From positions 24,633 through 88,632 of the IMG/VR virus record IMGVR_UViG_3300049718_000055: a stretch of 64,000 nucleotides of DNA. One strand, 5' to 3'. Below the pieces are notes generated by a model that worked only from the letters and a program-made list of their open reading frames with translations, ran no database searches and was not told the DNA's origin. Shown one piece after another: positions 1-64,000 of this stretch. Positions within the stretch are counted from its first letter, which is position 1. Each line of letters opens with the position of its first letter. Origin of the DNA: a virus. Both the position numbers and the translations under genes were made by a program.

Positions 1-603
1 TTGCTCATTGCCGGTCATCTCCTCGGCGGGTGTGGGCTGATAACCGGCGAGGACAACAACCCAAGAGAATACGCCCTTGAGAGCCTTCGCTTCAGCGCGG
101 GTTGCCGCCATAGATCGAAGCTGGAAGAGCGGTTTAGGAGTCGTCCCAACCTTAACTTTCTGCGATTTGTAGCCGCCCTTTCCATTGCGGAGATTGGCAT
201 CCCAAATCTTTTTCCCGTTATCGTCGAGGACATCCTTCCACTCGTACTTTGCGACCTCTCCCCATTGTTCCTCGTCCGAAAGGCACATCGACTCTGCGCG
301 ACCAACCTCACTCATATTGCGGTCGATCACAACAGCCACAGCCTCCCATCCACGAGCGCCGCCAAACTCCACATAGCGAGTCTCGATTGTTTTGGCCGTG
401 CATCCGTAGAACTTTGCGACTGTTCCCCAATCTTCACGCTCCAGATATTGTTCTCCGCCAAACATGACCGGAGATTTCTTCATGGAGACAACTTTCTTGA
501 GAGCAATGGCAGCTTTCGTTGCCTCAGCGAGAACCTCTTCCGGTTCCCGCCACTGCGTCAAGTACGCGCCCGGTTCATAATGCGTGAGTGCTGTGCTGCT
601 CAT
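1..603 (-). CDS. Conserved phage protein, possible recombination/annealing role (3' end outside window)
   Basis: The frame opens with an ATG at 603 and stays open to the window edge, so at least 201 residues are seen and the C-terminus is missing. Motifs include GGEQYLEREDW near residue 50 and a late FQLRSMAATRAEAKALK stretch. The latter recalls the QLRSMAQTRA signature seen in many phage proteins near recombination genes and looks loosely Rad52/RecT-like. Its start overlaps the stop of the upstream HNH gene (ATGA), suggesting translational coupling. A recombination role is inference. Confidence 0.7.
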   Translation of the reverse strand, partial: MSSTALTHYEPGAYLTQWREPEEVLAEATKAAIALKKVVSMKKSPVMFGGEQYLEREDWGTVAKFYGCTAKTIETRYVEFGGARGWEAVAVVIDRNMSEVGRAESMCLSDEEQWGEVAKYEWKDVLDDNGKKIWDANLRNGKGGYKSQKVKVGTTPKPLFQLRSMAATRAEAKALKGVFSWVVVLAGYQPTPAEEMTGNEQ

Positions 604-1247
604 ACCAAATCCCTCCAATTTTCCCTTCTGTGAATACTACCTATTGTCCCCTTTTCGACACCATAAATCTCGCCTATTTCCCTCTGCGACAAATGTCCCA
701 CACTGCAAAGATCGCGTATGTCTAGCACTTGTTCTTTGGTTAATTTTGCCGCACCGTTCGATTCTCCCCTACAGTCATGAACTCCATAGGAACGACGCCC
801 CTTCCGTGCCATGTCTTCGTTGTTTTCGGCAATCGTTCCGAGCGAGAGGTGCCACGGATTAACGCACGGCGGAGTATCGCACTTGTGCATCAGACACATA
901 TCGTTGATAGTCTCCGTATTTCTCGCAATCTCTTTTCCAAAGAACAAAAGAAACGACACTCGATGCGCTAAAGTAGAACGGTTGTTAAGATTGAACAGTC
1001 CGTATCCAGCCGCATTTCTCTTCGCTGTCCAAATCCAGCATCCAAACCTTTCTGGAGGCATTTTTACCTTGGAGAAGAATCTAACAATCAACCTCTCCGC
1101 CGTCATCGCTTGAGGCCGACCAGCCAGCCTGGAGAGCGTTTCAAAGGATGGGCACACATCAACTAGCCTCTTGCCATTCCACGCCTCTACCCGCTCAGCT
1201 TGACTACGCCATGCCTCATGTATCGACTTCTCGTAGAGGTTCATCAT
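600..1247 (-). CDS. HNH endonuclease with C-terminal helix-turn-helix
   Basis: 215 residues. A CWIW element near residue 70 is followed by HKCDTPPCVNPWHL and the GTIAENNEDMARKGR stretch, the normal HNH_3-type core of phage free-standing nucleases. The last 50 residues (LTKEQVLDIRDL ... LSQREIGEIYGV) form a helix-turn-helix like those that give homing nucleases DNA specificity. The gene starts with ATGATG just after a GGGGAG ribosome site, overlaps the XRE gene by 4 bp and overlaps the downstream gene by 4 bp. Residues 1-47 look unlike a nuclease and could be a fused segment. Expected role is DNA cleavage, either homing or helping packaging. Confidence 0.85.
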   Translation of the reverse strand: MMNLYEKSIHEAWRSQAERVEAWNGKRLVDVCPSFETLSRLAGRPQAMTAERLIVRFFSKVKMPPERFGCWIWTAKRNAAGYGLFNLNNRSTLAHRVSFLLFFGKEIARNTETINDMCLMHKCDTPPCVNPWHLSLGTIAENNEDMARKGRRSYGVHDCRGESNGAAKLTKEQVLDIRDLCSVGHLSQREIGEIYGVEKGTIGSIHRRENWRDLV

Positions 1248-1537
1248 GCTCCCCTCAATTGCCGAACAGCCTCGATTTCGTCTTTTGTGAGGACCGCTTT
1301 ACCGTTAAGCCTTACGAAGTCGTAGGTGCCCAACAGGTCCACCAGTTTCCAAAGCCTCTCGCTTGAGGGCGAAAGAACTCCCTGCTCCCATCGGCTGATC
1401 GTGCTTTTGTTGCAGCCGTGGAAACCCTGCACCAAATCTTCCATAGAAAGCTGCGACTTTATCCTAGCCCGCGTCAAAGCCGCACCATCAATGGTTAGCA
1501 GGTTGTTTGCGCTGTACTGTCGTGTCTTGTTTCCCAT
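1244..1537 (-). CDS. XRE-family (Cro/CI type) transcriptional regulator
   Basis: 97 residues from the ATG at 1537. The helix-turn-helix runs roughly over residues 18-60, with LTRARIKSQLSMEDLVQ then NKSTISRWEQG, the classic recognition-helix pattern of XRE regulators. A TTGACA -35 box (1569-1574) and a weak -10 (1545-1550) sit so close to the ATG that the mRNA should be leaderless. It heads a cascade with the HNH gene and the truncated recombination-type gene, so it may control this block. The target operator is not known. Confidence 0.85.
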   Translation of the reverse strand: MGNKTRQYSANNLLTIDGAALTRARIKSQLSMEDLVQGFHGCNKSTISRWEQGVLSPSSERLWKLVDLLGTYDFVRLNGKAVLTKDEIEAVRQLRGA

Positions 1538-1544
1538 GCACACT

Positions 1545-1574
1545 ATCGTTGCACAGTCGTTTTAAGATTGTCAA
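1545..1574 (-). promoter_or_regulatory. Promoter of the XRE/HNH operon
   Basis: TTGACA (1569-1574), an 18-nt spacer, then AACGAT (1545-1550). The ATG at 1537 follows after 7 nt, so transcription would start at or next to the start codon. The -10 matches the consensus poorly. Confidence 0.55.
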
Positions 1575-1628
1575 CCCCCCTGTTTTTTAGATAATCATTT
1601 TCAGTGGCAAACCGCTGCAAACATGAGA

Positions 1629-1640
1629 GATAATGCCTAC
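1629..1640 (+). promoter_or_regulatory. Leaderless-type promoter: GATAAT-GCCTAC before ATG
   Basis: The -10 hexamer GATAAT (1629-1634) is separated by GCCTAC from the ATG at 1641. The same layout and the same GCSTAC hexamer recur before several other genes in the window. Confidence 0.55.
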
Positions 1641-1889
1641 ATGAAGACGCAAACCGTAAAGAAGCCCAAAGCCGTTACCCTCAAGAAAGTCCAGAAGGCC
1701 CAACCTGTCAAACCGAAGTTGAGCAAGAAAGACCCCGACTACTATGCGAAGATCGGAGCCATCTCCGCGGCGAAACGGAAGCTGTCGAAAGAGTATTTTT
1801 CTTCTATGGCGGCCAAAAGCCACGGCGCCGGCTCTCGTCCAGACGGATACCACGGTGGCCGCAAGCCAAAGTCTACGGATTCCGAATAG
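1641..1889 (+). CDS. Small basic phage protein
   Basis: 82 residues, strongly lysine-rich in the N-terminal half, followed by DPDYYAKIGAISAAKRKLS and a GGRKPKS tail. This resembles the small KGG-type proteins of many phages. The ATG at 1641 is preferred over the in-frame ATG at 1623 because it lies 6 nt after a -10 hexamer. It is on the plus strand and overlaps the 3' end of the Fic gene by 17 bp. Function unknown; DNA or RNA binding is a guess from charge. Confidence 0.6.
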   Translation: MKTQTVKKPKAVTLKKVQKAQPVKPKLSKKDPDYYAKIGAISAAKRKLSKEYFSSMAAKSHGAGSRPDGYHGGRKPKSTDSE

Positions 1890-2331
1890 GCTCTCCAAAT
1901 AAATCGTTTGGCGGAAAGATCGGGTTGAGCAGTGTTCCGTTCTTCCAGTTGAGAAGGATTTTACCTGTGCGCCCGTTGCCGTCTACGAACGGGTGTATCT
2001 CCTCGAATTCCTTGTAGAACTCAAGCGGAGTCATCCCTTCTTCCGCCTCCCAAAGACGCTTCAACCGTGGTTCCACTTCTTCTGGGGGTGGACAGACACG
2101 CCACCCAACCCGAACGCCGCAACTTCTTTGCCCATGAGGATTCTTTCCAGGCTCCACAAATGTTCCAAGTTTAAGCGCGTCGTCAACCGTAAGTTTCTCG
2201 CCGCTGCCAAACCAGTTGAGAGCCCACGCCCAAGCGTCTAGCATCCATCCAACACGTTCTATGCCGTCTTGCATGGTAACATCATGCCCTTGCCGGCTAA
2301 CCTCTTCACGCACGTAGTCGATTACATTCAT
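1873..2331 (-). CDS. Fic-domain protein (AMPylase-type)
   Basis: 152 residues. The Fic active-site motif HPFVDGNGRTGK is intact at about residues 113-124: catalytic His, phosphate-binding DGNGR. Fic proteins usually transfer AMP or another nucleotide group to a target hydroxyl. No clear inhibitory helix ([S/T]xxxE[G/N]) is seen N- or C-terminal, and no small antitoxin partner is adjacent, so the enzyme may be constitutively active or controlled transcriptionally. It is divergent from the HTH gene at 2364 and shares its promoter core. The target could be a host translation or replication factor; that is inference. Confidence 0.8.
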   Translation of the reverse strand: MNVIDYVREEVSRQGHDVTMQDGIERVGWMLDAWAWALNWFGSGEKLTVDDALKLGTFVEPGKNPHGQRSCGVRVGWRVCPPPEEVEPRLKRLWEAEEGMTPLEFYKEFEEIHPFVDGNGRTGKILLNWKNGTLLNPIFPPNDLFGEPIRNP

Positions 2332-2348
2332 ATCCTATCCTTGTAGGC

Positions 2349-2356
2349 AGTATACT
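2349..2356. promoter_or_regulatory. Back-to-back promoters with overlapping -10 boxes (AGTATACT)
   Basis: The palindrome AGTATACT gives a TATACT on each strand: 2351-2356 for the plus gene starting at 2364 (7-nt gap, leaderless type) and 2349-2354 for the minus Fic gene starting at 2331 (short leader containing AAGGATAGG). The two polymerases cannot occupy both at once. Confidence 0.6.
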
Positions 2357-2363
2357 TCAGATT

Positions 2364-2999
2364 ATGAATTCTCTACCTCAACGCTGGCTCTCCATCCACG
2401 GAATATGCACTGTTCTCGGATTGACTCCAAACCAAGTTCAACACTTGGCTCGAAAGAAATACCTCGTCCGAATCGGAGATCAGGCTAGACACTACCGCTA
2501 CCTCGATCCCACCCCCGAGTACGCCGAACGCCTGCGGCTTGCGGCCGTCATGCTCTCCAAAAACAATGAGGTCAACATCGACCTGCCCTTGACGTTCCTG
2601 CTCACCATTAGGGAAGTTGCGGAGATCATGGGGTGGGGATTGAGTCATGCAAGATCGTATTTAGCTGAGAACAAAATCCCGTGCTATAAAAGCAAGAACA
2701 AGGCTTGCCTATTTTCTGTCTCGACCGTGCGCGACCTTATATTCGCCCGTCAAGGCCGGCATCTCGCCAAACAAAAAGCCCCCTTTTTACTGCCTGAGAT
2801 TATCGCCTTTCAACGCAAGTTCCAAGCCGCAGAGGAATCCATCGTTCCCACCGATGCAGCCTTTTCCGAAGACGCGGCTTTGCAGAAAAAGATTGTCTGG
2901 ATGATGAAGCAGCCGAGTCGAGACGTTCTATTGGCCGATTTTATTTCGAAGATGGAGTTGGCGAAGCAGGTTGCGACTGCAATTCGTAAACCTGAGTGA
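2364..2999 (+). CDS. DNA-binding protein with two winged-helix/excisionase-like domains
   Basis: 211 residues. Two MerR/excisionase-like helix-turn-helix units can be read: residues 8-50 (SIHGICTVLGLTPNQVQHLAR) and 78-120 (LTIREVAEIMGWGLSHARSYL). The rest is helical and charged. It faces away from the Fic gene and shares a -10 palindrome with it, so it is a good candidate to regulate that gene. The 3' end overlaps the convergent gene at 2941-3216 by 59 bp. It is one of few plus-strand genes. Confidence 0.7.
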   Translation: MNSLPQRWLSIHGICTVLGLTPNQVQHLARKKYLVRIGDQARHYRYLDPTPEYAERLRLAAVMLSKNNEVNIDLPLTFLLTIREVAEIMGWGLSHARSYLAENKIPCYKSKNKACLFSVSTVRDLIFARQGRHLAKQKAPFLLPEIIAFQRKFQAAEESIVPTDAAFSEDAALQKKIVWMMKQPSRDVLLADFISKMELAKQVATAIRKPE

Positions 3000-3216
3000 G
3001 TAGTTCGCGCCTCTTGCCAGTGTGATCTAAAAAGTTATTCACGGCGCAGCAGACAGCACCTATCGAATTATCGCTCCGTGGGAGTCCGATTTCGTCTGGA
3101 TAAATCTCAGTGAGTGCGATGTCGAATTCGTCTTCATCGACGTGGCAGCTTCCGCAGCATGAGACCTGATCCTTTGTGATTCCAGCGTCCCACAGAGATT
3201 TGCACGTGATGTACAT
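2941..3216 (-). CDS. Hypothetical protein with CCGSCH motif
   Basis: 91 residues from the ATG at 3216, chosen because AAAAGGAGG lies 6 nt upstream and the start overlaps the previous stop (TAATG). A CCGSCH motif near residue 20 and an AVCC later could bind metal. No family recognised. It belongs to the small cascade 4187 to 2941. Confidence 0.6.
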   Translation of the reverse strand: MYITCKSLWDAGITKDQVSCCGSCHVDEDEFDIALTEIYPDEIGLPRSDNSIGAVCCAVNNFLDHTGKRRELLTQVYELQSQPASPTPSSK

Positions 3217-3518
3217 TACGCCTCCTTTTTTGGAAACGGTTGCCCGCGATGAATCGGACACACGTCAATAGTATCACCAAGCCGCTTCAATCCTGATCCC
3301 GCATCGGTTTCCTGAGCGCCTAGAGGGTGAGCGCAACTCCTGCACATTGCGGCATCGCACGTCTTGCCATTGCCCACAGGAAAGTCGCAGAGTTTGCCTT
3401 CATTCTCACGGTAGTTGTAGTTGCAGAATTTGCACTTCATCAACCGTCCGGGTGAGGCTCCTCTGCGGTTGACGTGGACTACGACTCCATCAGCAGTCTT
3501 GTACCATTCGCAAGGCAT
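3216..3518 (-). CDS. Phage zinc-ribbon protein (MPCEWY family)
   Basis: 100 residues. Starts MPCEWY and has CKFC, CDFPVGNGKTCDAAMCRSC and a final CPIHR, the cysteine/histidine layout of a conserved small phage protein. Likely binds two zinc ions; molecular role unknown. Stop and next start overlap as TAATG. Confidence 0.75.
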   Translation of the reverse strand: MPCEWYKTADGVVVHVNRRGASPGRLMKCKFCNYNYRENEGKLCDFPVGNGKTCDAAMCRSCAHPLGAQETDAGSGLKRLGDTIDVCPIHRGQPFPKKEA

Positions 3519-3520
3519 CG

Positions 3521-3715
3521 CTACTCAGCTACTTTCATGACTATCACGTTGGGACCGTTTGGCTCTCTAGTGGTTGGCTCTTCCACAACACGCCTAATAG
3601 AATCGCACAACTTAATCGCATCGCCGTCAGTGAGGGCACAGGCAAAGCCGTTGAGGATAGTTCCAAACCTGATTAGGACGGGACCGGCGATGCTTCTCTC
3701 TACCCTTATGTCCAT
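3521..3715 (-). CDS. Hypothetical small protein
   Basis: 64 residues, beta-rich, ending NVIVMKVAE. No family recognised. The ATG at 3715 lies 6 nt after TAAACT, with GCGTAC between, so the mRNA is probably leaderless. Confidence 0.6.
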   Translation of the reverse strand: MDIRVERSIAGPVLIRFGTILNGFACALTDGDAIKLCDSIRRVVEEPTTREPNGPNVIVMKVAE

Positions 3716-3727
3716 GTACGCAGTTTA
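3716..3727 (-). promoter_or_regulatory. Leaderless-type promoter: TAAACT-GCGTAC before ATG
   Basis: -10 TAAACT (3722-3727), GCGTAC, then ATG at 3715. It sits inside the spacer and gene end of the preceding gene, so it would add internal transcription. Confidence 0.5.
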
Positions 3728-3729
3728 CC

Positions 3730-3921
3730 TCAGCGCGACGTTTTGCGGGTCTTCACCTTGCGCTTCGACTTCTTGACAACACCGTTTGCAGCCCTCACCG
3801 CGGCAGCGTCAGATCCGGTACGCTTCAGCACTGAGTTCGCTACATGACTCCACATCCGACGCTTCTTCGGAGTGTTCGCCTTTCGGTCGTGTTTCTTCGC
3901 TTCACGCGATGTCCACGGCAT
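3730..3921 (-). CDS. Small basic phage protein (MPWTSREAKKH family)
   Basis: 63 residues starting MPWTSREAKKHDRKA and containing MWSHVANSVLKRTGSDAAAVRAAN, a very common small protein of phages and plasmids with an Arg/Lys-rich tail. A GAGGT ribosome site precedes the ATG. Function unknown. Confidence 0.8.
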   Translation of the reverse strand: MPWTSREAKKHDRKANTPKKRRMWSHVANSVLKRTGSDAAAVRAANGVVKKSKRKVKTRKTSR

Positions 3922-3968
3922 TGCGGTTTACCTCCTACTTAGGTGGTGGCTTGATGCCGAATACATCC

Positions 3969-4187
3969 TCAAATGGTGGGAACTGCCTCAATGTTGATTT
4001 GATACCAGCGTCCAACTTCCAGTTTCTCGAAGGTTTCTTCGTCACATTCCATCGTGCATTTTTGACTATATTTCATTGAATTACCAGTACCAAATTCAAT
4101 CTTTCGATTAATCCTCTTGTCCTGTCCATACACTTCATCCTCTTTCGTCTTTCGGATTAGATGATACGCCATATCTTTTTCCTCCAT
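3969..4187 (-). CDS. Hypothetical small protein
   Basis: 72 residues from ATG 4187. Charged N-terminus, then KIEFGTGNSMKYSQKC and FEKLEVGRWYQINI. The TATACT box 6 nt before ATG 4187 supports a leaderless start, but the first codons ATGGAGGAA themselves form a ribosome site for a second ATG (MAYHL) at 4172, so two starts are possible. No family recognised. Confidence 0.6.
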   Translation of the reverse strand: MEEKDMAYHLIRKTKEDEVYGQDKRINRKIEFGTGNSMKYSQKCTMECDEETFEKLEVGRWYQINIEAVPTI

Positions 4188-4199
4188 GTACGCAGTATA
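4188..4199 (-). promoter_or_regulatory. Leaderless-type promoter: TATACT-GCGTAC before ATG
   Basis: Perfect TATACT (4194-4199) followed by GCGTAC and ATG 4187, directly after the end of the giant gene. Confidence 0.6.
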
Positions 4200-4205
4200 G
4201 CGCAA

Positions 4206-7200
4206 CTACTTCGGGGGTGGTTGGATCTTCTTCGTGCCGGACCATTCGTTTACCTTCGGGATCGTCCCAAGAGGCCATGCAATCCGCTTCGCCTCTTTTG
4301 CTGATTCCTTTTCCAGATTCTTCCCGAACTTCTTTACCGTGGGGTTCTTCAATTTGCTGGTGTCATCTGCGGCTTTGGGAACAGTCGAACCGGCCATGAA
4401 AATATCCTTGTAGATGCTTCCCACCAAACGATCCAATTCGTCGGTTGCCATGTACCCCATCATCTTATACAGCTTCTTCTCTTCTCCCTCTGCGGCCATC
4501 ATGCCAATATCTGTCCACATCTTCATTCTGTCGTTCGCCATGCCGATGAAGAGGCTATCCAGACAGATTTTAAGGGCTCCGGACCATGGATGCTTCTCTA
4601 AGTCCCTGTAATCTTCCAGTAAATTATCCCAACTGTCCCTCGTGTGAGATTGTCCCGTTGCTCCCTCAAATGCTTTCTGAGCCCCGTGCTTCACTCCCGC
4701 CTTCAGATTCATTAAGGCAAATCCAGCGGCCGGATAAAGCAAGAAAAACGGCAACAGTGGTCTGAAGTTGCGATGATGGAATACCTCATCAAAATACCAT
4801 TCCTTGATCCCCGAATAACTCTTGATCTGGAATGACTGAAGGTTGTAAGCTGCGTGTGCTACGGCATGGAGATTCTTTTCCGCATCTCCAAGACCTTCAG
4901 ACATACTCAGTTTTGCCATTCTCGGCATCTGTTCCGGCTGCTCTGTGAATGCAACTTTGTTGGCAAACACCCTTTCGGCCTTCCACTTCGATTCTTCGTC
5001 CCAGCGGTTGTTTGCCACGGCCTTATTGATCTCGTCGTCGCTCAATAGCATACGATCTTTCAATAAACGCCTTGAAGTCTCTGCCCGCTTTCCCCCAGCT
5101 TTCAAATCGCTGAGAACGTCAAGGTCCATCCATGCCCAAGCAATCTCTCCAACGGTAGCCCGCTGCCAGTTGTAAACATCGCTAAATCCTGTTGCTTTTA
5201 GCATTTCCTTGGCTACACCAAAGTTCTTTCCTTCAATCAGCGCAGGATTCATTCTCGGCGTTACAACCCCGACATAAAACTTTTCACGCATTCTCTCCTT
5301 CGGATGACGAAACATCCTATAATTTCCGACAAACCACGGCTTGAGACCGAGTTGTCCGGCATGAACATTGTGGAATGCAACCGAGATCGGAGACAGGCTC
5401 ATCTTCGTGATGACCTCGAAAGGCTGCATGAACCGATACATTCTTCCAACCCTTGTGTTCCAGTCTTGATACTCAAAATACAGCTTCAAGTTTTCTGTCA
5501 AATCTTTTCTCAATGCAGAACTAGGAACGTCGGCAATCAAACTGCCAACCTTGCCCATGTCGTGACCGAGCGTGGACTCTAACGCTACTGCGCTTCCAAG
5601 CTGGTCGAAATACTTATTCAATGCCCAAATATCTTTCTTATAGAACGGATGATTAACCGTCCTTTTCGTGGTTACATTCGGGTTTCTAGGACGCTTCAAG
5701 CGGCGCTCACGGTCTCTGCTTAACTCCCCAAGCCAACGATGCGCATCTCCCGTTCCTACTTTCAATCTCTGTCTCTCCTTTTCGAGATAGCGCAACTTTG
5801 CTACATCGTCGAGAGTTTTATCGTCGCAAACTTCCGAAAGAGTCCTTATCTCTCCTGTCTCCGAGTCCGTCAATTCCATGTCCCAGTCTGTTTCATGGGG
5901 CATATAATGCGGGTTGTTTGGAACATCATATATGCTGCCGTCTTCCCGATGTACACCTTCTTTAGTTGCCAACTCGTTCGCTTCATCCATCAACAGACGC
6001 AATTCCTCTGCGGCTTTGTTGATACGAGGATCGTTCGATGCTACACGCCCCTCTTTAACATCCCACACTTCGCGTACATCGTCATGACCCGGCCTACGCA
6101 GCCACTCCTTAACCTTCCCTTCCACTGGACCGTCTGAATTCCATTCCAATTTGTTCTCTTTGAAAATATCAATCAAACGCATCTGGAAGTTTCCAGAGAT
6201 TCCCATTTGTTTCTGCTGATAGTCGTCAAGTTTGTCAAAAACCGCTCCGGTCTTTTCTAAGTACCCGCTCTTTCTCGATACGCCCAAAGCCCTCATCCTG
6301 AAGTTCATGCCAAGAGTACGCTTCTGATAGTTTGCATATTCCTTGTCAAACCAGCGCCTCACCTTGTCTTGCATACCGATTTTTCTAGCCGCATTGATAG
6401 CAGGAATCCTGATCTTTTCTTTGATTCTCTGACCGAAAGTAGGCTCTTCCGACTCTCCAAGCCTGCGCTCTTCAAGGCCGCTCGTGTCTCTGCCAAGCAT
6501 CTTCTTTGCATGATAGAGAGGGCCAGACCACTCGCCCGTTTCGGGATCATAGGTAAAACCGTGACTCTGAAGTTCGCCCTTCATTGCGTAGCTTCCAGCT
6601 TCGGCAGGGTCAATGCCCTCTGGGGTTATACCGGCCACTTCTGAGGCGTGTGCAGCCCCAAGAGCGATGGTTTCCTTTGGGATGTCTGGATTCTTCGCCG
6701 CGGACTCGGCTATGTCGTTGATTGCCTTTTCCGCTTTCACGTTCGTCGGAGGCGGAGTAAAGGCTCTTTCCTTGTCCTGGTACATATTGGTCCAGTCCGC
6801 CCCCTCCTGAGCCCCAGTCCTCAAGCCCTTGTTCATTGCCTCCGATGCCGGCGGAATCTGGATTGCATCCCAACTGTCGATTCCTACCACTCTGCCGGCG
6901 TGACGCACTCCAAAGTCTGCGGCCTTGACCTCGATTTCGTTGCCGTTCGCAAAATTCAATGTGTCCTGCTCGGCCCGCGTCCTCTCCACGTCGCTGTAGT
7001 TCTCCATTGCCGTAGCAAGAGAGTCCTTTATGCCATGCACGGCCGCACGAATAGACCGCATCCTCGGAGCCACAAGTTCCTTCATAATCCTGACCTGCGG
7101 CGCCGCGTCGGTCCCAAGGAAAACTACATGGACATCGGACTTGGTTCCGTCTCTCCACGGCCTGCCAAGGGTCTGCTCTAACAGCACTCCAGAGTAAGGC

Positions 7201-10200
7201 GGTCCCAACACATACATCAATCTCGGCTTGTCACCTTTCGTGTCGTTCCAGTCGCTTCCGATACCTCCAGCCGGGATGCTCAGGTAGGCCATCGGAAGTT
7301 TCCCGTCTTGGAAGTCTTTTCGCACCTTTTCACGCCCGGTATCCGACTGGTTGACGCCGCTGTAGTTTCCAATCTTATCCCCGAATTCTGCCTGCAACGC
7401 ATCGAAGACGTTCGGAAGTCTTGGAAGCAATCGGCTAAACTGGCCGTTCATGGCGTCATCCATCTGCTGAAATGCAGTTGGTTCACCGCTTCTCTCTTTC
7501 CTGAACAAGTCCTCATCTGTGGTCGGAGACGCGATGATTATGCTGTACCCCTTCTCTATGTCCCTCTTTGCCATTTCAATGACATTAGGAATCATTTCGC
7601 GCTCAAGAAACGCCTTCGTGAACTGCGCTTCGTATGCGGAAATACTTTTTGGAGATAGCCCCTCGGTAAGTTTTGTACGTGTCCGCGCTCTTTCCATCAG
7701 ACCGGAAATCGTGTCAAGGCCGCGCTTCATGGCGCTTGTCATCGGCACAAATCCAAAGTGGACATTGAACCCCTCGTAGGAGAGAGTCTGCGATACCATC
7801 TGGCCGCGTTGGATCAACTGCTGGCGCAACTTTGCCATCTTTACAGGATCGAGTTCGGCTACCAGCGTCTTGTCTTTGTAGTAAGTCTTGAAATTGCTCT
7901 TCAGGAATTCCTCGTATCCGCCCTTCTTCCAGAGTCCTAACTTCTCAAGGTATCCAACCTCCAGCGGAGTGTGGAATGGAGTTGCGCTCATGTACACGCC
8001 CTTCTTGGCGTTTTGCATGATCGCCATGAGCATTTGACCTTGGCTCATGCCCTTCTTATTCTCTGCTTTCTTGAACCAGTTCCTTGCCTCTCCTGCCTCA
8101 TCCGCAATCACCATATCCCACTTGATGTTCTGGTACACGGGGTTTCTTAGAGCCGTCTGATAGCTCACTCCATACGTTCCGTTCTCGATTCCAAATTTTG
8201 GAGTATCGAGACTGAGGTCAACGCCAAATGCTTTTGCCGGTTCATCTGCGGTTTTCTCCAATAATGGACGGTTGCGGGTTATGTATAGGGTCAACGGCTT
8301 ATCGCCGGCCTCTCGGTCTCGTCCAAACTCGCTGATAATCCCCATCGCTGTCCAGGTCTTGCCCGTTCCTGTTCCGCTGGCAACCAACGCTCCGTCGCCG
8401 CGCTGCAATGCCGACATAACGATCTGTACCGTAGGTGCCTGACCGGGATGCTTGTCTTCGTCGAGAATCCTTGCCGTCCGCTCAGTAATAGCCCAGATCG
8501 GAAGAGGAGACTCTGTAGACATCCCCGCTTTGCCAGTCCGCTTCTTCCACGATTCTTCCGTTTCAGGGGCATCGTCCGCCGTCTTGCCGACAACCGGATC
8601 GTTCGTCTCCCTCAACGGAAGCATTCTGATCGGCTCAACGCGGTCTACACCGAATCCTCGTATGGCGGGACTTCCTCCGGCTCCGTCATGTCGTGGCATC
8701 CCCAACTCGGTTTTGCCAGAAACTCTGTCAACTGTTGGAGGTCTTTGAATTCCAGCAGCCTCATGAGTTCCTTCTCGTACTCGGTTGGCTCTCTCATTTT
8801 TTCTTTCCTCCATCACCTTATGCGCTAACTCAGGATCGGTCTTCGGAGCACGTTCTTCCGTTCCGTATTCCGCTGCGATTTTGTTTTCAAGGTCGTCAAT
8901 CTGCATCTGCAAAAACTGCTTGTCGAGAATCTTGTGGCGCGGCAATGCGGAAAGTTCTCTCTTCAATTGGTTTCGACGTGCTCCCATCTCTCCGCGAGTT
9001 TCAGGCTGTGATTCTTGGAACATGACGGTCGGCGGAACATTCCCTTTAGTGTTGAACTTTACACCCCAATTGCCATCGTCCATCTCTATCAACTGCGCTG
9101 CATCAGCCTGAATTCCCGACGATCCATACCTCGTCTCTCGGCCTATAGGAGTGAAAGCCATAACAGCCTTCGCGTAATCGTCAAACGCAAAAACTACGGT
9201 TTTACCTGGGATGTTCTTTACATCCTTCGCGCCTTCGTGAGTACGGGCCTCAATCACCCCTTTCACATCACGGCGGACAAAGATTGCCCCTGTATCTTTT
9301 CTTGCTTGCTCAATCGGATCTACAACATCCGAAGGATTCTTTATCCTCTTCTTGGCTTTTTCAGCCGCTTCGGTTTCGGTCAGAAACTCATCTGCCGGGT
9401 CCATGCCCGTAACATGGTAGATGCGGTCTAGTGTCTCCTTGGCATCGTCCGTCACTCTAAACGGACGAAGCGGGTCTTCACGCCACTTCTTGTAGACCTG
9501 CTGGAATATCTCCTTCAACTTCGCAAGAATCTTCCCGGTCTCAGCAGAGAACAACTTTGGATTCTCGTCGCGGTTATATTTCTCAATACCCCCAATAGCT
9601 CTTTCGCTGAATTCTTCAAGAACTTTCCCAACTAAATCTGCCCTGCTTTTTCCATCCCAAAGCGCCTTCGTCGGTCCCGTGATCGTATTCAAGGCGCGAA
9701 GGTCTTCATCGCTCAAAAAAGGCAAGAATGCGTGCCATAGTTCATGCGTGACAGTCGTCTTGTCAGCCTTCTCGTGGAGATACACACGCGATGTTTTACC
9801 GATTTCGTCCCACTCGGTTCGTCCCCTGCCTCTCTCGAAGTATTTGTCGCGCTCTATGCTGCTGAGAATCTTTTTCCTCTCAAGAACCCACTTCAGAGCG
9901 TCTTTGCGTTCAACCCCCTCCGGTTTCTCAAACTCCCAAATTGCCTCTGAAACCAGATGGAAGTTCTTCATGTGCCATTTTGCGTTTTCCTTCGTTGATT
10001 CATCAGCGTAGACAAACGTCTTCAATCCTTCGTAATCAACATAGCCCTGCTCGCGCACTTGATTGAGCAACACATCCTTGGCAACTTCTTTTTCGCTACG
10101 AGTCTTCGGCGGCGGCTTGATTCCCTTTTCCGTTTCGGCCTTCGGTTCGGCTGGTGGCTCGATTCCAATTTTTGGAATCTCTTCTGCTTTTACCTCTGGC

Positions 10201-13200
10201 TGCGGTTCTGGCTTCTTCTCCTCTTTAGGAGCCTCATAACGGTTTTGCAGAGCCGCTTCAAATTCCTCCTGCGTTACCGGCTCAAACTTCTTCCCCTGTG
10301 ATTTTGCGATCTTCTCCAACTCTGGACGAAAAGCAACATTGAAATAGTCCGCGGCGGTGTGGAGTTCTTGCCCTTCTACTTTCGGAGCAAACAACATTTC
10401 CATCCCCGGCTCACCAACAATCATGTCATTCAAGGCGCCATTGAGACGTGTCGTTTTTGAATCAAGAAGAGCGACATAGACAGCTTGCGTAACGCGGCTC
10501 GGCTCGTCTGGTTTACCTAAGAAGAAATCTCCGTTCCCATAGACGTGATTCCATGCCGGTATCGGCTTGTCGCCTTCTCTCCTGAATCTTCGAGTCTTTG
10601 CCGCCGCCGAAACAGCCTCAGTAACTTTCTCTGTGAGACCTGGATAATAAGCTCTCAGTGCTGTTACCGATCCAATTGCCTTTGTCAGAGAGGATTCTGC
10701 ATCAGTTCCGCTTATCAGCCGCACAGACTCTACATCTAGAATATGAGATCCGACAAGAGCGAGAACAAACTTATCCTTCCCCGCCTTGTTGAGAGTGGCA
10801 TCCTCCCCAACGCTATCGAACCATGCCGCATTTTCGGTAGGTGGAATATGGAAATACTCTCTAGCTTTTTTGGCAAACCAATACGGATCATCGTCAATCG
10901 CCGCTCTTACGGTCGAGATGTCGTTGCCAGCTATTTTACTGGCAATCTCACTTAGGATTCCATCCTTCCCATCCAAACGCTCTTGATGGTCGGCATCGGA
11001 AAGTAGTTTCCCGTTGCTTAACGCCTCTACGTTTTCTCCTACCTGGGCGGAACTGCGGTCGTTGAATAATCTTCCAATTCTAGCCGCTTCACCCACGGTG
11101 TCTATCGGCTTATCCAAGACCCGTACAGGGATGTAGGTTCTTCCATCATCGGGAACGTGTTTAATACCTACCTTAGCGGAGAACTTTGCTACGGCATCAT
11201 TGAAAACAATCATTTCCGCATCGCGGGCCTTCGTATCCCCCATCCGAGAAATGTTCTCAAGCCACTTCTTGAGCCGTAGAAGTCTTGTGTTCCCTCCAAT
11301 TACACGGCCATACGAATCGAGAATCGCTGGACCATTCTCCGGCCCATATCCTGTATCAAAATAAAGCCGATGCGTGAAGTTTTCAGGCTGAGCTTCCCCT
11401 AAGACATCTTTCGTCCGATTCTCATCGAAATCTCTGTACTGCATTTCCTTTGGAACATACTCTTCGTTGTCCTCCAGATTGTTTCCATTCCACCTGTGAG
11501 AGACAATAGGAGCTTCAATGTCCATAAGAGCGTACTGCCCCGGGTGAGATTCCTTCCCTTTGTTGACCTGGGTAGGATCGCCACGACGGGCTATAAGAAT
11601 TCCCCCTCCACTTGGATAATCGCCCTTACCTGCGGCTTTCCCTACCGCATCCGCGGTTTGCTGCACTGCACGATGAAGCGTGTCCGTTGCCTCTTTTACG
11701 GCTTGTGCCCTCTTGTCAATATCCTGTTCCGTAGTGCCGGCGTTGACATCAAACGCATCACCTATCGACCGAACAACCTCAGCAACAGCGGCCTCCTGCC
11801 GACCCTCTGCCGCCTGAACGTACTCCTTTGCCTCTTCCGCGTTACGAGGTTCCGGCGCGGGACTTCCCGCCCTGTCATTGACCCCTTGAGTCGCTTGCCG
11901 ATTGTTCTCAACCCACACGGATTTAGATGCGGCCTCCGCTAACTGCTCCGGCTTATTGAAAACGATGCTGTCTCCCTTGCCAACAATCCTGCGCACTACA
12001 TCGCTTGGGTTTAAGGGATTGAGGTCGTGCTGTGCGCCTCCAGAGGAAAGATACAAGTCTCCGTTTTTCCTCTCGCTTACGGTCCAAGTGCGCCCCTTCC
12101 AGTTAGCGTCTTGAACTGTGTTCCCCGGCTGCAACTGAGCGATCCTCGCCAGAGGATCTTCGCTGCCAGAGAGTTTCTGACGAACCAATGCTTCGACCGG
12201 AACACCTTCCCTGTCGGCTACCTCTTGAAGTCTTCCGGCCGCATATTCAGGATTGCTTGCCCAACCAGCGTCTCCGACCTGGGTGAGAAGATTTATAAGT
12301 GACTGCTCGGTGTCTGGCGCCGGACCCTGCTCTCCCTCTTGCGGATTTGTGCGCTCTGCGCGGCTCTGCCGGCGCCGGTTCGAGTAATCCCTCACACGCG
12401 CCAGTTTCTCTTCAGGAATAGGCTCTGCCCCTGTCGCCAGCAACTCTTGGTCAATCGAAGCAACCGCCCGCTGTGCGTCCCTGTCCCGCTCTTCCCGAGA
12501 CAACCTTTCTTCTCTTGTCATCTCCCCGTAGCGGATACGTCCATAAGCCGCTAAATTCATTGCCAGATTAGAGTAAATTCCATCCTTCTTCAAAGGAATT
12601 TTTTGTCCATCTGGACCATGAAGAAGCCCGTCGGCCCCAAGTTCCCAAACATTGCCTCTGCGGTCAACAATCCTGTCTCCAGACCGCGTGAGCATATTCA
12701 GGTTTTCGTTGGTCAGATCCCATGCAGACGCTTCAGCCTGGGAGAGAGTCGCATCTTTCTTCTCGTAGTCCACTCCAGACTTTTCAAAGGCTTCATCGAA
12801 TTCGTGGTTGAATTGCTCTCTTCCATTTGCGAACGGACCTTCTACGCCCTCACCACGAGCAGCGTCATGCTCGTCTGGTAGACGCTCATCACCGCCAATC
12901 CCGGTCATGTCTTGAGCGTGGCGAGAATCAATTTCCTTCGCAATCAACTGCTCTGTGACATTTCCTAGATGATCTTCCTTTGCGGCATCTTCGGCTGTTG
13001 TGGTCCTGAGAGCTTGAATCTTGGCAAGCGTTCTCGCCGACTCCTCATCCTCAACACTCGCGGCCGTCTCTGCTGATCCGAAGTACCCTGTGGAATTTAG
13101 ATACTGCTTCTCCCCTGTTTCCTCGTCTTGGACATAAACCCCAAACCCGCTGCCGACTGGCTCGACGCCGATATACGCTTTCTGCTCAAGACGGGTTACG

Positions 13201-15047
13201 GGGCCATAAACCTCTTCGCCATCAACAACCGTCTTCGGAATTACTTCCGTGGCTTGTGGGCGCGGAGTCTCTTTCTCACGCTCCTCTCTAGCCTTTACGT
13301 TCCGCTGCCTTGCGGCCTCGTTGTCGGAAATGATTTTCTCGCGCTTTACTGTCTCCGCCTTTTTGTTCTCCTCTACGGCTTTGCGGATTGACTCCTGAAC
13401 CGCGCTCTCATGCTGCCTTGCAACAAGCTCTTCCCGGTCTGCATGGATTTTCCTTACAGCCCGTTCCGCCGCAATCGGATTCCAGGATTCTCTTAATGCT
13501 GTGCTGTGACGATATTGAATCCGTTTCAGGTTTCTTTCGTCTGCCTTCCCTATGAGATCATGCGCTCTCTGGAAATAAGGGTCATCGTTCCATACCTTGT
13601 CGAGTACAATCGACTGCTCTTGCGGAGTTTTTAATTGCCCAAATTTCTTCCCGTCAAATAGTTCCTTAGAGGCATCATCAAGATGGCTCGTGACTACCGC
13701 CTTGGCAGCATCTTCTTTAATTCCATGCGCCAGCATTGCAAGATTGCCAAGACCGGAAAGGCCAAATTCAAGCGTTTCTGAAATATCCCCCTTCTTTGCC
13801 GCTTCCATTGTCTGCTGATAGTCCTGCCCTACTCCAGCGGCCATCTGAATCTTGAAGCCATAATCAGCAAGAGTGGAGACGGTTCTGACTGTTCTCGCAA
13901 CAGCAATAGGAGCTTCCCATCCCATTTGTTCTGGAAGGCTTGCGCCCCGTGAGGCCACGATAATAGCCACCATTGCAGGATTGGTTAGAGTTTCCCCAAG
14001 CCGCATCGAGGCATTTGAAATTCCGGCATTACCTTTTGCTACTATTCCTTTCCACTTACTTGTCTCTCCAACCCTGTCGGCCCATGTATTGTTTTTTGCC
14101 CTGATAAGGTCTGTGTCCCCTCCTTCAATACCTACGGATTTTGATGCGAGAGAGACTAGGTTGGGATGCTCCGCGTGTGGCTCTGGAATGCCCAGCAGTC
14201 TAGCGGTATTCGCTATTCCTCCCTTGATTTCATCCCACCAATTTCCGCCGGCAACTTCGAGCCTCTTCGTTGCTCTGGCAAGATCGGTAAGTCCTGCGTA
14301 TTCCTGCTTTCGCTCCTCATTCCACCCTTGCTCACTGGCATAGGCATACCCTTCAGCATAGTGCTTCGCATACTCCTCTGGGGTAGAAAATGAGTGATAC
14401 GCTATCTCCGCCGGGTCCGCAATTGTACGAGAGGTGTCAAAGCGATGATTTTTAAGGTCTGATTCTTCTTTTGCCTTGTGATCTTGCGCCCTCTTCAATG
14501 CGCTCTGGTATACGCCTCCCTGCTCATCTGGCGTGAGGGTTTTCTTCTCTGCATCTTCCCACTGCAAAGACATAGCATATTCTTCACCCCTTGCGGGATT
14601 TAGATGATGCAGTTGCACACCATCCCTGTATCGGCTGACTCTTTCAATTGCCCTGTCTTTGCTTTGCCCTTCGTTTATAGTGCGGGCATAGATTCTCTGC
14701 TCGGGTGTCATCCACGAATCGTCATACGTTCCGCTCTGCATACTGCGGGCATTTTCCGATTCGACTGACGAAGGCCCAATTGTCGCATGGTGAGGGCCGG
14801 CGCCTGTCGCTTGGAGAATCTTTTCCTGTGGGGTCTGAACAGCGGTTGCACCGTGCTTTTCAGCCAGTGCCGCGAAGTCTGTCTTTGGGGTCTTACTTAC
14901 ATTTTGAATAACAGGTTGGGCAGCTTGAGACTTCGACGAACCTCCAAATTGCTTGGCGAGACTCTGGTAATCGACGTTTGGGCCTTCCTTCTTTTGCCCA
15001 ACTACGCCACCAAATTGTCCTGCGAGTTTTTCATAATCAGTCGGCAT
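4206..15047 (-). CDS. Giant polyvalent protein with helicase, ParB-like and metallopeptidase-like domains
   Basis: About 3613 residues. Three N-terminal repeats of the form D[YF]xxLAxxFGG lie at residues 4-67. A DdrB/ParB-like segment is near 1240 (DSYGRVIGGNTRLL), an HExxH-type site near 1766 (THELWHAF), and a superfamily 2 helicase at about 2190-2680 with Walker A GTGTGKT (~2224), DEAG (~2314), SATPF (~2354) and motif VI EQTLGRPWR (~2627). The C-terminal third (~2900-3500) looks like a large polyvalent-protein-associated domain with a hydrophobic stretch near 3439. Proteins of this build are packed in the capsid and ejected with DNA to counter defence. It follows the ejection-type genes, overlapping the previous stop (TGATG). 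No methyltransferase motif was seen. Confidence 0.85.
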   Translation of the reverse strand: MPTDYEKLAGQFGGVVGQKKEGPNVDYQSLAKQFGGSSKSQAAQPVIQNVSKTPKTDFAALAEKHGATAVQTPQEKILQATGAGPHHATIGPSSVESENARSMQSGTYDDSWMTPEQRIYARTINEGQSKDRAIERVSRYRDGVQLHHLNPARGEEYAMSLQWEDAEKKTLTPDEQGGVYQSALKRAQDHKAKEESDLKNHRFDTSRTIADPAEIAYHSFSTPEEYAKHYAEGYAYASEQGWNEERKQEYAGLTDLARATKRLEVAGGNWWDEIKGGIANTARLLGIPEPHAEHPNLVSLASKSVGIEGGDTDLIRAKNNTWADRVGETSKWKGIVAKGNAGISNASMRLGETLTNPAMVAIIVASRGASLPEQMGWEAPIAVARTVRTVSTLADYGFKIQMAAGVGQDYQQTMEAAKKGDISETLEFGLSGLGNLAMLAHGIKEDAAKAVVTSHLDDASKELFDGKKFGQLKTPQEQSIVLDKVWNDDPYFQRAHDLIGKADERNLKRIQYRHSTALRESWNPIAAERAVRKIHADREELVARQHESAVQESIRKAVEENKKAETVKREKIISDNEAARQRNVKAREEREKETPRPQATEVIPKTVVDGEEVYGPVTRLEQKAYIGVEPVGSGFGVYVQDEETGEKQYLNSTGYFGSAETAASVEDEESARTLAKIQALRTTTAEDAAKEDHLGNVTEQLIAKEIDSRHAQDMTGIGGDERLPDEHDAARGEGVEGPFANGREQFNHEFDEAFEKSGVDYEKKDATLSQAEASAWDLTNENLNMLTRSGDRIVDRRGNVWELGADGLLHGPDGQKIPLKKDGIYSNLAMNLAAYGRIRYGEMTREERLSREERDRDAQRAVASIDQELLATGAEPIPEEKLARVRDYSNRRRQSRAERTNPQEGEQGPAPDTEQSLINLLTQVGDAGWASNPEYAAGRLQEVADREGVPVEALVRQKLSGSEDPLARIAQLQPGNTVQDANWKGRTWTVSERKNGDLYLSSGGAQHDLNPLNPSDVVRRIVGKGDSIVFNKPEQLAEAASKSVWVENNRQATQGVNDRAGSPAPEPRNAEEAKEYVQAAEGRQEAAVAEVVRSIGDAFDVNAGTTEQDIDKRAQAVKEATDTLHRAVQQTADAVGKAAGKGDYPSGGGILIARRGDPTQVNKGKESHPGQYALMDIEAPIVSHRWNGNNLEDNEEYVPKEMQYRDFDENRTKDVLGEAQPENFTHRLYFDTGYGPENGPAILDSYGRVIGGNTRLLRLKKWLENISRMGDTKARDAEMIVFNDAVAKFSAKVGIKHVPDDGRTYIPVRVLDKPIDTVGEAARIGRLFNDRSSAQVGENVEALSNGKLLSDADHQERLDGKDGILSEIASKIAGNDISTVRAAIDDDPYWFAKKAREYFHIPPTENAAWFDSVGEDATLNKAGKDKFVLALVGSHILDVESVRLISGTDAESSLTKAIGSVTALRAYYPGLTEKVTEAVSAAAKTRRFRREGDKPIPAWNHVYGNGDFFLGKPDEPSRVTQAVYVALLDSKTTRLNGALNDMIVGEPGMEMLFAPKVEGQELHTAADYFNVAFRPELEKIAKSQGKKFEPVTQEEFEAALQNRYEAPKEEKKPEPQPEVKAEEIPKIGIEPPAEPKAETEKGIKPPPKTRSEKEVAKDVLLNQVREQGYVDYEGLKTFVYADESTKENAKWHMKNFHLVSEAIWEFEKPEGVERKDALKWVLERKKILSSIERDKYFERGRGRTEWDEIGKTSRVYLHEKADKTTVTHELWHAFLPFLSDEDLRALNTITGPTKALWDGKSRADLVGKVLEEFSERAIGGIEKYNRDENPKLFSAETGKILAKLKEIFQQVYKKWREDPLRPFRVTDDAKETLDRIYHVTGMDPADEFLTETEAAEKAKKRIKNPSDVVDPIEQARKDTGAIFVRRDVKGVIEARTHEGAKDVKNIPGKTVVFAFDDYAKAVMAFTPIGRETRYGSSGIQADAAQLIEMDDGNWGVKFNTKGNVPPTVMFQESQPETRGEMGARRNQLKRELSALPRHKILDKQFLQMQIDDLENKIAAEYGTEERAPKTDPELAHKVMEERKNERANRVREGTHEAAGIQRPPTVDRVSGKTELGMPRHDGAGGSPAIRGFGVDRVEPIRMLPLRETNDPVVGKTADDAPETEESWKKRTGKAGMSTESPLPIWAITERTARILDEDKHPGQAPTVQIVMSALQRGDGALVASGTGTGKTWTAMGIISEFGRDREAGDKPLTLYITRNRPLLEKTADEPAKAFGVDLSLDTPKFGIENGTYGVSYQTALRNPVYQNIKWDMVIADEAGEARNWFKKAENKKGMSQGQMLMAIMQNAKKGVYMSATPFHTPLEVGYLEKLGLWKKGGYEEFLKSNFKTYYKDKTLVAELDPVKMAKLRQQLIQRGQMVSQTLSYEGFNVHFGFVPMTSAMKRGLDTISGLMERARTRTKLTEGLSPKSISAYEAQFTKAFLEREMIPNVIEMAKRDIEKGYSIIIASPTTDEDLFRKERSGEPTAFQQMDDAMNGQFSRLLPRLPNVFDALQAEFGDKIGNYSGVNQSDTGREKVRKDFQDGKLPMAYLSIPAGGIGSDWNDTKGDKPRLMYVLGPPYSGVLLEQTLGRPWRDGTKSDVHVVFLGTDAAPQVRIMKELVAPRMRSIRAAVHGIKDSLATAMENYSDVERTRAEQDTLNFANGNEIEVKAADFGVRHAGRVVGIDSWDAIQIPPASEAMNKGLRTGAQEGADWTNMYQDKERAFTPPPTNVKAEKAINDIAESAAKNPDIPKETIALGAAHASEVAGITPEGIDPAEAGSYAMKGELQSHGFTYDPETGEWSGPLYHAKKMLGRDTSGLEERRLGESEEPTFGQRIKEKIRIPAINAARKIGMQDKVRRWFDKEYANYQKRTLGMNFRMRALGVSRKSGYLEKTGAVFDKLDDYQQKQMGISGNFQMRLIDIFKENKLEWNSDGPVEGKVKEWLRRPGHDDVREVWDVKEGRVASNDPRINKAAEELRLLMDEANELATKEGVHREDGSIYDVPNNPHYMPHETDWDMELTDSETGEIRTLSEVCDDKTLDDVAKLRYLEKERQRLKVGTGDAHRWLGELSRDRERRLKRPRNPNVTTKRTVNHPFYKKDIWALNKYFDQLGSAVALESTLGHDMGKVGSLIADVPSSALRKDLTENLKLYFEYQDWNTRVGRMYRFMQPFEVITKMSLSPISVAFHNVHAGQLGLKPWFVGNYRMFRHPKERMREKFYVGVVTPRMNPALIEGKNFGVAKEMLKATGFSDVYNWQRATVGEIAWAWMDLDVLSDLKAGGKRAETSRRLLKDRMLLSDDEINKAVANNRWDEESKWKAERVFANKVAFTEQPEQMPRMAKLSMSEGLGDAEKNLHAVAHAAYNLQSFQIKSYSGIKEWYFDEVFHHRNFRPLLPFFLLYPAAGFALMNLKAGVKHGAQKAFEGATGQSHTRDSWDNLLEDYRDLEKHPWSGALKICLDSLFIGMANDRMKMWTDIGMMAAEGEEKKLYKMMGYMATDELDRLVGSIYKDIFMAGSTVPKAADDTSKLKNPTVKKFGKNLEKESAKEAKRIAWPLGTIPKVNEWSGTKKIQPPPK

Positions 15048-16729
15048 CACTTAATCCCGGCTGCTTGCTTGAAGGCGTCAGCCGATTTCTGGTCTGGGAA
15101 TGTGTAGGTATTTCCGTCTGGAGCTTGAATCGCTATGGTCCCCTGCTGCTGTCCCCCTGTTGTCCCACCAATCGACTTTACGGCAGAGTCGTACTCTTCC
15201 GCAACGCTTTGCTTTGCGCCGTCAAGAAACTTCTTCGCTCTGGTGTAGGCCGCATCTTTGGCCTGTTGAGCAGCCTCGAGAATCGACGGGTCGCCAGTAG
15301 CCGCCGTCTTTTGAGCCGCTGCAAATGCCTTGTCCGCAGCGGCAAGGTCGGCCTTGTATTGATTCTCAGCCTTCCGGTAGCCTTCCTTCTGCTTCTGAGT
15401 AGCCTGCCGGGTTACTGAGGCTGTGAGAGCCGTCTGCTTGCCTCCCGGCGGCGGGGTGATTCCAGCCTTTGCGGTCTTGCCAGCCTGCGGTGGACGGCCA
15501 ATCCCTTGCGCTCCCTGCCCGGTAGGAGACGCCTTTGCCGTTGGAGGCTTACTGATCCCTGCCGAAGCGGGAGAAGCCTGCCTCGAAGCCGCTGGAGGTG
15601 GCTGTATGGCCACCGGAGTGGCCTTGCGCGTCGCTGTGGTCTTCCTGTCTCCCTGCGGGGTGGTAGAGGACGTACTCGTGGTGGCTGTCTGAAGAGTTTT
15701 ATCCGCCCTCGCTTGCTGCCTTGCTGCCGTCAGTTGCTCTGTGGTGGCGTTTTCTCTCGTTACCCCAAACTTTTCCTTTAGAAACTTATCCTCTGCTTCG
15801 GCGTCGGAACCGGCCTTTGGCGCCGCGCTCCCTGCCGTTGCGTTCCATCCCTCCGGCTGTCTCCCAGGAACATACCAACCCCTACGGCTTCCGTCTGGAG
15901 AGGAGTATTCCTTCGGAGTACCCCTTCCAGATTCCCGCTCCCTTTGCTCGATTCTTCCCTTTGCCGCATCGATTGGCTTGACGCCGGTCTCAGGGTCTAC
16001 GTCAAACACCTGCTTCTTTACTTCGGGCGGGAGAATAGCCTGTTGTTTTTCATCAAGGCTGCCGTATAGAGCAACCATATTGGAGTCCGCAGCGGCTTGC
16101 TGCTTGCTCTGGACTTCCTGTTGTTGTTCCTGCAACTTAACATTTTGTTCTTTCCCTTGCTGGGTCTGACCTAGCGGCCTTGCCTGCATGGTCATCAAAG
16201 CAAGTTGGGGAACGATATGCTGGTTCGCCGCAAGAAAATCTCGAATGTTGCTGAATCCCGCGCTGGCTTGTTTCTTGTCTTTGCCGCCCGTTGAACCAGA
16301 GCCTCCCGATGCGCTCTTCTTCCCCTTCTGTGTCTTATCAGGAATCATTATCGAACTGATCCCAGCTAGAGCCGTGTCTGTTGTTCCCTTATATGCAATG
16401 AAAGCAGGGTCTTTTTCGTCGTTCGGCTTCGCTTCTCCAGAGTCGATTTTCTGCTGGTACTGATCCCTCGCTGCCCCTATCGCCGCTTGCGCAGAATTGT
16501 ACATTGCCTCTGCTTGAGCTTGCTTCCGCTGTTCTTTTACCTTGTGCCCCTGCATGAAACCCTTGAGCATGGCATCGCCGATTGCCAGAGCACCTGTTCC
16601 ACGTCTTCCAAATTGGCCATTTAGAGGTTGCGCAGGCCCGCCGCCGCCGGTATTGTTCATGGGCAGTTGAACAAGCGGAATCGTACTGACATACGGCTTG
16701 ATCTCGGTTTGGGGAGTATTTACTGGCAA
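15047..16729 (-). CDS. Probable internal/ejection virion protein
   Basis: 560 residues, low complexity: Ala/Gln/Lys-rich helices at 50-200, a long Ser/Thr/Pro-rich linker at 280-430, helical 440-520 and a C-terminal APDGNTYTFPDQKSADAFKQ module. That last module is typical of phage virion proteins next to large ejected enzymes. It lies directly before the giant polyvalent gene, with which its stop overlaps. An internal-virion role is inferred from position and composition. Confidence 0.6.
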   Translation of the reverse strand: MPVNTPQTEIKPYVSTIPLVQLPMNNTGGGGPAQPLNGQFGRRGTGALAIGDAMLKGFMQGHKVKEQRKQAQAEAMYNSAQAAIGAARDQYQQKIDSGEAKPNDEKDPAFIAYKGTTDTALAGISSIMIPDKTQKGKKSASGGSGSTGGKDKKQASAGFSNIRDFLAANQHIVPQLALMTMQARPLGQTQQGKEQNVKLQEQQQEVQSKQQAAADSNMVALYGSLDEKQQAILPPEVKKQVFDVDPETGVKPIDAAKGRIEQRERESGRGTPKEYSSPDGSRRGWYVPGRQPEGWNATAGSAAPKAGSDAEAEDKFLKEKFGVTRENATTEQLTAARQQARADKTLQTATTSTSSTTPQGDRKTTATRKATPVAIQPPPAASRQASPASAGISKPPTAKASPTGQGAQGIGRPPQAGKTAKAGITPPPGGKQTALTASVTRQATQKQKEGYRKAENQYKADLAAADKAFAAAQKTAATGDPSILEAAQQAKDAAYTRAKKFLDGAKQSVAEEYDSAVKSIGGTTGGQQQGTIAIQAPDGNTYTFPDQKSADAFKQAAGIK

Positions 16730-16733
16730 CGTC

Positions 16734-17105
16734 TTACCTCGATGAATCCTTGCGTTCCTTCTTCCGCTTCTTGTCGGGCTTCTTTCCGCCCACTGTGCTC
16801 ATTCCAACCTTATGAACGCCAACACGCTTCGCCTTCTTCCGTTTCGGGATGATCCGGTCCTCGGCCTTAGTGCGTTTCGCTTTGCGAATTTTACCGCCGG
16901 TCCTATACTCGACAGGGTGAATGTGCTCTGCGTATTTCCCCGCAGATTCCGTCTCCGAACGACCACCCGCGGCCATAGCCTTGCCTACCTGCTGGAGAAC
17001 AATTCCCCCTGGGCTTGATGGCTTTCCGCCGCCGGCGCCGCCCTTCGCGCCGCCTTTTCCCCCACCCTGAACCATGCTCATTATGCCGCTTGCGCTGTCT
17101 CCCAT
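16734..17105 (-). CDS. Small basic protein, GGKIRK family
   Basis: 123 residues. Gly-rich N-terminus and a polybasic C-terminal half with GGKIRKAKRTK. The motif is shared with neighbours at 17108 and 17320 and with the protein at 45234. Probably virion-associated, perhaps neutralising DNA charge; inference only. Confidence 0.65.
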   Translation of the reverse strand: MGDSASGIMSMVQGGGKGGAKGGAGGGKPSSPGGIVLQQVGKAMAAGGRSETESAGKYAEHIHPVEYRTGGKIRKAKRTKAEDRIIPKRKKAKRVGVHKVGMSTVGGKKPDKKRKKERKDSSR

Positions 17106-17107
17106 AA

Positions 17108-17317
17108 CTACCTCCCCGCCGATCTTTCGTCCTTCTTCCGCTTGCCCTTCGCGCTCTTCATTAGACGCTCAGAATTCTTGGTTTTCCGTACCTTGCCACC
17201 GCGCTTCAGAATGGCCGGAATTTCTACACCATACTTCATAAAAGGAGTCTTGTACCACGGAGTTCCCTTGTGGGGTTCCCACTTACCGTTTTTCCCTTTG
17301 AGAATTTCGCTACTCAT
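17108..17317 (-). CDS. Small basic protein, GGKVRK family
   Basis: 69 residues with RGGKVRKTKNSERLMKSAKGKRK. Same motif as the flanking genes and separated from them by only 2 bp. Function unknown. Confidence 0.65.
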   Translation of the reverse strand: MSSEILKGKNGKWEPHKGTPWYKTPFMKYGVEIPAILKRGGKVRKTKNSERLMKSAKGKRKKDERSAGR

Positions 17318-17319
17318 TT

Positions 17320-17736
17320 TTAGCTCCTTCCGGCGTCTTTGCGATCTTTCTTCCGCTTGTCCTTCTTGCGCTTCTTGTCGGTCAACGTCATCCCGGCTCT
17401 CTTCATCAGGCGCTCAACTTTCTTGCGCTTGTCGGCAGGAATCACCCGCTCATTCTCATGTGCGATGATCGGGACAGCCCGATTCTTCCTCTTCGATTTT
17501 CCTACTCTGCCACCCTTTTTGTAGCGAACTGGCTGGATACTATCGCTTATTTTCCCGGCGTTAGACGATTCGATATTGGCCCAATCCTGCATGGCCTTCC
17601 CCGCAGAAGACGAGGCTTTCTTCAAGCGTCCGCCCATGCCTCCGCTGCCGCTCGAAGACCCTCCCGAGGAACCGCTCTTCGACTGCTGCTGAATTCCCTG
17701 TTGAACCATTCCCTGCCAACCGCCACTAGCAGCCAT
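17320..17736 (-). CDS. Small basic protein with GGRVGK and ERVIPA motifs
   Basis: 138 residues from the ATG at 17736, chosen for its AAAGGAG ribosome site; the longer open frame upstream only shadows the next gene. Gly/Ser-rich start, then KKGGRVGKSKRK, then HENERVIPADKRKKVERLM, which resembles the KGE-x-VxPA motif of many short phage proteins. Overlaps the upstream stop by 11 bp. Probably part of the ejectosome or packaged core. Confidence 0.65.
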   Translation of the reverse strand: MAASGGWQGMVQQGIQQQSKSGSSGGSSSGSGGMGGRLKKASSSAGKAMQDWANIESSNAGKISDSIQPVRYKKGGRVGKSKRKNRAVPIIAHENERVIPADKRKKVERLMKRAGMTLTDKKRKKDKRKKDRKDAGRS

Positions 17737-18526
17737 AAGGCGCTCCTTTCGATTTCTTCGCTTGCGATAGGAACCAGTCAAACAGCGGCTTGAGGACAAA
17801 CCTAACCGCCGCGTTCCTCTTGAATTGCCGCGCAACTCTCTGCCCATACTCCCGGTACATCCACATGACCGCAGACCCCACAAACGTCTTCGCGTAGACT
17901 CTATTGAGCCACCTGCGAACCAAGAGAGTCCGTTCGTCGAAGTCTCCCCAATACGCCATTGCAATCCAGCACGCTTCTCCACCAGCCTCAAGCAGTGAGC
18001 CCCCGACACTCCCCCACAGTCCCATTTGAGTAGCTTTTTGCTCGTTGGAAATCTGCTGAATCTGCCCATATTGGTTAGACGCCGAGTTCATTCCACGCAA
18101 TCCTGTCTCTGTGGCCTGATTCCCCTGCGACACGTTCTGACCGCCCAAACTTGCCAGAGACGAGAACGCTCCCGTATACGATCCGGTCGTAAGGTTGCTG
18201 ATCTGCGCCCCCTTTGACAAGTCCGCATCCGAGATTGCAAGGTCTCGCGCCCCTCCTCTTGGGGCGTTCTGCATGATGTTTTGGAGTTGCTGATTCGACT
18301 GCCCGGTAATGCTCTGAATGGCCGGTGCGTTTGCCCTCGCTAGCGCGTTCGGATCACCGCTGGCCAGTTTATTGTAATAGGATTCTGATTTTTCAAGTCC
18401 AGGAAGGGCGAGATTAAAGAGAGTGGAGCCCTCTTCGGCGCTCTGTTTTCCAGAAGCCGTCATCATGTCAGCTAAATTCGCTTGACTGGCCTGTAGTTGG
18501 GCGTCCTCGCCTGAACTCTTTCCCAC
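17726..18526 (-). CDS. Probable ejection protein with CFI-box-like C-terminus
   Basis: 266 residues. Residues 1-170 are Gln/Ser/Ala-rich and helical, as in small internal virion proteins of podoviruses. From about 175 a CWIAMAYWGDFDERTLLVRR segment starts a conserved Trp/Arg-rich C-terminal domain of the CFI-box type. Placed first in the block of ejection-type genes leading to the giant gene. Virion assignment is inferred. Confidence 0.65.
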   Translation of the reverse strand: MGKSSGEDAQLQASQANLADMMTASGKQSAEEGSTLFNLALPGLEKSESYYNKLASGDPNALARANAPAIQSITGQSNQQLQNIMQNAPRGGARDLAISDADLSKGAQISNLTTGSYTGAFSSLASLGGQNVSQGNQATETGLRGMNSASNQYGQIQQISNEQKATQMGLWGSVGGSLLEAGGEACWIAMAYWGDFDERTLLVRRWLNRVYAKTFVGSAVMWMYREYGQRVARQFKRNAAVRFVLKPLFDWFLSQAKKSKGAPYGC

Positions 18527-18558
18527 GGATGCACTCCTACATGGAAGGGTACAACCGA

Positions 18559-19167
18559 TTAGGCGTTCGTTGCCACTAATTTCTTCGACTCAAACCATTT
18601 CTCGAACGCTGGAGTAAAATCATTTACCTCAAGTATCATGGCAACCGCTGAAACCAACTTGCCGCGGTAGAAGTGGAAACGTCTCACTACGCCTTGATGC
18701 TTGAACCCAAGCCGCTCCGCAAACCTCTGCGCCGGCTTGTTCTCTTCAAGAAGTACCCCGTGGATGACATCGATCTTCAACCCTTCCGTCCAATATGCGA
18801 TTCCGAGCATCCCTAAATCGTACATATAGCGGCTTCTCTTGATAAACGCGAACCCGCATAATGCCGCTCTCTCCCCGTCAACCCCCTTTGGAAGTTCCAC
18901 CCAAGCATAGCCGACCGGATGAACGATCTCCTCTGGAGTCCCCTGATTCTCAACCTCGCAGAGTATTTGAGTCACCCTCTTGGATTCATCGAATGATCGA
19001 ATGAACTGGTCGTGAGAGGGATTTTCTCCGCACATGATGTACTCCAAACGGCCGAGTTCCTTGCTGCGGTAGTAGAGCGTAGAGAGCATTCCATCCCGGT
19101 AAACTGCGGTTCCAGGAGAAAACGGAATCACCGCCGCGTTTTTCGTCATGTATTTCCAGCCGTCCAT
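18559..19167 (-). CDS. GNAT-family acetyltransferase-like protein
   Basis: 202 residues from ATG 19167, preceded by GGGAGGCG. The region 95-170 has a GNAT-like order: a beta strand VGYAWVEL, YDLGMLGIAYW, then VLLEENKPAQRFAERLGFKHQGV, the last being the usual GNAT C-terminal motif of N-acetyltransferases. It would use acetyl-CoA to modify an amine or peptide. It sits between fibre and ejection genes; similar genes occur in phage tail clusters, target unknown. Confidence 0.7.
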   Translation of the reverse strand: MDGWKYMTKNAAVIPFSPGTAVYRDGMLSTLYYRSKELGRLEYIMCGENPSHDQFIRSFDESKRVTQILCEVENQGTPEEIVHPVGYAWVELPKGVDGERAALCGFAFIKRSRYMYDLGMLGIAYWTEGLKIDVIHGVLLEENKPAQRFAERLGFKHQGVVRRFHFYRGKLVSAVAMILEVNDFTPAFEKWFESKKLVATNA

Positions 19168-19209
19168 CACGCCTCCCTTGTCTCTTCGGCACTCCAAAAA
19201 TTAGAATCC

Positions 19210-19995
19210 CTACGCATTGATGATGTAGGCCGCGGTTCCAACGGCACTATTCAAATAGCCGCTGGCCGTTGCGATAGCCTTGATTGTCTCGCTTCCATAT
19301 ACTCCGATAGCGCCCGTGTACAGAGTGGATGAAGTCGTCGGCGTGCTCCCATCGGTAGTGTAGTAAATCACCGCCCCCGGCGTCGTGCAACTAATCGCCA
19401 CCGACTGCACTGTTGTATAAGACCCCGCCGCCGGCAAGAACGTCGGCGTTGCTGCCGTTAATCCGATAGTGAACAATGCGGTCGCTACCGCGCTGGTGTT
19501 GAAACCCGTTGCCGTCGCTATCGCCTTAACTGTCTCAGTGGACGTAATGGTGATTGGGGCGCTGTACAAAGTTGAAGACGTGGTTGGTGTCGATCCGTCA
19601 GTGGTGTAATAAATGGACGCTCCCGGTGATGAGCAACTGATCGCCACCGCTTGTCCTGAAGCGTAATTTCCCGCTGACGGAGAAAACGATGGTGTGGCCG
19701 CAGGATTGAGTGCAGGTCCGCTGATTGCCGCCCCCGCCAGAGATGTAAGTGAATTGGTCAACGTCTGATTCGCTCCGTTATACGCCGTGTGCTGTGATGC
19801 AATCCAAGAGGTCACCTGAGCGATACTGCTGTTGAATTGGATGATGAACTGAGAGGCGTCTAGGCCGTAGTTGCGGGTAGGCCCGAGCCATGTACTTACC
19901 CCGTCCGTAGTCGAGGAATGCACCCGTACAGTGATGTGACCGCTTGCTTGATCTACTTGAACACTGTCAACAATGATTGATGTGGTATTTGCCAC
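19210..19995 (-). CDS. Tail/adhesin-like protein with two chitobiase C-terminal-type repeats
   Basis: 261 residues. Two ~85-residue repeats (about 90-175 and 176-260) each carry AATPxFxPxAGxY, IYYTTDGSTPTTSS and ETVKAIATA, the CHB_HEX_C-type Ig-like fold found in carbohydrate-active and surface-binding proteins. The first 90 residues are a separate virion-like head. Probably part of the host-binding apparatus. Confidence 0.75.
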   Translation of the reverse strand: MANTTSIIVDSVQVDQASGHITVRVHSSTTDGVSTWLGPTRNYGLDASQFIIQFNSSIAQVTSWIASQHTAYNGANQTLTNSLTSLAGAAISGPALNPAATPSFSPSAGNYASGQAVAISCSSPGASIYYTTDGSTPTTSSTLYSAPITITSTETVKAIATATGFNTSAVATALFTIGLTAATPTFLPAAGSYTTVQSVAISCTTPGAVIYYTTDGSTPTTSSTLYTGAIGVYGSETIKAIATASGYLNSAVGTAAYIINA

Positions 19996-20004
19996 TTCAC
20001 CCTC

Positions 20005-21189
20005 CTAGAAAAATACACCCGCGGTCGGAGAACCCACTATCGGAGATCCGCCGCCTCCACTCAATGACACCTGCCCACCAGAGTTCGTCAACACCACCAC
20101 AGCAACTATTTGGTTCCCATCAAAATTTACCTGAAGCCTATTTTGTGCAGTATCGCCAGAATACGGCCCCGAAAGAATGACAATTCGGCTTCCCTTTTTG
20201 ACGCTGTAGTACCACACGTTCCCTACTTCAACGCTTCCCCCAGACCCGCTAACGGTTCCCAGGGAGGCTTGATAGGTGAACGTATACGGCGGAGTTGCTG
20301 AACTGATCGGATATGAGCCATTGAACCCCGCAGGGGATACTCCGGCAATCGTCATCGAACTTTGAGCCGTGAGCCCCGTGGCTACATAGGTAACCACCGT
20401 CACAAGGTTTCCCACACTGGAGATTGAATGGATTCCATACGAGGTAGGAAGGGAAAGGGTATCCGTCCTTCCGTACAAATAGGTTTTACTTCCATCGGCA
20501 AAAGTGAAGGGGCTGGCCGGAATGGTTACCGTCACGCTTCCGGCATTTGTTATTGCAGCCACTAGGAAATAGGCGCTTCCAACCGAGCCGGACTGAGTGG
20601 GATAAACCTTGTCCCCAATCGCATAATTCAACCCTCCAAAAACACTTCCCCCTGTGACCACCCCGCCAGCCGCCGTAATCGCAGCCAAAGCCCCCGTGCC
20701 GCTTCCCGAAGTGGTCGTAGGCAGGTTGGAAGCATTGCTGTACCCAGAAGTTCCGCCAGCCCCCAGAGAAGACGAAGTGATTACCCCGCCCGAGATAGAG
20801 TTCGTTGTCAGCGGAATGATGTTGTTGGCGTTTGGGGGAGTTGACATAAGATCGTTCAACCAGGAGCTTTGCTGCTCCCTCTGTGAATTTGAATTTATCA
20901 TCCGATACGTGTCGAGAGAGTTTCCGCTGTTTGCCTGAAGCTGCGGCTTCAAAGCGGCAGCACTGTACGAAGTCTTCGCCGCCCCGCTCGTCAACGCATC
21001 ACTATCCGAGGTCGGCGCCGCAACATTCTTGATATTATTGCCACCGAGGTTGAGATGATTGCTCAACTCGACTTCCCCATTATGACCGCCAAGAGTGTTC
21101 ACGTTGTCAATCAGTTGGCTCATCAATTGGCTCTCTGGAAGAGACAGGGAGGAAAAGTTTATCTTTCCGAGTTTGGAAGACTTCGGCAT
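20005..21189 (-). CDS. Tail fibre-like protein
   Basis: 394 residues from ATG 21189, whose start overlaps the previous stop (TAATG). N-terminal NHLNLGGNNIKNVAAPTSDSDALT is the usual phage fibre attachment motif. The rest is Gly/Ser/Thr-rich beta repeats ending GVFF. Receptor-binding role inferred from this pattern and from adjacent adhesin-like genes. Confidence 0.7.
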   Translation of the reverse strand: MPKSSKLGKINFSSLSLPESQLMSQLIDNVNTLGGHNGEVELSNHLNLGGNNIKNVAAPTSDSDALTSGAAKTSYSAAALKPQLQANSGNSLDTYRMINSNSQREQQSSWLNDLMSTPPNANNIIPLTTNSISGGVITSSSLGAGGTSGYSNASNLPTTTSGSGTGALAAITAAGGVVTGGSVFGGLNYAIGDKVYPTQSGSVGSAYFLVAAITNAGSVTVTIPASPFTFADGSKTYLYGRTDTLSLPTSYGIHSISSVGNLVTVVTYVATGLTAQSSMTIAGVSPAGFNGSYPISSATPPYTFTYQASLGTVSGSGGSVEVGNVWYYSVKKGSRIVILSGPYSGDTAQNRLQVNFDGNQIVAVVVLTNSGGQVSLSGGGGSPIVGSPTAGVFF

Positions 21190-21443
21190 TATCCAGCTAC
21201 CTCTACTAGTTTTCCGTGCTGTTCCCACGGCGTAACGACATCATCAGGAACAGGACCAAAACACCTTCCTTCGTTCTTGCATTCCGATATTCCCGATCTT
21301 GACATTCTAGAATCAGGTTTTCCGTGAAAGATATGACGCTTCCCGTCAGTCTTTGAAATCTTCGGAATCCAATACTGTTCGCACCCCCAGCAGTATCCGT
21401 CAACCTGAAACCTTGGAAATTCGGATTGGATCGTCTCTGGCAT
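21189..21443 (-). CDS. Small Cys-rich protein
   Basis: 84 residues with YCWGCEQYW near the start and a later CKNEGRC, suggesting a metal site. Start ATG 21443 is chosen because TATACT lies exactly 6 nt upstream. Overlaps the fibre gene start. No family recognised. Confidence 0.6.
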   Translation of the reverse strand: MPETIQSEFPRFQVDGYCWGCEQYWIPKISKTDGKRHIFHGKPDSRMSRSGISECKNEGRCFGPVPDDVVTPWEQHGKLVEVAG

Positions 21444-21455
21444 GGAATCAGTATA
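21444..21455 (-). promoter_or_regulatory. Leaderless-type promoter: TATACT-N6-ATG
   Basis: TATACT (21450-21455), six bases GATTCC, then ATG 21443. It lies just downstream of a terminator, so it restarts transcription for the fibre genes. Confidence 0.65.
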
Positions 21456-21475
21456 CCCCAATGTAGGCATAAACA

Positions 21476-21500
21476 GAAAAGCCTCTTCCGAAGAAGAGGC
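21476..21500 (-). terminator. Rho-independent terminator
   Basis: Perfect 8-bp stem GCCTCTTC/GAAGAGGC (21481-21500) with a 4-nt loop, followed on the minus strand by TTTTCTGTTT. Ends the transcript of the Ig-like gene at 21522. Confidence 0.85.
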
Positions 21501-21521
21501 CCGTCTGCGGATAGGGGAAGC

Positions 21522-21869
21522 CTAAGCCGGGGTTGTAAATTGCACTGCCACGCTTTGCGTGAGTTGGGCCGGCGGAACGACAGCGTTCGTGGTGATTGTG
21601 AACGCCTGAGTCCAGGTCGAAACCACGCCGTCATTATCAGTGACCGTGGCAGCAGCCGTTCCAGTGACAGCGCCGGCCGAGGCCGCTACGCCGGTAACAG
21701 TGGCGGTCAAGCCGTCAGCATTGAGAACCACGGTCGCGGACGGGTCCGAGAACGTGTACGAGACGGCAGAGAGTACGCCGCCAGAGAGGGTGACGCCATC
21801 GGCCAAAAGGGGCTGAATGGACGCCTGCGAAGTTTGACCAACATTGAGGGTCAAAGCATTGTTTGCCAT
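21522..21869 (-). CDS. Ig-like domain virion protein
   Basis: 115 residues from ATG 21869, which has AGGAGA 8 nt upstream. SYTFSDPSATVVLNADGLTATVTGV is a typical bacterial Ig-like (BIG2-type) strand pattern used in phage decoration and fibre proteins. The frame stays open upstream to a TTG at 22031 with GGAGGG before it, so a 169-residue form with a helical N-terminus is possible. Capsid decoration or fibre part. Confidence 0.65.
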   Translation of the reverse strand: MANNALTLNVGQTSQASIQPLLADGVTLSGGVLSAVSYTFSDPSATVVLNADGLTATVTGVAASAGAVTGTAAATVTDNDGVVSTWTQAFTITTNAVVPPAQLTQSVAVQFTTPA

Positions 21870-22096
21870 GGGTGAGTCTCCTGTGAAACGAACTTCGATT
21901 GAGTAGGTTGCGAGTTTGGGTTTGAGTTCACGGCGAATCTCTCTGAGCAACCGCTCAATCCGATGTCTTGCATAGAGCGTTGCCCATTGACATTCTAAAA
22001 TTTCACGTAATTGTTCGAGTGGATTCTCCAAATGGTCCCTCCACCAATCTCTTAACTACACTATACCACTACATTTTGAATCTGTGGTGAGCAATA

Positions 22097-22180
22097 TGGA
22101 GCGGGGGACGGGATTTGAACCCGCGTGTCTCTCGACGGCAGCTTGGAAGGCTGCTGACCTACCAGTTGGTCATCCCCCGC
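22097..22180 (-). tRNA. tRNA-Gly(TCC)
   Basis: Acceptor GCGGGGG/CCCCCGC, anticodon loop CTTCCAA, T-loop TTCAAAT, CCA encoded. The variable region is 13 nt with a GTC/GAC stem, unusually long for Gly. Confidence 0.9.
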
Positions 22181-22185
22181 AAACT

Positions 22186-22259
22186 TGGTGCTCCCCGCAG
22201 AAATCGAATCCGCATTGGCCGATAATCGGTCGGCTTTCCTACCATTGGAAGAGAGGAGC
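22186..22259 (-). tRNA. tRNA-Ile(GAT), atypical anticodon loop
   Basis: Acceptor GCTCCTC/GGGGAGC, D-loop AATGGTA, stem GCCGA/TCGGC, loop CCGATTA. Position 33 is C rather than U and position 37 is U, so the identity is less certain. CCA encoded. Confidence 0.75.
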
Positions 22260-22260
22260 A

Positions 22261-22334
22261 TGGGGCCGGGAGCGAGAATCGAACTCGCGCCTCATCCGTA
22301 CCAGGGATGCAGTCTCCCACTAAAATATCCCGGC
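22261..22334 (-). tRNA. tRNA-Thr(GGT)
   Basis: Acceptor GCCGGGA/TCCCGGC, anticodon stem CATCC/GGATG with loop CTGGTAC, CCA encoded. The D-stem pairs weakly. Confidence 0.85.
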
Positions 22335-22340
22335 TCTACT

Positions 22341-22418
22341 TGGTGCGGATGGCAGGACTCGAACCTGCGGTAATTCTTCTTTGTAGGAGAAGCGGCGTCG
22401 CCACTGGCCCACATCCGC
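22341..22418 (-). tRNA. tRNA-Val(TAC), C33
   Basis: Acceptor GCGGATG/CATCCGC, stem CTTCT/AGAAG, loop CCTACAA. C replaces U33. CCA encoded. Confidence 0.8.
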
Positions 22419-22423
22419 AAAAC

Positions 22424-22501
22424 TGGTACTCCCGGTTGGACTCGAACCAACATCAATCCACTTACGGACACTCGCTTCGGAGGCGAGACCGATACGGGAG
22501 C
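22424..22501 (-). tRNA. tRNA-Arg(CCG), non-canonical topology
   Basis: Acceptor GCTCCCG/CGGGAGT, T-arm GTTGG-TTCGAGT-CCAAC and CCA are normal. The anticodon hairpin CTCGC-CTCCGAA-GCGAG begins at nucleotide 15, leaving only TATCGGT for the D region. After it comes a 19-nt segment with CCGTAAGTGGATTGA. CGG before and CCG after the anticodon hairpin can pair. Confidence 0.75.
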
Positions 22502-22506
22502 ATAAC

Positions 22507-22583
22507 TGGGGCCGCTGGCCGGAATCGAACCGGCGTCATCCAACTACTCTTGCCGGTTTAGGAAACCGGAGAGATACAGCGGC
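22507..22583 (-). tRNA. tRNA-Arg(CCT), non-canonical topology
   Basis: Acceptor GCCGCTG/CAGCGGC, T-arm GCCGG-TTCGATT-CCGGC and CCA are normal. Anticodon hairpin CCGGT-TTCCTAA-ACCGG starts at nucleotide 15. CTC before it can pair with GAG after it, and an AGTTGGAT D-loop-like word follows. Confidence 0.75.
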
Positions 22584-22587
22584 AAAC

Positions 22588-22664
22588 TGGCGCTCCCGGC
22601 AGGAGTCGAACCCGCGTCATCCGTCTACGGCCTCCTGTTTAGAAGACAGTGCCGATACGGGAGC
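22588..22664 (-). tRNA. tRNA-Arg(TCT), non-canonical topology
   Basis: Acceptor GCTCCCG/CGGGAGC, normal T-arm, CCA encoded. Anticodon loop CTTCTAA starts early as in the two neighbours; CGG(C) before and (G)CCG after the hairpin pair, followed by TAGACGGATGA. Confidence 0.75.
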
Positions 22665-22666
22665 AT

Positions 22667-22752
22667 TGGTGGAGCCGGTGGGACTCGAACCCACATTGGG
22701 TTACCCCGCTGATTAAAAGTCAGGTCTCTGCATCCAATTCGAGTACGACTCC
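22667..22752 (-). tRNA. tRNA-Lys(TTT)
   Basis: Acceptor GGAGTCG/CGGCTCC, D-arm CTC/GAG, loop CTTTTAA, T-arm GTGGG/CCCAC, CCA encoded. A 13-nt variable region with GGG-GTAA-CCC is unusual for Lys. Confidence 0.85.
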
Positions 22753-22758
22753 GAAACT

Positions 22759-22833
22759 TGGTGGGTCGCCGGGGAATCGAACCCCGCTCTTTCGATTAAG
22801 AGTCGAGTGCATCGCCGACAATGCTTGCAACCC
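22759..22833 (-). tRNA. tRNA-Lys(CTT)
   Basis: Acceptor GGGTTGC/GCGACCC, D-stem GCAT/ATGC, loop CTCTTAA, T-stem CGGGG/CCCCG, CCA encoded. Confidence 0.9.
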
Positions 22834-22836
22834 ACA

Positions 22837-22930
22837 TGGTAGGGGATGAAGGTGTCGAACCTTCCCGTTGCGCTAATCTGGCGCTCTCCAGAGTTTATAA
22901 GACTCCGCCGCACGGCCGATGCTATCCCCC
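22837..22930 (-). tRNA. tRNA with TAT anticodon (Ile codon ATA) and long variable arm
   Basis: 94 nt. Acceptor GGGGGAT/ATCCCCT, stem GGAGT/ACTCT with loop CTTATAA, T-arm GAAGG/CCTTC, CCA encoded. The 25-nt variable region contains GCGC-CAGATTA-GCGC, a class II feature normally seen in Leu, Ser and Tyr tRNAs. The charged amino acid is therefore uncertain. Confidence 0.75.
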
Positions 22931-22936
22931 AAAACT

Positions 22937-23008
22937 TGGTGCCGCGCCTGAAAATCGAATTCAGCAAACAGGGTTATGAATCCTGCGTTCTCTCCAGAGA
23001 TGCGCGGC
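22937..23008 (-). tRNA. tRNA-Met(CAT) or Ile2
   Basis: Acceptor GCCGCGC/GCGCGGC, loop TTCATAA, CCA encoded. D-arm is minimal (CTCT/AGAG with almost no loop). If C34 is lysidinylated it would read ATA. Confidence 0.8.
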
Positions 23009-23009
23009 T

Positions 23010-23083
23010 TGGCAGGGGATACAGGACTCGAACCCGTAAATTCCGCTCTGGAGGCGGACGTTTTTCCATTAGACTAATCCCCT
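23010..23083 (-). tRNA. tRNA-Trp(CCA)
   Basis: Acceptor AGGGGAT/ATCCCCT, anticodon stem TCCGC/GCGGA, loop CTCCAGA, T-stem ACGGG/CCTGT, CCA encoded. Confidence 0.9.
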
Positions 23084-23096
23084 ATGTCAAAGAGCA

Positions 23097-23121
23097 TAAA
23101 AAACCCGCTCCTGAGAGCGGG
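23097..23121 (-). terminator. Rho-independent terminator after rtcB
   Basis: CCCGCTC-TCAG-GAGCGGG stem (23104-23121) followed on the minus strand by TTTTTTATG. It lies between rtcB and the downstream tRNA block. Confidence 0.8.
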
Positions 23122-23148
23122 CCTGTCGCAACAAAAACGCAGCAGACC

Positions 23149-23220
23149 CTAAAACACGACTCCCCAAATGACCCGCTTCCCGGTCATTCTGGTTATCACG
23201 TGTTTGGTCCTGATCTGCAT
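23149..23220 (-). CDS. Possible 23-residue peptide
   Basis: ATG 23220 after GGTGGGAATTC; basic peptide MQIRTKHVITRM ... ending GVVF. It lies between rtcB and its terminator. No family recognised; may not be real. Confidence 0.25.
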   Translation of the reverse strand: MQIRTKHVITRMTGKRVIWGVVF

Positions 23221-23273
23221 GAATTCCCACCTGCAAGTACAGCGTACATCAACTTTCCGTTTTGTGCAACTGC

Positions 23274-24452
23274 TCAGTCCTTGTAAGGATCAAATTCACG
23301 GGCAGATGCCATAGCCACTCCGACCGGGGTCAACACGTGAAGAACTTTGATCGAATCTCCACACGCCGCAAGAACTCCGTCTAGCCGTTTGTAGCAGTCT
23401 GGAGATTCGTCTAACCCGGCGCCACGCAGTTCAATTCCGGCCTTCCTTACCCATCCATCCATCATCTCCTGAGTTACTCTTCCAGGGCGCTTGCACTCGC
23501 CTGTCTTGCGGTCGAAAGTCCCCTTCGCCTCCATGCGACCCATTGCACGGCCAGCGCCGTGAACGGTTGAGTAAAGGCTGTACTTGGCATCCTCGTTCTC
23601 CATGCCCTCCAAGATGACGGACTTCTCGCCCATCGTTCCTCCAACGAATCCCTTCTGTCCAGGGAACGCCGGAGTGGCTCCCTTGCGAACAACCCACAGC
23701 ATCTCACCACCATGCTCTTCCCGCCATGCGAAGTTGTGATGGTTGTGAACCTCTTCAATAGCCTTAGCTCCAAGAATCTTAATCACGCGGTCGCAGACCC
23801 AGTTCCTTCCTGCATAAGCGTACTCGCCGGCAAGAGACATAGCCTGTAGATATTCGCTGCCTAGTGCGCTGTCTACCGACAAGACACATGGCTCCACATC
23901 CATTCCGTCTTTTGCTCCTGCTGCTTTCAAAAACCACGTTGCAATCTTATGCCCGAGGCCGCGAGAACCGAAATGAACACCCACCCAAACGCGGTCTTCT
24001 TCGTCTGTAAAAAGATCTACATAATGGTTTCCAGAACCCAAAGTCCCAAGTTGCTGATGAGCCATTTCCTTGAGCGGGGAGGTCATTGAAAGACTCCAGG
24101 CATCATGCTCGAAAACCTGATCGTCTACACGCTCGTCGTCATTCTTTCTCCCAACCCCAAAACTGACTATATTCCATACGTCATCCATTATCGGCTTGAT
24201 GCTGCCACGCAACATCCAGCCTTCCATGTCGGTCAACACGGCCTTGTTTCCACAGCCGATGTCGTATCCCACTCCGGTTGGGCTGATGGAATTTCTATAA
24301 GCCACAACACCGCCAATGGGCACACCGTACCCAAGGTGGTTATCTGGCATCAATGCCACTTTGTCCGCGGTTTTCGCACAGGTCCGAATCTGGTTGAGAG
24401 TCTTTTCTTCAGCTTCCCCAAATACCGGTATAGTTCCATCTACTAACTGCAT
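23274..24452 (-). CDS. rtcB: RtcB-type RNA ligase
   Basis: 392 residues from ATG 24452, chosen because GGAGG lies 8 nt upstream; the longer frame reads into a tRNA. RtcB joins 2',3'-cyclic phosphate (or 3'-phosphate) and 5'-OH RNA ends using GTP and Mn2+. Expected metal ligands are seen: Cys67 (DIGCG), His143 (LGTLGSGNH), His160 (VHFGSRG) and the HNHHNF cluster around 236-241. The guanylated histidine is His298 in VHGAGRAMGR. Shorter than cellular RtcB (about 480) but all active-site blocks are present. Placed inside the tRNA island, so repair of cleaved tRNAs is the likely job. Confidence 0.93.
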   Translation of the reverse strand: MQLVDGTIPVFGEAEEKTLNQIRTCAKTADKVALMPDNHLGYGVPIGGVVAYRNSISPTGVGYDIGCGNKAVLTDMEGWMLRGSIKPIMDDVWNIVSFGVGRKNDDERVDDQVFEHDAWSLSMTSPLKEMAHQQLGTLGSGNHYVDLFTDEEDRVWVGVHFGSRGLGHKIATWFLKAAGAKDGMDVEPCVLSVDSALGSEYLQAMSLAGEYAYAGRNWVCDRVIKILGAKAIEEVHNHHNFAWREEHGGEMLWVVRKGATPAFPGQKGFVGGTMGEKSVILEGMENEDAKYSLYSTVHGAGRAMGRMEAKGTFDRKTGECKRPGRVTQEMMDGWVRKAGIELRGAGLDESPDCYKRLDGVLAACGDSIKVLHVLTPVGVAMASAREFDPYKD

Positions 24453-24473
24453 CCCCATACCCTCCTTTTTATT

Positions 24474-24548
24474 TGGTGAGCGCGGAGGGAATCGAACCCC
24501 CATCGTTGCGTTCGTAGCGCAGCACTCTATCCGTTGAGCTACGCGCCC
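24474..24548 (-). tRNA. tRNA-Arg(ACG)
   Basis: Fully canonical cloverleaf: acceptor GGGCGCG/CGCGCTC, D-stem GCTC/GAGT, loop CTACGAA, CCA encoded. A34 would need deamination to inosine by the host. It contrasts with the three odd Arg tRNAs at 22424-22664. Confidence 0.9.
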
Positions 24549-24559
24549 ACATTCAAACT

Positions 24560-24633
24560 TGGTCTCCGAGGGCGGACTCGAACCGCCGACACCGCGCCCC
24601 GAACGCGGGATGTTTCCACTACACTACTCAGAG
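24560..24633 (-). tRNA. tRNA-Pro(CGG)
   Basis: Acceptor CTCTGAG/CTCGGAG, stem CCGCG/CGCGG, loop TTCGGGG, CCA encoded. Confidence 0.88.
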
Positions 24634-24634
24634 A

Positions 24635-24708
24635 TGGTCAGCGAGGGGAGAATTGAACTCCCACCACAAGTTCCCAAGACTTGGATGCAACCATTACACC
24701 ACTCACTG
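24635..24708 (-). tRNA. tRNA-Pro(TGG)
   Basis: Acceptor CAGTGAG/CTCGCTG, stem CAAGT/ACTTG, loop CTTGGGA, T-stem GGGAG/CTCCC, CCA encoded. Confidence 0.9.
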
Positions 24709-24717
24709 ATTAAAAGT

Positions 24718-24885
24718 TATGCGTGACGGAATCAAACCGTCTCCACCCGCTCCAATGCGGGAGTGCTATCCGTCCAGAGTCGTGTCGATCTTGAGCCGCT
24801 ACGTATCGCCCCAAAACGCATTCCACTGTACTGCCTTCGCTACGCTCCGTCGAGCTTCACTTTGGCTTCATTACACCAACGCATA
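24718..24885 (-). other. tRNA-like unit with widely separated acceptor strands
   Basis: Position and spacing are those of one tRNA in the array. A perfect acceptor pair TATGCGT (24879-24885) and ACGCATA (24718-24724) is 168 nt apart. The 3' part has a T-arm GACGG-TTTGATT-CCGTC and a CCCGC/GCGGG hairpin around ATTGGA; the 5' part has TGG...CCA like a D-stem. About 90 nt are extra. No CCA is encoded. Could be an intron-bearing, damaged or novel tRNA; anticodon unresolved. Confidence 0.4.
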
Positions 24886-24887
24886 CT

Positions 24888-24963
24888 TGGTGCCGACTAC
24901 CCGTATCGAGCGGGTTTCCATCGCTCTTCAGGCGATTGCTATGACCTCATCAGCTAAGTCGGC
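24888..24963 (-). tRNA. tRNA-Phe(GAA)
   Basis: Acceptor GCCGACT/AGTCGGC, stem ATCGC/GCGAT, loop CTGAAGA, CCA encoded. T-loop is CTCGATA rather than TTCGATA. Confidence 0.88.
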
Positions 24964-24968
24964 AAAAC

Positions 24969-25044
24969 TGGTGGACCTAGAGGGGCTTGAGTCCTCGACC
25001 TCCCCGGTGCAAACGGGGTGCTACTCCATCTGAGCTATAGGCCC
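24969..25044 (-). tRNA. tRNA-Ala(TGC)
   Basis: Acceptor GGGCCTA/TAGGTCC, stem CCCCG/CGGGG, loop TTTGCAC, CCA encoded. T-loop begins with C. Confidence 0.87.
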
Positions 25045-25052
25045 GTAAAACT

Positions 25053-25128
25053 TGGAGGGAAAGGTGGGAGTTGGACCCACTAGAACCTGTTCCACAGACA
25101 GGCGCCGCACCGTTTGGCTTCAGTCCCC
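25053..25128 (-). tRNA. tRNA-His(GTG)
   Basis: Stem CCTGT/ACAGG, loop CTGTGGA, T-stem GTGGG/CCCAC, CCA encoded. Acceptor strands GGGGACT and CTTTCCC pair poorly at the inner two positions. Confidence 0.8.
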
Positions 25129-25138
25129 ATAAAGCTGT

Positions 25139-25210
25139 TGGGGCCGGATGTGGGAATCTAACCCACCGCGCAGGCCGTACAAAGGGCTGCTGCTACTCAG
25201 AGCATCCGGC
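25139..25210 (-). tRNA. tRNA-Thr(TGT)
   Basis: Acceptor GCCGGAT/ATCCGGC, loop TTTGTAC, T-arm GTGGG-TTAGATT-CCCAC, CCA encoded. The anticodon stem has one C-C mismatch. Confidence 0.8.
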
Positions 25211-25759
25211 TCAGTTAAACGCATACCTCTTATCACCTTCGGAGTCCGTGAATAAAAACGGACCCCACTCATTTACCTCGGCGCCGAGAGACCTCAACAA
25301 AAATCGCGGCGTGTGAATCGACTGCGGCAGCGGCCGGCGAAGCAACTTCATTCCAGCTTCCTCCGGCGTCCGGTCGGCCTTGCGGTGATTATCTTTGGCG
25401 CAACATGAAACCAAGTTGCTCCACGATGGCGATCCTCCTCTTGACTTTGGAATTATGTGGTCAAGAGTTAGTTCGCTAGTCTTGAACCTTTCTCCGCAAT
25501 ACATACACCTTTCTCCGTCACGAAGAAAAATGTTCTTGCGGCTTACAACTTGAAGCCTAATTGGGACGTGGCGATAAGCGCGAAGCCTGATTACCGATGG
25601 AGCATAGATTCCAAGTCCGCGATGGATAAGTACATCGGTAGGAACCTCAACCAGAGCAACACCTTTCGTAATAAGAGTCAGAGCCTTCTTAACTGAAACT
25701 ATGCGAAGCGGCTCATACGATGCATTGAGAAGAAGTGTTGCGCTTTTTCCTATTGTCAT
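25211..25759 (-). CDS. HNH endonuclease inside the tRNA island
   Basis: 182 residues from ATG 25759 (a GTG at 25768 is also possible). N-terminal LLLNASYEPLRIVSVKKALT is shared by a widespread bacterial/phage HNH family. The nuclease core is RDGERCMYCGERF, LTLDHIIPKSRGG and CCAKDNHRKADRTPEEAG, with the zinc cysteines and the DH active-site pair visible. It ends one base from tRNA-Thr and overlaps the GIY-YIG gene, so it was probably delivered to the island as a mobile nuclease. Confidence 0.85.
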   Translation of the reverse strand: MTIGKSATLLLNASYEPLRIVSVKKALTLITKGVALVEVPTDVLIHRGLGIYAPSVIRLRAYRHVPIRLQVVSRKNIFLRDGERCMYCGERFKTSELTLDHIIPKSRGGSPSWSNLVSCCAKDNHRKADRTPEEAGMKLLRRPLPQSIHTPRFLLRSLGAEVNEWGPFLFTDSEGDKRYAFN

Positions 25760-26531
25760 AGTCACCACGCTCCCAACGTTCTTTCAGTAAAGCAGACATC
25801 TTCGCCTTAGTTTCTTCCTTGTGCTTCATACCTTTGTTTCCAGGTACTCTGCCTTTCCTGATTGCCGACTGTTTAGCCCGTGTTTCTTCGGAAGCCTTTT
25901 TACCTGTCAGAGAGCGAGAAATCTTTGCTTTACTCTCTTCTGAAAGTTTCCTTCGTCTGTTCGCCGCAGAAATCTTCTCACTAAATCCCTGCGGTTTAGG
26001 TCTCCCCTTCAAAGCAGCAGATCGTTTTGCTTTTTCTTCCTCCGACATTGGGCCTAATTTCCGGCCCCTAAATGATGCCGACATACGCGCTTTGGTTTCT
26101 TCCGAACGCTTTGAACCAGTCCTAGATTTAATCATCTTGGCTATCGCCTCTGCTGTGTGTCTCAATCCCTTATGCACAGCAGATACTTTCGCTTTCATTT
26201 CGGCTGTTCTAACCGCTCCTGATCCTCCCTCGCCCCCATCTGTTCTATTTCTCAAGCATCCAGTTCCAAGGTTAATTCTCCCATGGAATTTTATTAGCTG
26301 CTTCTCCATGAAAAACGCTTCGTCCTCTGACAAATCTTTGGCAATAATTACAATCATCGATTTATCTTTTGGAGTACGTATCGCTTCAATAGGATTTTTC
26401 TTATAGGCTCTTAACCCGTGTCCTTTCCCTATGTAATAAGGAGAACCCGCTGGGCCGTGTTCGGAGGCAAAAGTCCTCACGTATTGGTATACGTAAAACC
26501 CAGAGATTACAGGTCTCCTATAGTTACTCAC
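25713..26531 (-). CDS. GIY-YIG homing endonuclease with NUMOD3-type repeats
   Basis: 272 residues from GTG 26531, which has AAGGAAAGAGAG upstream; the longer frame would read through tRNA-Thr(CGT). Residues 10-90 contain FYVYQYV and SPYYIGKGHGLRAY (GIY-YIG catalytic core) and the EAFFMEKQLI glutamate helix. Residues 125-265 hold at least six repeats of SEETKAKxSxxxxGRK type (NUMOD3), a DNA-binding module of homing enzymes. It sits between tRNA genes and likely spreads the surrounding segment into related phages. Confidence 0.88.
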   Translation of the reverse strand: MSNYRRPVISGFYVYQYVRTFASEHGPAGSPYYIGKGHGLRAYKKNPIEAIRTPKDKSMIVIIAKDLSEDEAFFMEKQLIKFHGRINLGTGCLRNRTDGGEGGSGAVRTAEMKAKVSAVHKGLRHTAEAIAKMIKSRTGSKRSEETKARMSASFRGRKLGPMSEEEKAKRSAALKGRPKPQGFSEKISAANRRRKLSEESKAKISRSLTGKKASEETRAKQSAIRKGRVPGNKGMKHKEETKAKMSALLKERWERGDYDNRKKRNTSSQCIV

Positions 26532-26535
26532 TGTC

Positions 26536-26697
26536 TTACTCTCTTTCCTTAAAAGTGGAGCCGGGTAGCGAAATCGAATCGCTGTCTGTGGGATACGAAT
26601 CCACTGCTCTGCCATCTGAGCTAACCCGACTATGTTTTTCTGCTAACCTCTTCCACACTTCTCGGAGATCGGCATTCAAATGAAACCTGTGCGGCAT
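26536..26697 (-). CDS. Possible small ORF running into tRNA-Thr(CGT)
   Basis: 53 residues from ATG 26697, with TTTGGAGGTTGAC before it, a strong ribosome site that is also half of a 15-bp palindrome. The first 25 residues (MPHRFHLNADLREVW ...) look protein-like; the rest reads through the tRNA gene, so it may be a remnant. Confidence 0.3.
   Translation of the reverse strand: MPHRFHLNADLREVWKRLAEKHSRVSSDGRAVDSYPTDSDSISLPGSTFKERE
26556..26630 (-). tRNA. tRNA-Thr(CGT)
   Basis: Acceptor GTCGGGT/ACCCGGC, D-stem GCTC/GAGC, loop TTCGTAT, T-stem AGCGA/TCGCT, CCA encoded. Confidence 0.88.
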
Positions 26698-26703
26698 GTC
26701 AAC

Positions 26704-26718
26704 CTCCAAAATTTGGAG
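26704..26718. repeat. 15-bp palindrome copy (CTCCAAAATTTGGAG)
   Basis: Self-complementary but two outer positions differ from TTCCAAANTTTGGAA. On the minus strand its right arm forms the GGAGG before ATG 26697. Confidence 0.5.
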
Positions 26719-26787
26719 CGGTTTGCCGGATTTGAACCGGCGCTTTCGCCCTGGCAAGGCAACGTCTTACCACTCGACTAAAACCGC
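26714..26787 (-). tRNA. tRNA-Gly(GCC)
   Basis: Acceptor GCGGTTT/AAACCGC, D-stem GTC/GAC, loop TTGCCAG, T-stem GCCGG/CCGGC, CCA encoded. Confidence 0.9.
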
Positions 26788-26792
26788 TTCAC

Positions 26793-26866
26793 TGGCTCCG
26801 AGAGTAGGAGTCGAACCTACACAGCGAGCTTCAAAGACTCGCGGCCTACCGTTAACCGATCTCGGA
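26793..26866 (-). tRNA. tRNA-Gln(TTG)
   Basis: Acceptor TCCGAGA/TCTCGGA, loop CTTTGAA, T-stem GTAGG/CCTAC, CCA encoded. Confidence 0.9.
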
Positions 26867-26873
26867 TCAAACT

Positions 26874-26949
26874 TGGCTGGGAAGGCAAGTCTCGAACTTG
26901 CTACCTTCCGGGTCAGAGCCGGACGTTCTACCCGTTGAACTTCTTCCCA
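26874..26949 (-). tRNA. tRNA-Gln(CTG)
   Basis: Acceptor TGGGAAG/CTTCCCA, D-stem GTTC/GAAC, stem TCCGG/CCGGA, loop CTCTGAC, CCA encoded. Confidence 0.9.
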
Positions 26950-26958
26950 ACTTCAAAC

Positions 26959-27033
26959 TGGCTGTGCAGGTGGGAGTCGGACCCACATCCTCTCGCTTAA
27001 CAGGCGAACGCTCGACCATTGAGCTACCGCACA
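26959..27033 (-). tRNA. tRNA-Asn(GTT)
   Basis: Acceptor TGTGCGG/CTGCACA, D-stem GCTC/GAGC, loop CTGTTAA, T-stem GTGGG/CCCAC, CCA encoded. Confidence 0.92.
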
Positions 27034-27035
27034 TC

Positions 27036-27074
27036 AAAAAGCCCCTAACCGCTTATTCTCGGCTAGGGGCTTTT
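27036..27074. terminator. Bidirectional rho-independent terminator
   Basis: GCCCCTA...TAGGGGC stem (27041-27070) with A5 before and T4 after, so it can work on both strands. It splits the tRNA island. Confidence 0.8.
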
Positions 27075-27117
27075 CCTCATTTGCTACGTTGTAGCAGTTG
27101 AATCTTTGCGCCCAAGC

Positions 27118-27180
27118 CTACACGGGATTACCGAACGCTTGTGGCGTTGTCGGCTGTCCGGTATGGGCTCGGTTCATCAT
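27118..27180 (-). CDS. 20-residue peptide ORF in the tRNA island
   Basis: Starts ATGATG at 27180 and reads MMNRAHTGQPTTPQAFGNPV. A near-consensus promoter (TTGACA, 17-nt spacer, TAAAGT) places the start site at the ATG itself; AGGAAAC lies between. Function unknown. Confidence 0.45.
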   Translation of the reverse strand: MMNRAHTGQPTTPQAFGNPV

Positions 27181-27216
27181 GTTTCCTACTTTACCGCCGT
27201 TCGCAATTTCTGTCAA
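27181..27216 (-). promoter_or_regulatory. Strong sigma70-type promoter inside the tRNA island
   Basis: TTGACA (27211-27216), 17-nt spacer, TAAAGT (27188-27193), 7 nt to ATG 27180. Drives the peptide ORF and, if read through the terminator at 27036-27074, the downstream tRNAs. Confidence 0.75.
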
Positions 27217-27225
27217 ATCATTTTC

Positions 27226-27302
27226 TGGTAGGGTTGGTGGAACTCGAATCCACTAGGACATGATTGAAGGTCATGGTGCTCGTCCGCTTTGCATTCAACC
27301 CC
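27226..27302 (-). tRNA. tRNA-Glu(TTC), C33
   Basis: Acceptor GGGGTTG/CAACCCT, D-stem TGC/GCA, stem CATGA/TCATG, loop CCTTCAA with C in place of U33, CCA encoded. Confidence 0.85.
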
Positions 27303-27307
27303 ATAAC

Positions 27308-27384
27308 TGGCGCGGTAGACGGAAATCGAATCCGTGTACACGATCTTGAGAGAATCGCTGGAGAACCAGCACCCCTGCTACCGC
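27308..27384 (-). tRNA. tRNA-Glu(CTC)
   Basis: Acceptor GCGGTAG/CTACCGC, D-loop TGCTGGTT, loop CTCTCAA, T-stem ACGGA/TCCGT, CCA encoded. Confidence 0.87.
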
Positions 27385-27385
27385 A

Positions 27386-27460
27386 TGGCGGTCCCACGGG
27401 GAGTTGAACCCCGAACGCCTCTTAGACAGAGAGGAATCATTGCCGTTAGACCATGGGACC
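27386..27460 (-). tRNA. tRNA-Asp(GTC)
   Basis: Acceptor GGTCCCA/TGGGACC, stem CCTCT/AGAGG, loop CTGTCTA, T-stem CGGGG/CCCCG, CCA encoded. Confidence 0.92.
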
Positions 27461-27589
27461 AAAAGTTCCGTTTTGTTTGCCTAGCGGCCCAGTCTCCCAT
27501 CGCATTAGCAGAATTCCGACTGAGGTTCATCCACTGCGGACTCGAGTCCGTTTGCTAGACTCTTGCCAGAACGGTACTGGCCTTTGGAT
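27461..27589 (-). other. Unresolved 129-nt spacer, possibly a degenerate tRNA
   Basis: It is about one class II tRNA in length. ACCGTTC (near 27575) can partly pair with AAACGGA (near 27467), and CGGA-CTCGAGT-CCG resembles an anticodon or T hairpin. No standard T-arm next to the acceptor and no CCA. I see no protein gene. Confidence 0.25.
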
Positions 27590-27664
27590 TGGTTGCGTGG
27601 GGAGGACTCGAACCTCCGGTCTCCAGCTTATGAGGCTGGCGAGATGCCGCTTCTCTACCTCGCC
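27590..27664 (-). tRNA. tRNA-Met(CAT)
   Basis: Acceptor GGCGAGG/CCACGCA with mismatches at 1-72 and one inner pair, D-stem GAGA/TCTC, stem CCAGC/GCTGG, loop CTCATAA, CCA encoded. The 1-72 mismatch recalls initiator tRNA, but the GGG:CCC anticodon-stem signature is absent. Confidence 0.83.
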
Positions 27665-27701
27665 ATTTCAGTATGCCACTACTCTTTCATGTTGGCAAGT
27701 A

Positions 27702-27787
27702 TGGTGCATCGCCCCAGGCTCGAACTGGGCTGCTCCGAAGAGCGGCAGGTTTACAGTCTGCTGGCCGTCCACCCGACCATGCGATGC
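27702..27787 (-). tRNA. tRNA-Tyr(GTA)
   Basis: Acceptor GCATCGC/GCGATGC, loop CTGTAAA, class II variable arm GCTC-TTCG-GAGC, CCA encoded. Confidence 0.92.
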
Positions 27788-27791
27788 AAAA

Positions 27792-27881
27792 TGGAGGAAG
27801 GTGGAGTAATCGAAACCCTACGCCATCGCTGACGCACCACGGTTTTCAGGACCGTTCGCCGACCATTCAGCGGCACCTTCC
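27792..27881 (-). tRNA. tRNA-Ser(TGA), C33
   Basis: Acceptor GGAAGGT/ACCTTCC, stem ACGGT/ACCGT, loop CCTGAAA with C33, class II variable arm, CCA encoded. Confidence 0.87.
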
Positions 27882-27885
27882 AAAC

Positions 27886-27973
27886 TGGCGGAGACGATCC
27901 GATTTGAACGGATGGAACCTTGCGGTTCGGAGGTTTAGCAAACCTCTGGATTAGACCGCTCTCCCACGTCTCC
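27886..27973 (-). tRNA. tRNA-Ser(GCT)
   Basis: Acceptor GGAGACG/CGTCTCC, stem GAGGT/ACCTC, loop TTGCTAA, class II variable arm GAACC-GCAA-GGTTC, CCA encoded. Confidence 0.93.
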
Positions 27974-27978
27974 AAACT

Positions 27979-28054
27979 TGGTGCCGATGGTCGGGTACGA
28001 GCCGACAAGCCTGAAGGTTTGAGCTTCAGAGGTATTCCTTCCCATCACATCGGC
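27979..28054 (-). tRNA. tRNA-Leu(CAA), short variable loop
   Basis: Acceptor GCCGATG/CATCGGC, stem TGAAG/CTTCA, loop CTCAAAC, T-arm GTCGG/CCGAC, CCA encoded. Class I size and a poorly pairing D-arm are unusual for Leu. Confidence 0.78.
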
Positions 28055-28059
28055 AAAAC

Positions 28060-28135
28060 TGGTGCGGGTGGAGGGACTCGAACCCCCATGAGACTGATCC
28101 TAAGTCAGCCGCGTATTCCATTCCGCCACACCCGC
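28060..28135 (-). tRNA. tRNA-Leu(TAG), short variable loop
   Basis: Acceptor GCGGGTG/CACCCGC, loop CTTAGGA, T-loop TTCGAGT, CCA encoded. The D region GGCGGAATGGAATACGCG is Leu-like but the variable loop is short. Confidence 0.83.
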
Positions 28136-28146
28136 ACATCTCAAAC

Positions 28147-28219
28147 TGGAGTACCGGGCCGGACTTTAACCGGCTTCAACGGTTTTGCAGACCGTCCGCT
28201 CGCCCTTCGCTTCCGGTAC
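28147..28219 (-). tRNA. tRNA-Cys(GCA)
   Basis: Acceptor GTACCGG/CCGGTAC, stem ACGGT/ACCGT, loop CTGCAAA, T-stem GCCGG/CCGGC, CCA encoded. Confidence 0.88.
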
Positions 28220-28220
28220 A

Positions 28221-28298
28221 TGGTGCGGGTGAACGGTGTCGAACCGATCCTAAACTGGGCTTAAACCAGTTGCCTCTTCCAACGTGGGCTACACCCGC
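28221..28298 (-). tRNA. tRNA-Leu(TAA), short variable loop
   Basis: Acceptor GCGGGTG/CACCCGC, D-stem GCC/GGC, stem ACTGG/CCAGT, loop TTTAAGC, CCA encoded. First tRNA of the island in transcription order. Confidence 0.85.
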
Positions 28299-28299
28299 A

Positions 28300-28334
28300 C
28301 AAAACAAAGCCGCCGATCTCTTCGACCGGCGGCT
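28300..28334 (-). terminator. Terminator or attenuator upstream of the tRNA island
   Basis: AGCCGCCG...CGGCGGCT stem (28307-28334) followed on the minus strand by TTTGTTTTG. It lies between the only visible promoter (28433-28461) and the first tRNA, so it may attenuate tRNA transcription. Confidence 0.6.
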
Positions 28335-28340
28335 CGTGAA

Positions 28341-28355
28341 TTCCAAACTTTGGAA
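28341..28355. repeat. 15-bp palindrome, perfect copy
   Basis: TTCCAAACTTTGGAA. Located directly after the stop of a small ORF and before the attenuator of the tRNA island. Confidence 0.7.
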
Positions 28356-28442
28356 TCAGTTCACATAAGCCCCCGGCCCGTCAATGGCAGGCAATACGAG
28401 GATAGCGAACTGAGTAAAATTCTCATATCCAAATCTTCCCAC
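28356..28442 (-). CDS. Possible 28-residue peptide
   Basis: GTG-start frame VGRFGYENFTQFAILV ... GAYVN, ending one base before the palindrome. An overlapping frame (28361-28426, ATG) is the alternative; its ATG sits 6 nt after a weak -10. Neither is certain. Confidence 0.25.
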   Translation of the reverse strand: MGRFGYENFTQFAILVLPAIDGPGAYVN

Positions 28443-28461
28443 AGATAATCATTATTGTCAA
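28433..28461 (-). promoter_or_regulatory. Candidate promoter of the tRNA island
   Basis: TTGACA (28456-28461), 17-nt spacer, GAAGAT (28433-28438). The -35 is perfect, the -10 weak. Confidence 0.5.
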
Positions 28462-28524
28462 TCGGTCATTCCGGTACAGTTAAATTCCCCTCTTCGTCCT
28501 CCAATTGAGGCTGAGGTGTACACC

Positions 28525-28740
28525 ATGCCACTAAGTTTGTTTTGGATCATCGCCGTTGTAATCATTGCCGGAGTAGTTCTTTGGGCTCTAAACTCGTTCC
28601 CTGCCATTGACCCCACCATGAAGCAGATCGCCAGAGTGCTTATCATCGTGCTCGTGGTTATCATGGTTCTCTACTTCCTGTTTGGATTGCTTGCAGGTGG
28701 TGGTGCGGGATTCCATAGCTTCCCCGGTCCTTGCCGCTAA
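28525..28740 (+). CDS. Small membrane protein (Thivi_2564-like)
   Basis: 71 residues from ATG 28525, preceded by GAGGTGTACACC. Two hydrophobic helices (about 3-22 and 38-60) separated by FPAIDPTMKQIARVL, the pattern of a small bacterial inner-membrane family. Plus strand and monocistronic, unlike its surroundings. It could change the host membrane; function unknown. Confidence 0.7.
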   Translation: MPLSLFWIIAVVIIAGVVLWALNSFPAIDPTMKQIARVLIIVLVVIMVLYFLFGLLAGGGAGFHSFPGPCR

Positions 28741-28752
28741 TCTTGCCGGCAC

Positions 28753-28782
28753 AAAAAAGCGGCAGACCCGAAAGCCTGCCGC
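28753..28782 (-). terminator. Rho-independent terminator after the 1.28-kDa-residue tail gene
   Basis: GCGGCAG-GCTTTCGGGT-CTGCCGC (28759-28782) followed on the minus strand by TTTTTTGTG. Ends the transcript of the 1278-residue tail protein gene. Confidence 0.85.
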
Positions 28783-28850
28783 ATTCCCCATGATTTGATC
28801 TGCGTTGTTATGAATAAACTCTACATCCGGTCGTAGAAGTTGTCAACCGC

Positions 28851-31800
28851 TCATGGCTCCACAAACAATACTTTCTCGTAGCCTCTCCCTTGGCACTGGA
28901 CCTTGTACCACAAATTAGAATCAGGCCAAAGAATAAAGTCCTCCGTACTTGTTCCGACCATTCTCAGTGTACGGAACGAGATTGCCGGTAGTCGGGTCCG
29001 CAATGGATTGCGAAAGCCGCCAGCTTGCGGCATTACAAATGTGAATCCAGCCGTTGGATTATCGTCGTAGAACACGTTGACAATGATCGGCGCACCCGCT
29101 GAGTAAATCCAGAAAACGTCGCGCGCAAATTTGGAAGATGCCTCCGAAATATTGATCTTGTAAGTGTCGAACGTCTTCCTCGTCCTCGGCAGTACCAGAG
29201 CCTCTACAGCGGCTTGGTACAGGTACGCGAACGTGGACAGATTCCCGACGATCTGGAGACTGATTTTGTAGGCTTGCTGGCCGAGTCCGTTGAGCAACGG
29301 CAGGTTGATCTTGCCGCGAGTCGAGTTGCTGATCGTTCCGAGTGGGACCGTGATTGCGCCGTCATTAAACAAGGCGTTGACGGTCAAGGTCTGCCCCCCG
29401 AGGTTGCAGTCAACCACAATCGCGTTGTACTGTTTCTGGTTTGCCGGCGAGCTTTGGAATGAGTAAGCAGTCTGGAGATTGATTGCAATCGGCCCCGCGG
29501 CCAGTACGCCCCCGCTTGATACTTGATCGTAGGGAAGGTTTTGCCGGTCAATGTGTACGAGCCCGTTTGAATCGCCGTAGAGCAACTGATTCGTATCGGC
29601 CTCAAGCATCAAGCATTGCGCGTCAACGTCATCATTCCTGAATCGCTTGTACTGAGCGTGGTATACCAACCGATGCCGGTTTCCGTCCGTACCGATGTAA
29701 CTGAAAAATACCATTGAGTTCCAGTACGAAGCCACCGTCTGCGACAACTTCGTTTGGTCCGCTTCGACAATCGGAGTGGAACCTACGCCCTGGAAAAGGA
29801 ACTCAACCTGGAGACTCATGTACACCGACTCCCCACCAGTAAAAGCACGTAGACCATCTGCGGCTTGGTAGGCAATCATCTCTTCGGTCGCCACGTACCC
29901 AAATGGCGCCACACAACCATGCGCACAAGACGTGGGATATGGTGCCTGTTTTGCCGGACTGTCCGGTGGAACCATCCACCATCCGCTTTTGATACAACTG
30001 ACCATGATATTTCCCTTGAAAGGCACCACGGCCGTAATGTAATCATCCGGCGTAGAGATGATGATGTTGTTCGCTTCACCCACGTACTGCGGAGCGTTTC
30101 CGGTGCTGAAGTAAAGCGTTGACGGGTTGTTCGGATCTCCCCAATACCATGCCTTGTTGAAAGCTATGACCATGCCGTAGACCGGCTGGCCTACCTTAAT
30201 ACTCGCCTGGACCTGCTCTCCAGCCGCATGATAATTCTGGACAAAGGCAGTGAAAGAACTCACTCCGACTGTCAATACCACTACGGTTTCAAAGTTGTTT
30301 GCTTGAGCCGTTGGATTCCCCAACAAGACTTGCTGGCGCACTGAGATGTTCGCCATGCTTGCCGGGTTTATCGTCACTACAGAGCCCACCGGAATATCTG
30401 GCAGCGTGTAATAGATCGTGACCACTAGATTGTTGACATAGACGGTTGCCGCTGATGATCCTAAGTTGTCTCCGCCTACAAGCGTCTGAGTAAAATCAGC
30501 ATTGACGATTGCAGGAGTAATCGTAGTGCCCCACAAATTTCCACTTCCACCAAAGACATAAGTCTGCGGAGCTAGTGTCAAGGAAATCTCTGCCGGAAGG
30601 GCGGCTCCGGGAATATTTATACTTGCGGTCATCTTAGGACCGAGCACGCTCGTATAAGCATCAAAGCTGACTTTAATTCCGGTGATGGTCGCGGTTAAGG
30701 GGATGCTCGGAAGACTGAAGTCTCCCTGCAAGGCCCCAATCCCTTGCGAAGCAGGTGCCGACACGGACGTATAAAGTGATGAAGATGTAGCGTTGGTTGG
30801 ATTTACCCAAGTAGACCCGACCGGATTCGATCCTGTGATTGACGGAGAAACCTGTAATGTTCCTACAATAGCAGCGTTCAGTGTAGTATTCACCGGAACC
30901 GGAAGAAGACTCGGAACCGGAACATCGTTCGTAAACGAAACCATATCCGCTCCGGCTATCAGGTAGTCCGGTGCCGTGTCGGTATACTGGACTATCCCCC
31001 CGCCCTCTATGCTGATCGGGATTTCGTCTATTCGCCTGAAGTTATCTCCGTAGGTTCCCCCTCTTCTATAGATTCTCAGATACCCGATCTGACCATCCTG
31101 CAACTGTCCTGCGGGTCCGTAAGTCTTAGTGTTGATTTTTAACAACACCGGCTGGCGCCGCGGGTAGACCCAGTTCGTATGGTTAGGCGGGTTCTGATTC
31201 GTCATTATCGGAGATGGATTCGATTCCGTTCCATCCACGTCATTTAAGAACGTCGCAACATAGTCATAGGCTACTCCACCAAGAGTATCTGGACCTGCCC
31301 CTCCAAACAGTACCAGAGAAGAAAGTTTAATCGTCGAGCTTGAGTTGTCATTCATCACAATCGTGATCTGATAGCCGTTGACGTTTGACCAGTTGTAGAC
31401 CGCATCTTTATAGTCCGCCATCCCTGCTCCAGAAAAATCTGACAACTGGAAGAGAAGCGGCGTCCAGATATTTTTCCCTGTATCCAGTTCTCCGATAGAC
31501 CCGGCTCCATTTCCGTAAAGGCTGAGACTATCCTCAAGAACAGCTTCCGTTAGAAGAGTAGTTACGCTACTTGTCCCAGAGGCAGAAGATGTTGCTAAAG
31601 TAGTCAACTCCTGCAAAGGTCCTTGGGAAATTACTTTATAGAAATAGTCGCTCTCGAATGATCCGTCTCCGCAATCAAAACTTAGCGTTATGCTCTGGAT
31701 TTGCGTTTGGTCGCTGACAAACATATAGAGACCAATGTAATCAGATTGGTTGTCGGATACAGTCTCGCTAGAGGGGATAGGATATGGACCTATCGGAAGC

Positions 31801-32687
31801 CCACTAAACGGCGCTGTGATCGTTGCGGTTGTGGACGCCGGCACGATAACCGAAAGAGAGAGGCTTGATATTGACGCCCCAACAGAGTGAGTCTTTGTAA
31901 AATCTGCAACAAACCCGGTTGGCGTCACCAAGAGGACTAAAACTGTTTCCTGATTTGATCCTGTATCGATGGTCAAATGCTGAAACAAATAGATTGCATT
32001 ATTGTCTGCGACTGCCGTGGAAACTGGGTACGTCACCTCCTGAATCCCAATTGCCTTCACCGCAGAGGAAAGATTCGTGTTTACATAGGTTTCGATTGAA
32101 TCGCTGCTTGTTGCTGAAAACGTGTATGGCGTCGTGTCGCTCACATAGTCGTCAAGTACGACAAGCGTCGTTGGAGATTGAGACTGAGCGGTGACCGGGA
32201 ACTGTGGAGGAAAAATTCCTCCCTGCTGGGGAGCAGAGAATGTTCCGTCGTCCTTCCAAAAACCGTTTGAATCCGAGAAAAACGCACTCACGGTGCTCGT
32301 AAAATCAGTATTAGAGAACGATTGAATCGAACATGGGTTTCCGCTGAATGACGTGGATATTTTTGTGAATGCGCCCGGAGTAAGCGCCCCCCGGCGCCAT
32401 AGAGACCCGTCTGCCGTCACGCAGTATCTTGCGTATGCTCCGGCGAGTTGCCCGAGCTTGAAGAGACTGACACATTTTCCTGATAGCGGGTAGACCTCCC
32501 CACCCAACACGCCAGTGCTGTTTACGATTACGCTGCCCAATTTTTGGGCATAGGCTCCTTCCGCCAACTCTTCGACGTTGCACTCGTTTAGCAGACCTTG
32601 GGGGTCCACGAGGTCATCTACCTGACGGGCAAAGATTCCCTTGCTTTTGAACAGCAAAACACTCTCGGCATAGTGCGGATCGGGCAT
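28851..32687 (-). CDS. Large tail protein, possibly beta-propeller nozzle/hub
   Basis: 1278 residues from ATG 32687, chosen because TATTCT lies 6 nt upstream and no ribosome site is visible. N-terminal FKSKGIFARQVDDLVDPQG and SLWRRGALTPGAF resemble the start of P22 gp10-like tail nozzle proteins, which fold as propellers around the DNA channel. The middle is Ser/Thr-rich beta sequence with NYHAAGEQ and VRVGQ-type strands; the C-terminus is a jelly-roll-like FILWPDSNLWYKVQCQGRG. It has its own promoter and terminator. Assignment is by pattern and size only. Confidence 0.6.
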   Translation of the reverse strand: MPDPHYAESVLLFKSKGIFARQVDDLVDPQGLLNECNVEELAEGAYAQKLGSVIVNSTGVLGGEVYPLSGKCVSLFKLGQLAGAYARYCVTADGSLWRRGALTPGAFTKISTSFSGNPCSIQSFSNTDFTSTVSAFFSDSNGFWKDDGTFSAPQQGGIFPPQFPVTAQSQSPTTLVVLDDYVSDTTPYTFSATSSDSIETYVNTNLSSAVKAIGIQEVTYPVSTAVADNNAIYLFQHLTIDTGSNQETVLVLLVTPTGFVADFTKTHSVGASISSLSLSVIVPASTTATITAPFSGLPIGPYPIPSSETVSDNQSDYIGLYMFVSDQTQIQSITLSFDCGDGSFESDYFYKVISQGPLQELTTLATSSASGTSSVTTLLTEAVLEDSLSLYGNGAGSIGELDTGKNIWTPLLFQLSDFSGAGMADYKDAVYNWSNVNGYQITIVMNDNSSSTIKLSSLVLFGGAGPDTLGGVAYDYVATFLNDVDGTESNPSPIMTNQNPPNHTNWVYPRRQPVLLKINTKTYGPAGQLQDGQIGYLRIYRRGGTYGDNFRRIDEIPISIEGGGIVQYTDTAPDYLIAGADMVSFTNDVPVPSLLPVPVNTTLNAAIVGTLQVSPSITGSNPVGSTWVNPTNATSSSLYTSVSAPASQGIGALQGDFSLPSIPLTATITGIKVSFDAYTSVLGPKMTASINIPGAALPAEISLTLAPQTYVFGGSGNLWGTTITPAIVNADFTQTLVGGDNLGSSAATVYVNNLVVTIYYTLPDIPVGSVVTINPASMANISVRQQVLLGNPTAQANNFETVVVLTVGVSSFTAFVQNYHAAGEQVQASIKVGQPVYGMVIAFNKAWYWGDPNNPSTLYFSTGNAPQYVGEANNIIISTPDDYITAVVPFKGNIMVSCIKSGWWMVPPDSPAKQAPYPTSCAHGCVAPFGYVATEEMIAYQAADGLRAFTGGESVYMSLQVEFLFQGVGSTPIVEADQTKLSQTVASYWNSMVFFSYIGTDGNRHRLVYHAQYKRFRNDDVDAQCLMLEADTNQLLYGDSNGLVHIDRQNLPYDQVSSGGVLAAGPIAINLQTAYSFQSSPANQKQYNAIVVDCNLGGQTLTVNALFNDGAITVPLGTISNSTRGKINLPLLNGLGQQAYKISLQIVGNLSTFAYLYQAAVEALVLPRTRKTFDTYKINISEASSKFARDVFWIYSAGAPIIVNVFYDDNPTAGFTFVMPQAGGFRNPLRTRLPAISFRTLRMVGTSTEDFILWPDSNLWYKVQCQGRGYEKVLFVEP

Positions 32688-32699
32688 GACCACAGAATA
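32688..32699 (-). promoter_or_regulatory. Leaderless-type promoter: TATTCT-N6-ATG
   Basis: TATTCT (32694-32699), GTGGTC, ATG 32687. The -35 region is not recognisable. Confidence 0.5.
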
Positions 32700-32723
32700 C
32701 CGCTGTCTAAGCTGTAGATGCCA

Positions 32724-32846
32724 CTATTTTCCCCACATAAACCGAAACCCGTTCAAAACGCCCAGAACAAACAGCAGACTAACTGCCATCAAAAAGTATT
32801 CCTGCCATTCGAATTTTAGGTTTCTCTTTGCGTTCCTGTGTCGCAT
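32724..32846 (-). CDS. Small single-pass membrane protein
   Basis: 40 residues from ATG 32846 with GGAGGCG upstream. Basic N-terminus then EYFLMAVSLLFVLGVL as one membrane helix. Overlaps the previous stop (TGATG). Role unknown. Confidence 0.55.
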   Translation of the reverse strand: MRHRNAKRNLKFEWQEYFLMAVSLLFVLGVLNGFRFMWGK

Positions 32847-33025
32847 CACGCCTCCTGCCGAACCAGCGGCCTTCTGGACGCTTCCCGCATCCGCCTGATG
32901 ATCTCGTTCAAACATTCCTCTTCCCGGCGCTTCGCGTAGTTGTTTCCCTCGTCCAAAGCCGCAGACTCCAACGATTCCGTCCACTCGTTGAATAAATCAT
33001 TGTTGCTGATCTTCTGAAGGTTCAC
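32846..33025 (-). CDS. Small helical hypothetical protein
   Basis: 59 residues, GTG start at 33025 after GGAGAG. Charged helix: NNDLFNEWTESLESAALDEG then KRREEECLNEIIRRM. Probably forms a coiled coil. Coupled to both neighbours. Confidence 0.55.
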   Translation of the reverse strand: MNLQKISNNDLFNEWTESLESAALDEGNNYAKRREEECLNEIIRRMREASRRPLVRQEA

Positions 33026-33028
33026 GTC

Positions 33029-33451
33029 TTACTCTCCGGTCCAGAGCTTCTCAAGCACTTCCTTGACCCCAAGCATCACCATCCCGTAAGGGGTTCTATA
33101 AATCCCCCCTTTACCTGGACGCAAAAATTCCGAGAAATCCTGCTCAAGTAAATGGCCGTTCGCGGATCTTATCTGCTCAAGCGCCCTGCCTGCCATCATC
33201 AAGTTCTGCTTGCGGTGGTATTCTTGATTTTCTTGACTCTCCATCTCCCTTTCCAGTTCATCCTCGAAGTCTTGGCCGATGATTCGTTCGAGGATAGACA
33301 TAGCAGCATTCATGCGCTTATGAATAAATTCCTCTTCAGGGTCATTCTCCGGCTGTCTCGTGATTCCTGCGTAGGTTTGCATGGCCCTCTCCAAGTGCGG
33401 TTTAACGAATTGGATATACTCTCTGGTTCCGCAAATAACGTCCGGTTGCAT
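33029..33451 (-). CDS. Hypothetical protein
   Basis: 140 residues, mostly helical, with GKGGIYRTPYGMVMLGVKEVLEKLW at the end. No family recognised. Preceded by a copy of the 15-bp palindrome. Confidence 0.6.
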   Translation of the reverse strand: MQPDVICGTREYIQFVKPHLERAMQTYAGITRQPENDPEEEFIHKRMNAAMSILERIIGQDFEDELEREMESQENQEYHRKQNLMMAGRALEQIRSANGHLLEQDFSEFLRPGKGGIYRTPYGMVMLGVKEVLEKLWTGE

Positions 33452-33456
33452 GGTTA

Positions 33457-33471
33457 CTCCAAATTTTGGAA
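33457..33471. repeat. 15-bp palindrome, one mismatch
   Basis: CTCCAAATTTTGGAA in the 22-bp gap before ATG 33451. Confidence 0.6.
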
Positions 33472-33473
33472 TC

Positions 33474-33938
33474 CTACAATTGCTTGAGGCTAATCTTGCC
33501 GCCGTTTTTATCGATGAGCTTCGCCTGATTCAAAGCGGCCACCACGTTCGTCACTGTTCGAGTAGCGCATCCAAGGATGATGCGAAGTTGGGTTTGGTTC
33601 ATCTCTCCATGAACCATCAAGGCGTCGATTGCCCTTGCCGTCGCGCCCCCGAGCCTCTGCTTCCACTGCTCCCATGCGGCGCTATTTCGAGGACTTGCCG
33701 CGCTGGTTGAAGTCCCATCCGAAACACCCATCGACTCGATCTCACCAAACACCTGCCTGAGTGCTTGATAAAGTGGGTTGAGGGCACTGCGCAATTCACG
33801 AACCCCATCCTCAACCGAATTCGCCCTTCCTTGCTCAACCAGACGAGCCGATTCACTTTCCCGTAGTTGAGATTTCAATCGGATAATCGTTTCGTCGCGG
33901 TCGTCAACCGCACCTTCAAGCAGTAGTGGTCGCAGCAC
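33474..33938 (-). CDS. Coiled-coil protein with C-terminal winged helix
   Basis: 154 residues. Residues 10-70 form a charged coiled coil; residues 98-154 (MVHGEMNQTQLRIILGCATRTVTNVVAALNQ) are a MarR-like helix-turn-helix. Likely DNA-binding and oligomeric, perhaps a regulator. Overlaps the J-domain gene by 23 bp. Confidence 0.65.
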   Translation of the reverse strand: MLRPLLLEGAVDDRDETIIRLKSQLRESESARLVEQGRANSVEDGVRELRSALNPLYQALRQVFGEIESMGVSDGTSTSAASPRNSAAWEQWKQRLGGATARAIDALMVHGEMNQTQLRIILGCATRTVTNVVAALNQAKLIDKNGGKISLKQL

Positions 33939-34533
33939 TTGATCCTCCTGTCAACTTCGCCCGGAATGCTCCGAGGGTTTGCGTAAGAATCGCCGGAGCC
34001 CCAACCCTCTCAAGGCCGCGGATATAAGAGAAGGCTAGCCGTAGAGCGCATAGATTCAGCCGCGCCTCGCTGTATTGGTCAATCCCCATCACAAATTCGT
34101 GAGCGTGAGCGTGAGATCCGGTAATCCAGTTCTTTGCTTGAGTCCGCCATTCTGCTAGGCGCTTGAATGCTTCTGGGTCGCCACCATCAGAATTATCGGG
34201 ATGCACCTTACGAGCTTTTAGTTTGAAAGCAGAGTCAATTTCGCCAAAGGTCGGCATGGGCGTTTCCAGCCCTAATCCCTGCTGCCAACCAAAGTCTTCT
34301 TTCTTCATCGTCCACCATACCGCCACTCCAGGGTCCAGACGATCATCCCCGGTACGGGTTATTAGAATCGAGGTAGCTCCCATTTTGTCCAGTTCGCCGG
34401 CAAGCATGTTCTGGTACTCTTGACGAGTTTTCTTCCAAGCGTGCTGCGGACGGCGTTCCCTGATGCGGGTCCGCTCACAACCATCCGGCCAGCGCAGTTT
34501 CAGTTCTTCTGCTACTTCAATCTTCTTCGCCAT
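33916..34533 (-). CDS. J-domain-containing protein
   Basis: 205 residues from ATG 34533 (AAGGAG upstream). A DnaJ-type helix pair with the HPD signature appears near residue 110: FKLKARKVHPDN then EAFKRLAEWR. J-domains stimulate a host DnaK ATPase, and phage J-proteins may recruit the chaperone to replication or assembly complexes. The N-terminal half has no recognised fold. Overlaps both neighbours. Confidence 0.75.
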   Translation of the reverse strand: MAKKIEVAEELKLRWPDGCERTRIRERRPQHAWKKTRQEYQNMLAGELDKMGATSILITRTGDDRLDPGVAVWWTMKKEDFGWQQGLGLETPMPTFGEIDSAFKLKARKVHPDNSDGGDPEAFKRLAEWRTQAKNWITGSHAHAHEFVMGIDQYSEARLNLCALRLAFSYIRGLERVGAPAILTQTLGAFRAKLTGGSSAATTTA

Positions 34534-34702
34534 CTTCATCTCCTTCGGTAAACCGCTCACCGCATTCCAAACATTCGTACACAGCGTTTCCGTCATCGTC
34601 CTCGCCAAGAGATTCTAGTTCGTCGCTGCCGCATTCAGGACACACAACGGTTTCTTCTATCTCTTCGTCGTCGTAAAATTCGTCGTCAAGGTCTTCAGGC
34701 AT
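34517..34702 (-). CDS. Acidic zinc-ribbon protein
   Basis: 61 residues. CPECGSDELESLG and CLECGERF make a four-Cys zinc ribbon flanked by Asp/Glu-rich ends. Common small phage protein; function unknown. Confidence 0.75.
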   Translation of the reverse strand: MPEDLDDEFYDDEEIEETVVCPECGSDELESLGEDDDGNAVYECLECGERFTEGDEDGEED

Positions 34703-35456
34703 GGCTATCCTTCCCGAGAAGGTGAGCTTCGTGCATCATGCGAAAGAACTCCATGCCTCGATCATCAGAACTTTTGTCTAGAACAGAATAGGTTGTCGCA
34801 AATCCGCACGAACAAACAACCGCCCTAGATGAACCGATATTGTTTGAGAACACTTCCTGACGGCATTCTGGTACGGATGGTTGCGGCATAACTTTTATGC
34901 GTGGGTAAAACTCCCCAACCTTCGGTTGCTCAGGGTCAGATTCAGTGAATTGCTGTATGCGGGTTACGCTGTGAATAAGGACTGCACCTGATTCCTGTTT
35001 CAGAAGAGTGCATTTGTAGGCTCCACCAGGAGTATAGATGGTGACGACTTCCGGCGCAGCTTCCGGCTCTGGGGCAAGGTACATCCGGCGAACCGTTTCG
35101 ATAGCCTCACTAGACGCCAATCCCCACCACCCTGGACTTGAAACAAGACTCAATGCTAAAGCAACTAGCTTTTTGTCCTGCCAGAGGATGAAGGCTTCGA
35201 GAGCCTTGGGGAGTTTCTGCGCGATGATATGGACAATCACCGGACTATCGTGATAGACCCCATTAGAAGGTTGCAGAAACGCTTCCTTCGCCACCTTCAA
35301 CCCCTCTTCAGGTACTGCGTAGTGTTGCTCGGTCATCACTGTCTCCCTCATTTCTTTTGCGTTGCAAGGCGAACTGTATTTTCCTTGACCCCGCCGCCGC
35401 ATCTTCTCTTTGAATCCAGGCGGGCATTTCACATAACCTTTAAACACTCTTCCCAT
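34695..35456 (-). CDS. Hypothetical protein with N-terminal Cys motif
   Basis: 253 residues from ATG 35456, which has GGAGGAATTCTG upstream. Starts GRVFKGYVKCPPGFKEKMRRRGQ. Residues 60-130 are hydrophobic helices (ALEAFILWQDKKLVALALSL); a VVCSCGF near 220 could bind metal. An internal ATG with AGGGAGA (MTEQHY) could give a 213-residue form. No family recognised. Confidence 0.6.
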   Translation of the reverse strand: MGRVFKGYVKCPPGFKEKMRRRGQGKYSSPCNAKEMRETVMTEQHYAVPEEGLKVAKEAFLQPSNGVYHDSPVIVHIIAQKLPKALEAFILWQDKKLVALALSLVSSPGWWGLASSEAIETVRRMYLAPEPEAAPEVVTIYTPGGAYKCTLLKQESGAVLIHSVTRIQQFTESDPEQPKVGEFYPRIKVMPQPSVPECRQEVFSNNIGSSRAVVCSCGFATTYSVLDKSSDDRGMEFFRMMHEAHLLGKDSHA

Positions 35457-35478
35457 CAGAATTCCTCCAGTTCCACTC

Positions 35479-35622
35479 TCATGGCCTACTCCATCCTCTC
35501 GCTCGTGACTTGTGACTTCGAGAATTACTCTTGTGATGCCTTCGAGGAGTACCGCACTGCGTAGCCGCGAAGAACAGTCCTATAACAACCACAACGGCAA
35601 TCACTACTCCCAGTGCGTTCAA
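35479..35622 (-). CDS. Small membrane protein with basic tail
   Basis: 47 residues, TTG start at 35622 after GGAGGAAC. One hydrophobic helix (VVIAVVVVIGLFFAA) then an Arg/Ser/His-rich tail. Start overlaps the previous stop (TTGA). Confidence 0.5.
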   Translation of the reverse strand: MNALGVVIAVVVVIGLFFAATQCGTPRRHHKSNSRSHKSRARGWSRP

Positions 35623-35819
35623 AGTTCCTCCAGTTCTACGGTAGCCACCTTGAACCGCTTCCCGGCGTTGGGACAAGAAATGTCGGTAGGATGCGGATAA
35701 TAGCGGCCCGTTCCTTCAATCCTTGCGTTCTTTGATGTTGCCCACATCTCAACTCCGCATCCTTCGCAACAAATGGAGCGCGGGTACGCCGTCGCCTTCC
35801 CTGCCTTGTCCTCTGCCAT
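35619..35819 (-). CDS. Small zinc-ribbon-like protein
   Basis: 66 residues with CCEGCGVEMW and a later CPNAGKRF, a likely metal site. Coupled to the small membrane-protein genes on both sides (GTGATG and TTGA overlaps). Confidence 0.6.
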   Translation of the reverse strand: MAEDKAGKATAYPRSICCEGCGVEMWATSKNARIEGTGRYYPHPTDISCPNAGKRFKVATVELEEL

Positions 35820-35923
35820 CACGGTCTCCGTTTATGGCGGAACTTTTTCTTGCCGCCATTAGAACTCAAAAACATTCCAACGAAAAACAACGCGAGTAGT
35901 CCCACAAAAATCCATCTAGCCAT
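35819..35923 (-). CDS. Tiny membrane protein
   Basis: 34 residues from ATG 35923 with GGAGAG upstream: WIFVGLLALFFVGMFL helix and a basic end. Overlaps the next start. Confidence 0.5.
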   Translation of the reverse strand: MARWIFVGLLALFFVGMFLSSNGGKKKFRHKRRP

Positions 35924-35959
35924 CACTTCAACTCTCCTCTCCCAATCCGGCAGACCGGC

Positions 35960-36262
35960 CTACTTCTCCCTCACCCACCAGCAGTTCTCAACATTGTCCC
36001 GAAGATGCGTACCTGCGGCATTCAACACAAACCGCGAATCCAGCGTTCCAGGCGCCACAATCTCCAAGGACCGCGACCGGTTGCGAGAATCCTTCAGCAA
36101 ACCCTTCTCCTTCAGATGCCCGATATGCTTGGAAACCGTTGCTAATGATTTCAGCCCGAGTCCGTCCGCAATTTCATCGAACGATGGAGAGTAGCGATTT
36201 GTCTCAATGAACCCCTTTATGAAGTCGAGAACTCGTCTTTGACTCTTCGTGACAGCCGCCAT
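35960..36262 (-). CDS. LexA-type winged-helix DNA-binding protein without peptidase
   Basis: 100 residues. Residues 1-65 match the LexA N-terminal domain: TKSQRRVLDFIKGFIETN, SPSFDEIADGLGLKSLATVSKHI, LKEKGLLKD. The Ser/Lys self-cleaving domain is absent. It should bind a palindromic operator as a dimer, and the recurrent TTCCAAANTTTGGAA palindrome is an obvious candidate target; that link is inference. Confidence 0.8.
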   Translation of the reverse strand: MAAVTKSQRRVLDFIKGFIETNRYSPSFDEIADGLGLKSLATVSKHIGHLKEKGLLKDSRNRSRSLEIVAPGTLDSRFVLNAAGTHLRDNVENCWWVREK

Positions 36263-36306
36263 TTATTCCCCTCCACTTGATTAGCGTACCACGTTGGCAG
36301 TTTCCG

Positions 36307-36585
36307 TCAAGGGGTAGAGGTTTTCAAATCTTCATCGGACCAAATTTTCACCCTCCCGCAAGGCATAGTGAAACTCTTCGGGTCTGATACGGACTTCTCT
36401 ACGTTCACTAAAGCCCATGCCGCACAATGCTTACACTCGATCTTCCATGAACCTTTGTCGGGAGCCTGCGGGAGTTCTACTGTACAGGAATCTCCCGAGC
36501 ATACTGAAGCCGCTGGAGGAAAACCCCTCCAACTCTTGCGTTCTTTCGCGTTCTCTGGAATAAAGAAGAGATAGTGTTCGCTCAT
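36307..36585 (-). CDS. Hypothetical Cys-containing protein
   Basis: 92 residues from ATG 36585 (MSEHYLFFIPENAKE). IECKHCAAWA near residue 55 may bind metal. No family recognised. A perfect 15-bp palindrome lies 5 bp before the start. Confidence 0.55.
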   Translation of the reverse strand: MSEHYLFFIPENAKERKSWRGFPPAASVCSGDSCTVELPQAPDKGSWKIECKHCAAWALVNVEKSVSDPKSFTMPCGRVKIWSDEDLKTSTP

Positions 36586-36590
36586 AGATT

Positions 36591-36605
36591 TTCCAAACTT
36601 TGGAA
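36591..36605. repeat. 15-bp palindrome, perfect copy
   Basis: TTCCAAACTTTGGAA, directly between the stop at 36606 and ATG 36585. Confidence 0.7.
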
Positions 36606-37337
36606 TCAGCCCTTCGGGAATTCCTTCCACTCGCGGCCGTCGAGCAGCGGAGAATGAACCAGCTTACCGTTGACCTTCATCTGCTTCAGAAAATAAGGAA
36701 CGCCGGCCGCAGAGCATTGGTCTCTCAGTGAACGGAAAGCATTATCGTCCACGTCACGCGAACCGACGCCGCTCTCACAACCTCCAATCACCCAATTTAT
36801 CCCAGTTGGAGGATGGAGCCAAGATTCAACGTGGATCTCTTCGAGAAGAGGCTCTGCGCTAATTCCGTGGACCACCGCTGGAATTCTCGTGATAAGAGGT
36901 ATCCTCTTGTTCGCAGATTCTTGATTCTCCGTGGAAGTCATCAACCACACATTCTCATAGCCGCCACCCCAGTCCGGCGGCAAGCAATCCGCAATCCTCT
37001 CAGCCCTCTTCGTGCAAAGCTGGTAGATGAACTGCGGAGTCCGCCGCATAATATCCCACGCTTCCTCTCTCCACGGGTCCGCTTCCTCGATAAAGAAGTC
37101 AGACCATGAATCAACGAAAATGTACTTGATGTCGGGATATTTCTCAGTGTTCTTCGCCCACCGCAGAGGCGCGTTAAATGTGACCGGGTTTGATCGCACG
37201 ACCACGTTCGGATTCTGTCCGTAGCGCGTCTTCTCCGAAAACATATAGCAGTTCTTGCAGCCGGCGCTTACCTTGTGGCATCCCTGCCAGCAATTCCAAG
37301 TTGCGTCGGTCCACGCGATTCCAGTTTTGCTTCCCAT
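36606..37337 (-). CDS. Phage Gp37/Gp68-family protein (DUF5131)
   Basis: 243 residues. Starts GSKTGIAWTDATWNCWQGC and continues KVSAGCKNCYMF, the family signature with clustered cysteines that recalls a radical-SAM-like metal site. Later SDFFIEEADPW and WVIGGCESG are also family blocks. The enzyme activity is not established. A near-perfect 15-bp palindrome precedes it. Confidence 0.9.
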   Translation of the reverse strand: MGSKTGIAWTDATWNCWQGCHKVSAGCKNCYMFSEKTRYGQNPNVVVRSNPVTFNAPLRWAKNTEKYPDIKYIFVDSWSDFFIEEADPWREEAWDIMRRTPQFIYQLCTKRAERIADCLPPDWGGGYENVWLMTSTENQESANKRIPLITRIPAVVHGISAEPLLEEIHVESWLHPPTGINWVIGGCESGVGSRDVDDNAFRSLRDQCSAAGVPYFLKQMKVNGKLVHSPLLDGREWKEFPKG

Positions 37338-37341
37338 AGAA

Positions 37342-38142
37342 TTACCCTCCGTTTTCCAAAGTTTGGAGTTCGCGCGGATCTGTACCTTTTACGTGCGAGA
37401 GAGTTCCATCTTCAGATCTCGTCCACTGACGCGCTTCATTGATGTCCATTTTCTTACTGACCTCAGTGTGCAAGTCGCATCCAATCGAGTCTGCAATCAC
37501 ACTCAAGCAAATAGCCACGTCCGCCAATTCTTCCTTAGCGTGTCCATGATTCCCGCAATAAAGATCAACCTCAAGCTCGTCTAGTTCTTTCCGTAGACGC
37601 CTCAACCTATCCATAGGGAAACCTCCGCCATCGTTTTTCTTGTACCAAGTTCCAATACGGCGTTGCTCTGCCGAACGAAGACGGGGAGAGGTCTTATTCA
37701 ACTGGCTTCGGATTTCTCCCAAGTCTGCTGTGACTAAATCAGCCATCTTCACCATGAGGTCCGGTTCTCTCATTCCAGGGATGTAGACATACACGTGGCA
37801 GTTTGCGCCTACAGCCCAGCCCATTTCCATCGAAGCACTAGGACCGCACGGCATGACCATCACGCAAGCGTCTGCCTGTTCGAGAGCATCCATGTCTCGA
37901 TGAAAACCCTCAATAGCTCGTGGATTTTTCAGGCCATCAATGTACTTCTGAATATCACTCGGCCATTTCTGCCAATCAGGATCAATCTCCGACCAGTGGA
38001 ATCCTCCCGGCCCGTGGATTCCTTCACCCCAACCGTCACCATCTTCTTTGAAGTCATAGACTCTGTGACCGTCTTTTCTTAGAACCTTTACAACCTCTGG
38101 CTGGAAATCATTTCTCCAAGAACTCGCAACGTAAATGTTCAT
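37342..38142 (-). CDS. Nucleoside 2-deoxyribosyltransferase-like / MazG-like fusion
   Basis: 266 residues. Residues 1-135 resemble nucleoside 2-deoxyribosyltransferases: NIYVASSWRN start, GHRVYDF, and CVMVMPCGPSASMEMGWAVG with the usual Glu. Residues 170-245 resemble a MazG-type all-alpha NTP pyrophosphohydrolase: LRKELDELEVDL, HAKEELADVAICLSVIAD. Together these could remodel the nucleotide pool or remove a modified or alarmone nucleotide. No linker or frameshift is seen, so the fusion seems genuine. Confidence 0.75.
   Translation of the reverse strand: MNIYVASSWRNDFQPEVVKVLRKDGHRVYDFKEDGDGWGEGIHGPGGFHWSEIDPDWQKWPSDIQKYIDGLKNPRAIEGFHRDMDALEQADACVMVMPCGPSASMEMGWAVGANCHVYVYIPGMREPDLMVKMADLVTADLGEIRSQLNKTSPRLRSAEQRRIGTWYKKNDGGGFPMDRLRRLRKELDELEVDLYCGNHGHAKEELADVAICLSVIADSIGCDLHTEVSKKMDINEARQWTRSEDGTLSHVKGTDPRELQTLENGG
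37354..37368. repeat. 15-bp palindrome, one mismatch
   Basis: TTCCAAAGTTTGGAG. It covers the last codons of the fusion gene and lies upstream of ATG 37337. Confidence 0.55.
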
Positions 38143-38163
38143 TATCCCTCCATATTAGGAATC

Positions 38164-38376
38164 TTACCATGTTGGCAGATATTTATGTGAGGGGTCTTTT
38201 CCATCTACAAAAAAGAATAAAAGTCCCCACTGACCGCTCGTACTTTGAGCGGACAGTGAACAAGCCGTAGGCGCGTTAGACACACTTCGTCCTTGGGGAA
38301 CAATACCCCAAAACAGAAAATTCAAGCCGAGAATGCCTACGCCTATGCGTGAACGATATTCATCGCTCCGTCGCAC
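38164..38376 (-). CDS. Doubtful hypothetical ORF
   Basis: 70 residues, GTG start, with a hydrophobic GVGILGLNFLFWGIV segment. Overlaps the upstream ORF by 17 bp and contains a strong hairpin. May be non-coding. Confidence 0.3.
   Translation of the reverse strand: MRRSDEYRSRIGVGILGLNFLFWGIVPQGRSVSNAPTACSLSAQSTSGQWGLLFFFVDGKDPSHKYLPTW
38205..38258 (-). terminator. Long hairpin with U-rich tail
   Basis: CACTGTCCGCTC-AAAGTAC-GAGCGGTCAGTG (38228-38258), 12 bp with one mismatch, followed on the minus strand by TTTTATTCTTTTTT. Probably ends the short minus transcript starting near 38560. Confidence 0.55.
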
Positions 38377-38563
38377 CGTACCGAGCTCTCGCCCCCCGCG
38401 TTTTCGCCGGAGCGTAGGTCTTCCCTACGGGTAATGCGGTCCAAGTCGCCACCAAAACCATTTGACTCAGCATCCTTGCTCGTGCTTTTGGATTGAATTG
38501 AGGATTTGGGGCGAAAATACGCGCCGTCGATCTTCTTTTCCTAAGCGAACTAAGAATATACAT
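38360..38563 (-). CDS. Doubtful hypothetical ORF
   Basis: 67 residues, very Arg-rich, no ribosome site. Start follows TTGTAT-16 nt-TATATT. The transcript may equally be a non-coding RNA of about 300 nt. Confidence 0.3.
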   Translation of the reverse strand: MYILSSLRKRRSTARIFAPNPQFNPKARARMLSQMVLVATWTALPVGKTYAPAKTRGARARYGATER

Positions 38564-38604
38564 AAAACCGCTTGCAATACAACAGAATTCTGATAATCTG
38601 ATGA

Positions 38605-38740
38605 TGTGGGCGGATGGCCAGACCGTCCTCGCGTCTCTCTTCGATTCCTAAGCAGCTTCGCCCTGTAGACGCCGCCCACACCTTTTACCTCGTTGCTCCA
38701 ACCTATCCTCCAAGCCCCGGCCCCACCGGGGCTCTTTTTT
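38605..38740 (+). ncRNA. Candidate structured small RNA
   Basis: A perfect 9-bp closing stem TGTGGGCGG (38605-38613) / CCGCCCACA (38672-38680) encloses 58 nt, then comes an intrinsic terminator. TTGCAA and a TAATCT lie upstream. No convincing protein frame. It stands on the plus strand in front of the receiver gene. Confidence 0.4.
38713..38740 (+). terminator. Rho-independent terminator
   Basis: AGCCCCGG-CCCCA-CCGGGGCT (38713-38733) followed by CTTTTTT on the plus strand. Confidence 0.9.
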
Positions 38741-38746
38741 GCCTGT

Positions 38747-38776
38747 TTTCCACAAATTCTCAATCCGTGAGATACT
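38747..38776 (+). promoter_or_regulatory. Leaderless-type promoter of the receiver gene
   Basis: TTTCCA (38747-38752), 18-nt spacer, GATACT (38771-38776), GCCTAC, then ATG 38783. The GCCTAC spacer is the same as in front of the genes at 1641 and, in variant form, 3715 and 4187. Confidence 0.6.
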
Positions 38777-38782
38777 GCCTAC

Positions 38783-39217
38783 ATGAGACCTCGTAAAATC
38801 GTACTCTGCGTCAACGACAACGAAGACGAACTCTCAGTCCTGAAGTTCATGCTGGAAACCAACGGCTACCGTGTCCTTGCCGCGGCCGGCGGCGAACAGG
38901 CCATCGCTCTCTTCACTGAGCATCAGGTTGAACTCGTGCTGGCCGACTACGACATGCCGCAAATGAACGGCGCCCAACTCGTAAACCGCCTCAAACAGAT
39001 TGCGCCCCACATCCCCATGGTCATACTCGGAGATCCGAAGTCCATGGCCGGCGAGATGCACGATGCCGATGCCCTGCTCTGCAAAAAGACCGTAGCCTCC
39101 GCAGAGTTGCTGGACCGCATCAAAGTCATGGCCGCAAGGAAGCGTGGACCCTCGGCAGAGTATTGTATTCGGAGACGCGAAGCCGCTGCACGACGTAAAG
39201 CACTGGTGGCCGCATGA
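38783..39217 (+). CDS. Stand-alone response-regulator receiver (CheY-like)
   Basis: 144 residues. Receiver fold: acidic pocket NDNEDE (10-15), phospho-acceptor Asp in VLADYDMPQMNG (~54), VILGD then a late CKK lysine (~102). After residue 115 a basic tail RKRGPSAEYCIRRREAAARRK replaces any output domain. It could act on a host histidine-kinase pathway as decoy or connector. Plus strand, own promoter, next ORF overlaps by ATGA. Confidence 0.85.
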   Translation: MRPRKIVLCVNDNEDELSVLKFMLETNGYRVLAAAGGEQAIALFTEHQVELVLADYDMPQMNGAQLVNRLKQIAPHIPMVILGDPKSMAGEMHDADALLCKKTVASAELLDRIKVMAARKRGPSAEYCIRRREAAARRKALVAA

Positions 39218-39402
39218 TCGTCCAAATCTGTTCCATAAAACGCGGCATCATCAACCCTCCCGAGCCGCTGGAGAACAGCGAACAAATAGAAGCCCTATGG
39301 TGGGCTCAGGACCATCCTGTAAATTCCACACCTTTAAGCCGCTACAGGGAGAGTGAGATTTTTAGGCAGGTCATTGCTGGGAATCGTTCACGATCTGCAT
39401 AA
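39214..39402 (+). CDS. Small protein coupled to the receiver gene
   Basis: 62 residues, ATGA overlap with the receiver stop. IEALWWAQDHP and SRYRESEIFRQVIAG look protein-like. Converges with and overlaps the 39371 gene by 32 bp. Unknown. Confidence 0.45.
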   Translation: MIVQICSIKRGIINPPEPLENSEQIEALWWAQDHPVNSTPLSRYRESEIFRQVIAGNRSRSA

Positions 39403-40261
39403 TCATTTTGCAAACCTTCGTTCCCATTTCGTAGCGGCCGGAGAAATACTTCGCCAGTCCGGGGTTCCTGGACTCGCCATCCTTGCTGAATGCGAAGCTC
39501 AACGTGCGGTAGAGAATGTACTGCGTCATGCAGTCCGGCACGTAGAAGCCGTCTCCCCACCCCAACGTCTGCGCCTGCCGCTGTGCGTAGATTACCTCCA
39601 ACGGCACCGTGTTCCCCATCCGCGGATAGATGCCGACGTTCTGAATCCCTATCTTGTCTCGAAAGTAGTTAATCGGCTGGCTTAAACCCTGCTGCGTCCA
39701 AGCGTAGTTCATCGAATCAAGGTTCGCCTGAGATGTTTCTCTGAGCGGGTATTGCTGGTACGCGATCCTCACCGGGAAAAGTGAGTCCGCCGGCAGTGCC
39801 GTGTTCTGCGCTGAAGGGGTTACGGTCAGTGTGGCAAGGTTGTAGCAGAGCGGCACGTCGGTGAGAAAGTCTGAGGTTGCGGTTGAGATGTAGGACAGCA
39901 TCTCCGCCTGGGTGAACAAGGGGTCCGTCGGATACCGCACCGGGAACGTGGCGCCGAGTATGGCTTCGCCGGCCGCGTGAGCGTTGGTAAAGGTAGCTGT
40001 GAAGCTCACTCCCACATTGACAGCCGTAACCGTAACAACTTCGAGGTTCCCCCCGGTCACTCCACAGACAAGCTGTGCTCCAACGTAAAGGCATACCGTT
40101 GGAACCCACACTGCTGGGTCGCTGATGGGGATGGTTTGTGAGCCGGCTGAGATTGCCGCGGGAAGCTGCTCGTTCACTACCGGCTGAAAAAGCGCATACG
40201 CACAATCTTGGAGACGATCTACAACTCGCAGGGCTCCCGCGCCGATGACTGGTGTCGCCAT
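39371..40261 (-). CDS. Neck/head-completion-like protein
   Basis: 296 residues. FPVRYPTDPLFTQAEMLSYI and the C-terminal LYRTLSFAFSKDGESRNPGLAKYFSGRYEMG occur in phage structural proteins near the portal-tail junction. LEVIYAQRQAQ mirrors similar strands in the gene at 43647. Assigned from pattern and neighbours. Confidence 0.6.
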   Translation of the reverse strand: MATPVIGAGALRVVDRLQDCAYALFQPVVNEQLPAAISAGSQTIPISDPAVWVPTVCLYVGAQLVCGVTGGNLEVVTVTAVNVGVSFTATFTNAHAAGEAILGATFPVRYPTDPLFTQAEMLSYISTATSDFLTDVPLCYNLATLTVTPSAQNTALPADSLFPVRIAYQQYPLRETSQANLDSMNYAWTQQGLSQPINYFRDKIGIQNVGIYPRMGNTVPLEVIYAQRQAQTLGWGDGFYVPDCMTQYILYRTLSFAFSKDGESRNPGLAKYFSGRYEMGTKVCKMIMQIVNDSQQ

Positions 40262-40615
40262 CTATCCCTCCATCTCCAATAAGTCTACGGTCTGTCCTGC
40301 AAGAGAGTGTGTGCTATCTCCAAGAAACTGAATCTTTCCGTCAGTTACAAATGAGTGGCAACGGACACAGACAAAAGAAGGTTTTTCTTCGGGATGCTCC
40401 GCATTGTAGGTACACCAGCAAGTTTTTCTTTCAGGATTTCGGTACGGATCGTAATGTCCAGATTGGAAGAGAACACTCGGTTGGAAGGTTGGGGAGTCTA
40501 CGCTTCCGTTCCACGTCCAAGCTCCATCGCCGCTCACCCGTAGAGTGTGCGTCCTTCCGCAACCAGGGCAATTGAAAGAGGCTCGACCTTCTGGTTCAAG
40601 ACTTAACTTTGCCAT
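40262..40615 (-). CDS. DUF6527-like zinc-binding protein
   Basis: 117 residues: CPGCGRTHTL, WTWNGSVDSPTFQPSVL, CVRCHSFVTDGKIQFLGDSTHSLAGQ. This matches a recurring phage family with a PTF-x-PSV centre and a CH...IQFL-D-TH-LAGQ end. Probably zinc-binding; role unknown. Adjacent genes are structural. Confidence 0.75.
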   Translation of the reverse strand: MAKLSLEPEGRASFNCPGCGRTHTLRVSGDGAWTWNGSVDSPTFQPSVLFQSGHYDPYRNPERKTCWCTYNAEHPEEKPSFVCVRCHSFVTDGKIQFLGDSTHSLAGQTVDLLEMEG

Positions 40616-40617
40616 AT

Positions 40618-41328
40618 CTACACCGCCGTCCTTGGGTTTACTTGGCTCTTCGCGCCGAAAGCCGCCGAAAGCACAAGCGAATCGATCCGCGTCTGGAAAA
40701 GGCTCAAATTCTTGACCTCGGACATATACTCCGCGAATACCGTTGCGGCCTCTTCCGCCTCCTGGCCGGCCTCTTTAGATCTGAGCATTGCCGCCGCGTA
40801 CTTGCTCAACAAGTCACTGAATTCCTGCTGAAGAGGGATGGTCTCGTTTCCGGTTAGCGGCCTTGATTGATTGATCGGGCTGTAGAGGAAGTCCATCACG
40901 ACGTTCTGCTGCTGAGTCAGTTGCGGATAGATGAAGAAACCAGACACTCCAAGCGGCCCCCAACTGATAATCTGCGTCCCCGGAGCCTGAGACTCCCATC
41001 CAGGGTTCATGTCGTCAAGGCTCTTCAGGGAGCTTTTCCTGATCCCGTAGGGTGCCTTCATCCTCAACGGTGCCACAATACCCTCTACAACCCCCGCTGG
41101 CAGGCTCCCTAAGCCGCCGGCGCAGGCTTGCAGGGGAAACCATGTCCTGTTCGCCGAAAGCGTAACCTGCACCCCTGTAAGCTGGACTACGCCCGTAATC
41201 AGTGACGCCTCGAAGATCCCGTCTACCATCGCAGGGTAAATCTCTCCCACGGTGTTCCAGAAAATTGTGGCACCGGGGACTTCTTCGATCCGGCCGCAAA
41301 CGTCATTTAAGAGGTCACTGAGAACCAT
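40618..41328 (-). CDS. Neck/adaptor-like structural protein
   Basis: 236 residues. PAMVDGIFEASLITG and EEAATVFAEYMSEVKNLS resemble phage adaptor proteins; the C-terminal half is helical. Located between two other neck-like genes. Assignment by position. Confidence 0.5.
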   Translation of the reverse strand: MVLSDLLNDVCGRIEEVPGATIFWNTVGEIYPAMVDGIFEASLITGVVQLTGVQVTLSANRTWFPLQACAGGLGSLPAGVVEGIVAPLRMKAPYGIRKSSLKSLDDMNPGWESQAPGTQIISWGPLGVSGFFIYPQLTQQQNVVMDFLYSPINQSRPLTGNETIPLQQEFSDLLSKYAAAMLRSKEAGQEAEEAATVFAEYMSEVKNLSLFQTRIDSLVLSAAFGAKSQVNPRTAV

Positions 41329-41378
41329 GGTTTACCTTCCTACAGCAAAGCCGCCTCGGTTTCCCAAAGCGGCCTTGA

Positions 41379-41393
41379 TTCCAAAATTTGGAC
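41379..41393. repeat. 15-bp palindrome, one mismatch
   Basis: TTCCAAAATTTGGAC, in the 69-bp gap before ATG 41328, next to a GCCGC...GCGGC hairpin. Confidence 0.6.
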
Positions 41394-41397
41394 CGCC

Positions 41398-42480
41398 TTA
41401 ATCCACGATGCTGTAGTAGAAGCACGTCTGGCCCGTCGTTGAAGTCAACGTCACTGTGAAGCTCGTACTTGCTACGATAGCCGACACTGACCACGGCGTA
41501 GTAACCAGCGGGATAACGCACGTCGGAGTGGACGGGAGATCAGCCGCAAACGTGATCGGAGTCAGAAAGATTCTGCTGTGCGTTGTTACCGCTGTTGTGT
41601 TTACAGTGTAGGTTGCTGTTAAGGTTGGAATGACAAACGCACCCGCCGCTGCCGACGCGCAAGCTCCGGGAGAGGCTGAGTTGATAGCGCAGTTGGTCGC
41701 CGTCGAATGCGTTGCCGCTGACTCGTTACCGGGGGTCACAATGTTTACCCCAGTGCCCATCGTTAGAGCGGTAGCAGTAAGGTTCATACTCAGTGTTGGA
41801 ACAGTGTTTGTGTACCAGTTGAAAACCGCGTTTCCGGTCACTAAACCAGCCCCATAATCCATCTCTGCATCGGTCGTATATTCTGACGTGGCATCAGCGT
41901 TGATAAAGTAGACATTCGCAATGTTGCGGCTTGACCCTGATCCATTCTTGCTCAAGTTTGCATAGTGGGTTGTGTTAGTCATGTCGTCGCCACCTATGAC
42001 GTATGCGCATGAACCCTGCACGTTCTTGTCTTGGCAGACTACCTGGATGTAATCTTGTGACCCCGATGTTCCTACATAAGACATAAGGGTTCCCGGATAT
42101 GCGACGAGACTCATGACTGGACCAATCGCAAGATACGTTCCTGAATCGGTCCACGAAAGATTCGTCACATCAAAAGCGGTAGTGCTTGCCGCCGACTGAT
42201 AGGGAACTGCTGTGGCCGATCCGCCTGCAAGGTTGGTAGCAGTGGTAGATGCGCCAGACGCCAACACAGCCCAAGTACCAGTTCCCGCCGTGATATTCTG
42301 GCAGGAATACTGTACCCCGGTCGTCACCAACTGCTGATTCGCCACACCCTGTGCGCAAGCTCCCGATGGGGCGCTGGAGACGATGAGGACTCCACCAGTG
42401 ACATTGACAACGCCGGGGTTGCTTATCTGCCCCCAAGCCGCCGATGAAATAATGATTACCAACCATGCAATGCGTTTCAT
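41398..42480 (-). CDS. Fibre-like protein with a Sec-type signal peptide
   Basis: 360 residues. Residues 1-18 (MKRIAWLVIIISSAAWGQ) look like a Sec signal peptide with cleavage after WG-Q or AWG. The rest is Gly/Ser/Thr-rich; the C-terminus HSRIFLTPITFAADLPS ... QTCFYYSIVD matches the end domain of many phage tail fibres. A signal peptide is odd for a virion protein, so it may be exported to the cell surface or be a cargo adhesin. Confidence 0.6.
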   Translation of the reverse strand: MKRIAWLVIIISSAAWGQISNPGVVNVTGGVLIVSSAPSGACAQGVANQQLVTTGVQYSCQNITAGTGTWAVLASGASTTATNLAGGSATAVPYQSAASTTAFDVTNLSWTDSGTYLAIGPVMSLVAYPGTLMSYVGTSGSQDYIQVVCQDKNVQGSCAYVIGGDDMTNTTHYANLSKNGSGSSRNIANVYFINADATSEYTTDAEMDYGAGLVTGNAVFNWYTNTVPTLSMNLTATALTMGTGVNIVTPGNESAATHSTATNCAINSASPGACASAAAGAFVIPTLTATYTVNTTAVTTHSRIFLTPITFAADLPSTPTCVIPLVTTPWSVSAIVASTSFTVTLTSTTGQTCFYYSIVD

Positions 42481-42490
42481 TTTTCTGTCC

Positions 42491-43018
42491 TCAGATGATG
42501 ATCGTTGCTATTCCAGCCTTGTCGTTCAACGTGCCGGCAATCCACGCTTCCGAAGTCCTGATTGAGTTCCACTGCGGTATTCCGAAGTTGTAAGAACCGG
42601 ACGGAGAAATGTACGCGAAAGCACTACCTCCGCCTACGTTCGTCACCGTGCCGTCCGGACCAAACCAGATATTCCCTGAATTCGAGCTAGGCGCCTGCAC
42701 CGACAAAACCGCACAGGCAAGGCTCAACACGATCTGCGTTCCGTTTACCCATTTCGATACCGGAGCATTGCCTTCGGAGATGCACGAAAGAATGTTGGTT
42801 GTCGTGTTGACCCCATCAACCATCAGGCAGTTCGTTGGATTCGATCCGCCGTAACCGAGAACGATCCGATCCCCGATCTGGTACTGAGCGGCTTTCGCAA
42901 CCGCTACGAAGTAGAATCCGTTCGGCTGTTGAAGATTACTGAAATCCGCAGTGAGCTTGTCCCCGAAAAGAGGCTGAGCGGCGCCGATAAGAGTTTGCAA
43001 TCCCCACGATCTAATCAT
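42491..43018 (-). CDS. Virion-like beta-rich protein
   Basis: 175 residues from ATG 43018. LGYGGSNPTNCLMVDGVNTTTNILSC and Gly/Ser-rich strands suggest a capsid or tail surface protein. No family recognised. Confidence 0.5.
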   Translation of the reverse strand: MIRSWGLQTLIGAAQPLFGDKLTADFSNLQQPNGFYFVAVAKAAQYQIGDRIVLGYGGSNPTNCLMVDGVNTTTNILSCISEGNAPVSKWVNGTQIVLSLACAVLSVQAPSSNSGNIWFGPDGTVTNVGGGSAFAYISPSGSYNFGIPQWNSIRTSEAWIAGTLNDKAGIATIII

Positions 43019-43221
43019 GGCCGGTTCTTCTCCTCCCACATAGCGTTCCCTGGTTTCGGAGATTCAAACGCGCACTCGTCAAAGCCGCAATGTGTCCTGC
43101 TCGGCGCCCGATGCAAGTCAAACTCCGTGTCCCGAGGAATTGAGTTAGACTCTCCCAAAACATCATGCGGATACCGCCTATGACGAGGGACTTCCATTTC
43201 CTTTGGTTCGCTCTTTTTCAC
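43015..43221 (-). CDS. Hypothetical small protein
   Basis: 68 residues, basic N-terminus (KKSEPKEMEVPRHRRY), HCGFDECAF later. ATGA overlaps on both sides. Unknown. Confidence 0.55.
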   Translation of the reverse strand: MKKSEPKEMEVPRHRRYPHDVLGESNSIPRDTEFDLHRAPSRTHCGFDECAFESPKPGNAMWEEKNRP

Positions 43222-43589
43222 CGATGTACCTCCCCTACTGTTACGCCGTGAGACATGCGCTCACTCGGTGGCGTCTGCCAGTTCTCTCGCGGCTGCTTCG
43301 GACGGTCCCAGTTCGACCGATCACAGTTCAAAACCACACTCGAACACCCATGCTCTACCTCAAGCCGCTGAAGATGCTGCATACTCGTCACGTGGACCAG
43401 CTTCCCTGTAATCGCCGTTGTCACAAAGTCGAACGCGCTCTTCGCCATGGTCGGCAACACCGGAGCCTCATAGAAGCAGTCCTTGCAAAAGAACGCCTTC
43501 CTGGTGGGAGAGTAGATGAACTCGCCGCCGCTGTACGTGGTGTGTTTGGGGCAGGCCGGGTTGCCACACATTGTTCTCTTGAAAGCCAT
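43218..43589 (-). CDS. Zinc-ribbon-like hypothetical protein
   Basis: 123 residues with CGNPACPKH and CKDC, a probable zinc site in the first 40 residues. Lies between structural genes. Unknown. Confidence 0.55.
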   Translation of the reverse strand: MAFKRTMCGNPACPKHTTYSGGEFIYSPTRKAFFCKDCFYEAPVLPTMAKSAFDFVTTAITGKLVHVTSMQHLQRLEVEHGCSSVVLNCDRSNWDRPKQPRENWQTPPSERMSHGVTVGEVHR

Positions 43590-43646
43590 CGTGTACCTCA
43601 GAAATCATTATGCCCCGTAGGGCAGACCGGCTTCAATCAAAAACCG

Positions 43647-44630
43647 TTAGCGGTGCATTTGCGACCAAAGCGATCCTTCTCCGCCACACTCATTGCCTTC
43701 CTCATACGACCACTGCACCGCTTGCTGCTCCAGACCCTCATCCGCGTTTTCCATCTCCAGCAAGTCCGCCTTATACTGAGCCTCTTTGCCGGCTGCAATC
43801 TGGACCGCACTCGCCACGTCGTAGAAAGTGTTCTGCTTCGGACGGTAGAGAAGAGCATCCGAAATCGCCCCGGTCACGATCACGTCAGACCTGATCCACG
43901 CCTGCGGTGAGTCCGTATCGAGAACCATGTTCGGCGGCTGTGTGTACGCTTCAAACGGGAACGTCTGAGCCGCAATCGGAGCAGGCCATAATTCTACCTG
44001 GAACTGGCCGTCTGGGGTCGGAGGTCGAGTTGCCATCGCAATAGACCATCCCATCGATGATCTCCACTGGTTACGCGCTTCCAATTCTTGAACCTTGACG
44101 CCAATCTCCATCGGCCAGCCAAACAAGGCATTTGAAGCCCAGAGGAGTCTCTTTACATTGCCGCCAAATGTTAAATATACCTCTGCGATGTAGTAGGCGC
44201 CGGTGAACGTAGGGCCTGGGTACGGCGTGTCCAACGTGAGCGTCTGTAACCCTTGGTTGACCGCCGTAATCGTCTGGTAAGGCTGCGTGAACGTCTGCCG
44301 GAACTGGAGCCCGATAAGCAACGGCGTCCATGACGTTCCGATGCCTTGGACCGTGTTGTTGTTGTACGTAACTGTGCAGGTGCCGCCGGTTTGGATGTTC
44401 GGGACTGATGCTACGCCGCGGACTTTGGTCGCGTACCAGGATCTCCGGTCGATGATCTGCCGCATCCGGTTATTTATCATGCGGCCGGCTACTTCGGAGT
44501 CTACGTTCGGATTCCAGTTCTGGACTTCACGAAGCATGGAGCCAAAGTTCAGCTGAACAGAGTACGCCTGATTGGATGGTGAAGAACCAACCTGATTAGG
44601 AAATGCGGGATTGGTGAACACCACAGGCAT
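43647..44630 (-). CDS. Head-tail joining-like protein
   Basis: 327 residues. NPNVDSEVAGRMINNRMRQIIDRRSWY and a C-terminal helical part (DALLYRPKQNTFYDVASAVQIAAGKEAQYK) are typical of a phage neck family. First of three neck-like genes in transcription order after the capsid block. Preceded by a palindrome copy 7 bp before the ATG. Confidence 0.65.
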   Translation of the reverse strand: MPVVFTNPAFPNQVGSSPSNQAYSVQLNFGSMLREVQNWNPNVDSEVAGRMINNRMRQIIDRRSWYATKVRGVASVPNIQTGGTCTVTYNNNTVQGIGTSWTPLLIGLQFRQTFTQPYQTITAVNQGLQTLTLDTPYPGPTFTGAYYIAEVYLTFGGNVKRLLWASNALFGWPMEIGVKVQELEARNQWRSSMGWSIAMATRPPTPDGQFQVELWPAPIAAQTFPFEAYTQPPNMVLDTDSPQAWIRSDVIVTGAISDALLYRPKQNTFYDVASAVQIAAGKEAQYKADLLEMENADEGLEQQAVQWSYEEGNECGGEGSLWSQMHR

Positions 44631-44636
44631 CGTTTA

Positions 44637-44651
44637 TTCCAATCTTTGGAA
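44637..44651. repeat. 15-bp palindrome, one mismatch
   Basis: TTCCAATCTTTGGAA, just before ATG 44630. Confidence 0.6.
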
Positions 44652-44691
44652 TAGCCGCTTCGCTTATTCCAACTTCATGCGGGTTTCTGGA

Positions 44692-44820
44692 TTAACGGTC
44701 GATGGAGCGAGTCTTCTTCCCGCGTTTCTTCGAGGCCATCCGAGCGGCCTTCTTCAAGAACCCCTTGGAATGGTGCTCGGACTCCATCTGCGGTGTTTCT
44801 CTCTTCTCGCTGTGTGCCAT
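44692..44820 (-). CDS. Small lysine-rich protein
   Basis: 42 residues from ATG 44820 with GGAGGTAATC. SKGFLKKAARMASKKRGKKTRS. First of a run of four tiny basic proteins. Probably binds nucleic acid or neutralises charge in the capsid; inference. Confidence 0.55.
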   Translation of the reverse strand: MAHSEKRETPQMESEHHSKGFLKKAARMASKKRGKKTRSIDR

Positions 44821-44822
44821 GA

Positions 44823-45065
44823 TTACCTCCCTGACGCTTTCTCTTTTCTTGTTGGTGCGGTCTTGCGCTTTGCGGGTCTCGTCTTAGCCGCTGGTTTTAC
44901 TGCCGCCTTACGAAAGCTCTCGTTGGCCTTCCTCACCATGCTGTCGTGCCAAGAAGTATCGCGTTTTTCGTTCGGCTTAGAATTTCCTAAAAACCGCTGA
45001 GCCTTATCGCGCACGTTGACGGCGAGATCGACAATCGGCTGCGCTGCTCCGTAAGCCTGCGCCAC
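44823..45065 (-). CDS. Small Ala/Lys-rich protein
   Basis: 80 residues, GTG start after GGGAGG. The C-terminal 35 residues are polybasic (KPAAKTRPAKRKTAP), histone-tail-like. Close to other tiny basic genes. Confidence 0.6.
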   Translation of the reverse strand: MAQAYGAAQPIVDLAVNVRDKAQRFLGNSKPNEKRDTSWHDSMVRKANESFRKAAVKPAAKTRPAKRKTAPTRKEKASGR

Positions 45066-45067
45066 AA

Positions 45068-45232
45068 CTACCTCCCGCTGGAAAGAGCCCGCTTCACCTT
45101 CCGAGTCTCCTTCTTTGGACGCTCTTCTTTCGGCGGCATCAATGCGGCCTTTACCTTCCCCTTGGGAGCCGCCCCGCGCTCTGACCCGCGCATCTTCTCG
45201 CTGAAAGCTGCTTTGACTTCTCTCGATGCCAT
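45068..45232 (-). CDS. Small lysine-rich protein
   Basis: 54 residues from ATG 45232 after GAGGG. RPKKETRKVKRALSSGR end resembles the neighbouring proteins. Confidence 0.6.
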   Translation of the reverse strand: MASREVKAAFSEKMRGSERGAAPKGKVKAALMPPKEERPKKETRKVKRALSSGR

Positions 45233-45233
45233 G

Positions 45234-45371
45234 TTAGACCCTCTCCTTCTTCCGGTCCTTGGCCTTGCGCGTTTCCTTCTTGCGCTTTGGCTTTCTTACC
45301 TTGCCGCCGCTCTTGTACGACCCCGCGGCCACACCCATGCTGTATGCGTCTGCGCTGCCTGTGTCTGCCAT
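45234..45371 (-). CDS. Small basic protein, GGKVRK family
   Basis: 45 residues from ATG 45371 after GAGAGG. SYKSGGKVRKPKRKKETRK is the motif found in the proteins at 16734, 17108 and 17320, about 28 kb away. Confidence 0.6.
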   Translation of the reverse strand: MADTGSADAYSMGVAAGSYKSGGKVRKPKRKKETRKAKDRKKERV

Positions 45372-45438
45372 TTCTACCTCTCAAAACAAAGGGACGAGGC
45401 CGTTAGACCCCGCCCCCGGTTATGCCCCGCGAAGAGCG

Positions 45439-46641
45439 TTAAAGCCCAATGCAGAGAAGTTGGAACGCGTACGCTGATAGATCCGTTCCGGCCGAGACTT
45501 CCAATTGAGGACTTGGTGGAGTACCTGTTACCAGCAATGCGACTGATCCGGTATCCGCTGCTGTGCTTACAATGACCGTCCATCCGTTCATTTTGACGAG
45601 TGCCGAAGTTAGCCCTGTCGCAATGATCGTACCAATAGTTCCGTTGAGAAGGGTTGTAGTTGCTACCCCCCCTAAGACAGCGATCTGCCCCGCCTGATAA
45701 TTCTGTGTCGCTGTCAAGGTCAACAGTCCAGAAGCGGCAGCACCAGACGCTACGGCAAGAACATTGCTTATTGCCGCTGTTGGCCCACTGATATACGGGT
45801 ATGACTGGATTGGAACTCCACCATTCGTAACCAGAAGCGAAGCAACCGCCGTCTCCGCTGAAGTCTGCGCGATGATAGTTCCCTGCCAGTTTGCAGTCCA
45901 TCCGGTAGCGGTCGCCGACGCCACTTGGACAATTGCTCCGAGAGCGTAGACGCTTGCCGCCTTGAACGGTCCATTCAGGTAAACGAACTGTCCTACCTGA
46001 AGGGAATTGGCTTGAGTGATGGTCAAGAGATTAGCCGTCGCCAAGACGCCGGTAATCTGAGCCGCAAGAGCTTGTGCTTGTAGCGGGTTTCCTGCTCCTG
46101 CCTGGACAACCTGATACTTGAGAGTGTCGGCGGCAGATGCGTAAGCAAGTGCCACTCCCTGTCCGAAATTGACGGTATAGGAAGTTCCAGCGACAACGCC
46201 CGTCACAAGACCTATGACTCCGTTGAGGAAAATTCCCTTCCCAGATGCCCCGTTAGAAAATGACACAAACGAGTTCAAGGGGGGAGGGGTTGAGGTAAGG
46301 ATCGTGACCAATCCAGCCGCAGTATAGGTTGAGTTCGTAGCAGCCGCAGACAACGTTCCAAGTCCCAAAGGAATACCTGCCGATGGAGCATTGGCAATTA
46401 TCTGTACCTTGCTCGTCGCAGGATTCCAGACCGGGCTCAACCCGCCCTGTCCGCCGGCTGGCTCGACAAACAGAACCTTGCTCAACCCAACATCGCCAGT
46501 GGTTTCCGTAGATCCAGAGATTCCTTGGATGAGATACCCACCCGCAGCGTAGTCTGAGGCGGCGGGCTGAAGGGTGATTAGCTCACCCCTCAGATTCCCA
46601 AGGGAAATATCGCCGTCTGATACTTTCGTGATCGTTGCCAT
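45439..46641 (-). CDS. Capsid decoration/virion-like protein
   Basis: 400 residues, almost all Ala/Gly/Thr/Val beta repeats after an N-terminal ISLGNLRGELITLQPAA. Composition and place right after the capsid gene suggest head decoration or fibre. Repeats of the type LLTxTxxNxxxxGQ recur. No enzyme motif. Confidence 0.55.
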   Translation of the reverse strand: MATITKVSDGDISLGNLRGELITLQPAASDYAAGGYLIQGISGSTETTGDVGLSKVLFVEPAGGQGGLSPVWNPATSKVQIIANAPSAGIPLGLGTLSAAATNSTYTAAGLVTILTSTPPPLNSFVSFSNGASGKGIFLNGVIGLVTGVVAGTSYTVNFGQGVALAYASAADTLKYQVVQAGAGNPLQAQALAAQITGVLATANLLTITQANSLQVGQFVYLNGPFKAASVYALGAIVQVASATATGWTANWQGTIIAQTSAETAVASLLVTNGGVPIQSYPYISGPTAAISNVLAVASGAAASGLLTLTATQNYQAGQIAVLGGVATTTLLNGTIGTIIATGLTSALVKMNGWTVIVSTAADTGSVALLVTGTPPSPQLEVSAGTDLSAYAFQLLCIGL

Positions 46642-46653
46642 TTACGGCCTCCC

Positions 46654-47301
46654 TTAGATGTTGTCGGTCATCACGAGAACATCGCACAGATTGCCAGATA
46701 CCGCAGTCAACTCAACCCCAAATACCCTCGGATATAAAGGAGCCGTACCAGCAGCCTGTGAAGCAGTCGTGGATGTAAGCGTTCCAGCGGCCCCGATAAT
46801 AGTAGATCCAATACCGGAGTTCGTTGTCGTCGAAAGATATGCGCCTTTCAGATACCCGCCGACCTGGATGAGAATCTGGGCACCCAACAGAACTGCCCCC
46901 GTCAGAGCCGTTCCCGCGTTCCCGTACCCGGTTACTGTGTTGAGCAGCATATACCCGGCAGGGAAAGAGATTGGGGAAGTCGCAAACGCCTCTGAGGTGA
47001 TTCCCGTTACGGTCGTGAACGTGTTATCTGTCCAGTACACCGGAGCCGGAGCGCCAGCGGTCGTCAAGTTGGCCGTGGAAAGAGCCGAAGTCGCAAGATA
47101 CTTGACGAGCATGTAGATTGCCGGTTGACCGCTTGGGTTGACCGCAGTTGCGCCAATCGAAGCGATGTACCGTTGACCGAGCACTTGGTTCTCGCCCAAC
47201 CCCGCCCACGGCGCAAAGCCGAGCGTGGGGTTGTACAGATAGGTCGAGGCTGCGCCTGTGTCGATCTGAAGAAGCTGATTGCTTGCGTTAAAGATTGCCA
47301 T
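46654..47301 (-). CDS. Capsid decoration-like protein
   Basis: 215 residues. ASTYLYNPTLGFAPWAGLGENQVLG start and hydrophobic beta/Gly-rich remainder. Immediately downstream of the major capsid gene; probably a minor head protein. Confidence 0.5.
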   Translation of the reverse strand: MAIFNASNQLLQIDTGAASTYLYNPTLGFAPWAGLGENQVLGQRYIASIGATAVNPSGQPAIYMLVKYLATSALSTANLTTAGAPAPVYWTDNTFTTVTGITSEAFATSPISFPAGYMLLNTVTGYGNAGTALTGAVLLGAQILIQVGGYLKGAYLSTTTNSGIGSTIIGAAGTLTSTTASQAAGTAPLYPRVFGVELTAVSGNLCDVLVMTDNI

Positions 47302-47313
47302 GGTAGTCTCCTC

Positions 47314-48294
47314 TCACAGACCGCTAAAGTTCAGGTTTCCCATTAGGCGGGGCGCATCGAAAACCAAATCCCCGTCATAGAAATACTGGCCGGCCACGTC
47401 ATCAGTGTTCTGGGCCTCTTTCCAGCCCGAGAACCCGAAAGCGTATTTCGGAATCGTCGAGACGTAGAAGAAGATGTAGTTGGTGTTGAACAAATACATC
47501 TGATAGGCGCCACCGAGAGTGCTGAGGTACTGGTCAACAACCACCTGAGCACCGCTCCAGAAGAACGAGCGGAATCCAATGTGAACGTCGGAAGTCTCGT
47601 CATTGAACCGTTGCTGCGGCTGGAGCTTGTTCCAGAATGCGTCCCACACCGGCTGAGTGGTTACGAGCATATCCGGCTTTTCCTGGCCAAACCATGTCGC
47701 ACCAAATGCCGTCTGCACAGCGCCCAGCGAGAATGCCGATGGTGCCGCATAGTAGGCGTTGATGCCAGTGTTGGCCGCGGATGCGATGTCGGTTCTGGTG
47801 ATGCCGCCATACGTCGGGTAGTTGGCCGGGATGTTGACCGCCGCTGCCGCCCCGTCAAGGTCGGTCGTGGAGTTCAATGAAGTCGAACCGTTCACGCCGC
47901 CATCGCCGTACAGGTTGACCGCAAGCAACTGTGCCATCGTTCCGGAGGCGTTAATCATCTTCGAGCCGATAAAGCTCAAAGCTCCTTCCGGGCCGCGGTT
48001 CAAAACCTGATCCGAACCGTAGAGGGTGACGTTGACGTAATACTGCTTGATGTTGAAATACAGGGCCGTGTCCGTCTGCACTGCCGAGGTATCGAACGCT
48101 TGGCCGCGCTGGTACGAACCGCCCTTCAAAGGCGCATACATGATGTTGTGGCGAATCGTCAGACCGCCCTCAAATTGGAAGCGCCGCTTGTTCTTGAGTC
48201 TCGTAAGGACAGGCGAGTTCTTGAACACGTTGTCCACTATGCGCGGGACGATCTTATCGACTGTTTTGCTGGTCAAGTCATTATATGTGAGCAA
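47314..48294 (-). CDS. Major capsid protein
   Basis: 326 residues. The TTG at 48294 is chosen as start because AAAAGGGG lies just upstream; a longer frame to 48357 has no ribosome site. LTSKTVDKIVPRIVDNVFKNSPVLTRL and GGLTIRHNIMYAPLKGGSYQRG are the N-arm and E-loop-like region of an HK97-fold coat protein. MYLFNTNYIFFYVSTIP and DDVAGQYFYDGDLVFDAPRLMG form the usual C-terminal end. It follows the scaffold gene. Confidence 0.85.
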   Translation of the reverse strand: MLTYNDLTSKTVDKIVPRIVDNVFKNSPVLTRLKNKRRFQFEGGLTIRHNIMYAPLKGGSYQRGQAFDTSAVQTDTALYFNIKQYYVNVTLYGSDQVLNRGPEGALSFIGSKMINASGTMAQLLAVNLYGDGGVNGSTSLNSTTDLDGAAAAVNIPANYPTYGGITRTDIASAANTGINAYYAAPSAFSLGAVQTAFGATWFGQEKPDMLVTTQPVWDAFWNKLQPQQRFNDETSDVHIGFRSFFWSGAQVVVDQYLSTLGGAYQMYLFNTNYIFFYVSTIPKYAFGFSGWKEAQNTDDVAGQYFYDGDLVFDAPRLMGNLNFSGL

Positions 48295-48476
48295 CTTGAG
48301 CCCCTTTTCTGCCCAATCGGGCTTGGAATGCTGACAACTCGGCTTGCGCCGTTTCATCGGTCTGTAGGGGCCGCTTTACGCTTCCTACTGACTCATCCCT
48401 GCCAATCCCGAGTGGGGGCTGCACGAGGCTTCCCGCTTACAGATCGCAGTCGCGGTTTTGAAAGAACCGCTAAACT

Positions 48477-49406
48477 CTACTTCCCTGCTTCTACCAATTC
48501 CCTTGCGCCTTCGATCACGCCGGCCAACACGCTGTCGCGTACATCAACCGGAGCTTTATCGGCACTTTCAGCCATTGCCTTCTGCAAAAGACCAATCGGA
48601 TTCTCAACCGGAGTCTGAGGGATAAACCGCTCGTTCCCGCCACCCGGCATTCCGTTGGACCCGTACTTCTCCTTGGCAATCGCCTGGGCGCGTTCCTCGA
48701 TCCGTTTCTCCTCTTCCTTCTTGGAGCGGATCGGCGCCATAAACTTGTCTTCAACCTTGAGAGCGTCAAAGTTCTGCTCAGTGCTCATCAAGGCAAAGAG
48801 TTCTTTCTGCTTCTCCGGGTTCCATTTCTCGCCGCTTTCCTGCTCGTAGCGGCTTGCCAGAACTGCAACCCCGGCGGAGAATCCAGCCACAAACGGGATG
48901 GTCTCCGAGTTAAACTTCGCTTCGCGCTCCGTGAATCCCGCTTCGACGAGCTTCTTGCTCTCGGCTGCGTAGAGTGCGGTTGCTTCCTCTCGCGTCAAAC
49001 CGCCGGCATTCTTGGCGATTTCCTTCACCTTCGCTGTAACAAGGTCATCCAATTGCTTCGGGTCCATCTCTCCTCCAAGTTTCGCTGCTTCAAGTTGTTG
49101 TTCGAGTTCCGTGTACTTGTCAGTGAAATGCTCCTCACCGGATTCCAGATCAAACCAGCCCTTCTCGGCCGCACTCTCAAGAGTGCTGTAGACCTTTCCG
49201 GCCCACGGTTCCATCTTTGTCTTGTACGCTACGGCTTCCTCGTACTCAGTCTGCTTCGACTTCAACTCGTTTTGCGCTCGACTGTAGTCGTCTCGGCGGA
49301 GCCACCCTGCTTTCAGTTCGGGCTCTTTTGCGTGAAGGTTGTCAATGAGCTTCTTCTCATCCGCACTAAGCGAATAGTAAATTTCGTCCCATGTCTTAAC
49401 TGCCAT
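48477..49406 (-). CDS. Scaffolding-like protein
   Basis: 309 residues, highly charged and helical, ending in a basic and Gly-poor helix. It precedes the major capsid gene. Residues 165-235 (FNSETIPFVAGFSAGVAVLASRY, later FALMSTEQNFDAL, FMAPIRSK) match the 87-residue protein at 57014 in order and spacing. Role in capsid assembly is inferred from position and composition. Confidence 0.65.
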   Translation of the reverse strand: MAVKTWDEIYYSLSADEKKLIDNLHAKEPELKAGWLRRDDYSRAQNELKSKQTEYEEAVAYKTKMEPWAGKVYSTLESAAEKGWFDLESGEEHFTDKYTELEQQLEAAKLGGEMDPKQLDDLVTAKVKEIAKNAGGLTREEATALYAAESKKLVEAGFTEREAKFNSETIPFVAGFSAGVAVLASRYEQESGEKWNPEKQKELFALMSTEQNFDALKVEDKFMAPIRSKKEEEKRIEERAQAIAKEKYGSNGMPGGGNERFIPQTPVENPIGLLQKAMAESADKAPVDVRDSVLAGVIEGARELVEAGK

Positions 49407-49474
49407 CTCCGTTTATCCTTCCTCACTTCCTCTTTCGAGGGGCCGTCGAGGGGTCGGGTTTCGGGTGTTAACGA

Positions 49475-49837
49475 TTATCCGGGCATCTGCCCCGGCATTG
49501 AAGGTAACTGTGGTTGTGTTGGGGGAGGGGCGCCTGCTCCAGCCGCCGGAGGTTGTCCTACTCCTGGCTGAGATTGCGGACCCTTCTGCTGCGCCATAGC
49601 CGCCCCGGTCTTCAGGATGGCCATAGCTCTTGTCACGTAGGTGCGGAACGTGTCGTCCGGTACGCCCATCAAAATCTTTTCGGCCGTGGTAACCGCTAGA
49701 TCAATCTGGTTTTTGCCCACCTGTTCCTGAGCATTCCCGACTGCCTGCCCAAAACCCGGAGGAGCGCCGGCCCCTCCCGGAGGCCCCATCTGGGCCTGAG
49801 CTTGCGGTGACATCGGCGGTCTGTCGATTGGAGGCAT
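49475..49837 (-). CDS. Pro/Gly/Gln-rich hypothetical protein
   Basis: 120 residues: proline-rich ends around a helical centre (AVTTAEKILMGVPDDTFRTYV). Common in phage head clusters between portal and scaffold; function unknown. Confidence 0.6.
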   Translation of the reverse strand: MPPIDRPPMSPQAQAQMGPPGGAGAPPGFGQAVGNAQEQVGKNQIDLAVTTAEKILMGVPDDTFRTYVTRAMAILKTGAAMAQQKGPQSQPGVGQPPAAGAGAPPPTQPQLPSMPGQMPG

Positions 49838-50043
49838 TAGGCGAATTCCGAGTTTCCGACCTGCGTCTTGCCGGTCTTCACGTTGACGCTCGTGCCGCGG
49901 GGTTCAACGGTGGTCATGTCACCTTCGTCGATGAAGGTTCCAACCTGCGCAAATTCCCCTTTGCGTAACTTCGGCGCCGAGGTCGCATCATAGTGACCGC
50001 CTACTGCAATGGGTGCGGCCATTCCCTTTCCGTCTTTTGCCAT
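49837..50043 (-). CDS. Hypothetical small protein
   Basis: 68 residues, LRKGEFAQVGTFIDEGDMTTVEP. No family. One-base overlap with the next gene. Confidence 0.55.
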   Translation of the reverse strand: MAKDGKGMAAPIAVGGHYDATSAPKLRKGEFAQVGTFIDEGDMTTVEPRGTSVNVKTGKTQVGNSEFA

Positions 50044-50125
50044 TTCAAAGCCTCAGTTCGGAAGTGTTGGGGGCGGTCCGAAAACCGCCCCGTTTGATTC
50101 ATGCCGGTTTTACCCGGCGACTAGG

Positions 50126-50185
50126 TTAGCGGGATTTCTTGGACCGGCCACCCTTGCGATGCTTGCCACGCTTGGTCTCAAACAT
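50126..50185 (-). CDS. Tiny basic protein, 19 residues
   Basis: ATG 50185 after GGAAAGGACTACACA. Sequence MFETKRGKHRKGGRSKKSR, almost half Lys/Arg. Well-placed ribosome site and a TAA stop support translation. Confidence 0.5.
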   Translation of the reverse strand: MFETKRGKHRKGGRSKKSR

Positions 50186-50203
50186 TGTGTAGTCCTTTCC
50201 GGG

Positions 50204-50277
50204 TTATTCGCCCTGGGTTTTTTTTCGCCGATGTTCTGGTTGCGGCCTCTCACCGCTGTACTGCTTGGCGACCCCAT
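50204..50277 (-). CDS. Possible small protein with missing start (frame break at a G run)
   Basis: The frame VAKQYSGERPQPEHRRKKTQGE looks like a real small phage protein but has no in-frame start codon. The ATG at 50277 is one base out of frame across a GGGG run. Frameshift, sequence error or chance. Confidence 0.25.
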
Positions 50278-50295
50278 AAGGGCCTAATGCGCAAA

Positions 50296-50328
50296 TAAAA
50301 AGCCGCTAAGGACGAATCCCTAGCGGCT
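50296..50328 (-). terminator. Rho-independent terminator of the packaging transcript
   Basis: AGCCGCTA...TAGCGGCT stem (50301-50328) followed on the minus strand by TTTTTATTTG. It separates the portal block from the head block. Confidence 0.8.
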
Positions 50329-50439
50329 GCCGAGGTCCAGTCCGCTTTCGCGGTGTCCCCTGCTTTGCCCACTGTTGAAGTGATACATCTTTTCGCTTTC
50401 AGTTTGCAAGCAAATTATTTCTTTTTGTGAAAATTATTT

Positions 50440-50604
50440 CTACTTCACCTTGTCGCGGGTCTCCAACTGGACAGAAACAACTCCCCCGTCCTTGTTGAAA
50501 TCGACAGTCAAGCGAGAGAATTTCCCGGCCTCATGCGCCCTTTTGAGTGTGTCGAGAATCAACGGAATGTCCTCATTCTCGAACTTACTTCTGCTTTCCG
50601 CCAT
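50440..50604 (-). CDS. Hypothetical small protein after portal
   Basis: 54 residues from ATG 50604 with GGAGAG. IPLILDTLKRAHEAGKFSRLTVDFNKDGG, helix then strands. Overlaps the portal 3' end by 20 bp. Unknown. Confidence 0.6.
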   Translation of the reverse strand: MAESRSKFENEDIPLILDTLKRAHEAGKFSRLTVDFNKDGGVVSVQLETRDKVK

Positions 50605-52432
50605 GATGCTCTCCTGGTTTTGCTCCGCTTACCGCCATCTGTTTTGCCTCTTCCATCAACTCGGCATCGTTTTCTTGGTAGTCGATGTTCCAGTCTGGAA
50701 TGGCGATCTTGAAGAACTGTTTGCGGCTCAGGTCGTGGTTCTTTCTCAGGCCGGCCGCGATCTGTATCCGGTCGGTCCTCTGGAATCCAAATAGCGATCC
50801 CTCCTCACATTCAAACCCAAACTTGCGGACATGAGCCTCAGAATTTACTCCTTCCGGTATCAGGCTCCCCGGACGGTCATCGATGTCCTCTTTGGTTAAA
50901 CCATCCATTCCAAGGCACTCCACGCGCCTTGAGGCGTCATAGAACTGGAGTGCCGTTGCGGTCCACAACTCCCCAACCTCGTTTACTCCAGTTTCCACGT
51001 TGCCTGCCTTGAAGCGGATTGGCGTAGTCTTCGAGAACTGAATCTTTTCGATCGTGTCGCCACCTGGAATCTGCTTCTTTCCAAGAGCCTGATTTACAGC
51101 GTCAGTTCCCGAGTTCTCTTTTATCGACCGCCGCAGTAGCTCAAGCACGGGGAGTGGGTAGTTTCCAATGTTTGGAGGCTGCTGCCATGTTGGACTTGTA
51201 ACCGCATTCGAGTTGAAGGAGATTTTCAGATTCGGCTTGCCAGCGTCGATCTGCTTCAAAGCGTCTGGGTGAATAGCTGACTTCGGCGCCATCAAAGCCG
51301 GAGCCAAAGCCCTCTTCGTTGCCAGCAAGAGCCCAGACATGATCTGGTTCATGATGTCGTTCGTGTCCATCCACGGCTTCATTACGCTCAAAGCATACTG
51401 CTGCCACGGAACCGAGTGGAGGCCCATCAAGACAAACGGACGCTTGCGGTGGTAGTAGGGGTTCGGCTCATCGTAGAGCGTGATCTTATTCGAGCGGATT
51501 ACCAGCCGGCCTCGCGGGTAGAGTTTCTCTTCAGGCTTGACCCAGTAGCCCCACGGAGCCTTCTCCGGACCCATCCAGATCGTGTTGCGCGAATCATTGA
51601 CGCTATCATCCTGCATCCAAAATTCAGCGACTTCCGCCTCTGGATACTTGCTCCTCACGCTCGACTGCTCGGAGCCGCCCATGATCTTCTTCCATCCGCT
51701 ATTCAACTGCTCGAAGAGTTGAGGCATTACCGTTGGAGGAACCTGCGGCTCAACACCGTACTGGCTTATCCCCTCGTCTGGACGGACCGCCCTTCCCATG
51801 TTCGGGTAGGCCCGCTTGATCCAGTCCAACGTCTCCCGGTGCCGGTAGATCACCATCTCATCTTCTTCGAGGGTGTGAGGTCTGGTTGGCCCAAGCCGCA
51901 TCAGTGCCTTCGGGCTCAGGTGCTTCATGGAGATGTCAGCGTCGGCAGGATCACCGCTTGTACCTCTAGCAAACCGATTCCAGTAGAGAAGGACCGGAGA
52001 AGTCGTGAACATCCCAAACATCGTCCAAAAAGCAAGTGTCTGATTGAACTTGTCCCGCCGCGCCCAGCCCTTGACCATCGCATTCAAAATCTTTGAGGTC
52101 TTCGAGAAGTTCCCCGGCATCCCCACTTCCGAGATGTGGAAGATGGGCCGCGTGTCCGTCAAGAGCCCTATCGTCTCCCAAAAGTTCGACAGGACTTCAT
52201 TCGACACCGGCTTCGGCCGGTAGCTCGGCAGTTTCTCCCTCCACTGGATTCCAGCCAAGTAGTCGATGGCCTCATCCATTGCCTTCAGTTCGGGAGTGGT
52301 CTTTTGTTTGGAGATTCCTTCAGAATAGCAACCATCCAAAAAATCTCCCATCTTCGTGTAATAGTCCACGAGGTATCGGTCAACTACTTCCGGCGTCTTC
52401 GGGATGGGAGCTTGGAAATCGCTGTCTGCCAT
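50585..52432 (-). CDS. Portal protein
   Basis: 615 residues. N-terminal helices (VVDRYLVDYYTKMGDFLD), LPSYRPKPVSNEVLSNFWETIGLLTDTRPIFHI and the middle PFVLMGLHSVPWQQYALSVMKPWMDTNDIMNQIMSG are typical of the podoviral portal family. Twelve copies would form the DNA channel at one capsid vertex. Gene order terminase-portal-scaffold-capsid supports this. Confidence 0.85.
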   Translation of the reverse strand: MADSDFQAPIPKTPEVVDRYLVDYYTKMGDFLDGCYSEGISKQKTTPELKAMDEAIDYLAGIQWREKLPSYRPKPVSNEVLSNFWETIGLLTDTRPIFHISEVGMPGNFSKTSKILNAMVKGWARRDKFNQTLAFWTMFGMFTTSPVLLYWNRFARGTSGDPADADISMKHLSPKALMRLGPTRPHTLEEDEMVIYRHRETLDWIKRAYPNMGRAVRPDEGISQYGVEPQVPPTVMPQLFEQLNSGWKKIMGGSEQSSVRSKYPEAEVAEFWMQDDSVNDSRNTIWMGPEKAPWGYWVKPEEKLYPRGRLVIRSNKITLYDEPNPYYHRKRPFVLMGLHSVPWQQYALSVMKPWMDTNDIMNQIMSGLLLATKRALAPALMAPKSAIHPDALKQIDAGKPNLKISFNSNAVTSPTWQQPPNIGNYPLPVLELLRRSIKENSGTDAVNQALGKKQIPGGDTIEKIQFSKTTPIRFKAGNVETGVNEVGELWTATALQFYDASRRVECLGMDGLTKEDIDDRPGSLIPEGVNSEAHVRKFGFECEEGSLFGFQRTDRIQIAAGLRKNHDLSRKQFFKIAIPDWNIDYQENDAELMEEAKQMAVSGAKPGEHHGGKQK

Positions 52433-52477
52433 GTCGTTCTAATCGTACCTCTCAACCGCCGCTCTTTGCTACGGAAA

Positions 52478-53086
52478 TCATTCAGAAGCGACCAGCATCC
52501 TTTCAGCCCGGACAGTCAAGGCGATCATCATCGCCATTACCCGATCATTGGGATACGATTCGTTTTCATCGTAAGCAAGAACCTCGTCCAGCAATTTCTT
52601 GCTGTGAATCAACCCCCGACTTGAGCCAAAGAACTCGCGGAATGCGGATTCCATCCTCGTCTTCGATCTGAAGTCCGTCCACCATCCTACGATTTCCGTC
52701 GTCTGATGGTTTAAGCGGTCAAGGCGTTTTTGTCGGTAGATGTTTTCGTACTTAAATCTTTTGGTCAGGATGCTGATCGTAATCAACCCTACGCTGTTGA
52801 CCTCGACCGACACTTCCGCATTATTGTACCGCTTCGCCAAATCGAAGATGATCGGGGCAAGGTTCTCCGGCGTTACTACGGCTGCGAATTCAGCACATTG
52901 CTCTCCCGTCTCTGCATCGATCACTTCAATAGCAGCGTTGTCTCCCCCGTCAATACCTGAGCACGGGTCCGCCGCAAGGATGTAAGACTTCCCCTCTTCA
53001 GGGAACTTCCACACTTTTACCGGAGACGTAGCAAACTTTTTCTGCTTCTCAACTTCATCTGGAATTCCTACTGAAATCACTGACAT
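52478..53086 (-). CDS. Stand-alone paralogue of the TerL nuclease domain
   Basis: 202 residues after an AAAAGGAG ribosome site. It contains only the RNase H-like nuclease half of a large terminase: YILAADPCSG (Asp40), SVEVNSVG (Glu95), YENIYRQKRLDRLN and NDRVMAMMIA (Asp181). The same four blocks, in the same order, occur in the full TerL at 53760. There is no ATPase domain. Could be a separate nuclease subunit or a decayed terminase duplicate. Confidence 0.8.
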   Translation of the reverse strand: MSVISVGIPDEVEKQKKFATSPVKVWKFPEEGKSYILAADPCSGIDGGDNAAIEVIDAETGEQCAEFAAVVTPENLAPIIFDLAKRYNNAEVSVEVNSVGLITISILTKRFKYENIYRQKRLDRLNHQTTEIVGWWTDFRSKTRMESAFREFFGSSRGLIHSKKLLDEVLAYDENESYPNDRVMAMMIALTVRAERMLVASE

Positions 53087-53115
53087 TGTTTTCTCCTTTT
53101 CGGTTAATGCTCCGG

Positions 53116-53727
53116 TTAAAACCAGCTATTTTCAATCGCAGTTTTGAGATTCCGCTCGATCCACACCTTCACCGGCTCGTTCTGGTCACGGGCCTTCTCG
53201 ACCACGGCGCCGTACTGAGCACCCAGATCGATCAGCACGGAATTCGGGTTGCGGCCCTCATACGCCTGAACGTCTTTCCGGGCGTTCTCCGCTATCAGGT
53301 TGGCCGTCTCCAAGTCCATCGAAAGCGAGTACAGCAGTCCAAACAACTCCGCCGAACTCTCCGGCCGCTTCCCAAACCGCTCCTTCATCCGCATGAGATC
53401 CGACTCAGGGACAATCATAACCTCTCCCTCGGACAGCATCCCCAACACCTCGGCTATCGTAGAAGACGACGCGCTCCCGAACTTCGCCTCAAGCCCCTGC
53501 TTCACCCGCGGAGGAACGGTCACTTCCACCTTGACGTGATTCTGCTGGACGACTACCGGAGGCTTCGCCTCTTCGTACTTCACCTGCGGGTTGAGGCTCT
53601 GGAAGGTTGCAATGTCGTTCCACGAGTGGTTGCTATTCGCAGAGCATACCAGTTGACGGTTTGCAGCTTGCATCTGTGCCCCGCACCCAGGAATAGGGCA
53701 GGCGTACCTCAGTTTTACGATTGGCAT
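53116..53727 (-). CDS. Hypothetical protein with N-terminal zinc ribbon
   Basis: 203 residues. YACPIPGCGAQM and CSANSNHSW form a likely zinc finger at 8-35. The rest is helical with KVEVTVPPRVKQGLEAKFG. Lies between the two terminase-type genes. A palindrome copy precedes it. Confidence 0.6.
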   Translation of the reverse strand: MPIVKLRYACPIPGCGAQMQAANRQLVCSANSNHSWNDIATFQSLNPQVKYEEAKPPVVVQQNHVKVEVTVPPRVKQGLEAKFGSASSSTIAEVLGMLSEGEVMIVPESDLMRMKERFGKRPESSAELFGLLYSLSMDLETANLIAENARKDVQAYEGRNPNSVLIDLGAQYGAVVEKARDQNEPVKVWIERNLKTAIENSWF

Positions 53728-53744
53728 CTTCTACTCCTCCATCT

Positions 53745-53759
53745 TTCCAAAATTTGGAA
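53745..53759. repeat. 15-bp palindrome, perfect copy
   Basis: TTCCAAAATTTGGAA, in the gap between the TerL stop and ATG 53727. Confidence 0.7.
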
Positions 53760-55940
53760 TCAACTCCACTTCCATGAATCCGAATCTCCCACCATTTCTT
53801 CGTCTTCCTGCCGAGCATCGTACTCCGCTACGCTATCGGAATCGATCATCTCTGCTGGAGTCCCCTCTCTAAACATCTGCTGTCGTGTACCCGTCCTGTC
53901 GTGGATCGGACTAAACGCTGTGTTCTGAAAATCCGCCGGCACTCTGATCTTCTTCCCATTCACAACCAAATCCGCCATTGCCCCGTGTTCGTTCACAATC
54001 CATGAGCCGATCTGTTTCTTCGAGAACTTCTCAGCTTCAAACGGAGAGGCTGAACGAAATAGTTCTATTGGGAATTTTTGACCGGAACCAAGTCCCATCT
54101 TGTAAACGATGTAGTTATTTGAGTCCTTGAGGGCGGTAGACGGCCGTTGTCTTACCTCTTGAAACTCTCCTTCGTGAGCACAGTAAATTGCTATCATCAT
54201 CGCCATTACCCGGTCATCATGCCCTTCTTCAGCCCCATCCTCCTCGAAATCCTTCAACTCTTCAATAAAGTATTTGTCGGGAATGATTATCATGTCGTCG
54301 CCCATTTCTTTTGCTAAACGAGCGATAAGATTCTTCTTGGAGTTGTAGTTTGTGTACCATCCTCCGATGTCTGTCTTGAAGTTCTTGAGACGATCCATCC
54401 TCTTATAGATATAAACATTGTCGTACTCGTACTCGCGGTACATCCTAGCGAAAGTTGCCATCCCCATTCCGTTCACTTCGATAGCCGAGAGGGCGTCGTT
54501 ATAGTATGTGCAGAGAGCTAGGTTTGTGTCTGCAAAGGTGTACGGATCTATGTGACCATGCCATGTAGCCACTAGTTCGTCTTTCCCCATCCCCTCCCCT
54601 AGCTTGATGACTTGGCAGCATGAGTAATCACCGCGAACCTTTCCAAGTGCAACGTCAGAGCCAACGCAATATCTTGCCCCTGGCTCCTTGAGTTTCCATA
54701 CGCTTAGCCTTGCTCCTACCTTTGTGTTCAATCCCCTCTTCTCTTCTTTAATGGGATGGATGCGAAGTTCTGTCTCCCACGCATTAAAGTCAAATCCTAC
54801 CTCTCCTATGTAGAGCGGCTCCCTCACTTTCTTGCTATAACGGTTGATGATCCCTCTTGGAATTGCCGTGACCGCTGAACTCTGGAAAGACTCTTCTGGA
54901 TTTGCTGGATATTCTTGAAAAAAACGAAGATCGTCGCCATGGGTATCTTCAAATCCCTTCTTTGTCTTCCGCATCCAGTTGAAGGTTTCATCGCTGATAA
55001 CGAACTTATTCTTTGCGATGATTGTTTCCCGCATTTCTTTTTCTTCGGTAGTGAGAACGAATTCCTTGTCTTTTGGAATTGGCAGTGAGTAGGTTTTTGC
55101 CCTTCGATAAAACTCGATGAATATAGGGTTCCAGTCAATCTCCCCCGACTCCGCGCTATTCCAAAAGTTCTGCCAATAATTATTCCGTCCATTGGCCGTG
55201 GAACCCATTACATAGAATCCGTCATCGGCATTGAACGTCGGGATCAGAGACTCGGTAAGTTCCTCTGGGTTATCCCATTTCGACAACTCATCCAAGACTG
55301 CGCGTCGGTATCCCTGTCCACGGCCTACGCCGCTTGGACGATTAGCATTGTCGGCGTACACCCAACTTTTCAGCCCCGGACGCATCGTTCTAAGGTTTTC
55401 ATCTGATTCGTCAAAGTTATAAAGTTTCCCAGTCTGATGAAGATTGACTCTCGGCTTCATCCACCACGGGATAAACTCAAACGCAGACTCGTACATTCCC
55501 ATGTTGTACTTGGCGCCGCGCTCATCTTGGCTTACGATAATCGAATCCGCTTGAGCGCAGAATATCGTCTTATGAAGGAACTCTCCGATCATGTACGTGG
55601 TATATCCAAGACGACGAGCCTTGAGAATAATTGCGCGAACTCTTCCGTCGCGCTTCTCTAATTTCCTTAGCTCATCGTGCAGAATTTCTTGGCTGTCAAA
55701 AAACGGATATAGACCTTGAAACCCCAATCCTTCCGTCTTGATCGCGTAATAATTAGAGAGAAAATATCGTGGTTCTTTTATGCAGTGAATGATCTCGCTG
55801 TCGATCCACTTGCTATCGTCTCCCGAAAGAGATGCACGTGCTTGGTCGTCTCCTTTGTCTCCTTCTACAAACTTCGCCCGATGATTATCTAAGATTTCGA
55901 TGTACTCCCCGAGATATTTGTTTGCTCTGTTGATTGACAT
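53760..55940 (-). CDS. terL: Terminase large subunit (TerL)
   Basis: 726 residues from ATG 55940 (GTG 55952 also possible). The ATPase half has an atypical Walker A ILKARRLGYTT (~105-115) and Walker B RAVLDELSKW (~215-224). The nuclease half has GSDVALGKVRGDY (~430), AIEVNGMG (~490) and HDDRVMAMMIA (~590). About 100 extra C-terminal residues end in an acidic tail. It drives ATP-powered DNA packaging and cuts the concatemer. Longer than usual TerL (450-600). Confidence 0.92.
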   Translation of the reverse strand: MSINRANKYLGEYIEILDNHRAKFVEGDKGDDQARASLSGDDSKWIDSEIIHCIKEPRYFLSNYYAIKTEGLGFQGLYPFFDSQEILHDELRKLEKRDGRVRAIILKARRLGYTTYMIGEFLHKTIFCAQADSIIVSQDERGAKYNMGMYESAFEFIPWWMKPRVNLHQTGKLYNFDESDENLRTMRPGLKSWVYADNANRPSGVGRGQGYRRAVLDELSKWDNPEELTESLIPTFNADDGFYVMGSTANGRNNYWQNFWNSAESGEIDWNPIFIEFYRRAKTYSLPIPKDKEFVLTTEEKEMRETIIAKNKFVISDETFNWMRKTKKGFEDTHGDDLRFFQEYPANPEESFQSSAVTAIPRGIINRYSKKVREPLYIGEVGFDFNAWETELRIHPIKEEKRGLNTKVGARLSVWKLKEPGARYCVGSDVALGKVRGDYSCCQVIKLGEGMGKDELVATWHGHIDPYTFADTNLALCTYYNDALSAIEVNGMGMATFARMYREYEYDNVYIYKRMDRLKNFKTDIGGWYTNYNSKKNLIARLAKEMGDDMIIIPDKYFIEELKDFEEDGAEEGHDDRVMAMMIAIYCAHEGEFQEVRQRPSTALKDSNNYIVYKMGLGSGQKFPIELFRSASPFEAEKFSKKQIGSWIVNEHGAMADLVVNGKKIRVPADFQNTAFSPIHDRTGTRQQMFREGTPAEMIDSDSVAEYDARQEDEEMVGDSDSWKWS

Positions 55941-55942
55941 AT

Positions 55943-56389
55943 TTACACCCACCCATCATACGCACCAGCCGCCATCAAACGCCGAAGTTCCCTCTTCCAG
56001 TTTTTACCTTCACCCATAGAGCGGCCATGTTTTAGATTTACTTTCATGTGAACCATTTCGTGAATAAGAGTGATCCTCGTTTCATTTACTCCCAGATCGT
56101 CCGCCAAAGCCAATGTTTGAGGAACTGGTACTCCGTGATGTTTTCCGCATGAGCAGAATCCATCAGTGTCTCTATCGATGCTCCCGCTGAGCCTGTCCAT
56201 CTCGTTACGCGGAAGAAACTTTATTTGCATTTCTTCGACCGGGGGGATGCTGTTTCCAAAGTAGTTCTTGCGGATAGAGCGGTAGTCTCTCGCCAGATCA
56301 ATATCCCGCAACTCAGATACGGTAGTGACCATCTCGCGGATTCGTTCGACTTCCCATGTTGGGAGTTTGAAGTTGCTACTCTTCTTCAT
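55943..56389 (-). CDS. SprT-like zinc metalloprotein
   Basis: 148 residues from ATG 56389, inside the end of the small terminase gene. The zinc site HEMVHMK with a later H-G (KHGRSMGEGKNWKRELRRLM) matches SprT/Spartan-like metallopeptidases. Upstream CSCGKHHG may bind a second zinc. Such proteins can cleave protein-DNA crosslinks; here possibly clearing proteins from DNA before packaging. Sits between TerS and TerL. Confidence 0.8.
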   Translation of the reverse strand: MKKSSNFKLPTWEVERIREMVTTVSELRDIDLARDYRSIRKNYFGNSIPPVEEMQIKFLPRNEMDRLSGSIDRDTDGFCSCGKHHGVPVPQTLALADDLGVNETRITLIHEMVHMKVNLKHGRSMGEGKNWKRELRRLMAAGAYDGWV

Positions 56390-57017
56390 CTTCGCCGCTC
56401 TCGTCTTCATCTTCAACATCATCGTAACTTTCTGCCAAGGAATCATTCTTGTCCAGTAATGCTGGCATTCCTATTACTTCTGCGGGGCGAGAATTTTCTT
56501 GGTCTATTTGCTTTCTCAGTCGAACAAGACGCTCCTCGTAGGTTTCCGCCGTACTTAGGGTAGCAACCTGATTCGTCTGTGTGTTGTTGACCTCAACCAT
56601 CGGCCCCTTCGGCTGCTTTGCAACTATGATGTCCTTCACGATGCGGCTGGCCTCAAGCCGTGTGGTCTTGTCGTCCTGCTTGACCACCTTCTTGTTCCCG
56701 GTGTTCCCGTCTGGAACCTCAATCAACTCCGTCGCCATCAAAAGCCCCGCCATGCCCTCTTCCCACGCCGGCATCACCTTGAGGATTGATTCGTTGAGCC
56801 GAAGATCAACCCTCCCGGTTTCGTTCTGTCTGTTGTACATCTCGATCTGGCGAACGGATGACTTGACCGTATCCTTGCTCACTCCTTCAGACTTGGCGAT
56901 AGCCGCCAAACGCTCAACCTCAGTCCCGGTGAGAGCCTGAAACTTCACAAACCGCATCAGGTGACGCGAGTCGCGCATGTTGCGAGTGGATAGGGCTGCT
57001 GTGTAACTGCTCTTCAT
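56376..57017 (-). CDS. Probable terminase small subunit
   Basis: 213 residues. Helix-turn-helix at about 30-60 (VERLAAIAKSEGVSKDTVKSSVRQI), central helices, and a strongly acidic C-terminal tail of Asp/Glu repeats. This architecture and its place before TerL fit a DNA-recognition subunit. No direct sequence signature. Confidence 0.65.
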   Translation of the reverse strand: MKSSYTAALSTRNMRDSRHLMRFVKFQALTGTEVERLAAIAKSEGVSKDTVKSSVRQIEMYNRQNETGRVDLRLNESILKVMPAWEEGMAGLLMATELIEVPDGNTGNKKVVKQDDKTTRLEASRIVKDIIVAKQPKGPMVEVNNTQTNQVATLSTAETYEERLVRLRKQIDQENSRPAEVIGMPALLDKNDSLAESYDDVEDEDESGEDEEE

Positions 57018-57277
57018 GGTTTAGAGATGCTCCTCAAGTACATCGGGACAACTTCCCGAGGATTAAAGTTCTTGAGATTTTCCATCAGCGAGAATACTCC
57101 CTGGAAGTCTTTTGCCGTAAAACTTCTTATGAGTTGATTCTCTGCTTTGATAACCTCAAGGGTTAGTTGCGTAGTAAATCCAGCGATGAAGGGTATTGTA
57201 TTCTCGTTGAATTTCACGGTGTACGCATCGAGCTTCTTGTCGATGAGTGCTTCGATTGCCTTGATTAAATCATCCAT
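57014..57277 (-). CDS. Small protein paralogous to the scaffold C-terminal part
   Basis: 87 residues. KFNENTIPFIAGFTTQLTLEVIKAE then FSLMENLKNFN and PMYLRSI align in order with residues ~165-235 of the scaffold-like protein at 48477. Preceded by a perfect palindrome and GGAGAAATAA. Role unknown; may interact with scaffold partners. Confidence 0.65.
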   Translation of the reverse strand: MDDLIKAIEALIDKKLDAYTVKFNENTIPFIAGFTTQLTLEVIKAENQLIRSFTAKDFQGVFSLMENLKNFNPREVVPMYLRSISKP

Positions 57278-57289
57278 TTATTTCTCCTT

Positions 57290-57304
57290 TTCCAAAATTT
57301 GGAA
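57290..57304. repeat. 15-bp palindrome, perfect copy
   Basis: TTCCAAAATTTGGAA, between the stop at 57305 and the GGAGAAATAA ribosome site of ATG 57277. Confidence 0.7.
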
Positions 57305-57811
57305 TTACTCCGGCTTCTCGCTGATACCATAGCCTGTCAGTTCCCTGATTCTCGCATTGTCCGCATCGCGTGTTGCGGCCTTCATCCTCTCAGTGACCTC
57401 GAAGCCTGCCGCGGCTTCATTCCGTTCCTGCTCCAAAATTTCTTCCTCGGTCGCAGTCACATCGACTTCTCCGGTGGGCTCGTCCGGTGCATCCGGTTCT
57501 TCGGGCTTGGTTGAAAATCGTGCAAAGTACGGCGGCGGCATTGTTGCCGGAGCCGATGGTGGTTGAGGGATGATCGACTCCGGCTCATCTCCGAGTTGCT
57601 GCCCCGTTCCCGATTGAGCTATCTGACGCAAGATGGCAAGGTCTTCACGGTAGGCCCGAGCTATCTCCGTCGCGTCCTTCAAGGTGCTGGCGAGGTCGTT
57701 GGCTGTTCCGATAATCCGTCGCCAACCTGCCGTAGCCCCGCGAACAAACGAAGCTACTCCAAGAATAGAGAACAAGCAAACCGGAACAATGATCCACAGA
57801 TAATCTCTCAT
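57305..57811 (-). CDS. Membrane-anchored coiled-coil protein
   Basis: 168 residues. One N-terminal membrane helix (YLWIIVPVCLFSILGVASFV), a coiled coil to about 70, a Pro-rich linker, then an acidic helix. Layout resembles an inner-membrane spanin, but no partner or endolysin is seen nearby, so lysis is only a guess. Confidence 0.55.
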   Translation of the reverse strand: MRDYLWIIVPVCLFSILGVASFVRGATAGWRRIIGTANDLASTLKDATEIARAYREDLAILRQIAQSGTGQQLGDEPESIIPQPPSAPATMPPPYFARFSTKPEEPDAPDEPTGEVDVTATEEEILEQERNEAAAGFEVTERMKAATRDADNARIRELTGYGISEKPE

Positions 57812-58050
57812 TCTCCGATCCTAACTTCACTGCCGTCCTCGCGCAGCGCCAGCATCTCCATCGATGTCATCGTTGTGGACTGGACCTTGTACTTGCATCC
57901 GGTCTTCGGATTATTGCAAACATACTCCAGATGGCTCACCACCTGTTTCTGTCCCTTGCGGACCATGACCACCTTCGGCTTCAAAAAGGTTCCGCACTCA
58001 TGACAAACGAGATTGGCCGCGACTAGCGGCGATAATTCCGGCATCGACAT
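57808..58050 (-). CDS. Zinc-ribbon protein
   Basis: 80 residues: CHECGTFLKPK and CNNPKTGCKYK form a four-Cys site. Start lies inside the deformylase gene (53-bp overlap). Function unknown. Confidence 0.65.
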   Translation of the reverse strand: MSMPELSPLVAANLVCHECGTFLKPKVVMVRKGQKQVVSHLEYVCNNPKTGCKYKVQSTTMTSMEMLALREDGSEVRIGE

Positions 58051-58606
58051 GATGATTTTCCTCGATTCTTCTGATTTGCGCTAGGCGCATTGACTTCCAA
58101 TTGTGGAACATCCTCAGAATAGATTTCTTTCTCCCCTCGCTTGGGATACGATCAACAAAAGAAATTCCATCCAGATGATCGATTTCGTGCTGTACGATTC
58201 TTGCCATTCTTCCGTGAAACGTGAACTTCCTTCGGTAGTCCGGCGCTGTCGCCAGAGATGCTTCGATGTCCACCATTCCCATTCTCGGTATCATAGACTC
58301 ATTCCCCGGTGGCGGCACGTTCGAGCACCATTCCAACCCGTTGATCTCTCTTCCGTACAACCGCGTGATCTCCGGGTTCAACAAACCAAGTACAGACCCT
58401 TTGGGCATTTCGATCAGTATAAACCTCCTGAAACACCCGATCTGCGGAGCCGCTAATCCGAACCCGTCGGCCTTTCGCATGACATCTCTCATGTACTTGA
58501 ACAGACCTGGAATGTCCGGCCACTCTTTCTCCTCGACCGGCCTTGCGAGAATGTTGTTCATCTGCGGCCCATAGGTTAAGAGCCTGAAGTCCCTTTGGTA
58601 ATACAT
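57998..58606 (-). CDS. def: Peptide deformylase
   Basis: 202 residues. Motif 1 GFGLAAPQIG (48-57), motif 2 LEWCSNVPPPG with metal Cys94 (Trp replaces the usual Gly before it), motif 3 QHEIDHLDG with His140, Glu141, His144. It removes formyl groups from new N-termini. Phage versions are usually shorter; here a C-terminal helix remains. Possibly keeps host or phage proteins maturing late in infection. Confidence 0.9.
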   Translation of the reverse strand: MYYQRDFRLLTYGPQMNNILARPVEEKEWPDIPGLFKYMRDVMRKADGFGLAAPQIGCFRRFILIEMPKGSVLGLLNPEITRLYGREINGLEWCSNVPPPGNESMIPRMGMVDIEASLATAPDYRRKFTFHGRMARIVQHEIDHLDGISFVDRIPSEGRKKSILRMFHNWKSMRLAQIRRIEENHHVDAGIIAASRGQSRLS

Positions 58607-58609
58607 TCG

Positions 58610-59071
58610 TCACCTGGGGATGAGTATGCTCTGTCTTTGTGCCTTAATCATGACCTCAATTGCTTCAGGCACGGGTGAACTCCCAATCAACTCAAGGCGC
58701 TGAGTGTCGGCCTTGATCCACTGCGGAACATACTCCCTGTGAACGGCGCACGGAACCCCGCCGGTACACTCACAGCCGATGAAGGTTTCAAGCCGCTTCC
58801 TCGCCTCGACAGTCCAATCAAAATTTTCAGGATAGATTTGCGAAAGGAAATAATCCGCAAGGAAGCACTTCTGGTCGGACCTTAATCCAACCGCTCTGCC
58901 GGCAACTAGCGGACCTGCGTTGCTCGGGATGAGACAGATCATATAGGCTACGCTCTTCCATGATGACCTGTCGCCTACGGGCTCGGGGGCTTCTATAACA
59001 ACTGGCGCCGCGGATGGCTCTTCTTTTCTGCCGCCTCTGCGGTCGATGACTTCGATTTTAGAATTCGACAA
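58610..59071 (-). CDS. Hypothetical protein
   Basis: 153 residues. Acidic/Pro-rich start, then SVAYMICLIPSNAGPLVAG and CECTGGVPCAVH. No family recognised. Confidence 0.55.
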   Translation of the reverse strand: MSNSKIEVIDRRGGRKEEPSAAPVVIEAPEPVGDRSSWKSVAYMICLIPSNAGPLVAGRAVGLRSDQKCFLADYFLSQIYPENFDWTVEARKRLETFIGCECTGGVPCAVHREYVPQWIKADTQRLELIGSSPVPEAIEVMIKAQRQSILIPR

Positions 59072-59255
59072 CGTAATCCTCCTTGTCGCTCGTGACTATT
59101 TCTCCCGGCTGAAGACAGGCTCCATATATCAACCGAGACTTCTCCGTTCCTGCCTTGCCGGTTATCTCGTAAAGGGCTACGCACTGCCCCTTAATGTCAA
59201 CGAATCCATTCTTGACTTCCCTCTTTGTCCCGGCTCTGACCTTCAAACTCGCCAT
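59058..59255 (-). CDS. Hypothetical small protein
   Basis: 65 residues, beta-rich, RLIYGACLQPGEIVTSD. 14-bp overlap with the next gene. Unknown. Confidence 0.55.
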   Translation of the reverse strand: MASLKVRAGTKREVKNGFVDIKGQCVALYEITGKAGTEKSRLIYGACLQPGEIVTSDKEDYVVEF

Positions 59256-59256
59256 A

Positions 59257-59544
59257 TCAATTCACCTTCTTCTTTTCGGAATCGATGGCGTCCTTGATGA
59301 CCGACACCATCATTTGATTTTCCCCGGTCTTGTACCCCTCTTCGATCTGCTTCCTGAAAGCCGCTTCCGTCACCATCTCTGCGGCCCTCGTCATTCCCAT
59401 CTGAAGAGTAAAATCCATGAAGTTCCCTTGGATTTCCAGACCATGCGGCGCGTGGATAATCACTAAAGCAGGGCACCCCTCGCGCTCCTTCAAATGGTTC
59501 TGGACCGCAAGCATGAACTGCTCGTGAGTGGTTACAGGTTCCAT
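59257..59544 (-). CDS. Hypothetical protein
   Basis: 95 residues from ATG 59544, overlapping the previous stop (TGATG). ALVIIHAPHGLEIQGNFMDFT then a helical C-terminus. No family recognised. Confidence 0.55.
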   Translation of the reverse strand: MEPVTTHEQFMLAVQNHLKEREGCPALVIIHAPHGLEIQGNFMDFTLQMGMTRAAEMVTEAAFRKQIEEGYKTGENQMMVSVIKDAIDSEKKKVN

Positions 59545-59735
59545 CAATTCACCATTGCCGAGTGCGAGATGATTGTACGCCCACCGGCCCGAGGTTCAAC
59601 TTTTGGATGGCAAGCGCAGTCGCGTACAAAATCGTGGACGCCGAACGACAAGTACGTGGGGTCTTTCTTGTCCTCGACAACCGGAACGATGTGAACGTCG
59701 TCGCCATAGATTGGGTCGTCTGCATCCAACGTCAT
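59544..59735 (-). CDS. Downstream part of the interrupted gene, possible reinitiation product
   Basis: 63 residues starting MTLDADDPIYGDD and containing FVRDCACHPKVE. No ribosome site of its own is obvious; TAA of the upstream piece is 15 nt away, which allows reinitiation. Confidence 0.5.
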   Translation of the reverse strand: MTLDADDPIYGDDVHIVPVVEDKKDPTYLSFGVHDFVRDCACHPKVEPRAGGRTIISHSAMVN

Positions 59736-59798
59736 GTCCGGCGTGATGAGTTACATCTTCCCGACTTCAAGATTCTTCACACAGACGGCCCAGCGCAT
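59544..59798 (-). pseudogene. Small gene interrupted by an in-frame TAA
   Basis: From ATG 59798 (TAATG overlap with the upstream stop) the frame reads MRWAVCVKNLEVGKM, TAA at 59751-59753, then LITPDMTLDADDPIYGDD and on to 59544. Across the TAA it reads like one continuous protein of 84 residues. Nonsense mutation, readthrough or reinitiation at the ATG at 59735 are possible. Confidence 0.5.
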
Positions 59799-60121
59799 TA
59801 CTTCTTCCCCTTGCCAAAGAACTGCGCGATCTTGCGCTCAATCGCCAACTCCTCCGGGTCCGCCGGGCGCCGCTTGATGCGGATTTCCAAGTAGTAGGTG
59901 TTCTCCTGCTTGTCCGGGTTTGGGTTGTCGTTCTGGTGGAAGTCCCACTCAAACACCCCCGTATCCCACTCGTAAACCGATGAGCCCCACGATACCTTCG
60001 CCTGGTTCTGCTGAATCGGAAGCCGGAAGGCTTTCAAGAGAACGGCCTTGAGTTCGGTCCACTGCTCAACCGTCACGTTCTCGTACTTCGTTACTTCGTT
60101 TGCAAATTTCTCTGTCGGCAT
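59798..60121 (-). CDS. Hypothetical protein
   Basis: 107 residues. VSWGSSVYEWDTGVFEWDFHQ and YYLEIRIKRRPADPEEL; a helix-strand mix. Stop overlaps the next ATG (TAATG). No family recognised. Confidence 0.6.
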   Translation of the reverse strand: MPTEKFANEVTKYENVTVEQWTELKAVLLKAFRLPIQQNQAKVSWGSSVYEWDTGVFEWDFHQNDNPNPDKQENTYYLEIRIKRRPADPEELAIERKIAQFFGKGKK

Positions 60122-60133
60122 TGCTTCCTACCT

Positions 60134-60331
60134 TTACGCTGGATTTTGACTGCCCTGTTCAAACGGAAGAGCCGGAGACTTTACCTTACGCTTCCAGCCC
60201 TTCCCCTTCTTGCGCTCCCACGGCCAAATGTAGCGGCCGGCAAACCAGATACTCAATCCGGGATTCAACGACTCCTTCGCGCCGCGGTAGATCCCAAACA
60301 CCAAATTCTTTTGTGTCAGTCGAGACTTCAC
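60134..60331 (-). CDS. Hypothetical basic protein
   Basis: 65 residues, GTG start after GGGGGAGG. KNLVFGIYRGAKESL, Trp-rich IWFAGRYIWPW and basic KGKGWKRKV. A perfect palindrome lies 16 bp upstream. Confidence 0.55.
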   Translation of the reverse strand: MKSRLTQKNLVFGIYRGAKESLNPGLSIWFAGRYIWPWERKKGKGWKRKVKSPALPFEQGSQNPA

Positions 60332-60347
60332 CCCATCCTCCCCCTCA

Positions 60348-60362
60348 TTCCAAAATTTGGAA
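60348..60362. repeat. 15-bp palindrome, perfect copy
   Basis: TTCCAAAATTTGGAA, in the gap between ATG-side genes 60374 and 60331. Confidence 0.7.
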
Positions 60363-60373
60363 TCCAAAACCGC

Positions 60374-60709
60374 TCACGCCACCTTCGCGGCTTCTTCGAC
60401 CTTACACCCGCACCTGTGTTCGTAGTGATACCGCCAGAGTTCGCCACTCGCGCACCGCATCACAATTTCCCCGTCCGGCACGGAAGCGGCTCCGGTCAAC
60501 AGTATGCTTTCCAACATCAATTGCATGTGGTCAACCAACAGTTTGTCGATTGCCTCCATCGCATCTTTGCGATGTTGGTCGTACTGGTGGATCACTCGCC
60601 GCACGAAGAACTTCTTCCCGGCCAACTCAAGCATTAGCCATCGCTCGTTTCCCAAGTCCCCACTTGTCGAGCAGAACCGAAAGTCTTCCAACTCCAACTG
60701 AATCTTCAT
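60374..60709 (-). CDS. Hypothetical protein
   Basis: 111 residues: beta-rich start (IQLELEDFRFCSTSG), helix KDAMEAIDKLLVDHMQLM, terminal CGCK. No family recognised. Confidence 0.6.
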   Translation of the reverse strand: MKIQLELEDFRFCSTSGDLGNERWLMLELAGKKFFVRRVIHQYDQHRKDAMEAIDKLLVDHMQLMLESILLTGAASVPDGEIVMRCASGELWRYHYEHRCGCKVEEAAKVA

Positions 60710-60728
60710 TCGCCCTCCAGAGCCGCCC

Positions 60729-60740
60729 CAAAACCGCCAG
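60729..60740. repeat. 12-bp intergenic word CAAAACCGCCAG
   Basis: On the minus strand CTGGCGGTTTTG, just before a ribosome site. Same word at 61018 and 63567. Confidence 0.5.
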
Positions 60741-60742
60741 CG

Positions 60743-60997
60743 TTACTCGGCCGGCTTGAGTTCTAATTTTTGGTATACCTGCTTGTCGATCATCTCGCGG
60801 AATTGTTTCAGTGTCGTCTCTGCTGACACCTTCTCTATCTTTCCGAATTCGATGACAGACTCGATAGGAACAAGCACAGCATCTTCCCAGGGCAACTTCA
60901 CGCTCCGCGAGCCTATCTCTCCGAAAAACCGCTGTTGTGGTTGTAGATGATCCCAAACCCACTCTACTGTCTCTTTTGGTGCGAAGATTATTTTCAT
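60743..60997 (-). CDS. Hypothetical protein
   Basis: 84 residues from ATG 60997 after GGAGGATCAA. EWVWDHLQPQQRFFG is followed by KLPWEDAVLVPIESVIEFG. No family recognised. Confidence 0.6.
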   Translation of the reverse strand: MKIIFAPKETVEWVWDHLQPQQRFFGEIGSRSVKLPWEDAVLVPIESVIEFGKIEKVSAETTLKQFREMIDKQVYQKLELKPAE

Positions 60998-61017
60998 TTG
61001 ATCCTCCAATCTGATTT

Positions 61018-61029
61018 CAAAACCGCCAG
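61018..61029. repeat. 12-bp intergenic word CAAAACCGCCAG
   Basis: Second copy, upstream of the 60997 gene. Confidence 0.5.
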
Positions 61030-61055
61030 CCCGCGCCAGCGGGCGTCGTCGCGCC

Positions 61056-61232
61056 CTACGTGCCCTCTTTTACGACTTCACCTATCGGCATTATCGCGGG
61101 CATCGGTTGGTTCGGTGCGTACTCGATGAACACAACACCATGTCCAGACTTGTTTGCGTCGGCTCTGATATTCTCTTTCGCCTTCGCGCTTAACGAACCA
61201 CGTTGAAATGTAATTGCGATCATTTTTTTCAT
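61056..61232 (-). CDS. Small hypothetical protein
   Basis: 58 residues from ATG 61232, AGAGAGGA upstream. MIAITFQRGSLSAKAKENIR then VVFIEYAPNQPMPAIM. Clear codon structure; no family recognised. Confidence 0.6.
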   Translation of the reverse strand: MKKMIAITFQRGSLSAKAKENIRADANKSGHGVVFIEYAPNQPMPAIMPIGEVVKEGT

Positions 61233-61384
61233 TCCTCTCTTTCTGCCTATATCATCACCCTACTACACATTGCCTACATCGTCAATCCACACACTCCCCA
61301 TTTTTCCTTTTTTCTTCGCAAACTTTATTCAAAAACTGCGTACATCATTTCCACTTTTAGAATCTTGAATATTTCTTCGCTGGA
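61233..61384. other. AT-rich intergenic region with promoter-like words
   Basis: No gene seen. Minus strand: TTGACG (61279-61284) followed 17 nt later by TAGGGT could drive the 61232 gene. Plus strand: CTGCCTATATC, TTGCCTACATC and CTGCGTACATC resemble the start element of leaderless genes but end in ATC. Confidence 0.4.
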
Positions 61385-61517
61385 CTAGTCGCGTCGCGTC
61401 CCTGATGCCCCCCGTACCCCTTGGTTTGGGTCCGTTGCGTCGTGGCTGCGTGGTGGTGGGCTGCTGGCCGTGCAGGGCTGCGGCTGGCCGGGGCTGCGGA
61501 GCGGGGGCCGGGGGCAA
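61329..61517 (-). CDS. Doubtful Pro-rich ORF
   Basis: 62 residues, TTG start 4 nt after the previous stop. PPAPAPQPRPAAA beginning, no ribosome site. May be non-coding. Confidence 0.25.
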   Translation of the reverse strand: MPPAPAPQPRPAAALHGQQPTTTQPRRNGPKPRGTGGIRDATRLVQRRNIQDSKSGNDVRSF

Positions 61518-61521
61518 GCCG

Positions 61522-61881
61522 TCAAGGTAGCAGGATAGGACCGGGCCGGATGGTCAGCGAGTCGATGGTTGCCGGGTCTGGTATGTGCTGGATGGTCAGA
61601 GCGTGGCCGGGTGCTGTGCCGTCTGATGCCTTGCCTGTCTGGTGCCTGGTACTGCGGTGCCGCGTTCCTTCCCTTGCCGAGTGTCTTGCCTTCCCTGTGT
61701 GCTGTCTCTCCCCTATAAGCCTTGTCTCCCTTGCCCTGCGGGGCTGGCGGCTTTGCCGGTAGATCGAGTCGCCGTGGCCGTCCCTGCCGGGTGCCTGTAG
61801 CTGGGCGAAACTGCCATAGGGTAGTATGCCCAGTTGCCTTGCGAGGGCTGTACGGGGCGCTGGCGAGGCCGTTTGGAGCAT
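61522..61881 (-). CDS. Possible Arg-rich hypothetical protein
   Basis: 119 residues from ATG 61881. RQLGILPYGSFAQLQAPGRDGHG and the end DPATIDSLTIRPGPILLP look protein-like; the centre is Arg/Gln-rich. The ATG touches the U-run of a terminator, so it needs readthrough. Confidence 0.35.
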   Translation of the reverse strand: MLQTASPAPRTALARQLGILPYGSFAQLQAPGRDGHGDSIYRQSRQPRRARETRLIGERQHTGKARHSAREGTRHRSTRHQTGKASDGTAPGHALTIQHIPDPATIDSLTIRPGPILLP

Positions 61882-61909
61882 GAAAAGCCCCCAGCCGAAG
61901 CCGGGGGCT
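61882..61909 (-). terminator. Rho-independent terminator
   Basis: AGCCCCCGGCTTCGGCTGGGGGCT hairpin (61886-61909) then TTTTC on the minus strand. Ends the 62847-61931 transcript. Confidence 0.75.
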
Positions 61910-61912
61910 AGA

Positions 61913-61927
61913 TTCCAAAGTTTGGAA
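61913..61927. repeat. 15-bp palindrome, perfect copy
   Basis: TTCCAAAGTTTGGAA, right after the stop at 61931 and before the terminator. Confidence 0.7.
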
Positions 61928-61930
61928 AGA

Positions 61931-62476
61931 CTACCGGGCGAGTGTCTCCGCTGCCTTATCCTCGTCTGCCTGTGTGGTGTGCGCGTCGAAGGCATCCAGC
62001 AGGCCGTCGATGTCCGTCTCCCTCAAGTCCTTGGTGCCGTCTATCTCAATCTCCAAGAACGCTTCAAGGTTGCGGAGTGCTGACCAATACAGGTCTTGCG
62101 TTGACCGCGCCGCACTGAGCAGTGCCTGTGCTTCCGGCTTCGCTGCGGGCCCGTGCTCCATCTCCGCTATTACTCCCCTTGCGGCTCCACGGTCTGCCTC
62201 TGTAGGCTGCGGCTTTGCCGTCGCCCTGGCGTGAAACTCTCCATAGCTCAGCGCGAACCCTGGCAGGGCGCGGCAAACGTTGTAGGCTGTCGCTACCAGG
62301 CAATCGACTACATACAGGTAGGTGCTCATGCCGCCGCGCTGCTCGTGGTCAAGTTCCTGTATTCCGTTTGTCCTGATCGTGCCGGCGACTTCGTCAATGA
62401 TGCGGTTTACTACCTGGGTTGTGTGTGCGTAGTCCTGCCTGTCCACAGGTGATACTTCAAAGATTCTCAGGTTCAT
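61931..62476 (-). CDS. Hypothetical helical protein
   Basis: 181 residues, nearly all helix: VVNRIIDEVAGTIR, MSTYLYVVDCLVATAYNVCRAL, NLEAFLEIEIDG. No family recognised. It is the last gene before a terminator. Confidence 0.6.
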   Translation of the reverse strand: MNLRIFEVSPVDRQDYAHTTQVVNRIIDEVAGTIRTNGIQELDHEQRGGMSTYLYVVDCLVATAYNVCRALPGFALSYGEFHARATAKPQPTEADRGAARGVIAEMEHGPAAKPEAQALLSAARSTQDLYWSALRNLEAFLEIEIDGTKDLRETDIDGLLDAFDAHTTQADEDKAAETLAR

Positions 62477-62494
62477 GGTGCGACCCTCCAGAGG

Positions 62495-62707
62495 TCAAAA
62501 CAATGTCGGGTGAATGGTTCCGAAGAATAGAGGAGATTCCCTTTCCATCTTCCCCGTTCTTCCGTCTATGGCTGGCCGAGGTTCGATCAGCCGTTTGGTT
62601 AGCTCTTCGCCGCTGTACTCTGCCGCGGATTGCGCTTGCTCCTCTACTGCCGCTTCCATGCCGTCGAAGATGTGAGACTCTACCGGCTGCGACTTGCGGC
62701 GGGCCAT
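62495..62707 (-). CDS. Hypothetical small protein
   Basis: 70 residues: MARRKSQPVESHIFDGM then an acidic helix. Start overlaps the previous stop (TAATG). Unknown. Confidence 0.55.
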   Translation of the reverse strand: MARRKSQPVESHIFDGMEAAVEEQAQSAAEYSGEELTKRLIEPRPAIDGRTGKMERESPLFFGTIHPTLF

Positions 62708-62847
62708 TAGTAGCCGCCCGTGATCGTCACTTCGTAGCTGTGCGCGTCCTGCCGCACGGTGTAGACGATACCTTCCCGCACCAGTTGAGCGATGAACCGA
62801 GCCAGCCGCGTTTCCTCATCCATTGCGAAAGTGATTGTGTGCCCCAT
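62707..62847 (-). CDS. Hypothetical small protein
   Basis: 46 residues from ATG 62847 with GGAGGGAAACACC. FAMDEETRLARFIAQLVREG then VTITGGY. Coupled to the next gene. Unknown. Confidence 0.6.
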   Translation of the reverse strand: MGHTITFAMDEETRLARFIAQLVREGIVYTVRQDAHSYEVTITGGY

Positions 62848-63027
62848 GGTGTTTCCCTCCAATGTCCCTACTATCGGCCAAAGCCGCTAAGACTTCAATA
62901 CCCCTCATTTCTGCCATGCTACGGGCTGCGGAACCCGGCGCCGATGCGTCTCAGAGGCTCCTACAGCGGCTTTTAGGCCAGAAAAAGGCCAGAGCCGAAG
63001 CCCTGGCCGATCTCTCGCACTCGCGCT
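62848..63027. other. Intergenic region with terminator
   Basis: No supported gene; a 33-residue frame (MAEMRGIEVL...) lacks a ribosome site. Contains the terminator at 62982-63008. Confidence 0.4.
62982..63008 (-). terminator. Rho-independent terminator
   Basis: GGCCAGGGCTTCGGCTCTGGCC hairpin followed by TTTTTC on the minus strand. Confidence 0.8.
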
Positions 63028-63261
63028 CTACTGGGTAATTCCGTCCATTGCTTCCCATATGCAGGTCTGGTTATACTTTGCTCCGTCTGGTGTCTTCTGT
63101 CCGGTTAGCTCTGCCGCCAGCTTGCGCGATGCCCTGCCGCGTCCATACCTCAACACGAGGTCTACAGCGCGGCGATAGAGCGGTTCGTCATTGTTGATCC
63201 ACAGCGAGACATTCCAAGCGTTCCAACTGCGACGCCCTTGATACTCTTTTGACTTCCCCAT
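63028..63261 (-). CDS. Conserved phage protein (DUF7249-like)
   Basis: 77 residues. SWNAWNVSLWINNDEPLYRRAVDL and TPDGAKYNQTCIWEAM match a common small phage family. Function unknown. Confidence 0.75.
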   Translation of the reverse strand: MGKSKEYQGRRSWNAWNVSLWINNDEPLYRRAVDLVLRYGRGRASRKLAAELTGQKTPDGAKYNQTCIWEAMDGITQ

Positions 63262-63294
63262 TATTGCACCCTCCGCCAGCCTTCCGGCCAGCCG

Positions 63295-63540
63295 TTAAAG
63301 ATAAAGCACGGCCAGGATCACCCCGGCCACTACCGCATAAAACAACAATGCGGCCATCATCCCACGAAAACAACCCAAGCCGTCATAGTCTCCGTTTTCG
63401 TGTTCGTTCCATTCCGGCCTGTCCGCTACCACCTGCCGGAGTCTCCGACCCATTGCGCGTTGCGCCTGCCAACGGTCACAAGCCGGCTTCCCATAATGCG
63501 CCGCTATGACCATGATTACCGCTGCAAAGATTATGTCCAT
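63295..63540 (-). CDS. Two-pass membrane protein
   Basis: 81 residues with hydrophobic helices at 2-16 (DIIFAAVIMVIAA) and 60-80 (MAALLFYAVVAGVILAVL) around a charged loop. Could be a holin by layout alone; no endolysin neighbour is seen. Confidence 0.55.
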   Translation of the reverse strand: MDIIFAAVIMVIAAHYGKPACDRWQAQRAMGRRLRQVVADRPEWNEHENGDYDGLGCFRGMMAALLFYAVVAGVILAVLYL

Positions 63541-63566
63541 AACGCCTCCACTCCCTAACTATCCCC

Positions 63567-63578
63567 CAAAACCGCCAG
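63567..63578. repeat. 12-bp intergenic word CAAAACCGCCAG
   Basis: Third copy, upstream of the 63540 gene. Confidence 0.5.
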
Positions 63579-63582
63579 AGGT

Positions 63583-63879
63583 TCAAGGGGCCACTCTCCA
63601 GCACTTCACGCAACGCCGCGCACCGTTCAAAACTGCCAGATTCCCACCGCACCTGCAAAGCTCCTCTGCCGGCTTCGGACTCTCGATCTCGCACTGCTTC
63701 TCAATCTCTCTCGCGCTCGGTTTCTCGCTCGGTCTCGCAATAATCATTTTCTCCGGCTTCGCGCTCTCGTTCCACTTCCGGCTTTTACATCCTGAACACC
63801 TGGGAGGGATCGTCGGACTAAACCACGTGTACCCGCATTTCTCACACGTACAGTCGTATGCTTTCGTCTCTCTTATCAT
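63583..63879 (-). CDS. Double zinc-ribbon protein
   Basis: 98 residues from ATG 63879. CTCEKCGYTWFS...CSGCKSRKW and CRCGGNLAVLNGARRCVKCW give two zinc ribbons around a charged linker. Start lies 6 nt after TACTAT. Function unknown; first gene of the window in transcription order. Confidence 0.7.
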   Translation of the reverse strand: MIRETKAYDCTCEKCGYTWFSPTIPPRCSGCKSRKWNESAKPEKMIIARPSEKPSAREIEKQCEIESPKPAEELCRCGGNLAVLNGARRCVKCWRVAP

Positions 63880-63935
63880 GGCACCATAGTACCATTCATG
63901 GCACCATAGTACCAATAGCCATTGGTGCTATGTAC
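63877..63935 (-). promoter_or_regulatory. Repeated promoter/operator array
   Basis: Two direct copies of CATGGCACCATAGTACCA (63877-63894, 63897-63914; 20-bp period) and a third related GGTGCTATGTACC (63923-63935). On the minus strand each copy reads TACTAT-GGTGCC-ATG, so both the -10 and the start are duplicated. Confidence 0.55.
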
Positions 63936-64000
63936 CAAAAACGCTACATCCACGGTCCTAGAAGGGGCGCGGCGGGGGCGGAGAAACGTCTAACGCCGCG

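What the first reader, a model, noticed from the sequence alone, without database searches (positions are those of the whole stretch)
22424..22664. Three tRNA-Arg genes with the D-arm apparently moved behind the anticodon arm
Three neighbours (anticodons CCG, CCT, TCT) share one layout: acceptor 7, a 7-nt linker, anticodon hairpin starting at nucleotide 15, then 18-19 nt, then a normal T-arm and CCA. There is no room for a D-arm in the normal place. Instead the linker pairs with the segment after the anticodon hairpin, and the pairing covaries: CGG/CCG in two genes, CTC/GAG in the third. A D-loop-like word (AGTTGGAT, AAGTGGAT, AGACGGAT) follows. The fourth Arg tRNA (ACG, 24474) is fully normal. 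This topology is not one I know from described tRNAs.
Basis: seen in the sequence. Interest (0 to 1): 0.88.

Follow-up and report, generated by a model that had tools for sequence, protein, structure and literature searches.

The report
Phage tRNAs with a re-ordered backbone
Many bacterial viruses, including the classic phage Felix O1, seem to carry transfer RNAs whose chain runs through the molecule in a different order from ordinary tRNAs while keeping the parts that make the usual shape, and gene-finding programs mostly miss them.

Summary
The three minus-strand genes are tRNA-Arg-like (CCG, CCT, TCT). In standard numbering, nucleotides 10-21 (5' strand of the D-stem plus D-loop) sit between 47 and 48 instead of between 9 and 22: the chain is [1-9][22-47][10-21][48-76], a circular permutation of the D/anticodon domain inside an intact acceptor/T domain. 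I collected 158 distinct genes on 139 loci, mostly IMG/VR contigs but also cultured phages; Felix O1 was added later. Features that no search pattern fixed: pair 24-11 kept in 128 of 128 Arg genes with four pair types; Levitt pair 15-48 co-varies; A21 158 of 158. Anticodons: Arg 136, Ile 18, CAU 3, Val 1; A20, a known Arg identity base, tracks Arg. ARAGORN misses 153 of 158. Permuted Arg genes avoid anticodons that an ordinary tRNA on the same locus already carries: 5 of 95, shuffled mean 23.7. The Felix O1 genome paper remarked that a tRNA for AGA was missing; the permuted UCU gene fits. Best reading: working elongator tRNAs with a new backbone topology. Folding, charging and decoding are inferred. 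My literature searches found no earlier description.

The parts
22424..22501 (-). Permuted tRNA-Arg(CCG) with encoded CCA (22424-22426)
22453..22467 (-). Transposed block nt 10-21 of the CCG gene (D-stem 5' strand CCG, T13 A14 A15 G16 T17 G18 G19 A20 ... A21); followed by T48 at 22452
   Evidence: sequence; numbering model
22488..22494 (-). 7-nt linker of the CCG gene = T8 A9 T22 C23 G24 G25 T26
22507..22583 (-). Permuted tRNA-Arg(CCT) with encoded CCA (22507-22509)
22536..22549 (-). Transposed block nt 10-21 of the CCT gene (GAG T A G T T G G A ... A21); C48 at 22535
22570..22576 (-). 7-nt linker of the CCT gene = T8 A9 T22 C23 T24 C25 T26
22588..22664 (-). Permuted tRNA-Arg(TCT) with encoded CCA (22588-22590)
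22617..22630 (-). Transposed block nt 10-21 of the TCT gene (CCG T A G A C G G A ... A21); C48 at 22616
22651..22657 (-). 7-nt linker of the TCT gene = T8 A9 T22 C23 G24 G25 C26
24474..24548 (-). Ordinary tRNA-Arg(ACG), the only Arg tRNA that ARAGORN reports in the window
23274..24503 (-). RtcB-type RNA ligase inside the tRNA array (context, not shown to act on these tRNAs)

Best explanation
These are phage elongator tRNAs whose D/anticodon domain is circularly permuted in the RNA itself. The chain runs acceptor 5' strand - U8 A9 - 3' strand of the D-stem (22-25) - 26 - anticodon arm - 44 to 47 - 5' strand of the D-stem and D-loop (10-21) - 48 - T-arm - acceptor 3' strand - CCA. SHOWN by sequence comparison: the order; the D-stem pairs 24-11 and (mostly) 25-10; the co-varying Levitt pair 15-48; A21 in every gene; a complete D-loop word with G18G19; and use of anticodons that canonical tRNAs on the same locus mostly lack. 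INFERRED: (i) the RNA folds into the usual L, because every new joint (9 to 22, 44-47 to 10, 21 to 48) links residues that are neighbours in the tertiary core of ordinary tRNA (layers 9-12-23, 13-22-46, 10-25-45, 8-14-21 and 15-48; recalled from tRNA-Phe); (ii) host ArgRS charges the Arg forms through A20 and anticodon C35 plus G36/U36, and host IleRS the UAU/GAU forms, which carry U20 and A73 (identity rules recalled); (iii) they supply tRNAs for AGA, AGG, CGN, AUA and AUC/AUU codons during infection. A likely origin is duplication of segment 10-47 with loss of the first 10-21 and the last 22-47; the Ile(UAU) form can derive from Arg(UCU) by C35 to A35 with A20 to U20.
For: Window: three genes, chance 0 in 100 shuffles, stems intact. 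Homologues: 32 of 42 loci of the first IMG/VR scan are true (10 are chance); its pattern fixed neither the anticodon nor the pairing of acceptor, anticodon and T stems, and all 32 have an Arg anticodon. 128 distinct Arg genes on 116 loci: pair 24-11 128/128, pair 25-10 109/128, 15-48 A-U 107, G-C 7, G-G 13, A-C 1 (Fisher P 1.8e-22 for A/G at 15 against U/other at 48). Gapless alignment of 47 (no window gene in it): 316 cells with changes on both sides against 86.4 in shuffles and 46-64 for slid partners. A21 158/158; A20 in 135 of 136 Arg and 0 of 22 Ile/CAU/Val genes. Model R1: 21 permuted genes score 51.3 bits or more, an extra-arm variant 37.3, everything else at most 33.4 (one of the 21, L172:2447-2522, was in the training set). 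Function: a same-anticodon canonical tRNA is on the locus in 5 of 95 permuted Arg genes, shuffled mean 23.7, minimum 12 in 5000 shuffles; 381 of 662 Arg codons in 28 hand-picked ORFs of the window are CGG, AGA or AGG. Felix O1 carries a permuted UCU gene where its genome paper noted that a tRNA for over-used AGA was expected but not found (passages of PMC3185647). CCA is encoded after 87 of 136 Arg genes.
Against: No RNA, charging or structure data. Secondary-structure energies alone do not favour the D-stem: P above 0.5 for pairs 12-23 and 11-24 in only 21 of 158, although in 2 of 384 with swapped strands; RNAalifold does not predict it; single-sequence folds of the CCG and TCT genes give other structures. 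Pair 25-10 fails in 19 of 128 and 13-22 is mostly U.U. U8, A9, U13, A14, G18G19, U33 and the T-loop word were fixed by the patterns or by my descriptor, and C23-G12 by the patterns, so their conservation is by construction; the set also required pairs 12-23 and 11-24. A tree of the short sequences did not resolve whether the Ile forms arose once. 49 of 136 Arg genes have no encoded CCA. Rfam's tRNA model, with permissive filters, matches two of the three at 35 bits with the D-arm skipped.
Confidence: 0.82

Rival explanations
1. D-arm-less tRNA with a long variable region, as in some mitochondrial tRNAs; the D-loop-like word and the pairing are coincidental or decorative.
For: Rfam's tRNA model aligns two of the genes by skipping the D-arm and inserting 15-16 nt in the variable region. 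Thermodynamic folding rarely makes the D-stem dominant.
Against: Pair 24-11 is kept in 128 of 128 with four pair types; 15-48 co-varies; A21 is in 158 of 158 and purine 15 in 128 of 128, none of these fixed by a pattern. A free variable region would not keep them.
Confidence: 0.04
2. tRNA-derived RNA that does not decode: decoy for host tRNA nucleases, regulator, or decaying pseudogene.
For: Phage tRNAs can counter tRNA-cutting defences (PMC10264068, PMC11555353; titles and abstract starts only). Some genes lack an encoded CCA (49 of 136 Arg).
Against: Strong stems and co-variation rule out decay. Anticodon and nt 20 change together and all 22 non-Arg genes have A73; permuted genes fill anticodon gaps, which a decoy need not do.
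Confidence: 0.1
3. The permutation exists only in the gene; the transcript is cut and re-joined to canonical order, as for the permuted tRNA genes of algae and archaea, perhaps by the phage RtcB ligase.
For: RtcB or RNA ligase genes lie near several of them (window 23274-24503; Boevelstad and Zooman).
Against: Known permuted genes have their 3' half first, joined by an intervening sequence at the acceptor ends (PMC3978253, passages); here both ends are already at the acceptor, no spacer exists, and three cuts plus three ligations would be needed. The phi92 and Felix O1 stretches shown (6 kb each) list no RtcB.
Confidence: 0.03
4. Working tRNA, but the topology itself is kept because it escapes a host enzyme (anticodon nuclease, tRNA-cutting toxin or a D-arm-binding enzyme), not merely by history.
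For: Only Arg, Ile, CAU and Val anticodons were found, and the class is nearly absent from cellular genomes: 2 of 41 pattern matches in the collection of 84,980 species genomes are true, and 2 of 297 genomes of one order, one of them the known one; one of these lies beside an integrase-like gene.
Against: No defence system was tested; the same phages carry many ordinary tRNAs; isotype restriction can also follow from descent, and the scans covered other isotypes only in part.
Confidence: 0.25

Closest known systems
Ordinary cloverleaf tRNA (Rfam RF00005), in particular bacterial tRNA-Arg and tRNA-Ile
   Same: Acceptor, anticodon and T stems, T-loop, U8, A14, G18G19, A21, pair 15-48, A20 in Arg forms, encoded CCA in many, location in phage tRNA arrays.
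   Different: Chain order [1-9][22-47][10-21][48-76] instead of 1-76; no hairpin D-arm; the D-stem is an extension of the anticodon helix across a bulge.
Circularly permuted tRNA genes (Cyanidioschyzon merolae, green algae, Thermofilum pendens; review PMC3978253, passages seen)
   Same: A circular permutation of tRNA sequence.
   Different: There the gene is permuted and the mature tRNA is canonical after processing; here only the inner domain is permuted, the acceptor ends are in place and no processing step is apparent.
D-arm-less mitochondrial tRNAs (for example nematode tRNA-Ser; review PMC7609411, passages seen)
   Same: No hairpin in the D-arm position.
   Different: Those lack the D-arm or replace it by a connector; here the D-stem strand and D-loop are present elsewhere in the chain.
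Allo-tRNAs and tRNA-Sec with altered stem lengths (search listing; tRNA-Sec passages of PMC7609411; the rest recalled)
   Same: Non-standard but apparently functional tRNA architecture.
   Different: Those change stem lengths, not the order of the arms.

Membership tests
Canonical cloverleaf tRNA | 7-bp acceptor stem, 5-bp anticodon stem with 7-nt loop, 5-bp T-stem with 7-nt loop | tested here: met
   7/7, 4-5/5 and 5/5 pairs in the window genes; 30 of the 32 true loci have 7/7 acceptor pairs
Canonical cloverleaf tRNA | Order of arms acceptor-D-anticodon-variable-T | tested here: not met
   7-8 nt between acceptor and anticodon arm; D-strand and D-loop word lie after the anticodon arm in the three window genes and in the 128 parsed Arg homologues (these were collected by that layout)
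Canonical cloverleaf tRNA | Tertiary-core bases U8, A14, R15-Y48, G18G19, A21 | tested here: met
   Not fixed by patterns: 15-48 A-U/G-C/G-G in 127 of 128, A21 158 of 158. U8, A14 and G18G19 are present in the window genes but were fixed in the searches, so their conservation is by construction
Canonical cloverleaf tRNA | Aminoacylation and decoding | not testable with these tools
   only indirect: identity bases and anticodon gap filling
Bacterial tRNA-Arg (identity) | A20 and anticodon C35 with G36/U36 (recalled) | tested here: met
   A20 in 135 of 136 genes with an Arg anticodon, which left nt 20 free, 1 of the 32 true loci (L010) lacks it
Circularly permuted tRNA genes (algal/archaeal type) | 3' half precedes 5' half, joined by an intervening sequence at the acceptor ends | tested here: not met
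   both acceptor strands are at the gene ends in canonical order
D-arm-less tRNA | Absence of D-stem and D-loop sequences | tested here: not met
   both present behind the anticodon arm and co-varying
tRNA-Sec / long-acceptor tRNAs | acceptor plus T helix of 13 bp, UCA anticodon | tested here: not met
   7+5 bp and Arg anticodons in the window; RF01852 scores 28.1 bits, below its cut-off of 47, for the TCT gene

The most novel reading that the evidence does not exclude
A whole class of functional tRNAs with a different backbone topology, using the standard tRNA three-dimensional contacts, is spread through tailed phages of very different hosts (Enterobacteria, Pseudomonas, Streptomyces, Rhodococcus, Microbacterium, Bacteroides). 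It has gone unnoticed because gene finders assume the cloverleaf order. It shows that tRNA function depends on contacts, not chain order, and possibly that the re-wiring helps phages evade tRNA-targeting defences.
Probability: 0.75. Interest if true: 0.95.

Novelty: new variant of a known kind. Interest (0 to 1): 0.92.

Why it matters
As far as I know (recalled, and not contradicted by my searches), every described tRNA keeps the order acceptor-D-anticodon-variable-T. If these molecules work, that order is not required: the D/anticodon domain can be circularly permuted while identity bases and tertiary contacts are kept. That bears on how tRNA folds, on the two-domain view of tRNA origin, and on how synthetases and the ribosome read shape. 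It also fills gaps in phage tRNA sets (Felix O1's missing AGA tRNA) and means that tRNA counts for such phages are too low. It is testable at once with laboratory phages that grow on E. coli K-12, and offers a new tRNA chassis for synthetic biology.

Tried and rejected
Canonical folding: with a 7-nt linker no D-hairpin fits; single-sequence folds of the CCG and TCT genes give other structures, the CCT gene folds as proposed.

Arg-only hypothesis: rejected. A scan that demanded a base other than A at position 20 (and TATC, G12, TTCGA, CCA) gave 22 of 23 true loci, with UAU, GAU, CAU or UAC anticodons. Further isotypes: two scans without the C23-G12 constraint gave 0 of 17 true, but both required CCA, a base other than A at 20 and fixed spacings.

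Pattern mistakes: searches had one or two N too many between the loop and T8, so they reached linkers of 8-9 nt or chance frames and are weak scans. Searches fixed A20, one search excluded it; searches left it free.

Single origin: a FastTree of 158 sequences with anticodon, nt 20 and nt 73 masked or removed clusters Ile/CAU/Val (7 changes against at least 17 in 200 shuffles), but their common node has support 0.077 and holds 29 Arg genes, so it decides nothing.

T5's tRNA-like RNAs (RNA1, RNA2, RNA3) are not of this type: no permuted gene by descriptor in T5 27000-40000, best R1 score 31.8. Plasmids: the L203 query matched 35 records, none over 80% of the query; the 10 rows shown lie in annotated protein genes.

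A generic descriptor over the loci then held gave 143 distinct candidates; those with isotypes other than Arg, Ile, CAU and Val I judged by eye to be ordinary tRNAs or shifted readings of Arg genes, and some listed as Ile or Val there are of the same false kind.

Full report
WHAT IS THERE. The window is part of an 88.6-kb virus record of a tailed phage: terminase, portal, major head and RtcB ligase genes are recognisable. ARAGORN finds 24 tRNA genes, all on the minus strand at 22.1-28.3 kb, and none of the three in question; the default Rfam scan lists none of them either. The three genes are where the finding puts them. Written 5' to 3' as acceptor / linker / anticodon arm / segment / T-arm / acceptor, they are: CCG gene GCTCCCG TATCGGT CTCGC-CTCCGAA-GCGAG TGTCCGTAAGTGGATTGAT GTTGG-TTCGAGT-CCAAC CGGGAGT A CCA; CCT gene GCCGCTG TATCTCT CCGGT-TTCCTAA-ACCGG CAAGAGTAGTTGGATGAC GCCGG-TTCGATT-CCGGC CAGCGGC C CCA; TCT gene GCTCCCG TATCGGC ACTGT-CTTCTAA-ACAGG AGGCCGTAGACGGATGAC GCGGG-TTCGACT-CCTGC CGGGAGC G CCA.

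THE NUMBERING THAT FITS. If the 7-nt linker is read as 8, 9, 22, 23, 24, 25, 26 and the segment after the anticodon arm as 44-46/47, then 10, 11, 12, 13, 14, 15, 16, 17, 18, 19, 20, 20a-c, 21, 48, the conserved core bases of a tRNA fall in their places: U8, A9, A14, R15, G18, G19, A20, A21, 48. The chain is [1-9][22-47][10-21][48-76]. So not the D-arm as a whole but its 5' strand and loop have moved; equivalently the D/anticodon domain 10-47 is circularly permuted within an unchanged acceptor/T domain.

HOMOLOGUES. A pattern that fixed TATC, U33, A37A38, GTA, GG and TTCRA, but neither the anticodon nor the pairing of the acceptor, anticodon and T stems, gave 42 IMG/VR loci. In 32 of the 42 the three stems form (30 with 7 of 7 acceptor pairs), and all 32 have an Arg anticodon; the other 10 are chance. 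Further scans raised this to 128 distinct Arg genes on 116 loci, window included: anticodons TCT 70, CCT 25, ACG 16, CCG 8, TCG 8, GCG 1. The scan of the collection of 84,980 species genomes gave 41 loci, of which 2 are true: a 5.7-kb contig binned as Parachlamydia (L172, two genes) and Aquamicrobium zhengzhouense (L203). The L203 gene lies beside a phage-integrase-like gene (PF00589, 26.0 bits, just under its cut-off of 27.1) and a tRNA-Pro, as expected of an integrated element. In 297 genomes of the order of G002, model R1 finds 2, one being G002 itself. So the class looks like one of phages and mobile DNA, not of host chromosomes in general.

CO-VARIATION. What the searches fixed cannot count: U8, A9, U13, A14, G18G19, U33 and the T-loop word (all scans or the descriptor), and C23-G12. 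What they left free does. Anchoring only on the anticodon arm and the TA..GG word, pair 24-11 holds in 128 of 128 with G-C 70, C-G 25, U-A 17, A-U 16 against a shuffled mean of 59.6 and maximum of 75 (2000 shuffles); pair 25-10 holds in 109 of 128 against 57.6 and 81; pair 23-12 holds in 128 of 128 but is largely fixed; a further pair (26 with the base before 10) does not exist (19 of 128, shuffled 21.9). The Levitt pair 15-48 is A-U 107, G-C 7, G-G 13, A-C 1 (Fisher P 1.8e-22 for A/G at 15 against U/other at 48). On a gapless alignment of 47 sequences without window genes, 97.3% of cells pair and 316 cells change on both sides, against 63.9% and 86.4 in shuffles, and 37-43% and 46-64 when partners are slid; its pair 24-11 (columns 12-37) is the commonest pair in 24, changed on both sides in 23 and never broken, and 15-48 pairs in 47 of 47; pair 25-10 is broken in 15 of 47. 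Energy models alone do not see the D-stem: RNAalifold leaves it out, and ViennaRNA gives it P above 0.5 in 21 of 158, against 2 of 384 with swapped strands. That is expected for a 3-bp helix across a bulge that depends on tertiary contacts, but it is a result against a proof from secondary structure alone.

INDEPENDENT RECOGNITION. A covariance model (R1) from those 47 sequences scores the window genes 77.9, 65.2 and 64.0 bits; the next place in the window has 31.3. Over 14 sources, 21 permuted genes score 51.3 or more (one of them was in the training set), an extra-arm variant scores 37.3, and everything else, ordinary tRNAs where I looked, 33.4 at most. In the 88.6-kb record only these three stand out; six further matches, including ordinary tRNAs, have 23.8-31.3 bits. 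Rfam's tRNA model, with permissive filters, matches two of the three at 35 bits (cut-off 29) by skipping the D-arm and inserting 15-16 nt in the variable region, and gives the third to tRNA-Sec at 28.1. Of the five named-phage genes in the loci, three reach Rfam's tRNA cut-off (L361 38.6, L359 36.5, L364 30.8) and two (L357, L363) are not listed. ARAGORN misses 153 of 158. So the genes are not wholly invisible, but they are mostly missed and, where I saw an alignment, shown without their D-strand in place.

NOT ONLY ARGININE. A scan that excluded A at position 20 but left the anticodon free gave 23 loci, 22 true, with anticodons UAU, GAU, CAU and UAC. Together with named phages there are 158 distinct genes on 139 loci: 136 Arg, 18 Ile, 3 CAU, 1 Val (this set required pairs 12-23 and 11-24). 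A20 is present in 135 of 136 Arg genes and in 0 of the 22 others, which all have U20 (Fisher P 5e-26). Some scans chose A or not-A at 20, but none chose the anticodon. All 22 non-Arg genes have A73 and a U.U at 27-43. A20 and C35 are the classic Arg identity bases and A73 belongs to the Ile set (recalled). Arg(UCU) to Ile(UAU) is one base at position 35. The tree of these short sequences is compatible with such a derivation but does not prove it. The CAU forms resemble the Ile forms and may be lysidine-type tRNA-Ile2 (inference).

NAMED PHAGES. The descriptor, and R1 where run, confirm permuted genes in phi92 (L361 3001-3079; not annotated; the same gene is 'tRNA-OTHER' in phage Antha, L362), Felix O1 (record 25951-26029, L394), Klebsiella Spivey (L395), Proteus Mydo (L397), Erwinia Ep030 (L365), Pseudomonas Boevelstad (L359), Streptomyces Comrade (L357), Jay2Jay (L364, Ile) and Yaboi (L398, annotated tRNA-Val(aac)), Microbacterium Magritte (L358, one Arg and one Ile) and Zooman (L360), Rhodococcus NiceHouse (L396) and the crAss-like Kehishuvirus 'tikkala' (L363, Ile; 5 of 7 acceptor pairs). 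By similarity the phi92-type gene is in 238 phage records (233 with at least 80% of the query), the Jay2Jay type in 81 (79) and the Comrade type in 26 (26); these sets may overlap, and only the phages named above were parsed. In the rows listed, most have no feature under the match. The one search set has 20 records whose stated host is E. coli K-12 MG1655.

FUNCTION. On loci with at least three ordinary tRNAs, a permuted Arg gene shares its anticodon with an ordinary tRNA in 5 of 95 cases; shuffling the anticodons among loci gives 23.7 on average and never fewer than 12 in 5000 shuffles (loci are partial contigs). In the window ARAGORN finds no ordinary tRNA with these three anticodons, and CGG, AGG and AGA make 118 + 131 + 132 = 381 of 662 Arg codons in 28 long ORFs chosen by hand. 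The Felix O1 genome paper (PMC3185647; I saw the passages returned) reports AGA as over-represented, shows one Arg tRNA (ACG) in the parts of its table that I saw, and says that one might have expected a tRNA for AGA. The permuted UCU gene lies in that tRNA cluster, with ORF45 starting inside its 3' part. This is the strongest outside hint that the genes do a tRNA's work.

HOW IT PROBABLY WORKS. In ordinary tRNA the strand 22-25 runs straight into the anticodon helix and 10-13 stacks on 44-45. In the permuted chain the same two strands occupy the same places; only the connections change. From the known layers of the tRNA core (recalled, not computed here) residue 9 touches 12-23, residue 45 touches 10-25, and residue 21 sits in the 8-14-21 layer next to 15-48, so the three new joints each bridge neighbours. 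The molecule should therefore have the normal L-shape, be cut by RNase P and receive or keep CCA, be charged by the host synthetase, and decode. All of this paragraph is inference.

COMPARISON WITH WHAT IS KNOWN. Ten literature searches in the open-access PubMed Central library listed no paper that, by title and abstract start, describes this; one was aimed at phage defence and two at particular phages, and I saw listings and abstract starts only, apart from passages of four papers. The review of naturally occurring non-canonical tRNAs (PMC7609411) has no hit for 'permut', 'phage', 'virus' or 'rearrang'. The review of circularly permuted tRNA genes (PMC3978253) describes genes whose mature tRNA is canonical and has no hit for 'phage'. 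Subscription journals and preprints are not covered, so prior description cannot be excluded.

VERDICT. The topology is real (my confidence about 0.95); that these are working tRNAs about 0.85; both together with the L-shaped fold 0.82. I file it as a new variant of a known kind, because it is a tRNA by descent and probably by work; within tRNA it is a new topological class.

Noticed in passing
L334:4368-4457 (+): Permuted UAU-anticodon gene with an additional 5-bp hairpin between positions 20 and 21, like an extra arm in a new place.
   Followed up: partly
window 23274-24503 (-): RtcB-type RNA ligase inside the tRNA array; RNA ligase genes also lie near the permuted gene in phages Boevelstad and Zooman.
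   Followed up: partly
window 22937-23008 (-): A CAU-anticodon tRNA-like gene missed by ARAGORN, with a very short D-loop (CTCTGGAGAG) but canonical order.
   Followed up: no
window 22187-22259 (-): A GAT-anticodon tRNA missed by ARAGORN whose position 33 is C instead of U.
   Followed up: no
window 25713-26615 (-): NUMOD3-containing, probably homing-endonuclease gene inside the tRNA array; HNH genes lie beside or overlap the permuted gene in Spivey and Felix O1.
   Followed up: no
L327:8016-8388 and L357:11194-11471: tmRNA genes inside phage tRNA arrays.
   Followed up: no
L399 (phage T5) rna1, rna2, rna3: T5 stable tRNA-like RNAs of unknown function in a tRNA array without an annotated Arg tRNA in the stretch shown; they are not of the permuted type.
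   Followed up: partly
L210:1156 and L359:3985: Permuted genes with an 8-nt linker and a longer stretch between G19 and the T-arm, showing that spacing is flexible.
   Followed up: no

Follow-up and report, generated by a model that had tools for sequence, protein, structure and literature searches.

The nuclease locus

The stretch of DNA analysed, referred to here as the window, covers 64 kb of the virus record G000, which is 88.6 kb long. Its source is an uncultured short-tailed phage, a member of a lineage with P22/SU10-type portals. The packaging and head genes are located on the minus strand. A complete terminase, TerL, of 730 aa is encoded at 53760..55952 and contains both the ATPase and the nuclease, the latter domain at 54171-54707. 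This is followed by a 203-aa gene with a zinc-ribbon-like start (53116..53727), which is conserved between TerL and the portal in the lineage. The SU10/P22-like portal protein (50585..52432) and the major capsid protein (47314..48357) complete the group. Between the 203-aa gene and the portal gene lies a free-standing ORF of 202 aa with an ATG start (52478..53086, minus strand), which encodes a TerL-type RNase H nuclease. A Shine-Dalgarno-like AGGAG was read from the sequence ahead of the ATG, at 53093..53097 on the minus strand (position counted by hand).

A second region of interest, at 15047..21228 (minus strand), contains the fibre, CHB_HEX, GNAT, 266-aa and 560-aa genes. The GNAT-type acetyltransferase (18559-19197) is placed among virion genes and is conserved in every member in which the ejection region was seen. 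The ejection-type genes end in a single ORF of 3614 aa (window 4206-15050), with homologues in two related phages, G002 and G004, and no PHROG match. Other proteins encoded by the phage include an RtcB-type RNA ligase (23274-24503), a peptide deformylase-like protein (57998-58606) and a DUF5131 protein (36606-37337).

Domain identity and fold

The ORF is 32% identical to the TerL of the window over 179 aa (BLASTP, E=1e-27). The likeness is not attributable to chance, given this E-value and the restriction of the match to TerL residues 416-594. Pfam Terminase_6C scored 18.6 bits with the ORF and 21.5 bits with the phage's own undoubted TerL, both below the cut-off of 22.6, and PHROG terminase families matched as well. 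When a profile of 37 such domains was compared with the PDB, RB49 gp17 (E=7e-38) and T4 gp17 (E about 1e-35) were recovered. The AlphaFold model of the 202-aa protein has an RNase H fold, with a mean pLDDT of 90.1 and a pTM of 0.86. Foldseek searches with this model placed the RB49 and T4 gp17 nucleases on top (E about 1e-11, TM about 0.75), RB49 gp17 being the best solved match, followed at lower ranks by the G20c, P74-26, HCMV and HSV terminases.

The packaging ATPase domain is absent from the 202-aa ORF, as are the hinge and the C-terminal tail of roughly 130 residues found in TerLs; as a nuclease only, the ORF is not a TerL. By its sequence and predicted structure, it is a complete free-standing nuclease domain of the T4 gp17 type, belonging to the TerL nuclease family by fold and triad. 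The original prediction had described a separate TerL-type nuclease with a full triad and no ATPase, adjoining a complete TerL, and BLASTP, profile, AlphaFold and Foldseek comparisons agree with that description.

RuvC belongs to the same RNase H superfamily, and no structure has been reported to be closer to that of the G20c TerL nuclease (PMC5389553). In the Foldseek results, however, the RuvC structure 4ld0 was found only at rank 26 with a TM of 0.45, far below the TerL nucleases. Identity as a RuvC Holliday-junction resolvase was rejected, as the phage record contained no PF02075 match (11 of 14 controls were positive).

Catalytic residues and selection

The catalytic triad of T4 gp17 consists of D401, E458 and D542 (PMC3012670). 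By position count in the profile alignment, these pair with D40, E95 and D181 of the 202-aa protein, for which the codons are 52967..52969, 52802..52804 and 52544..52546, respectively (all minus strand). Only Y35, D40, G44 and E95 are invariant columns in the alignment of 37 sequences, with D181 at least 90% conserved. Motif III is Asp-Asp in the TerLs of the family, in contrast to the Asn-Asp (N180-D181) of all three free-standing proteins, in which the catalytic second Asp is kept. Loss of the catalytic residues in relatives had been named in advance as a ground for abandoning the prediction; the residues are intact in all free-standing relatives, at 63-66% identity.

Among the free-standing nucleases of different phages, pN/pS is about 0.3, with dS saturated. 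By this measure, the free-standing nuclease genes are under purifying selection. Approximately 20 bases are identical between the free nuclease (52521-52546) and motif III of the window TerL, a position at which the other free nucleases differ. This might be a small gene conversion patch, or chance.

Distribution in related phages

In IMG/VR, the ORF has close relatives only in G001, G002 (97 kb) and G004/G003 (79 and 35 kb). The DNA of G001 is identical to that of G000 over 20.6 kb and possibly represents the same population. Contig scans of sequenced bacterial and archaeal genomes returned no relative of the ORF. Most of the long relatives of the phage are without the gene, which is rare and patchy as a result. 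A weak nuclease match in G021 (7946-8233, E=0.001) was discarded as a conserved unrelated 202-aa gene, and other matches in viral contigs (L007-L009, L032-L043) were found to lie inside full or end-truncated TerL ORFs.

A full TerL is also present in G002 and G004, 65-66% and 48-49% identical to that of the window, respectively. In both phages the nuclease gene lies about 30 kb from the phage's own TerL, in the fibre/GNAT acetyltransferase/ejection-type region, where it directly follows the fibre gene in G002 and directly precedes the 560-aa-type gene in G004. No nuclease gene occurs in the equivalent region of the window. The three phages have the gene in three different positions, each with its own ribosome site and in line with structural genes. 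The G004 nuclease has an N-terminal extension (L026:9007-9150) with a zinc-finger-like CxxC...HxxxC, absent from the other two. In these related phages the nuclease is kept catalytically intact; its adjacency to TerL is peculiar to the window phage.

Insertion and origin

The order of TerL, 203-aa gene, portal and capsid is kept in about 40 related contigs, and only in the window phage is a nuclease found between the 203-aa gene and the portal. The inserted segment of 636 bp (52482..53117, minus strand) is absent from L100, L101, L102, L104 and L111. L100, whose TerL is 85% identical, aligns without a break as far as window position 53118, and the alignment resumes at 52481. The stop of the 203-aa gene and the portal leader are conserved on either side of the insert (ATTTCCGTAG...CGACATGGCAGAC). 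As read from these aligned sequences, the junction records a clean gain of one gene, and a cassette-like pattern of presence or absence against intact empty sites holds for the nuclease gene.

In the tree, the three free-standing proteins group together as a clade (100/100) on a long stem, outside the TerLs of the lineage. The AU test against joining this clade to the phages' own TerLs was marginal (p-AU 0.06-0.074). The pairwise identities of the three nucleases are 66, 63 and 63%. Core genes behave differently: between G000 and G002 the portal is 86% and the capsid 94% identical, and against G004 these values are 52% and 72%. TerL is exceptional among the core genes, with only 66% between G000 and G002. 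The near-equal distances of the nucleases, unlike those of the core genes, suggest separate acquisition or exchange between phages.

The possibility of a recent tandem duplicate of the adjacent TerL is not supported. The nearest relatives of the nuclease are the G002 and G004 genes (63-66%), compared with 32% for the phage's own TerL, and the tree, the distances and the junction are all against it, the AU test being marginal. The wording of the original prediction, a second copy of the TerL nuclease domain, is supported as to the TerL-type nuclease and unsupported as to a duplicate of the neighbouring terminase. By these comparisons the nuclease represents an old paralogue or else a domain that was acquired; it was not recently copied from the adjacent TerL. 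The marginal AU result leaves room for an older origin from the phages' own TerL line, from which the nuclease may have split long ago. Because it is found at different places in two related phages, the gene has the appearance of a mobile accessory nuclease rather than of a motor gene copied in place. It forms a single-gene cassette in a small number of phages, all from one uncultured lineage.

Other free-standing packaging genes

Free-standing genes of the TerL ATPase type, 263-267 aa in length, are also present in the lineage, in G004/G003 (L026:6562-7365 in G004), G028 (L204:7843-8634) and L217 (L217:1595-2374). The domain is 56% identical between G004 and G028, and Walker-A-like residues, a catalytic Glu145 and Ser175 are invariant. 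Its model, of moderate confidence (pLDDT 70), matched the structure of the T4 gp17 ATPase. The free ATPase is closest to other TerL families and not to that of the phage itself, and G004 also has a full TerL. The free ATPase and the free nuclease do not always co-occur. In G002, a 173-aa protein (L021:12128-12649), encoded directly before the GNAT gene, has a local match to the major capsid protein of the lineage. Together, the free ATPase domains and the capsid-like protein indicate that the lineage collects separate parts of the packaging machine.

Possible functions

The role tentatively favoured for the free-standing protein, with somewhat less than even confidence, is that of a rare accessory nuclease: an auxiliary endonuclease, dependent on metal, that would be made late and would cut phage DNA in trans while heads are being filled. 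Synthesis would take place together with that of the structural genes. Cutting in trans would depend on metal, and the possible tasks include the nicking or debranching of concatemers stalled at the portal, or the trimming of ends. The protein would not translocate DNA, as the ATPase, hinge and tail are missing. When the domains of T4 gp17 are cut apart, the ATPase and nuclease functions are retained and translocation is lost (PMC3012670, PMC9958956). By analogy, the free-standing nuclease is expected to cut DNA without pumping it. In the absence of the ATPase, isolated TerL nucleases have been reported to be weak (SPP1) or inactive (P22) (PMC5389553), which suggests that activity may require a partner or a particular DNA shape.

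Auxiliary nucleases that act late are known from T4, where the gp49 resolvase binds the portal (PMC3012670, PMC9958956) and gp4 acts as a DNase (PMC7824862), and in HK97 an HNH nuclease acts with the terminase (PMC10448857). T4 gp49 (endonuclease VII), gp4 and the HK97 HNH protein resemble the free-standing nuclease as extra late nucleases of packaging or head completion, but their folds are unrelated and the analogy is one of function only. The gene is not needed for packaging, since it is rare and absent from most long relatives. The phage also encodes a RusA-like Holliday-junction resolvase outside the window (L030:17793-18464, G000), so that a pure debranching role would be partly redundant here. 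A RusA match is absent from most relatives searched, G002 and G004 included; G014 has one.

The clean single-gene insertion, the three positions in three phages and the distances unlike those of core genes would also be expected of a selfish or homing-like gene, whose nuclease promotes its own spread by cutting DNA near the insertion site. Homing endonucleases often adjoin terminase and structural genes (PMC10448857), and in G004 an HNH endonuclease gene is near the nuclease. This explanation is nevertheless unlikely. No homing-endonuclease family (HNH, GIY-YIG, LAGLIDADG or VSR) and no DNA-recognition domain was matched in the nuclease ORF. A homing gene would usually return to the same fixed site, but the three insertion sites are all different. 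In addition, cleavage by TerL nucleases shows no strong preference for sequence, as reported for T4 gp17 (PMC3012670).

A slightly lower probability is given to a decoy or regulator, an isolated domain which binds and blocks a TerL partner, be it the phage's own motor, that of a competitor or a bacterial TerL sensor such as Avs3. The bacterial sensor Avs3 binds TerL (PDB 8dgc), and this entry is among the structure matches of both the nuclease and the free ATPase. The other isolated packaging and capsid pieces of the lineage (TerL ATPase in G004, G028 and L217; the capsid-like 173-aa protein in G002) fit such a role, but the capsid-like match spans only about 40-80 residues. The herpesvirus UL15.5, a naturally isolated C-terminal TerL product, is dispensable (PMC3079670). 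A decoy would have no need of the full conservation of catalytic residues. Rather improbable as well is a broader scheme in which a mobile stock of free packaging parts (TerL nuclease, ATPase and perhaps a capsid piece) would operate in trans, either to assist packaging as accessory factors or as decoys directed at rival phages or at bacterial defences that sense TerL or capsid.

Very little weight is given to the nuclease as one half of a second, split terminase, in which nuclease and ATPase from separate genes would act together. In G004 the ATPase-only and nuclease-only genes are within 2.5 kb of each other, and the free ATPase keeps a Walker-A-like motif, the catalytic Glu and Ser175, and matches the T4 gp17 ATPase fold. 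However, an ATPase-only gene is missing from the window phage, G028 and L217 have one without a nuclease gene, the two halves are closest to different TerL families, and the phages bearing the nuclease have a full TerL as well. Least probable of all is a non-functional relic of a TerL gene, which would suit the rare and patchy distribution but not the uninterrupted ORF preceded by a ribosome site, the pN/pS of about 0.3, the catalytic residues invariant among free-standing relatives, or the domain-exact ends at three different places.

Comparison with known terminase nucleases

The free-standing nuclease shares its RNase H fold, Asp-Glu-Asp triad, length and element order with the nuclease domain of T4/RB49 gp17 (Terminase_6C). 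It differs from gp17 as a separate gene without ATPase, hinge or tail, in the Asn-Asp at motif III, and in being additional to a full TerL. In herpesviruses, UL15.5 is likewise a C-terminal part of the terminase that occurs naturally on its own, in addition to the full protein (PMC3079670). UL15.5 is, however, an N-terminally truncated product read from inside the same gene (UL15), whereas the nuclease described here is encoded by an independent, diverged gene.

In Fletchervirus (Campylobacter phage F336), the nuclease half of TerL is also an ORF of its own, of 302 aa. The annotation of the F336 ORF includes an intein C-terminal splicing region, suggestive of a TerL made in two parts that trans-splicing unites; in the window phage, in contrast, TerL is complete and the nuclease has no intein part. 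A TerL split or fractured by an intein or intron was rejected for the present case, as a full TerL is present in the window phage, G002 and G004 and the nuclease ORF has no intein match. Inteins are present in the TerLs of two relatives, where in-frame inserts (L141:8749-9951 and L151:10328-11194), differently placed in the two and close to residues 349 and 117, match intein splicing and LAGLIDADG families.

Isolated TerL nucleases are already known, from UL15.5 and from split-intein TerLs. In the open-access literature searched, a partial coverage that gives weak evidence, there was no record of a free-standing or split gene for a TerL nuclease in a phage whose TerL is intact, of a mobile paralogue in that setting, or of two TerLs in one phage.

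As a rule, the nuclease domain of a TerL is fused to the motor, which restrains it. An intact motor together with a free, independently evolving nuclease in one phage provides a natural test of how the nuclease acts without the motor. It also bears on whether parts of the terminase become stand-alone tools, for accessory cutting, for homing or as decoys, and the related free-standing ATPase domains sharpen this question.
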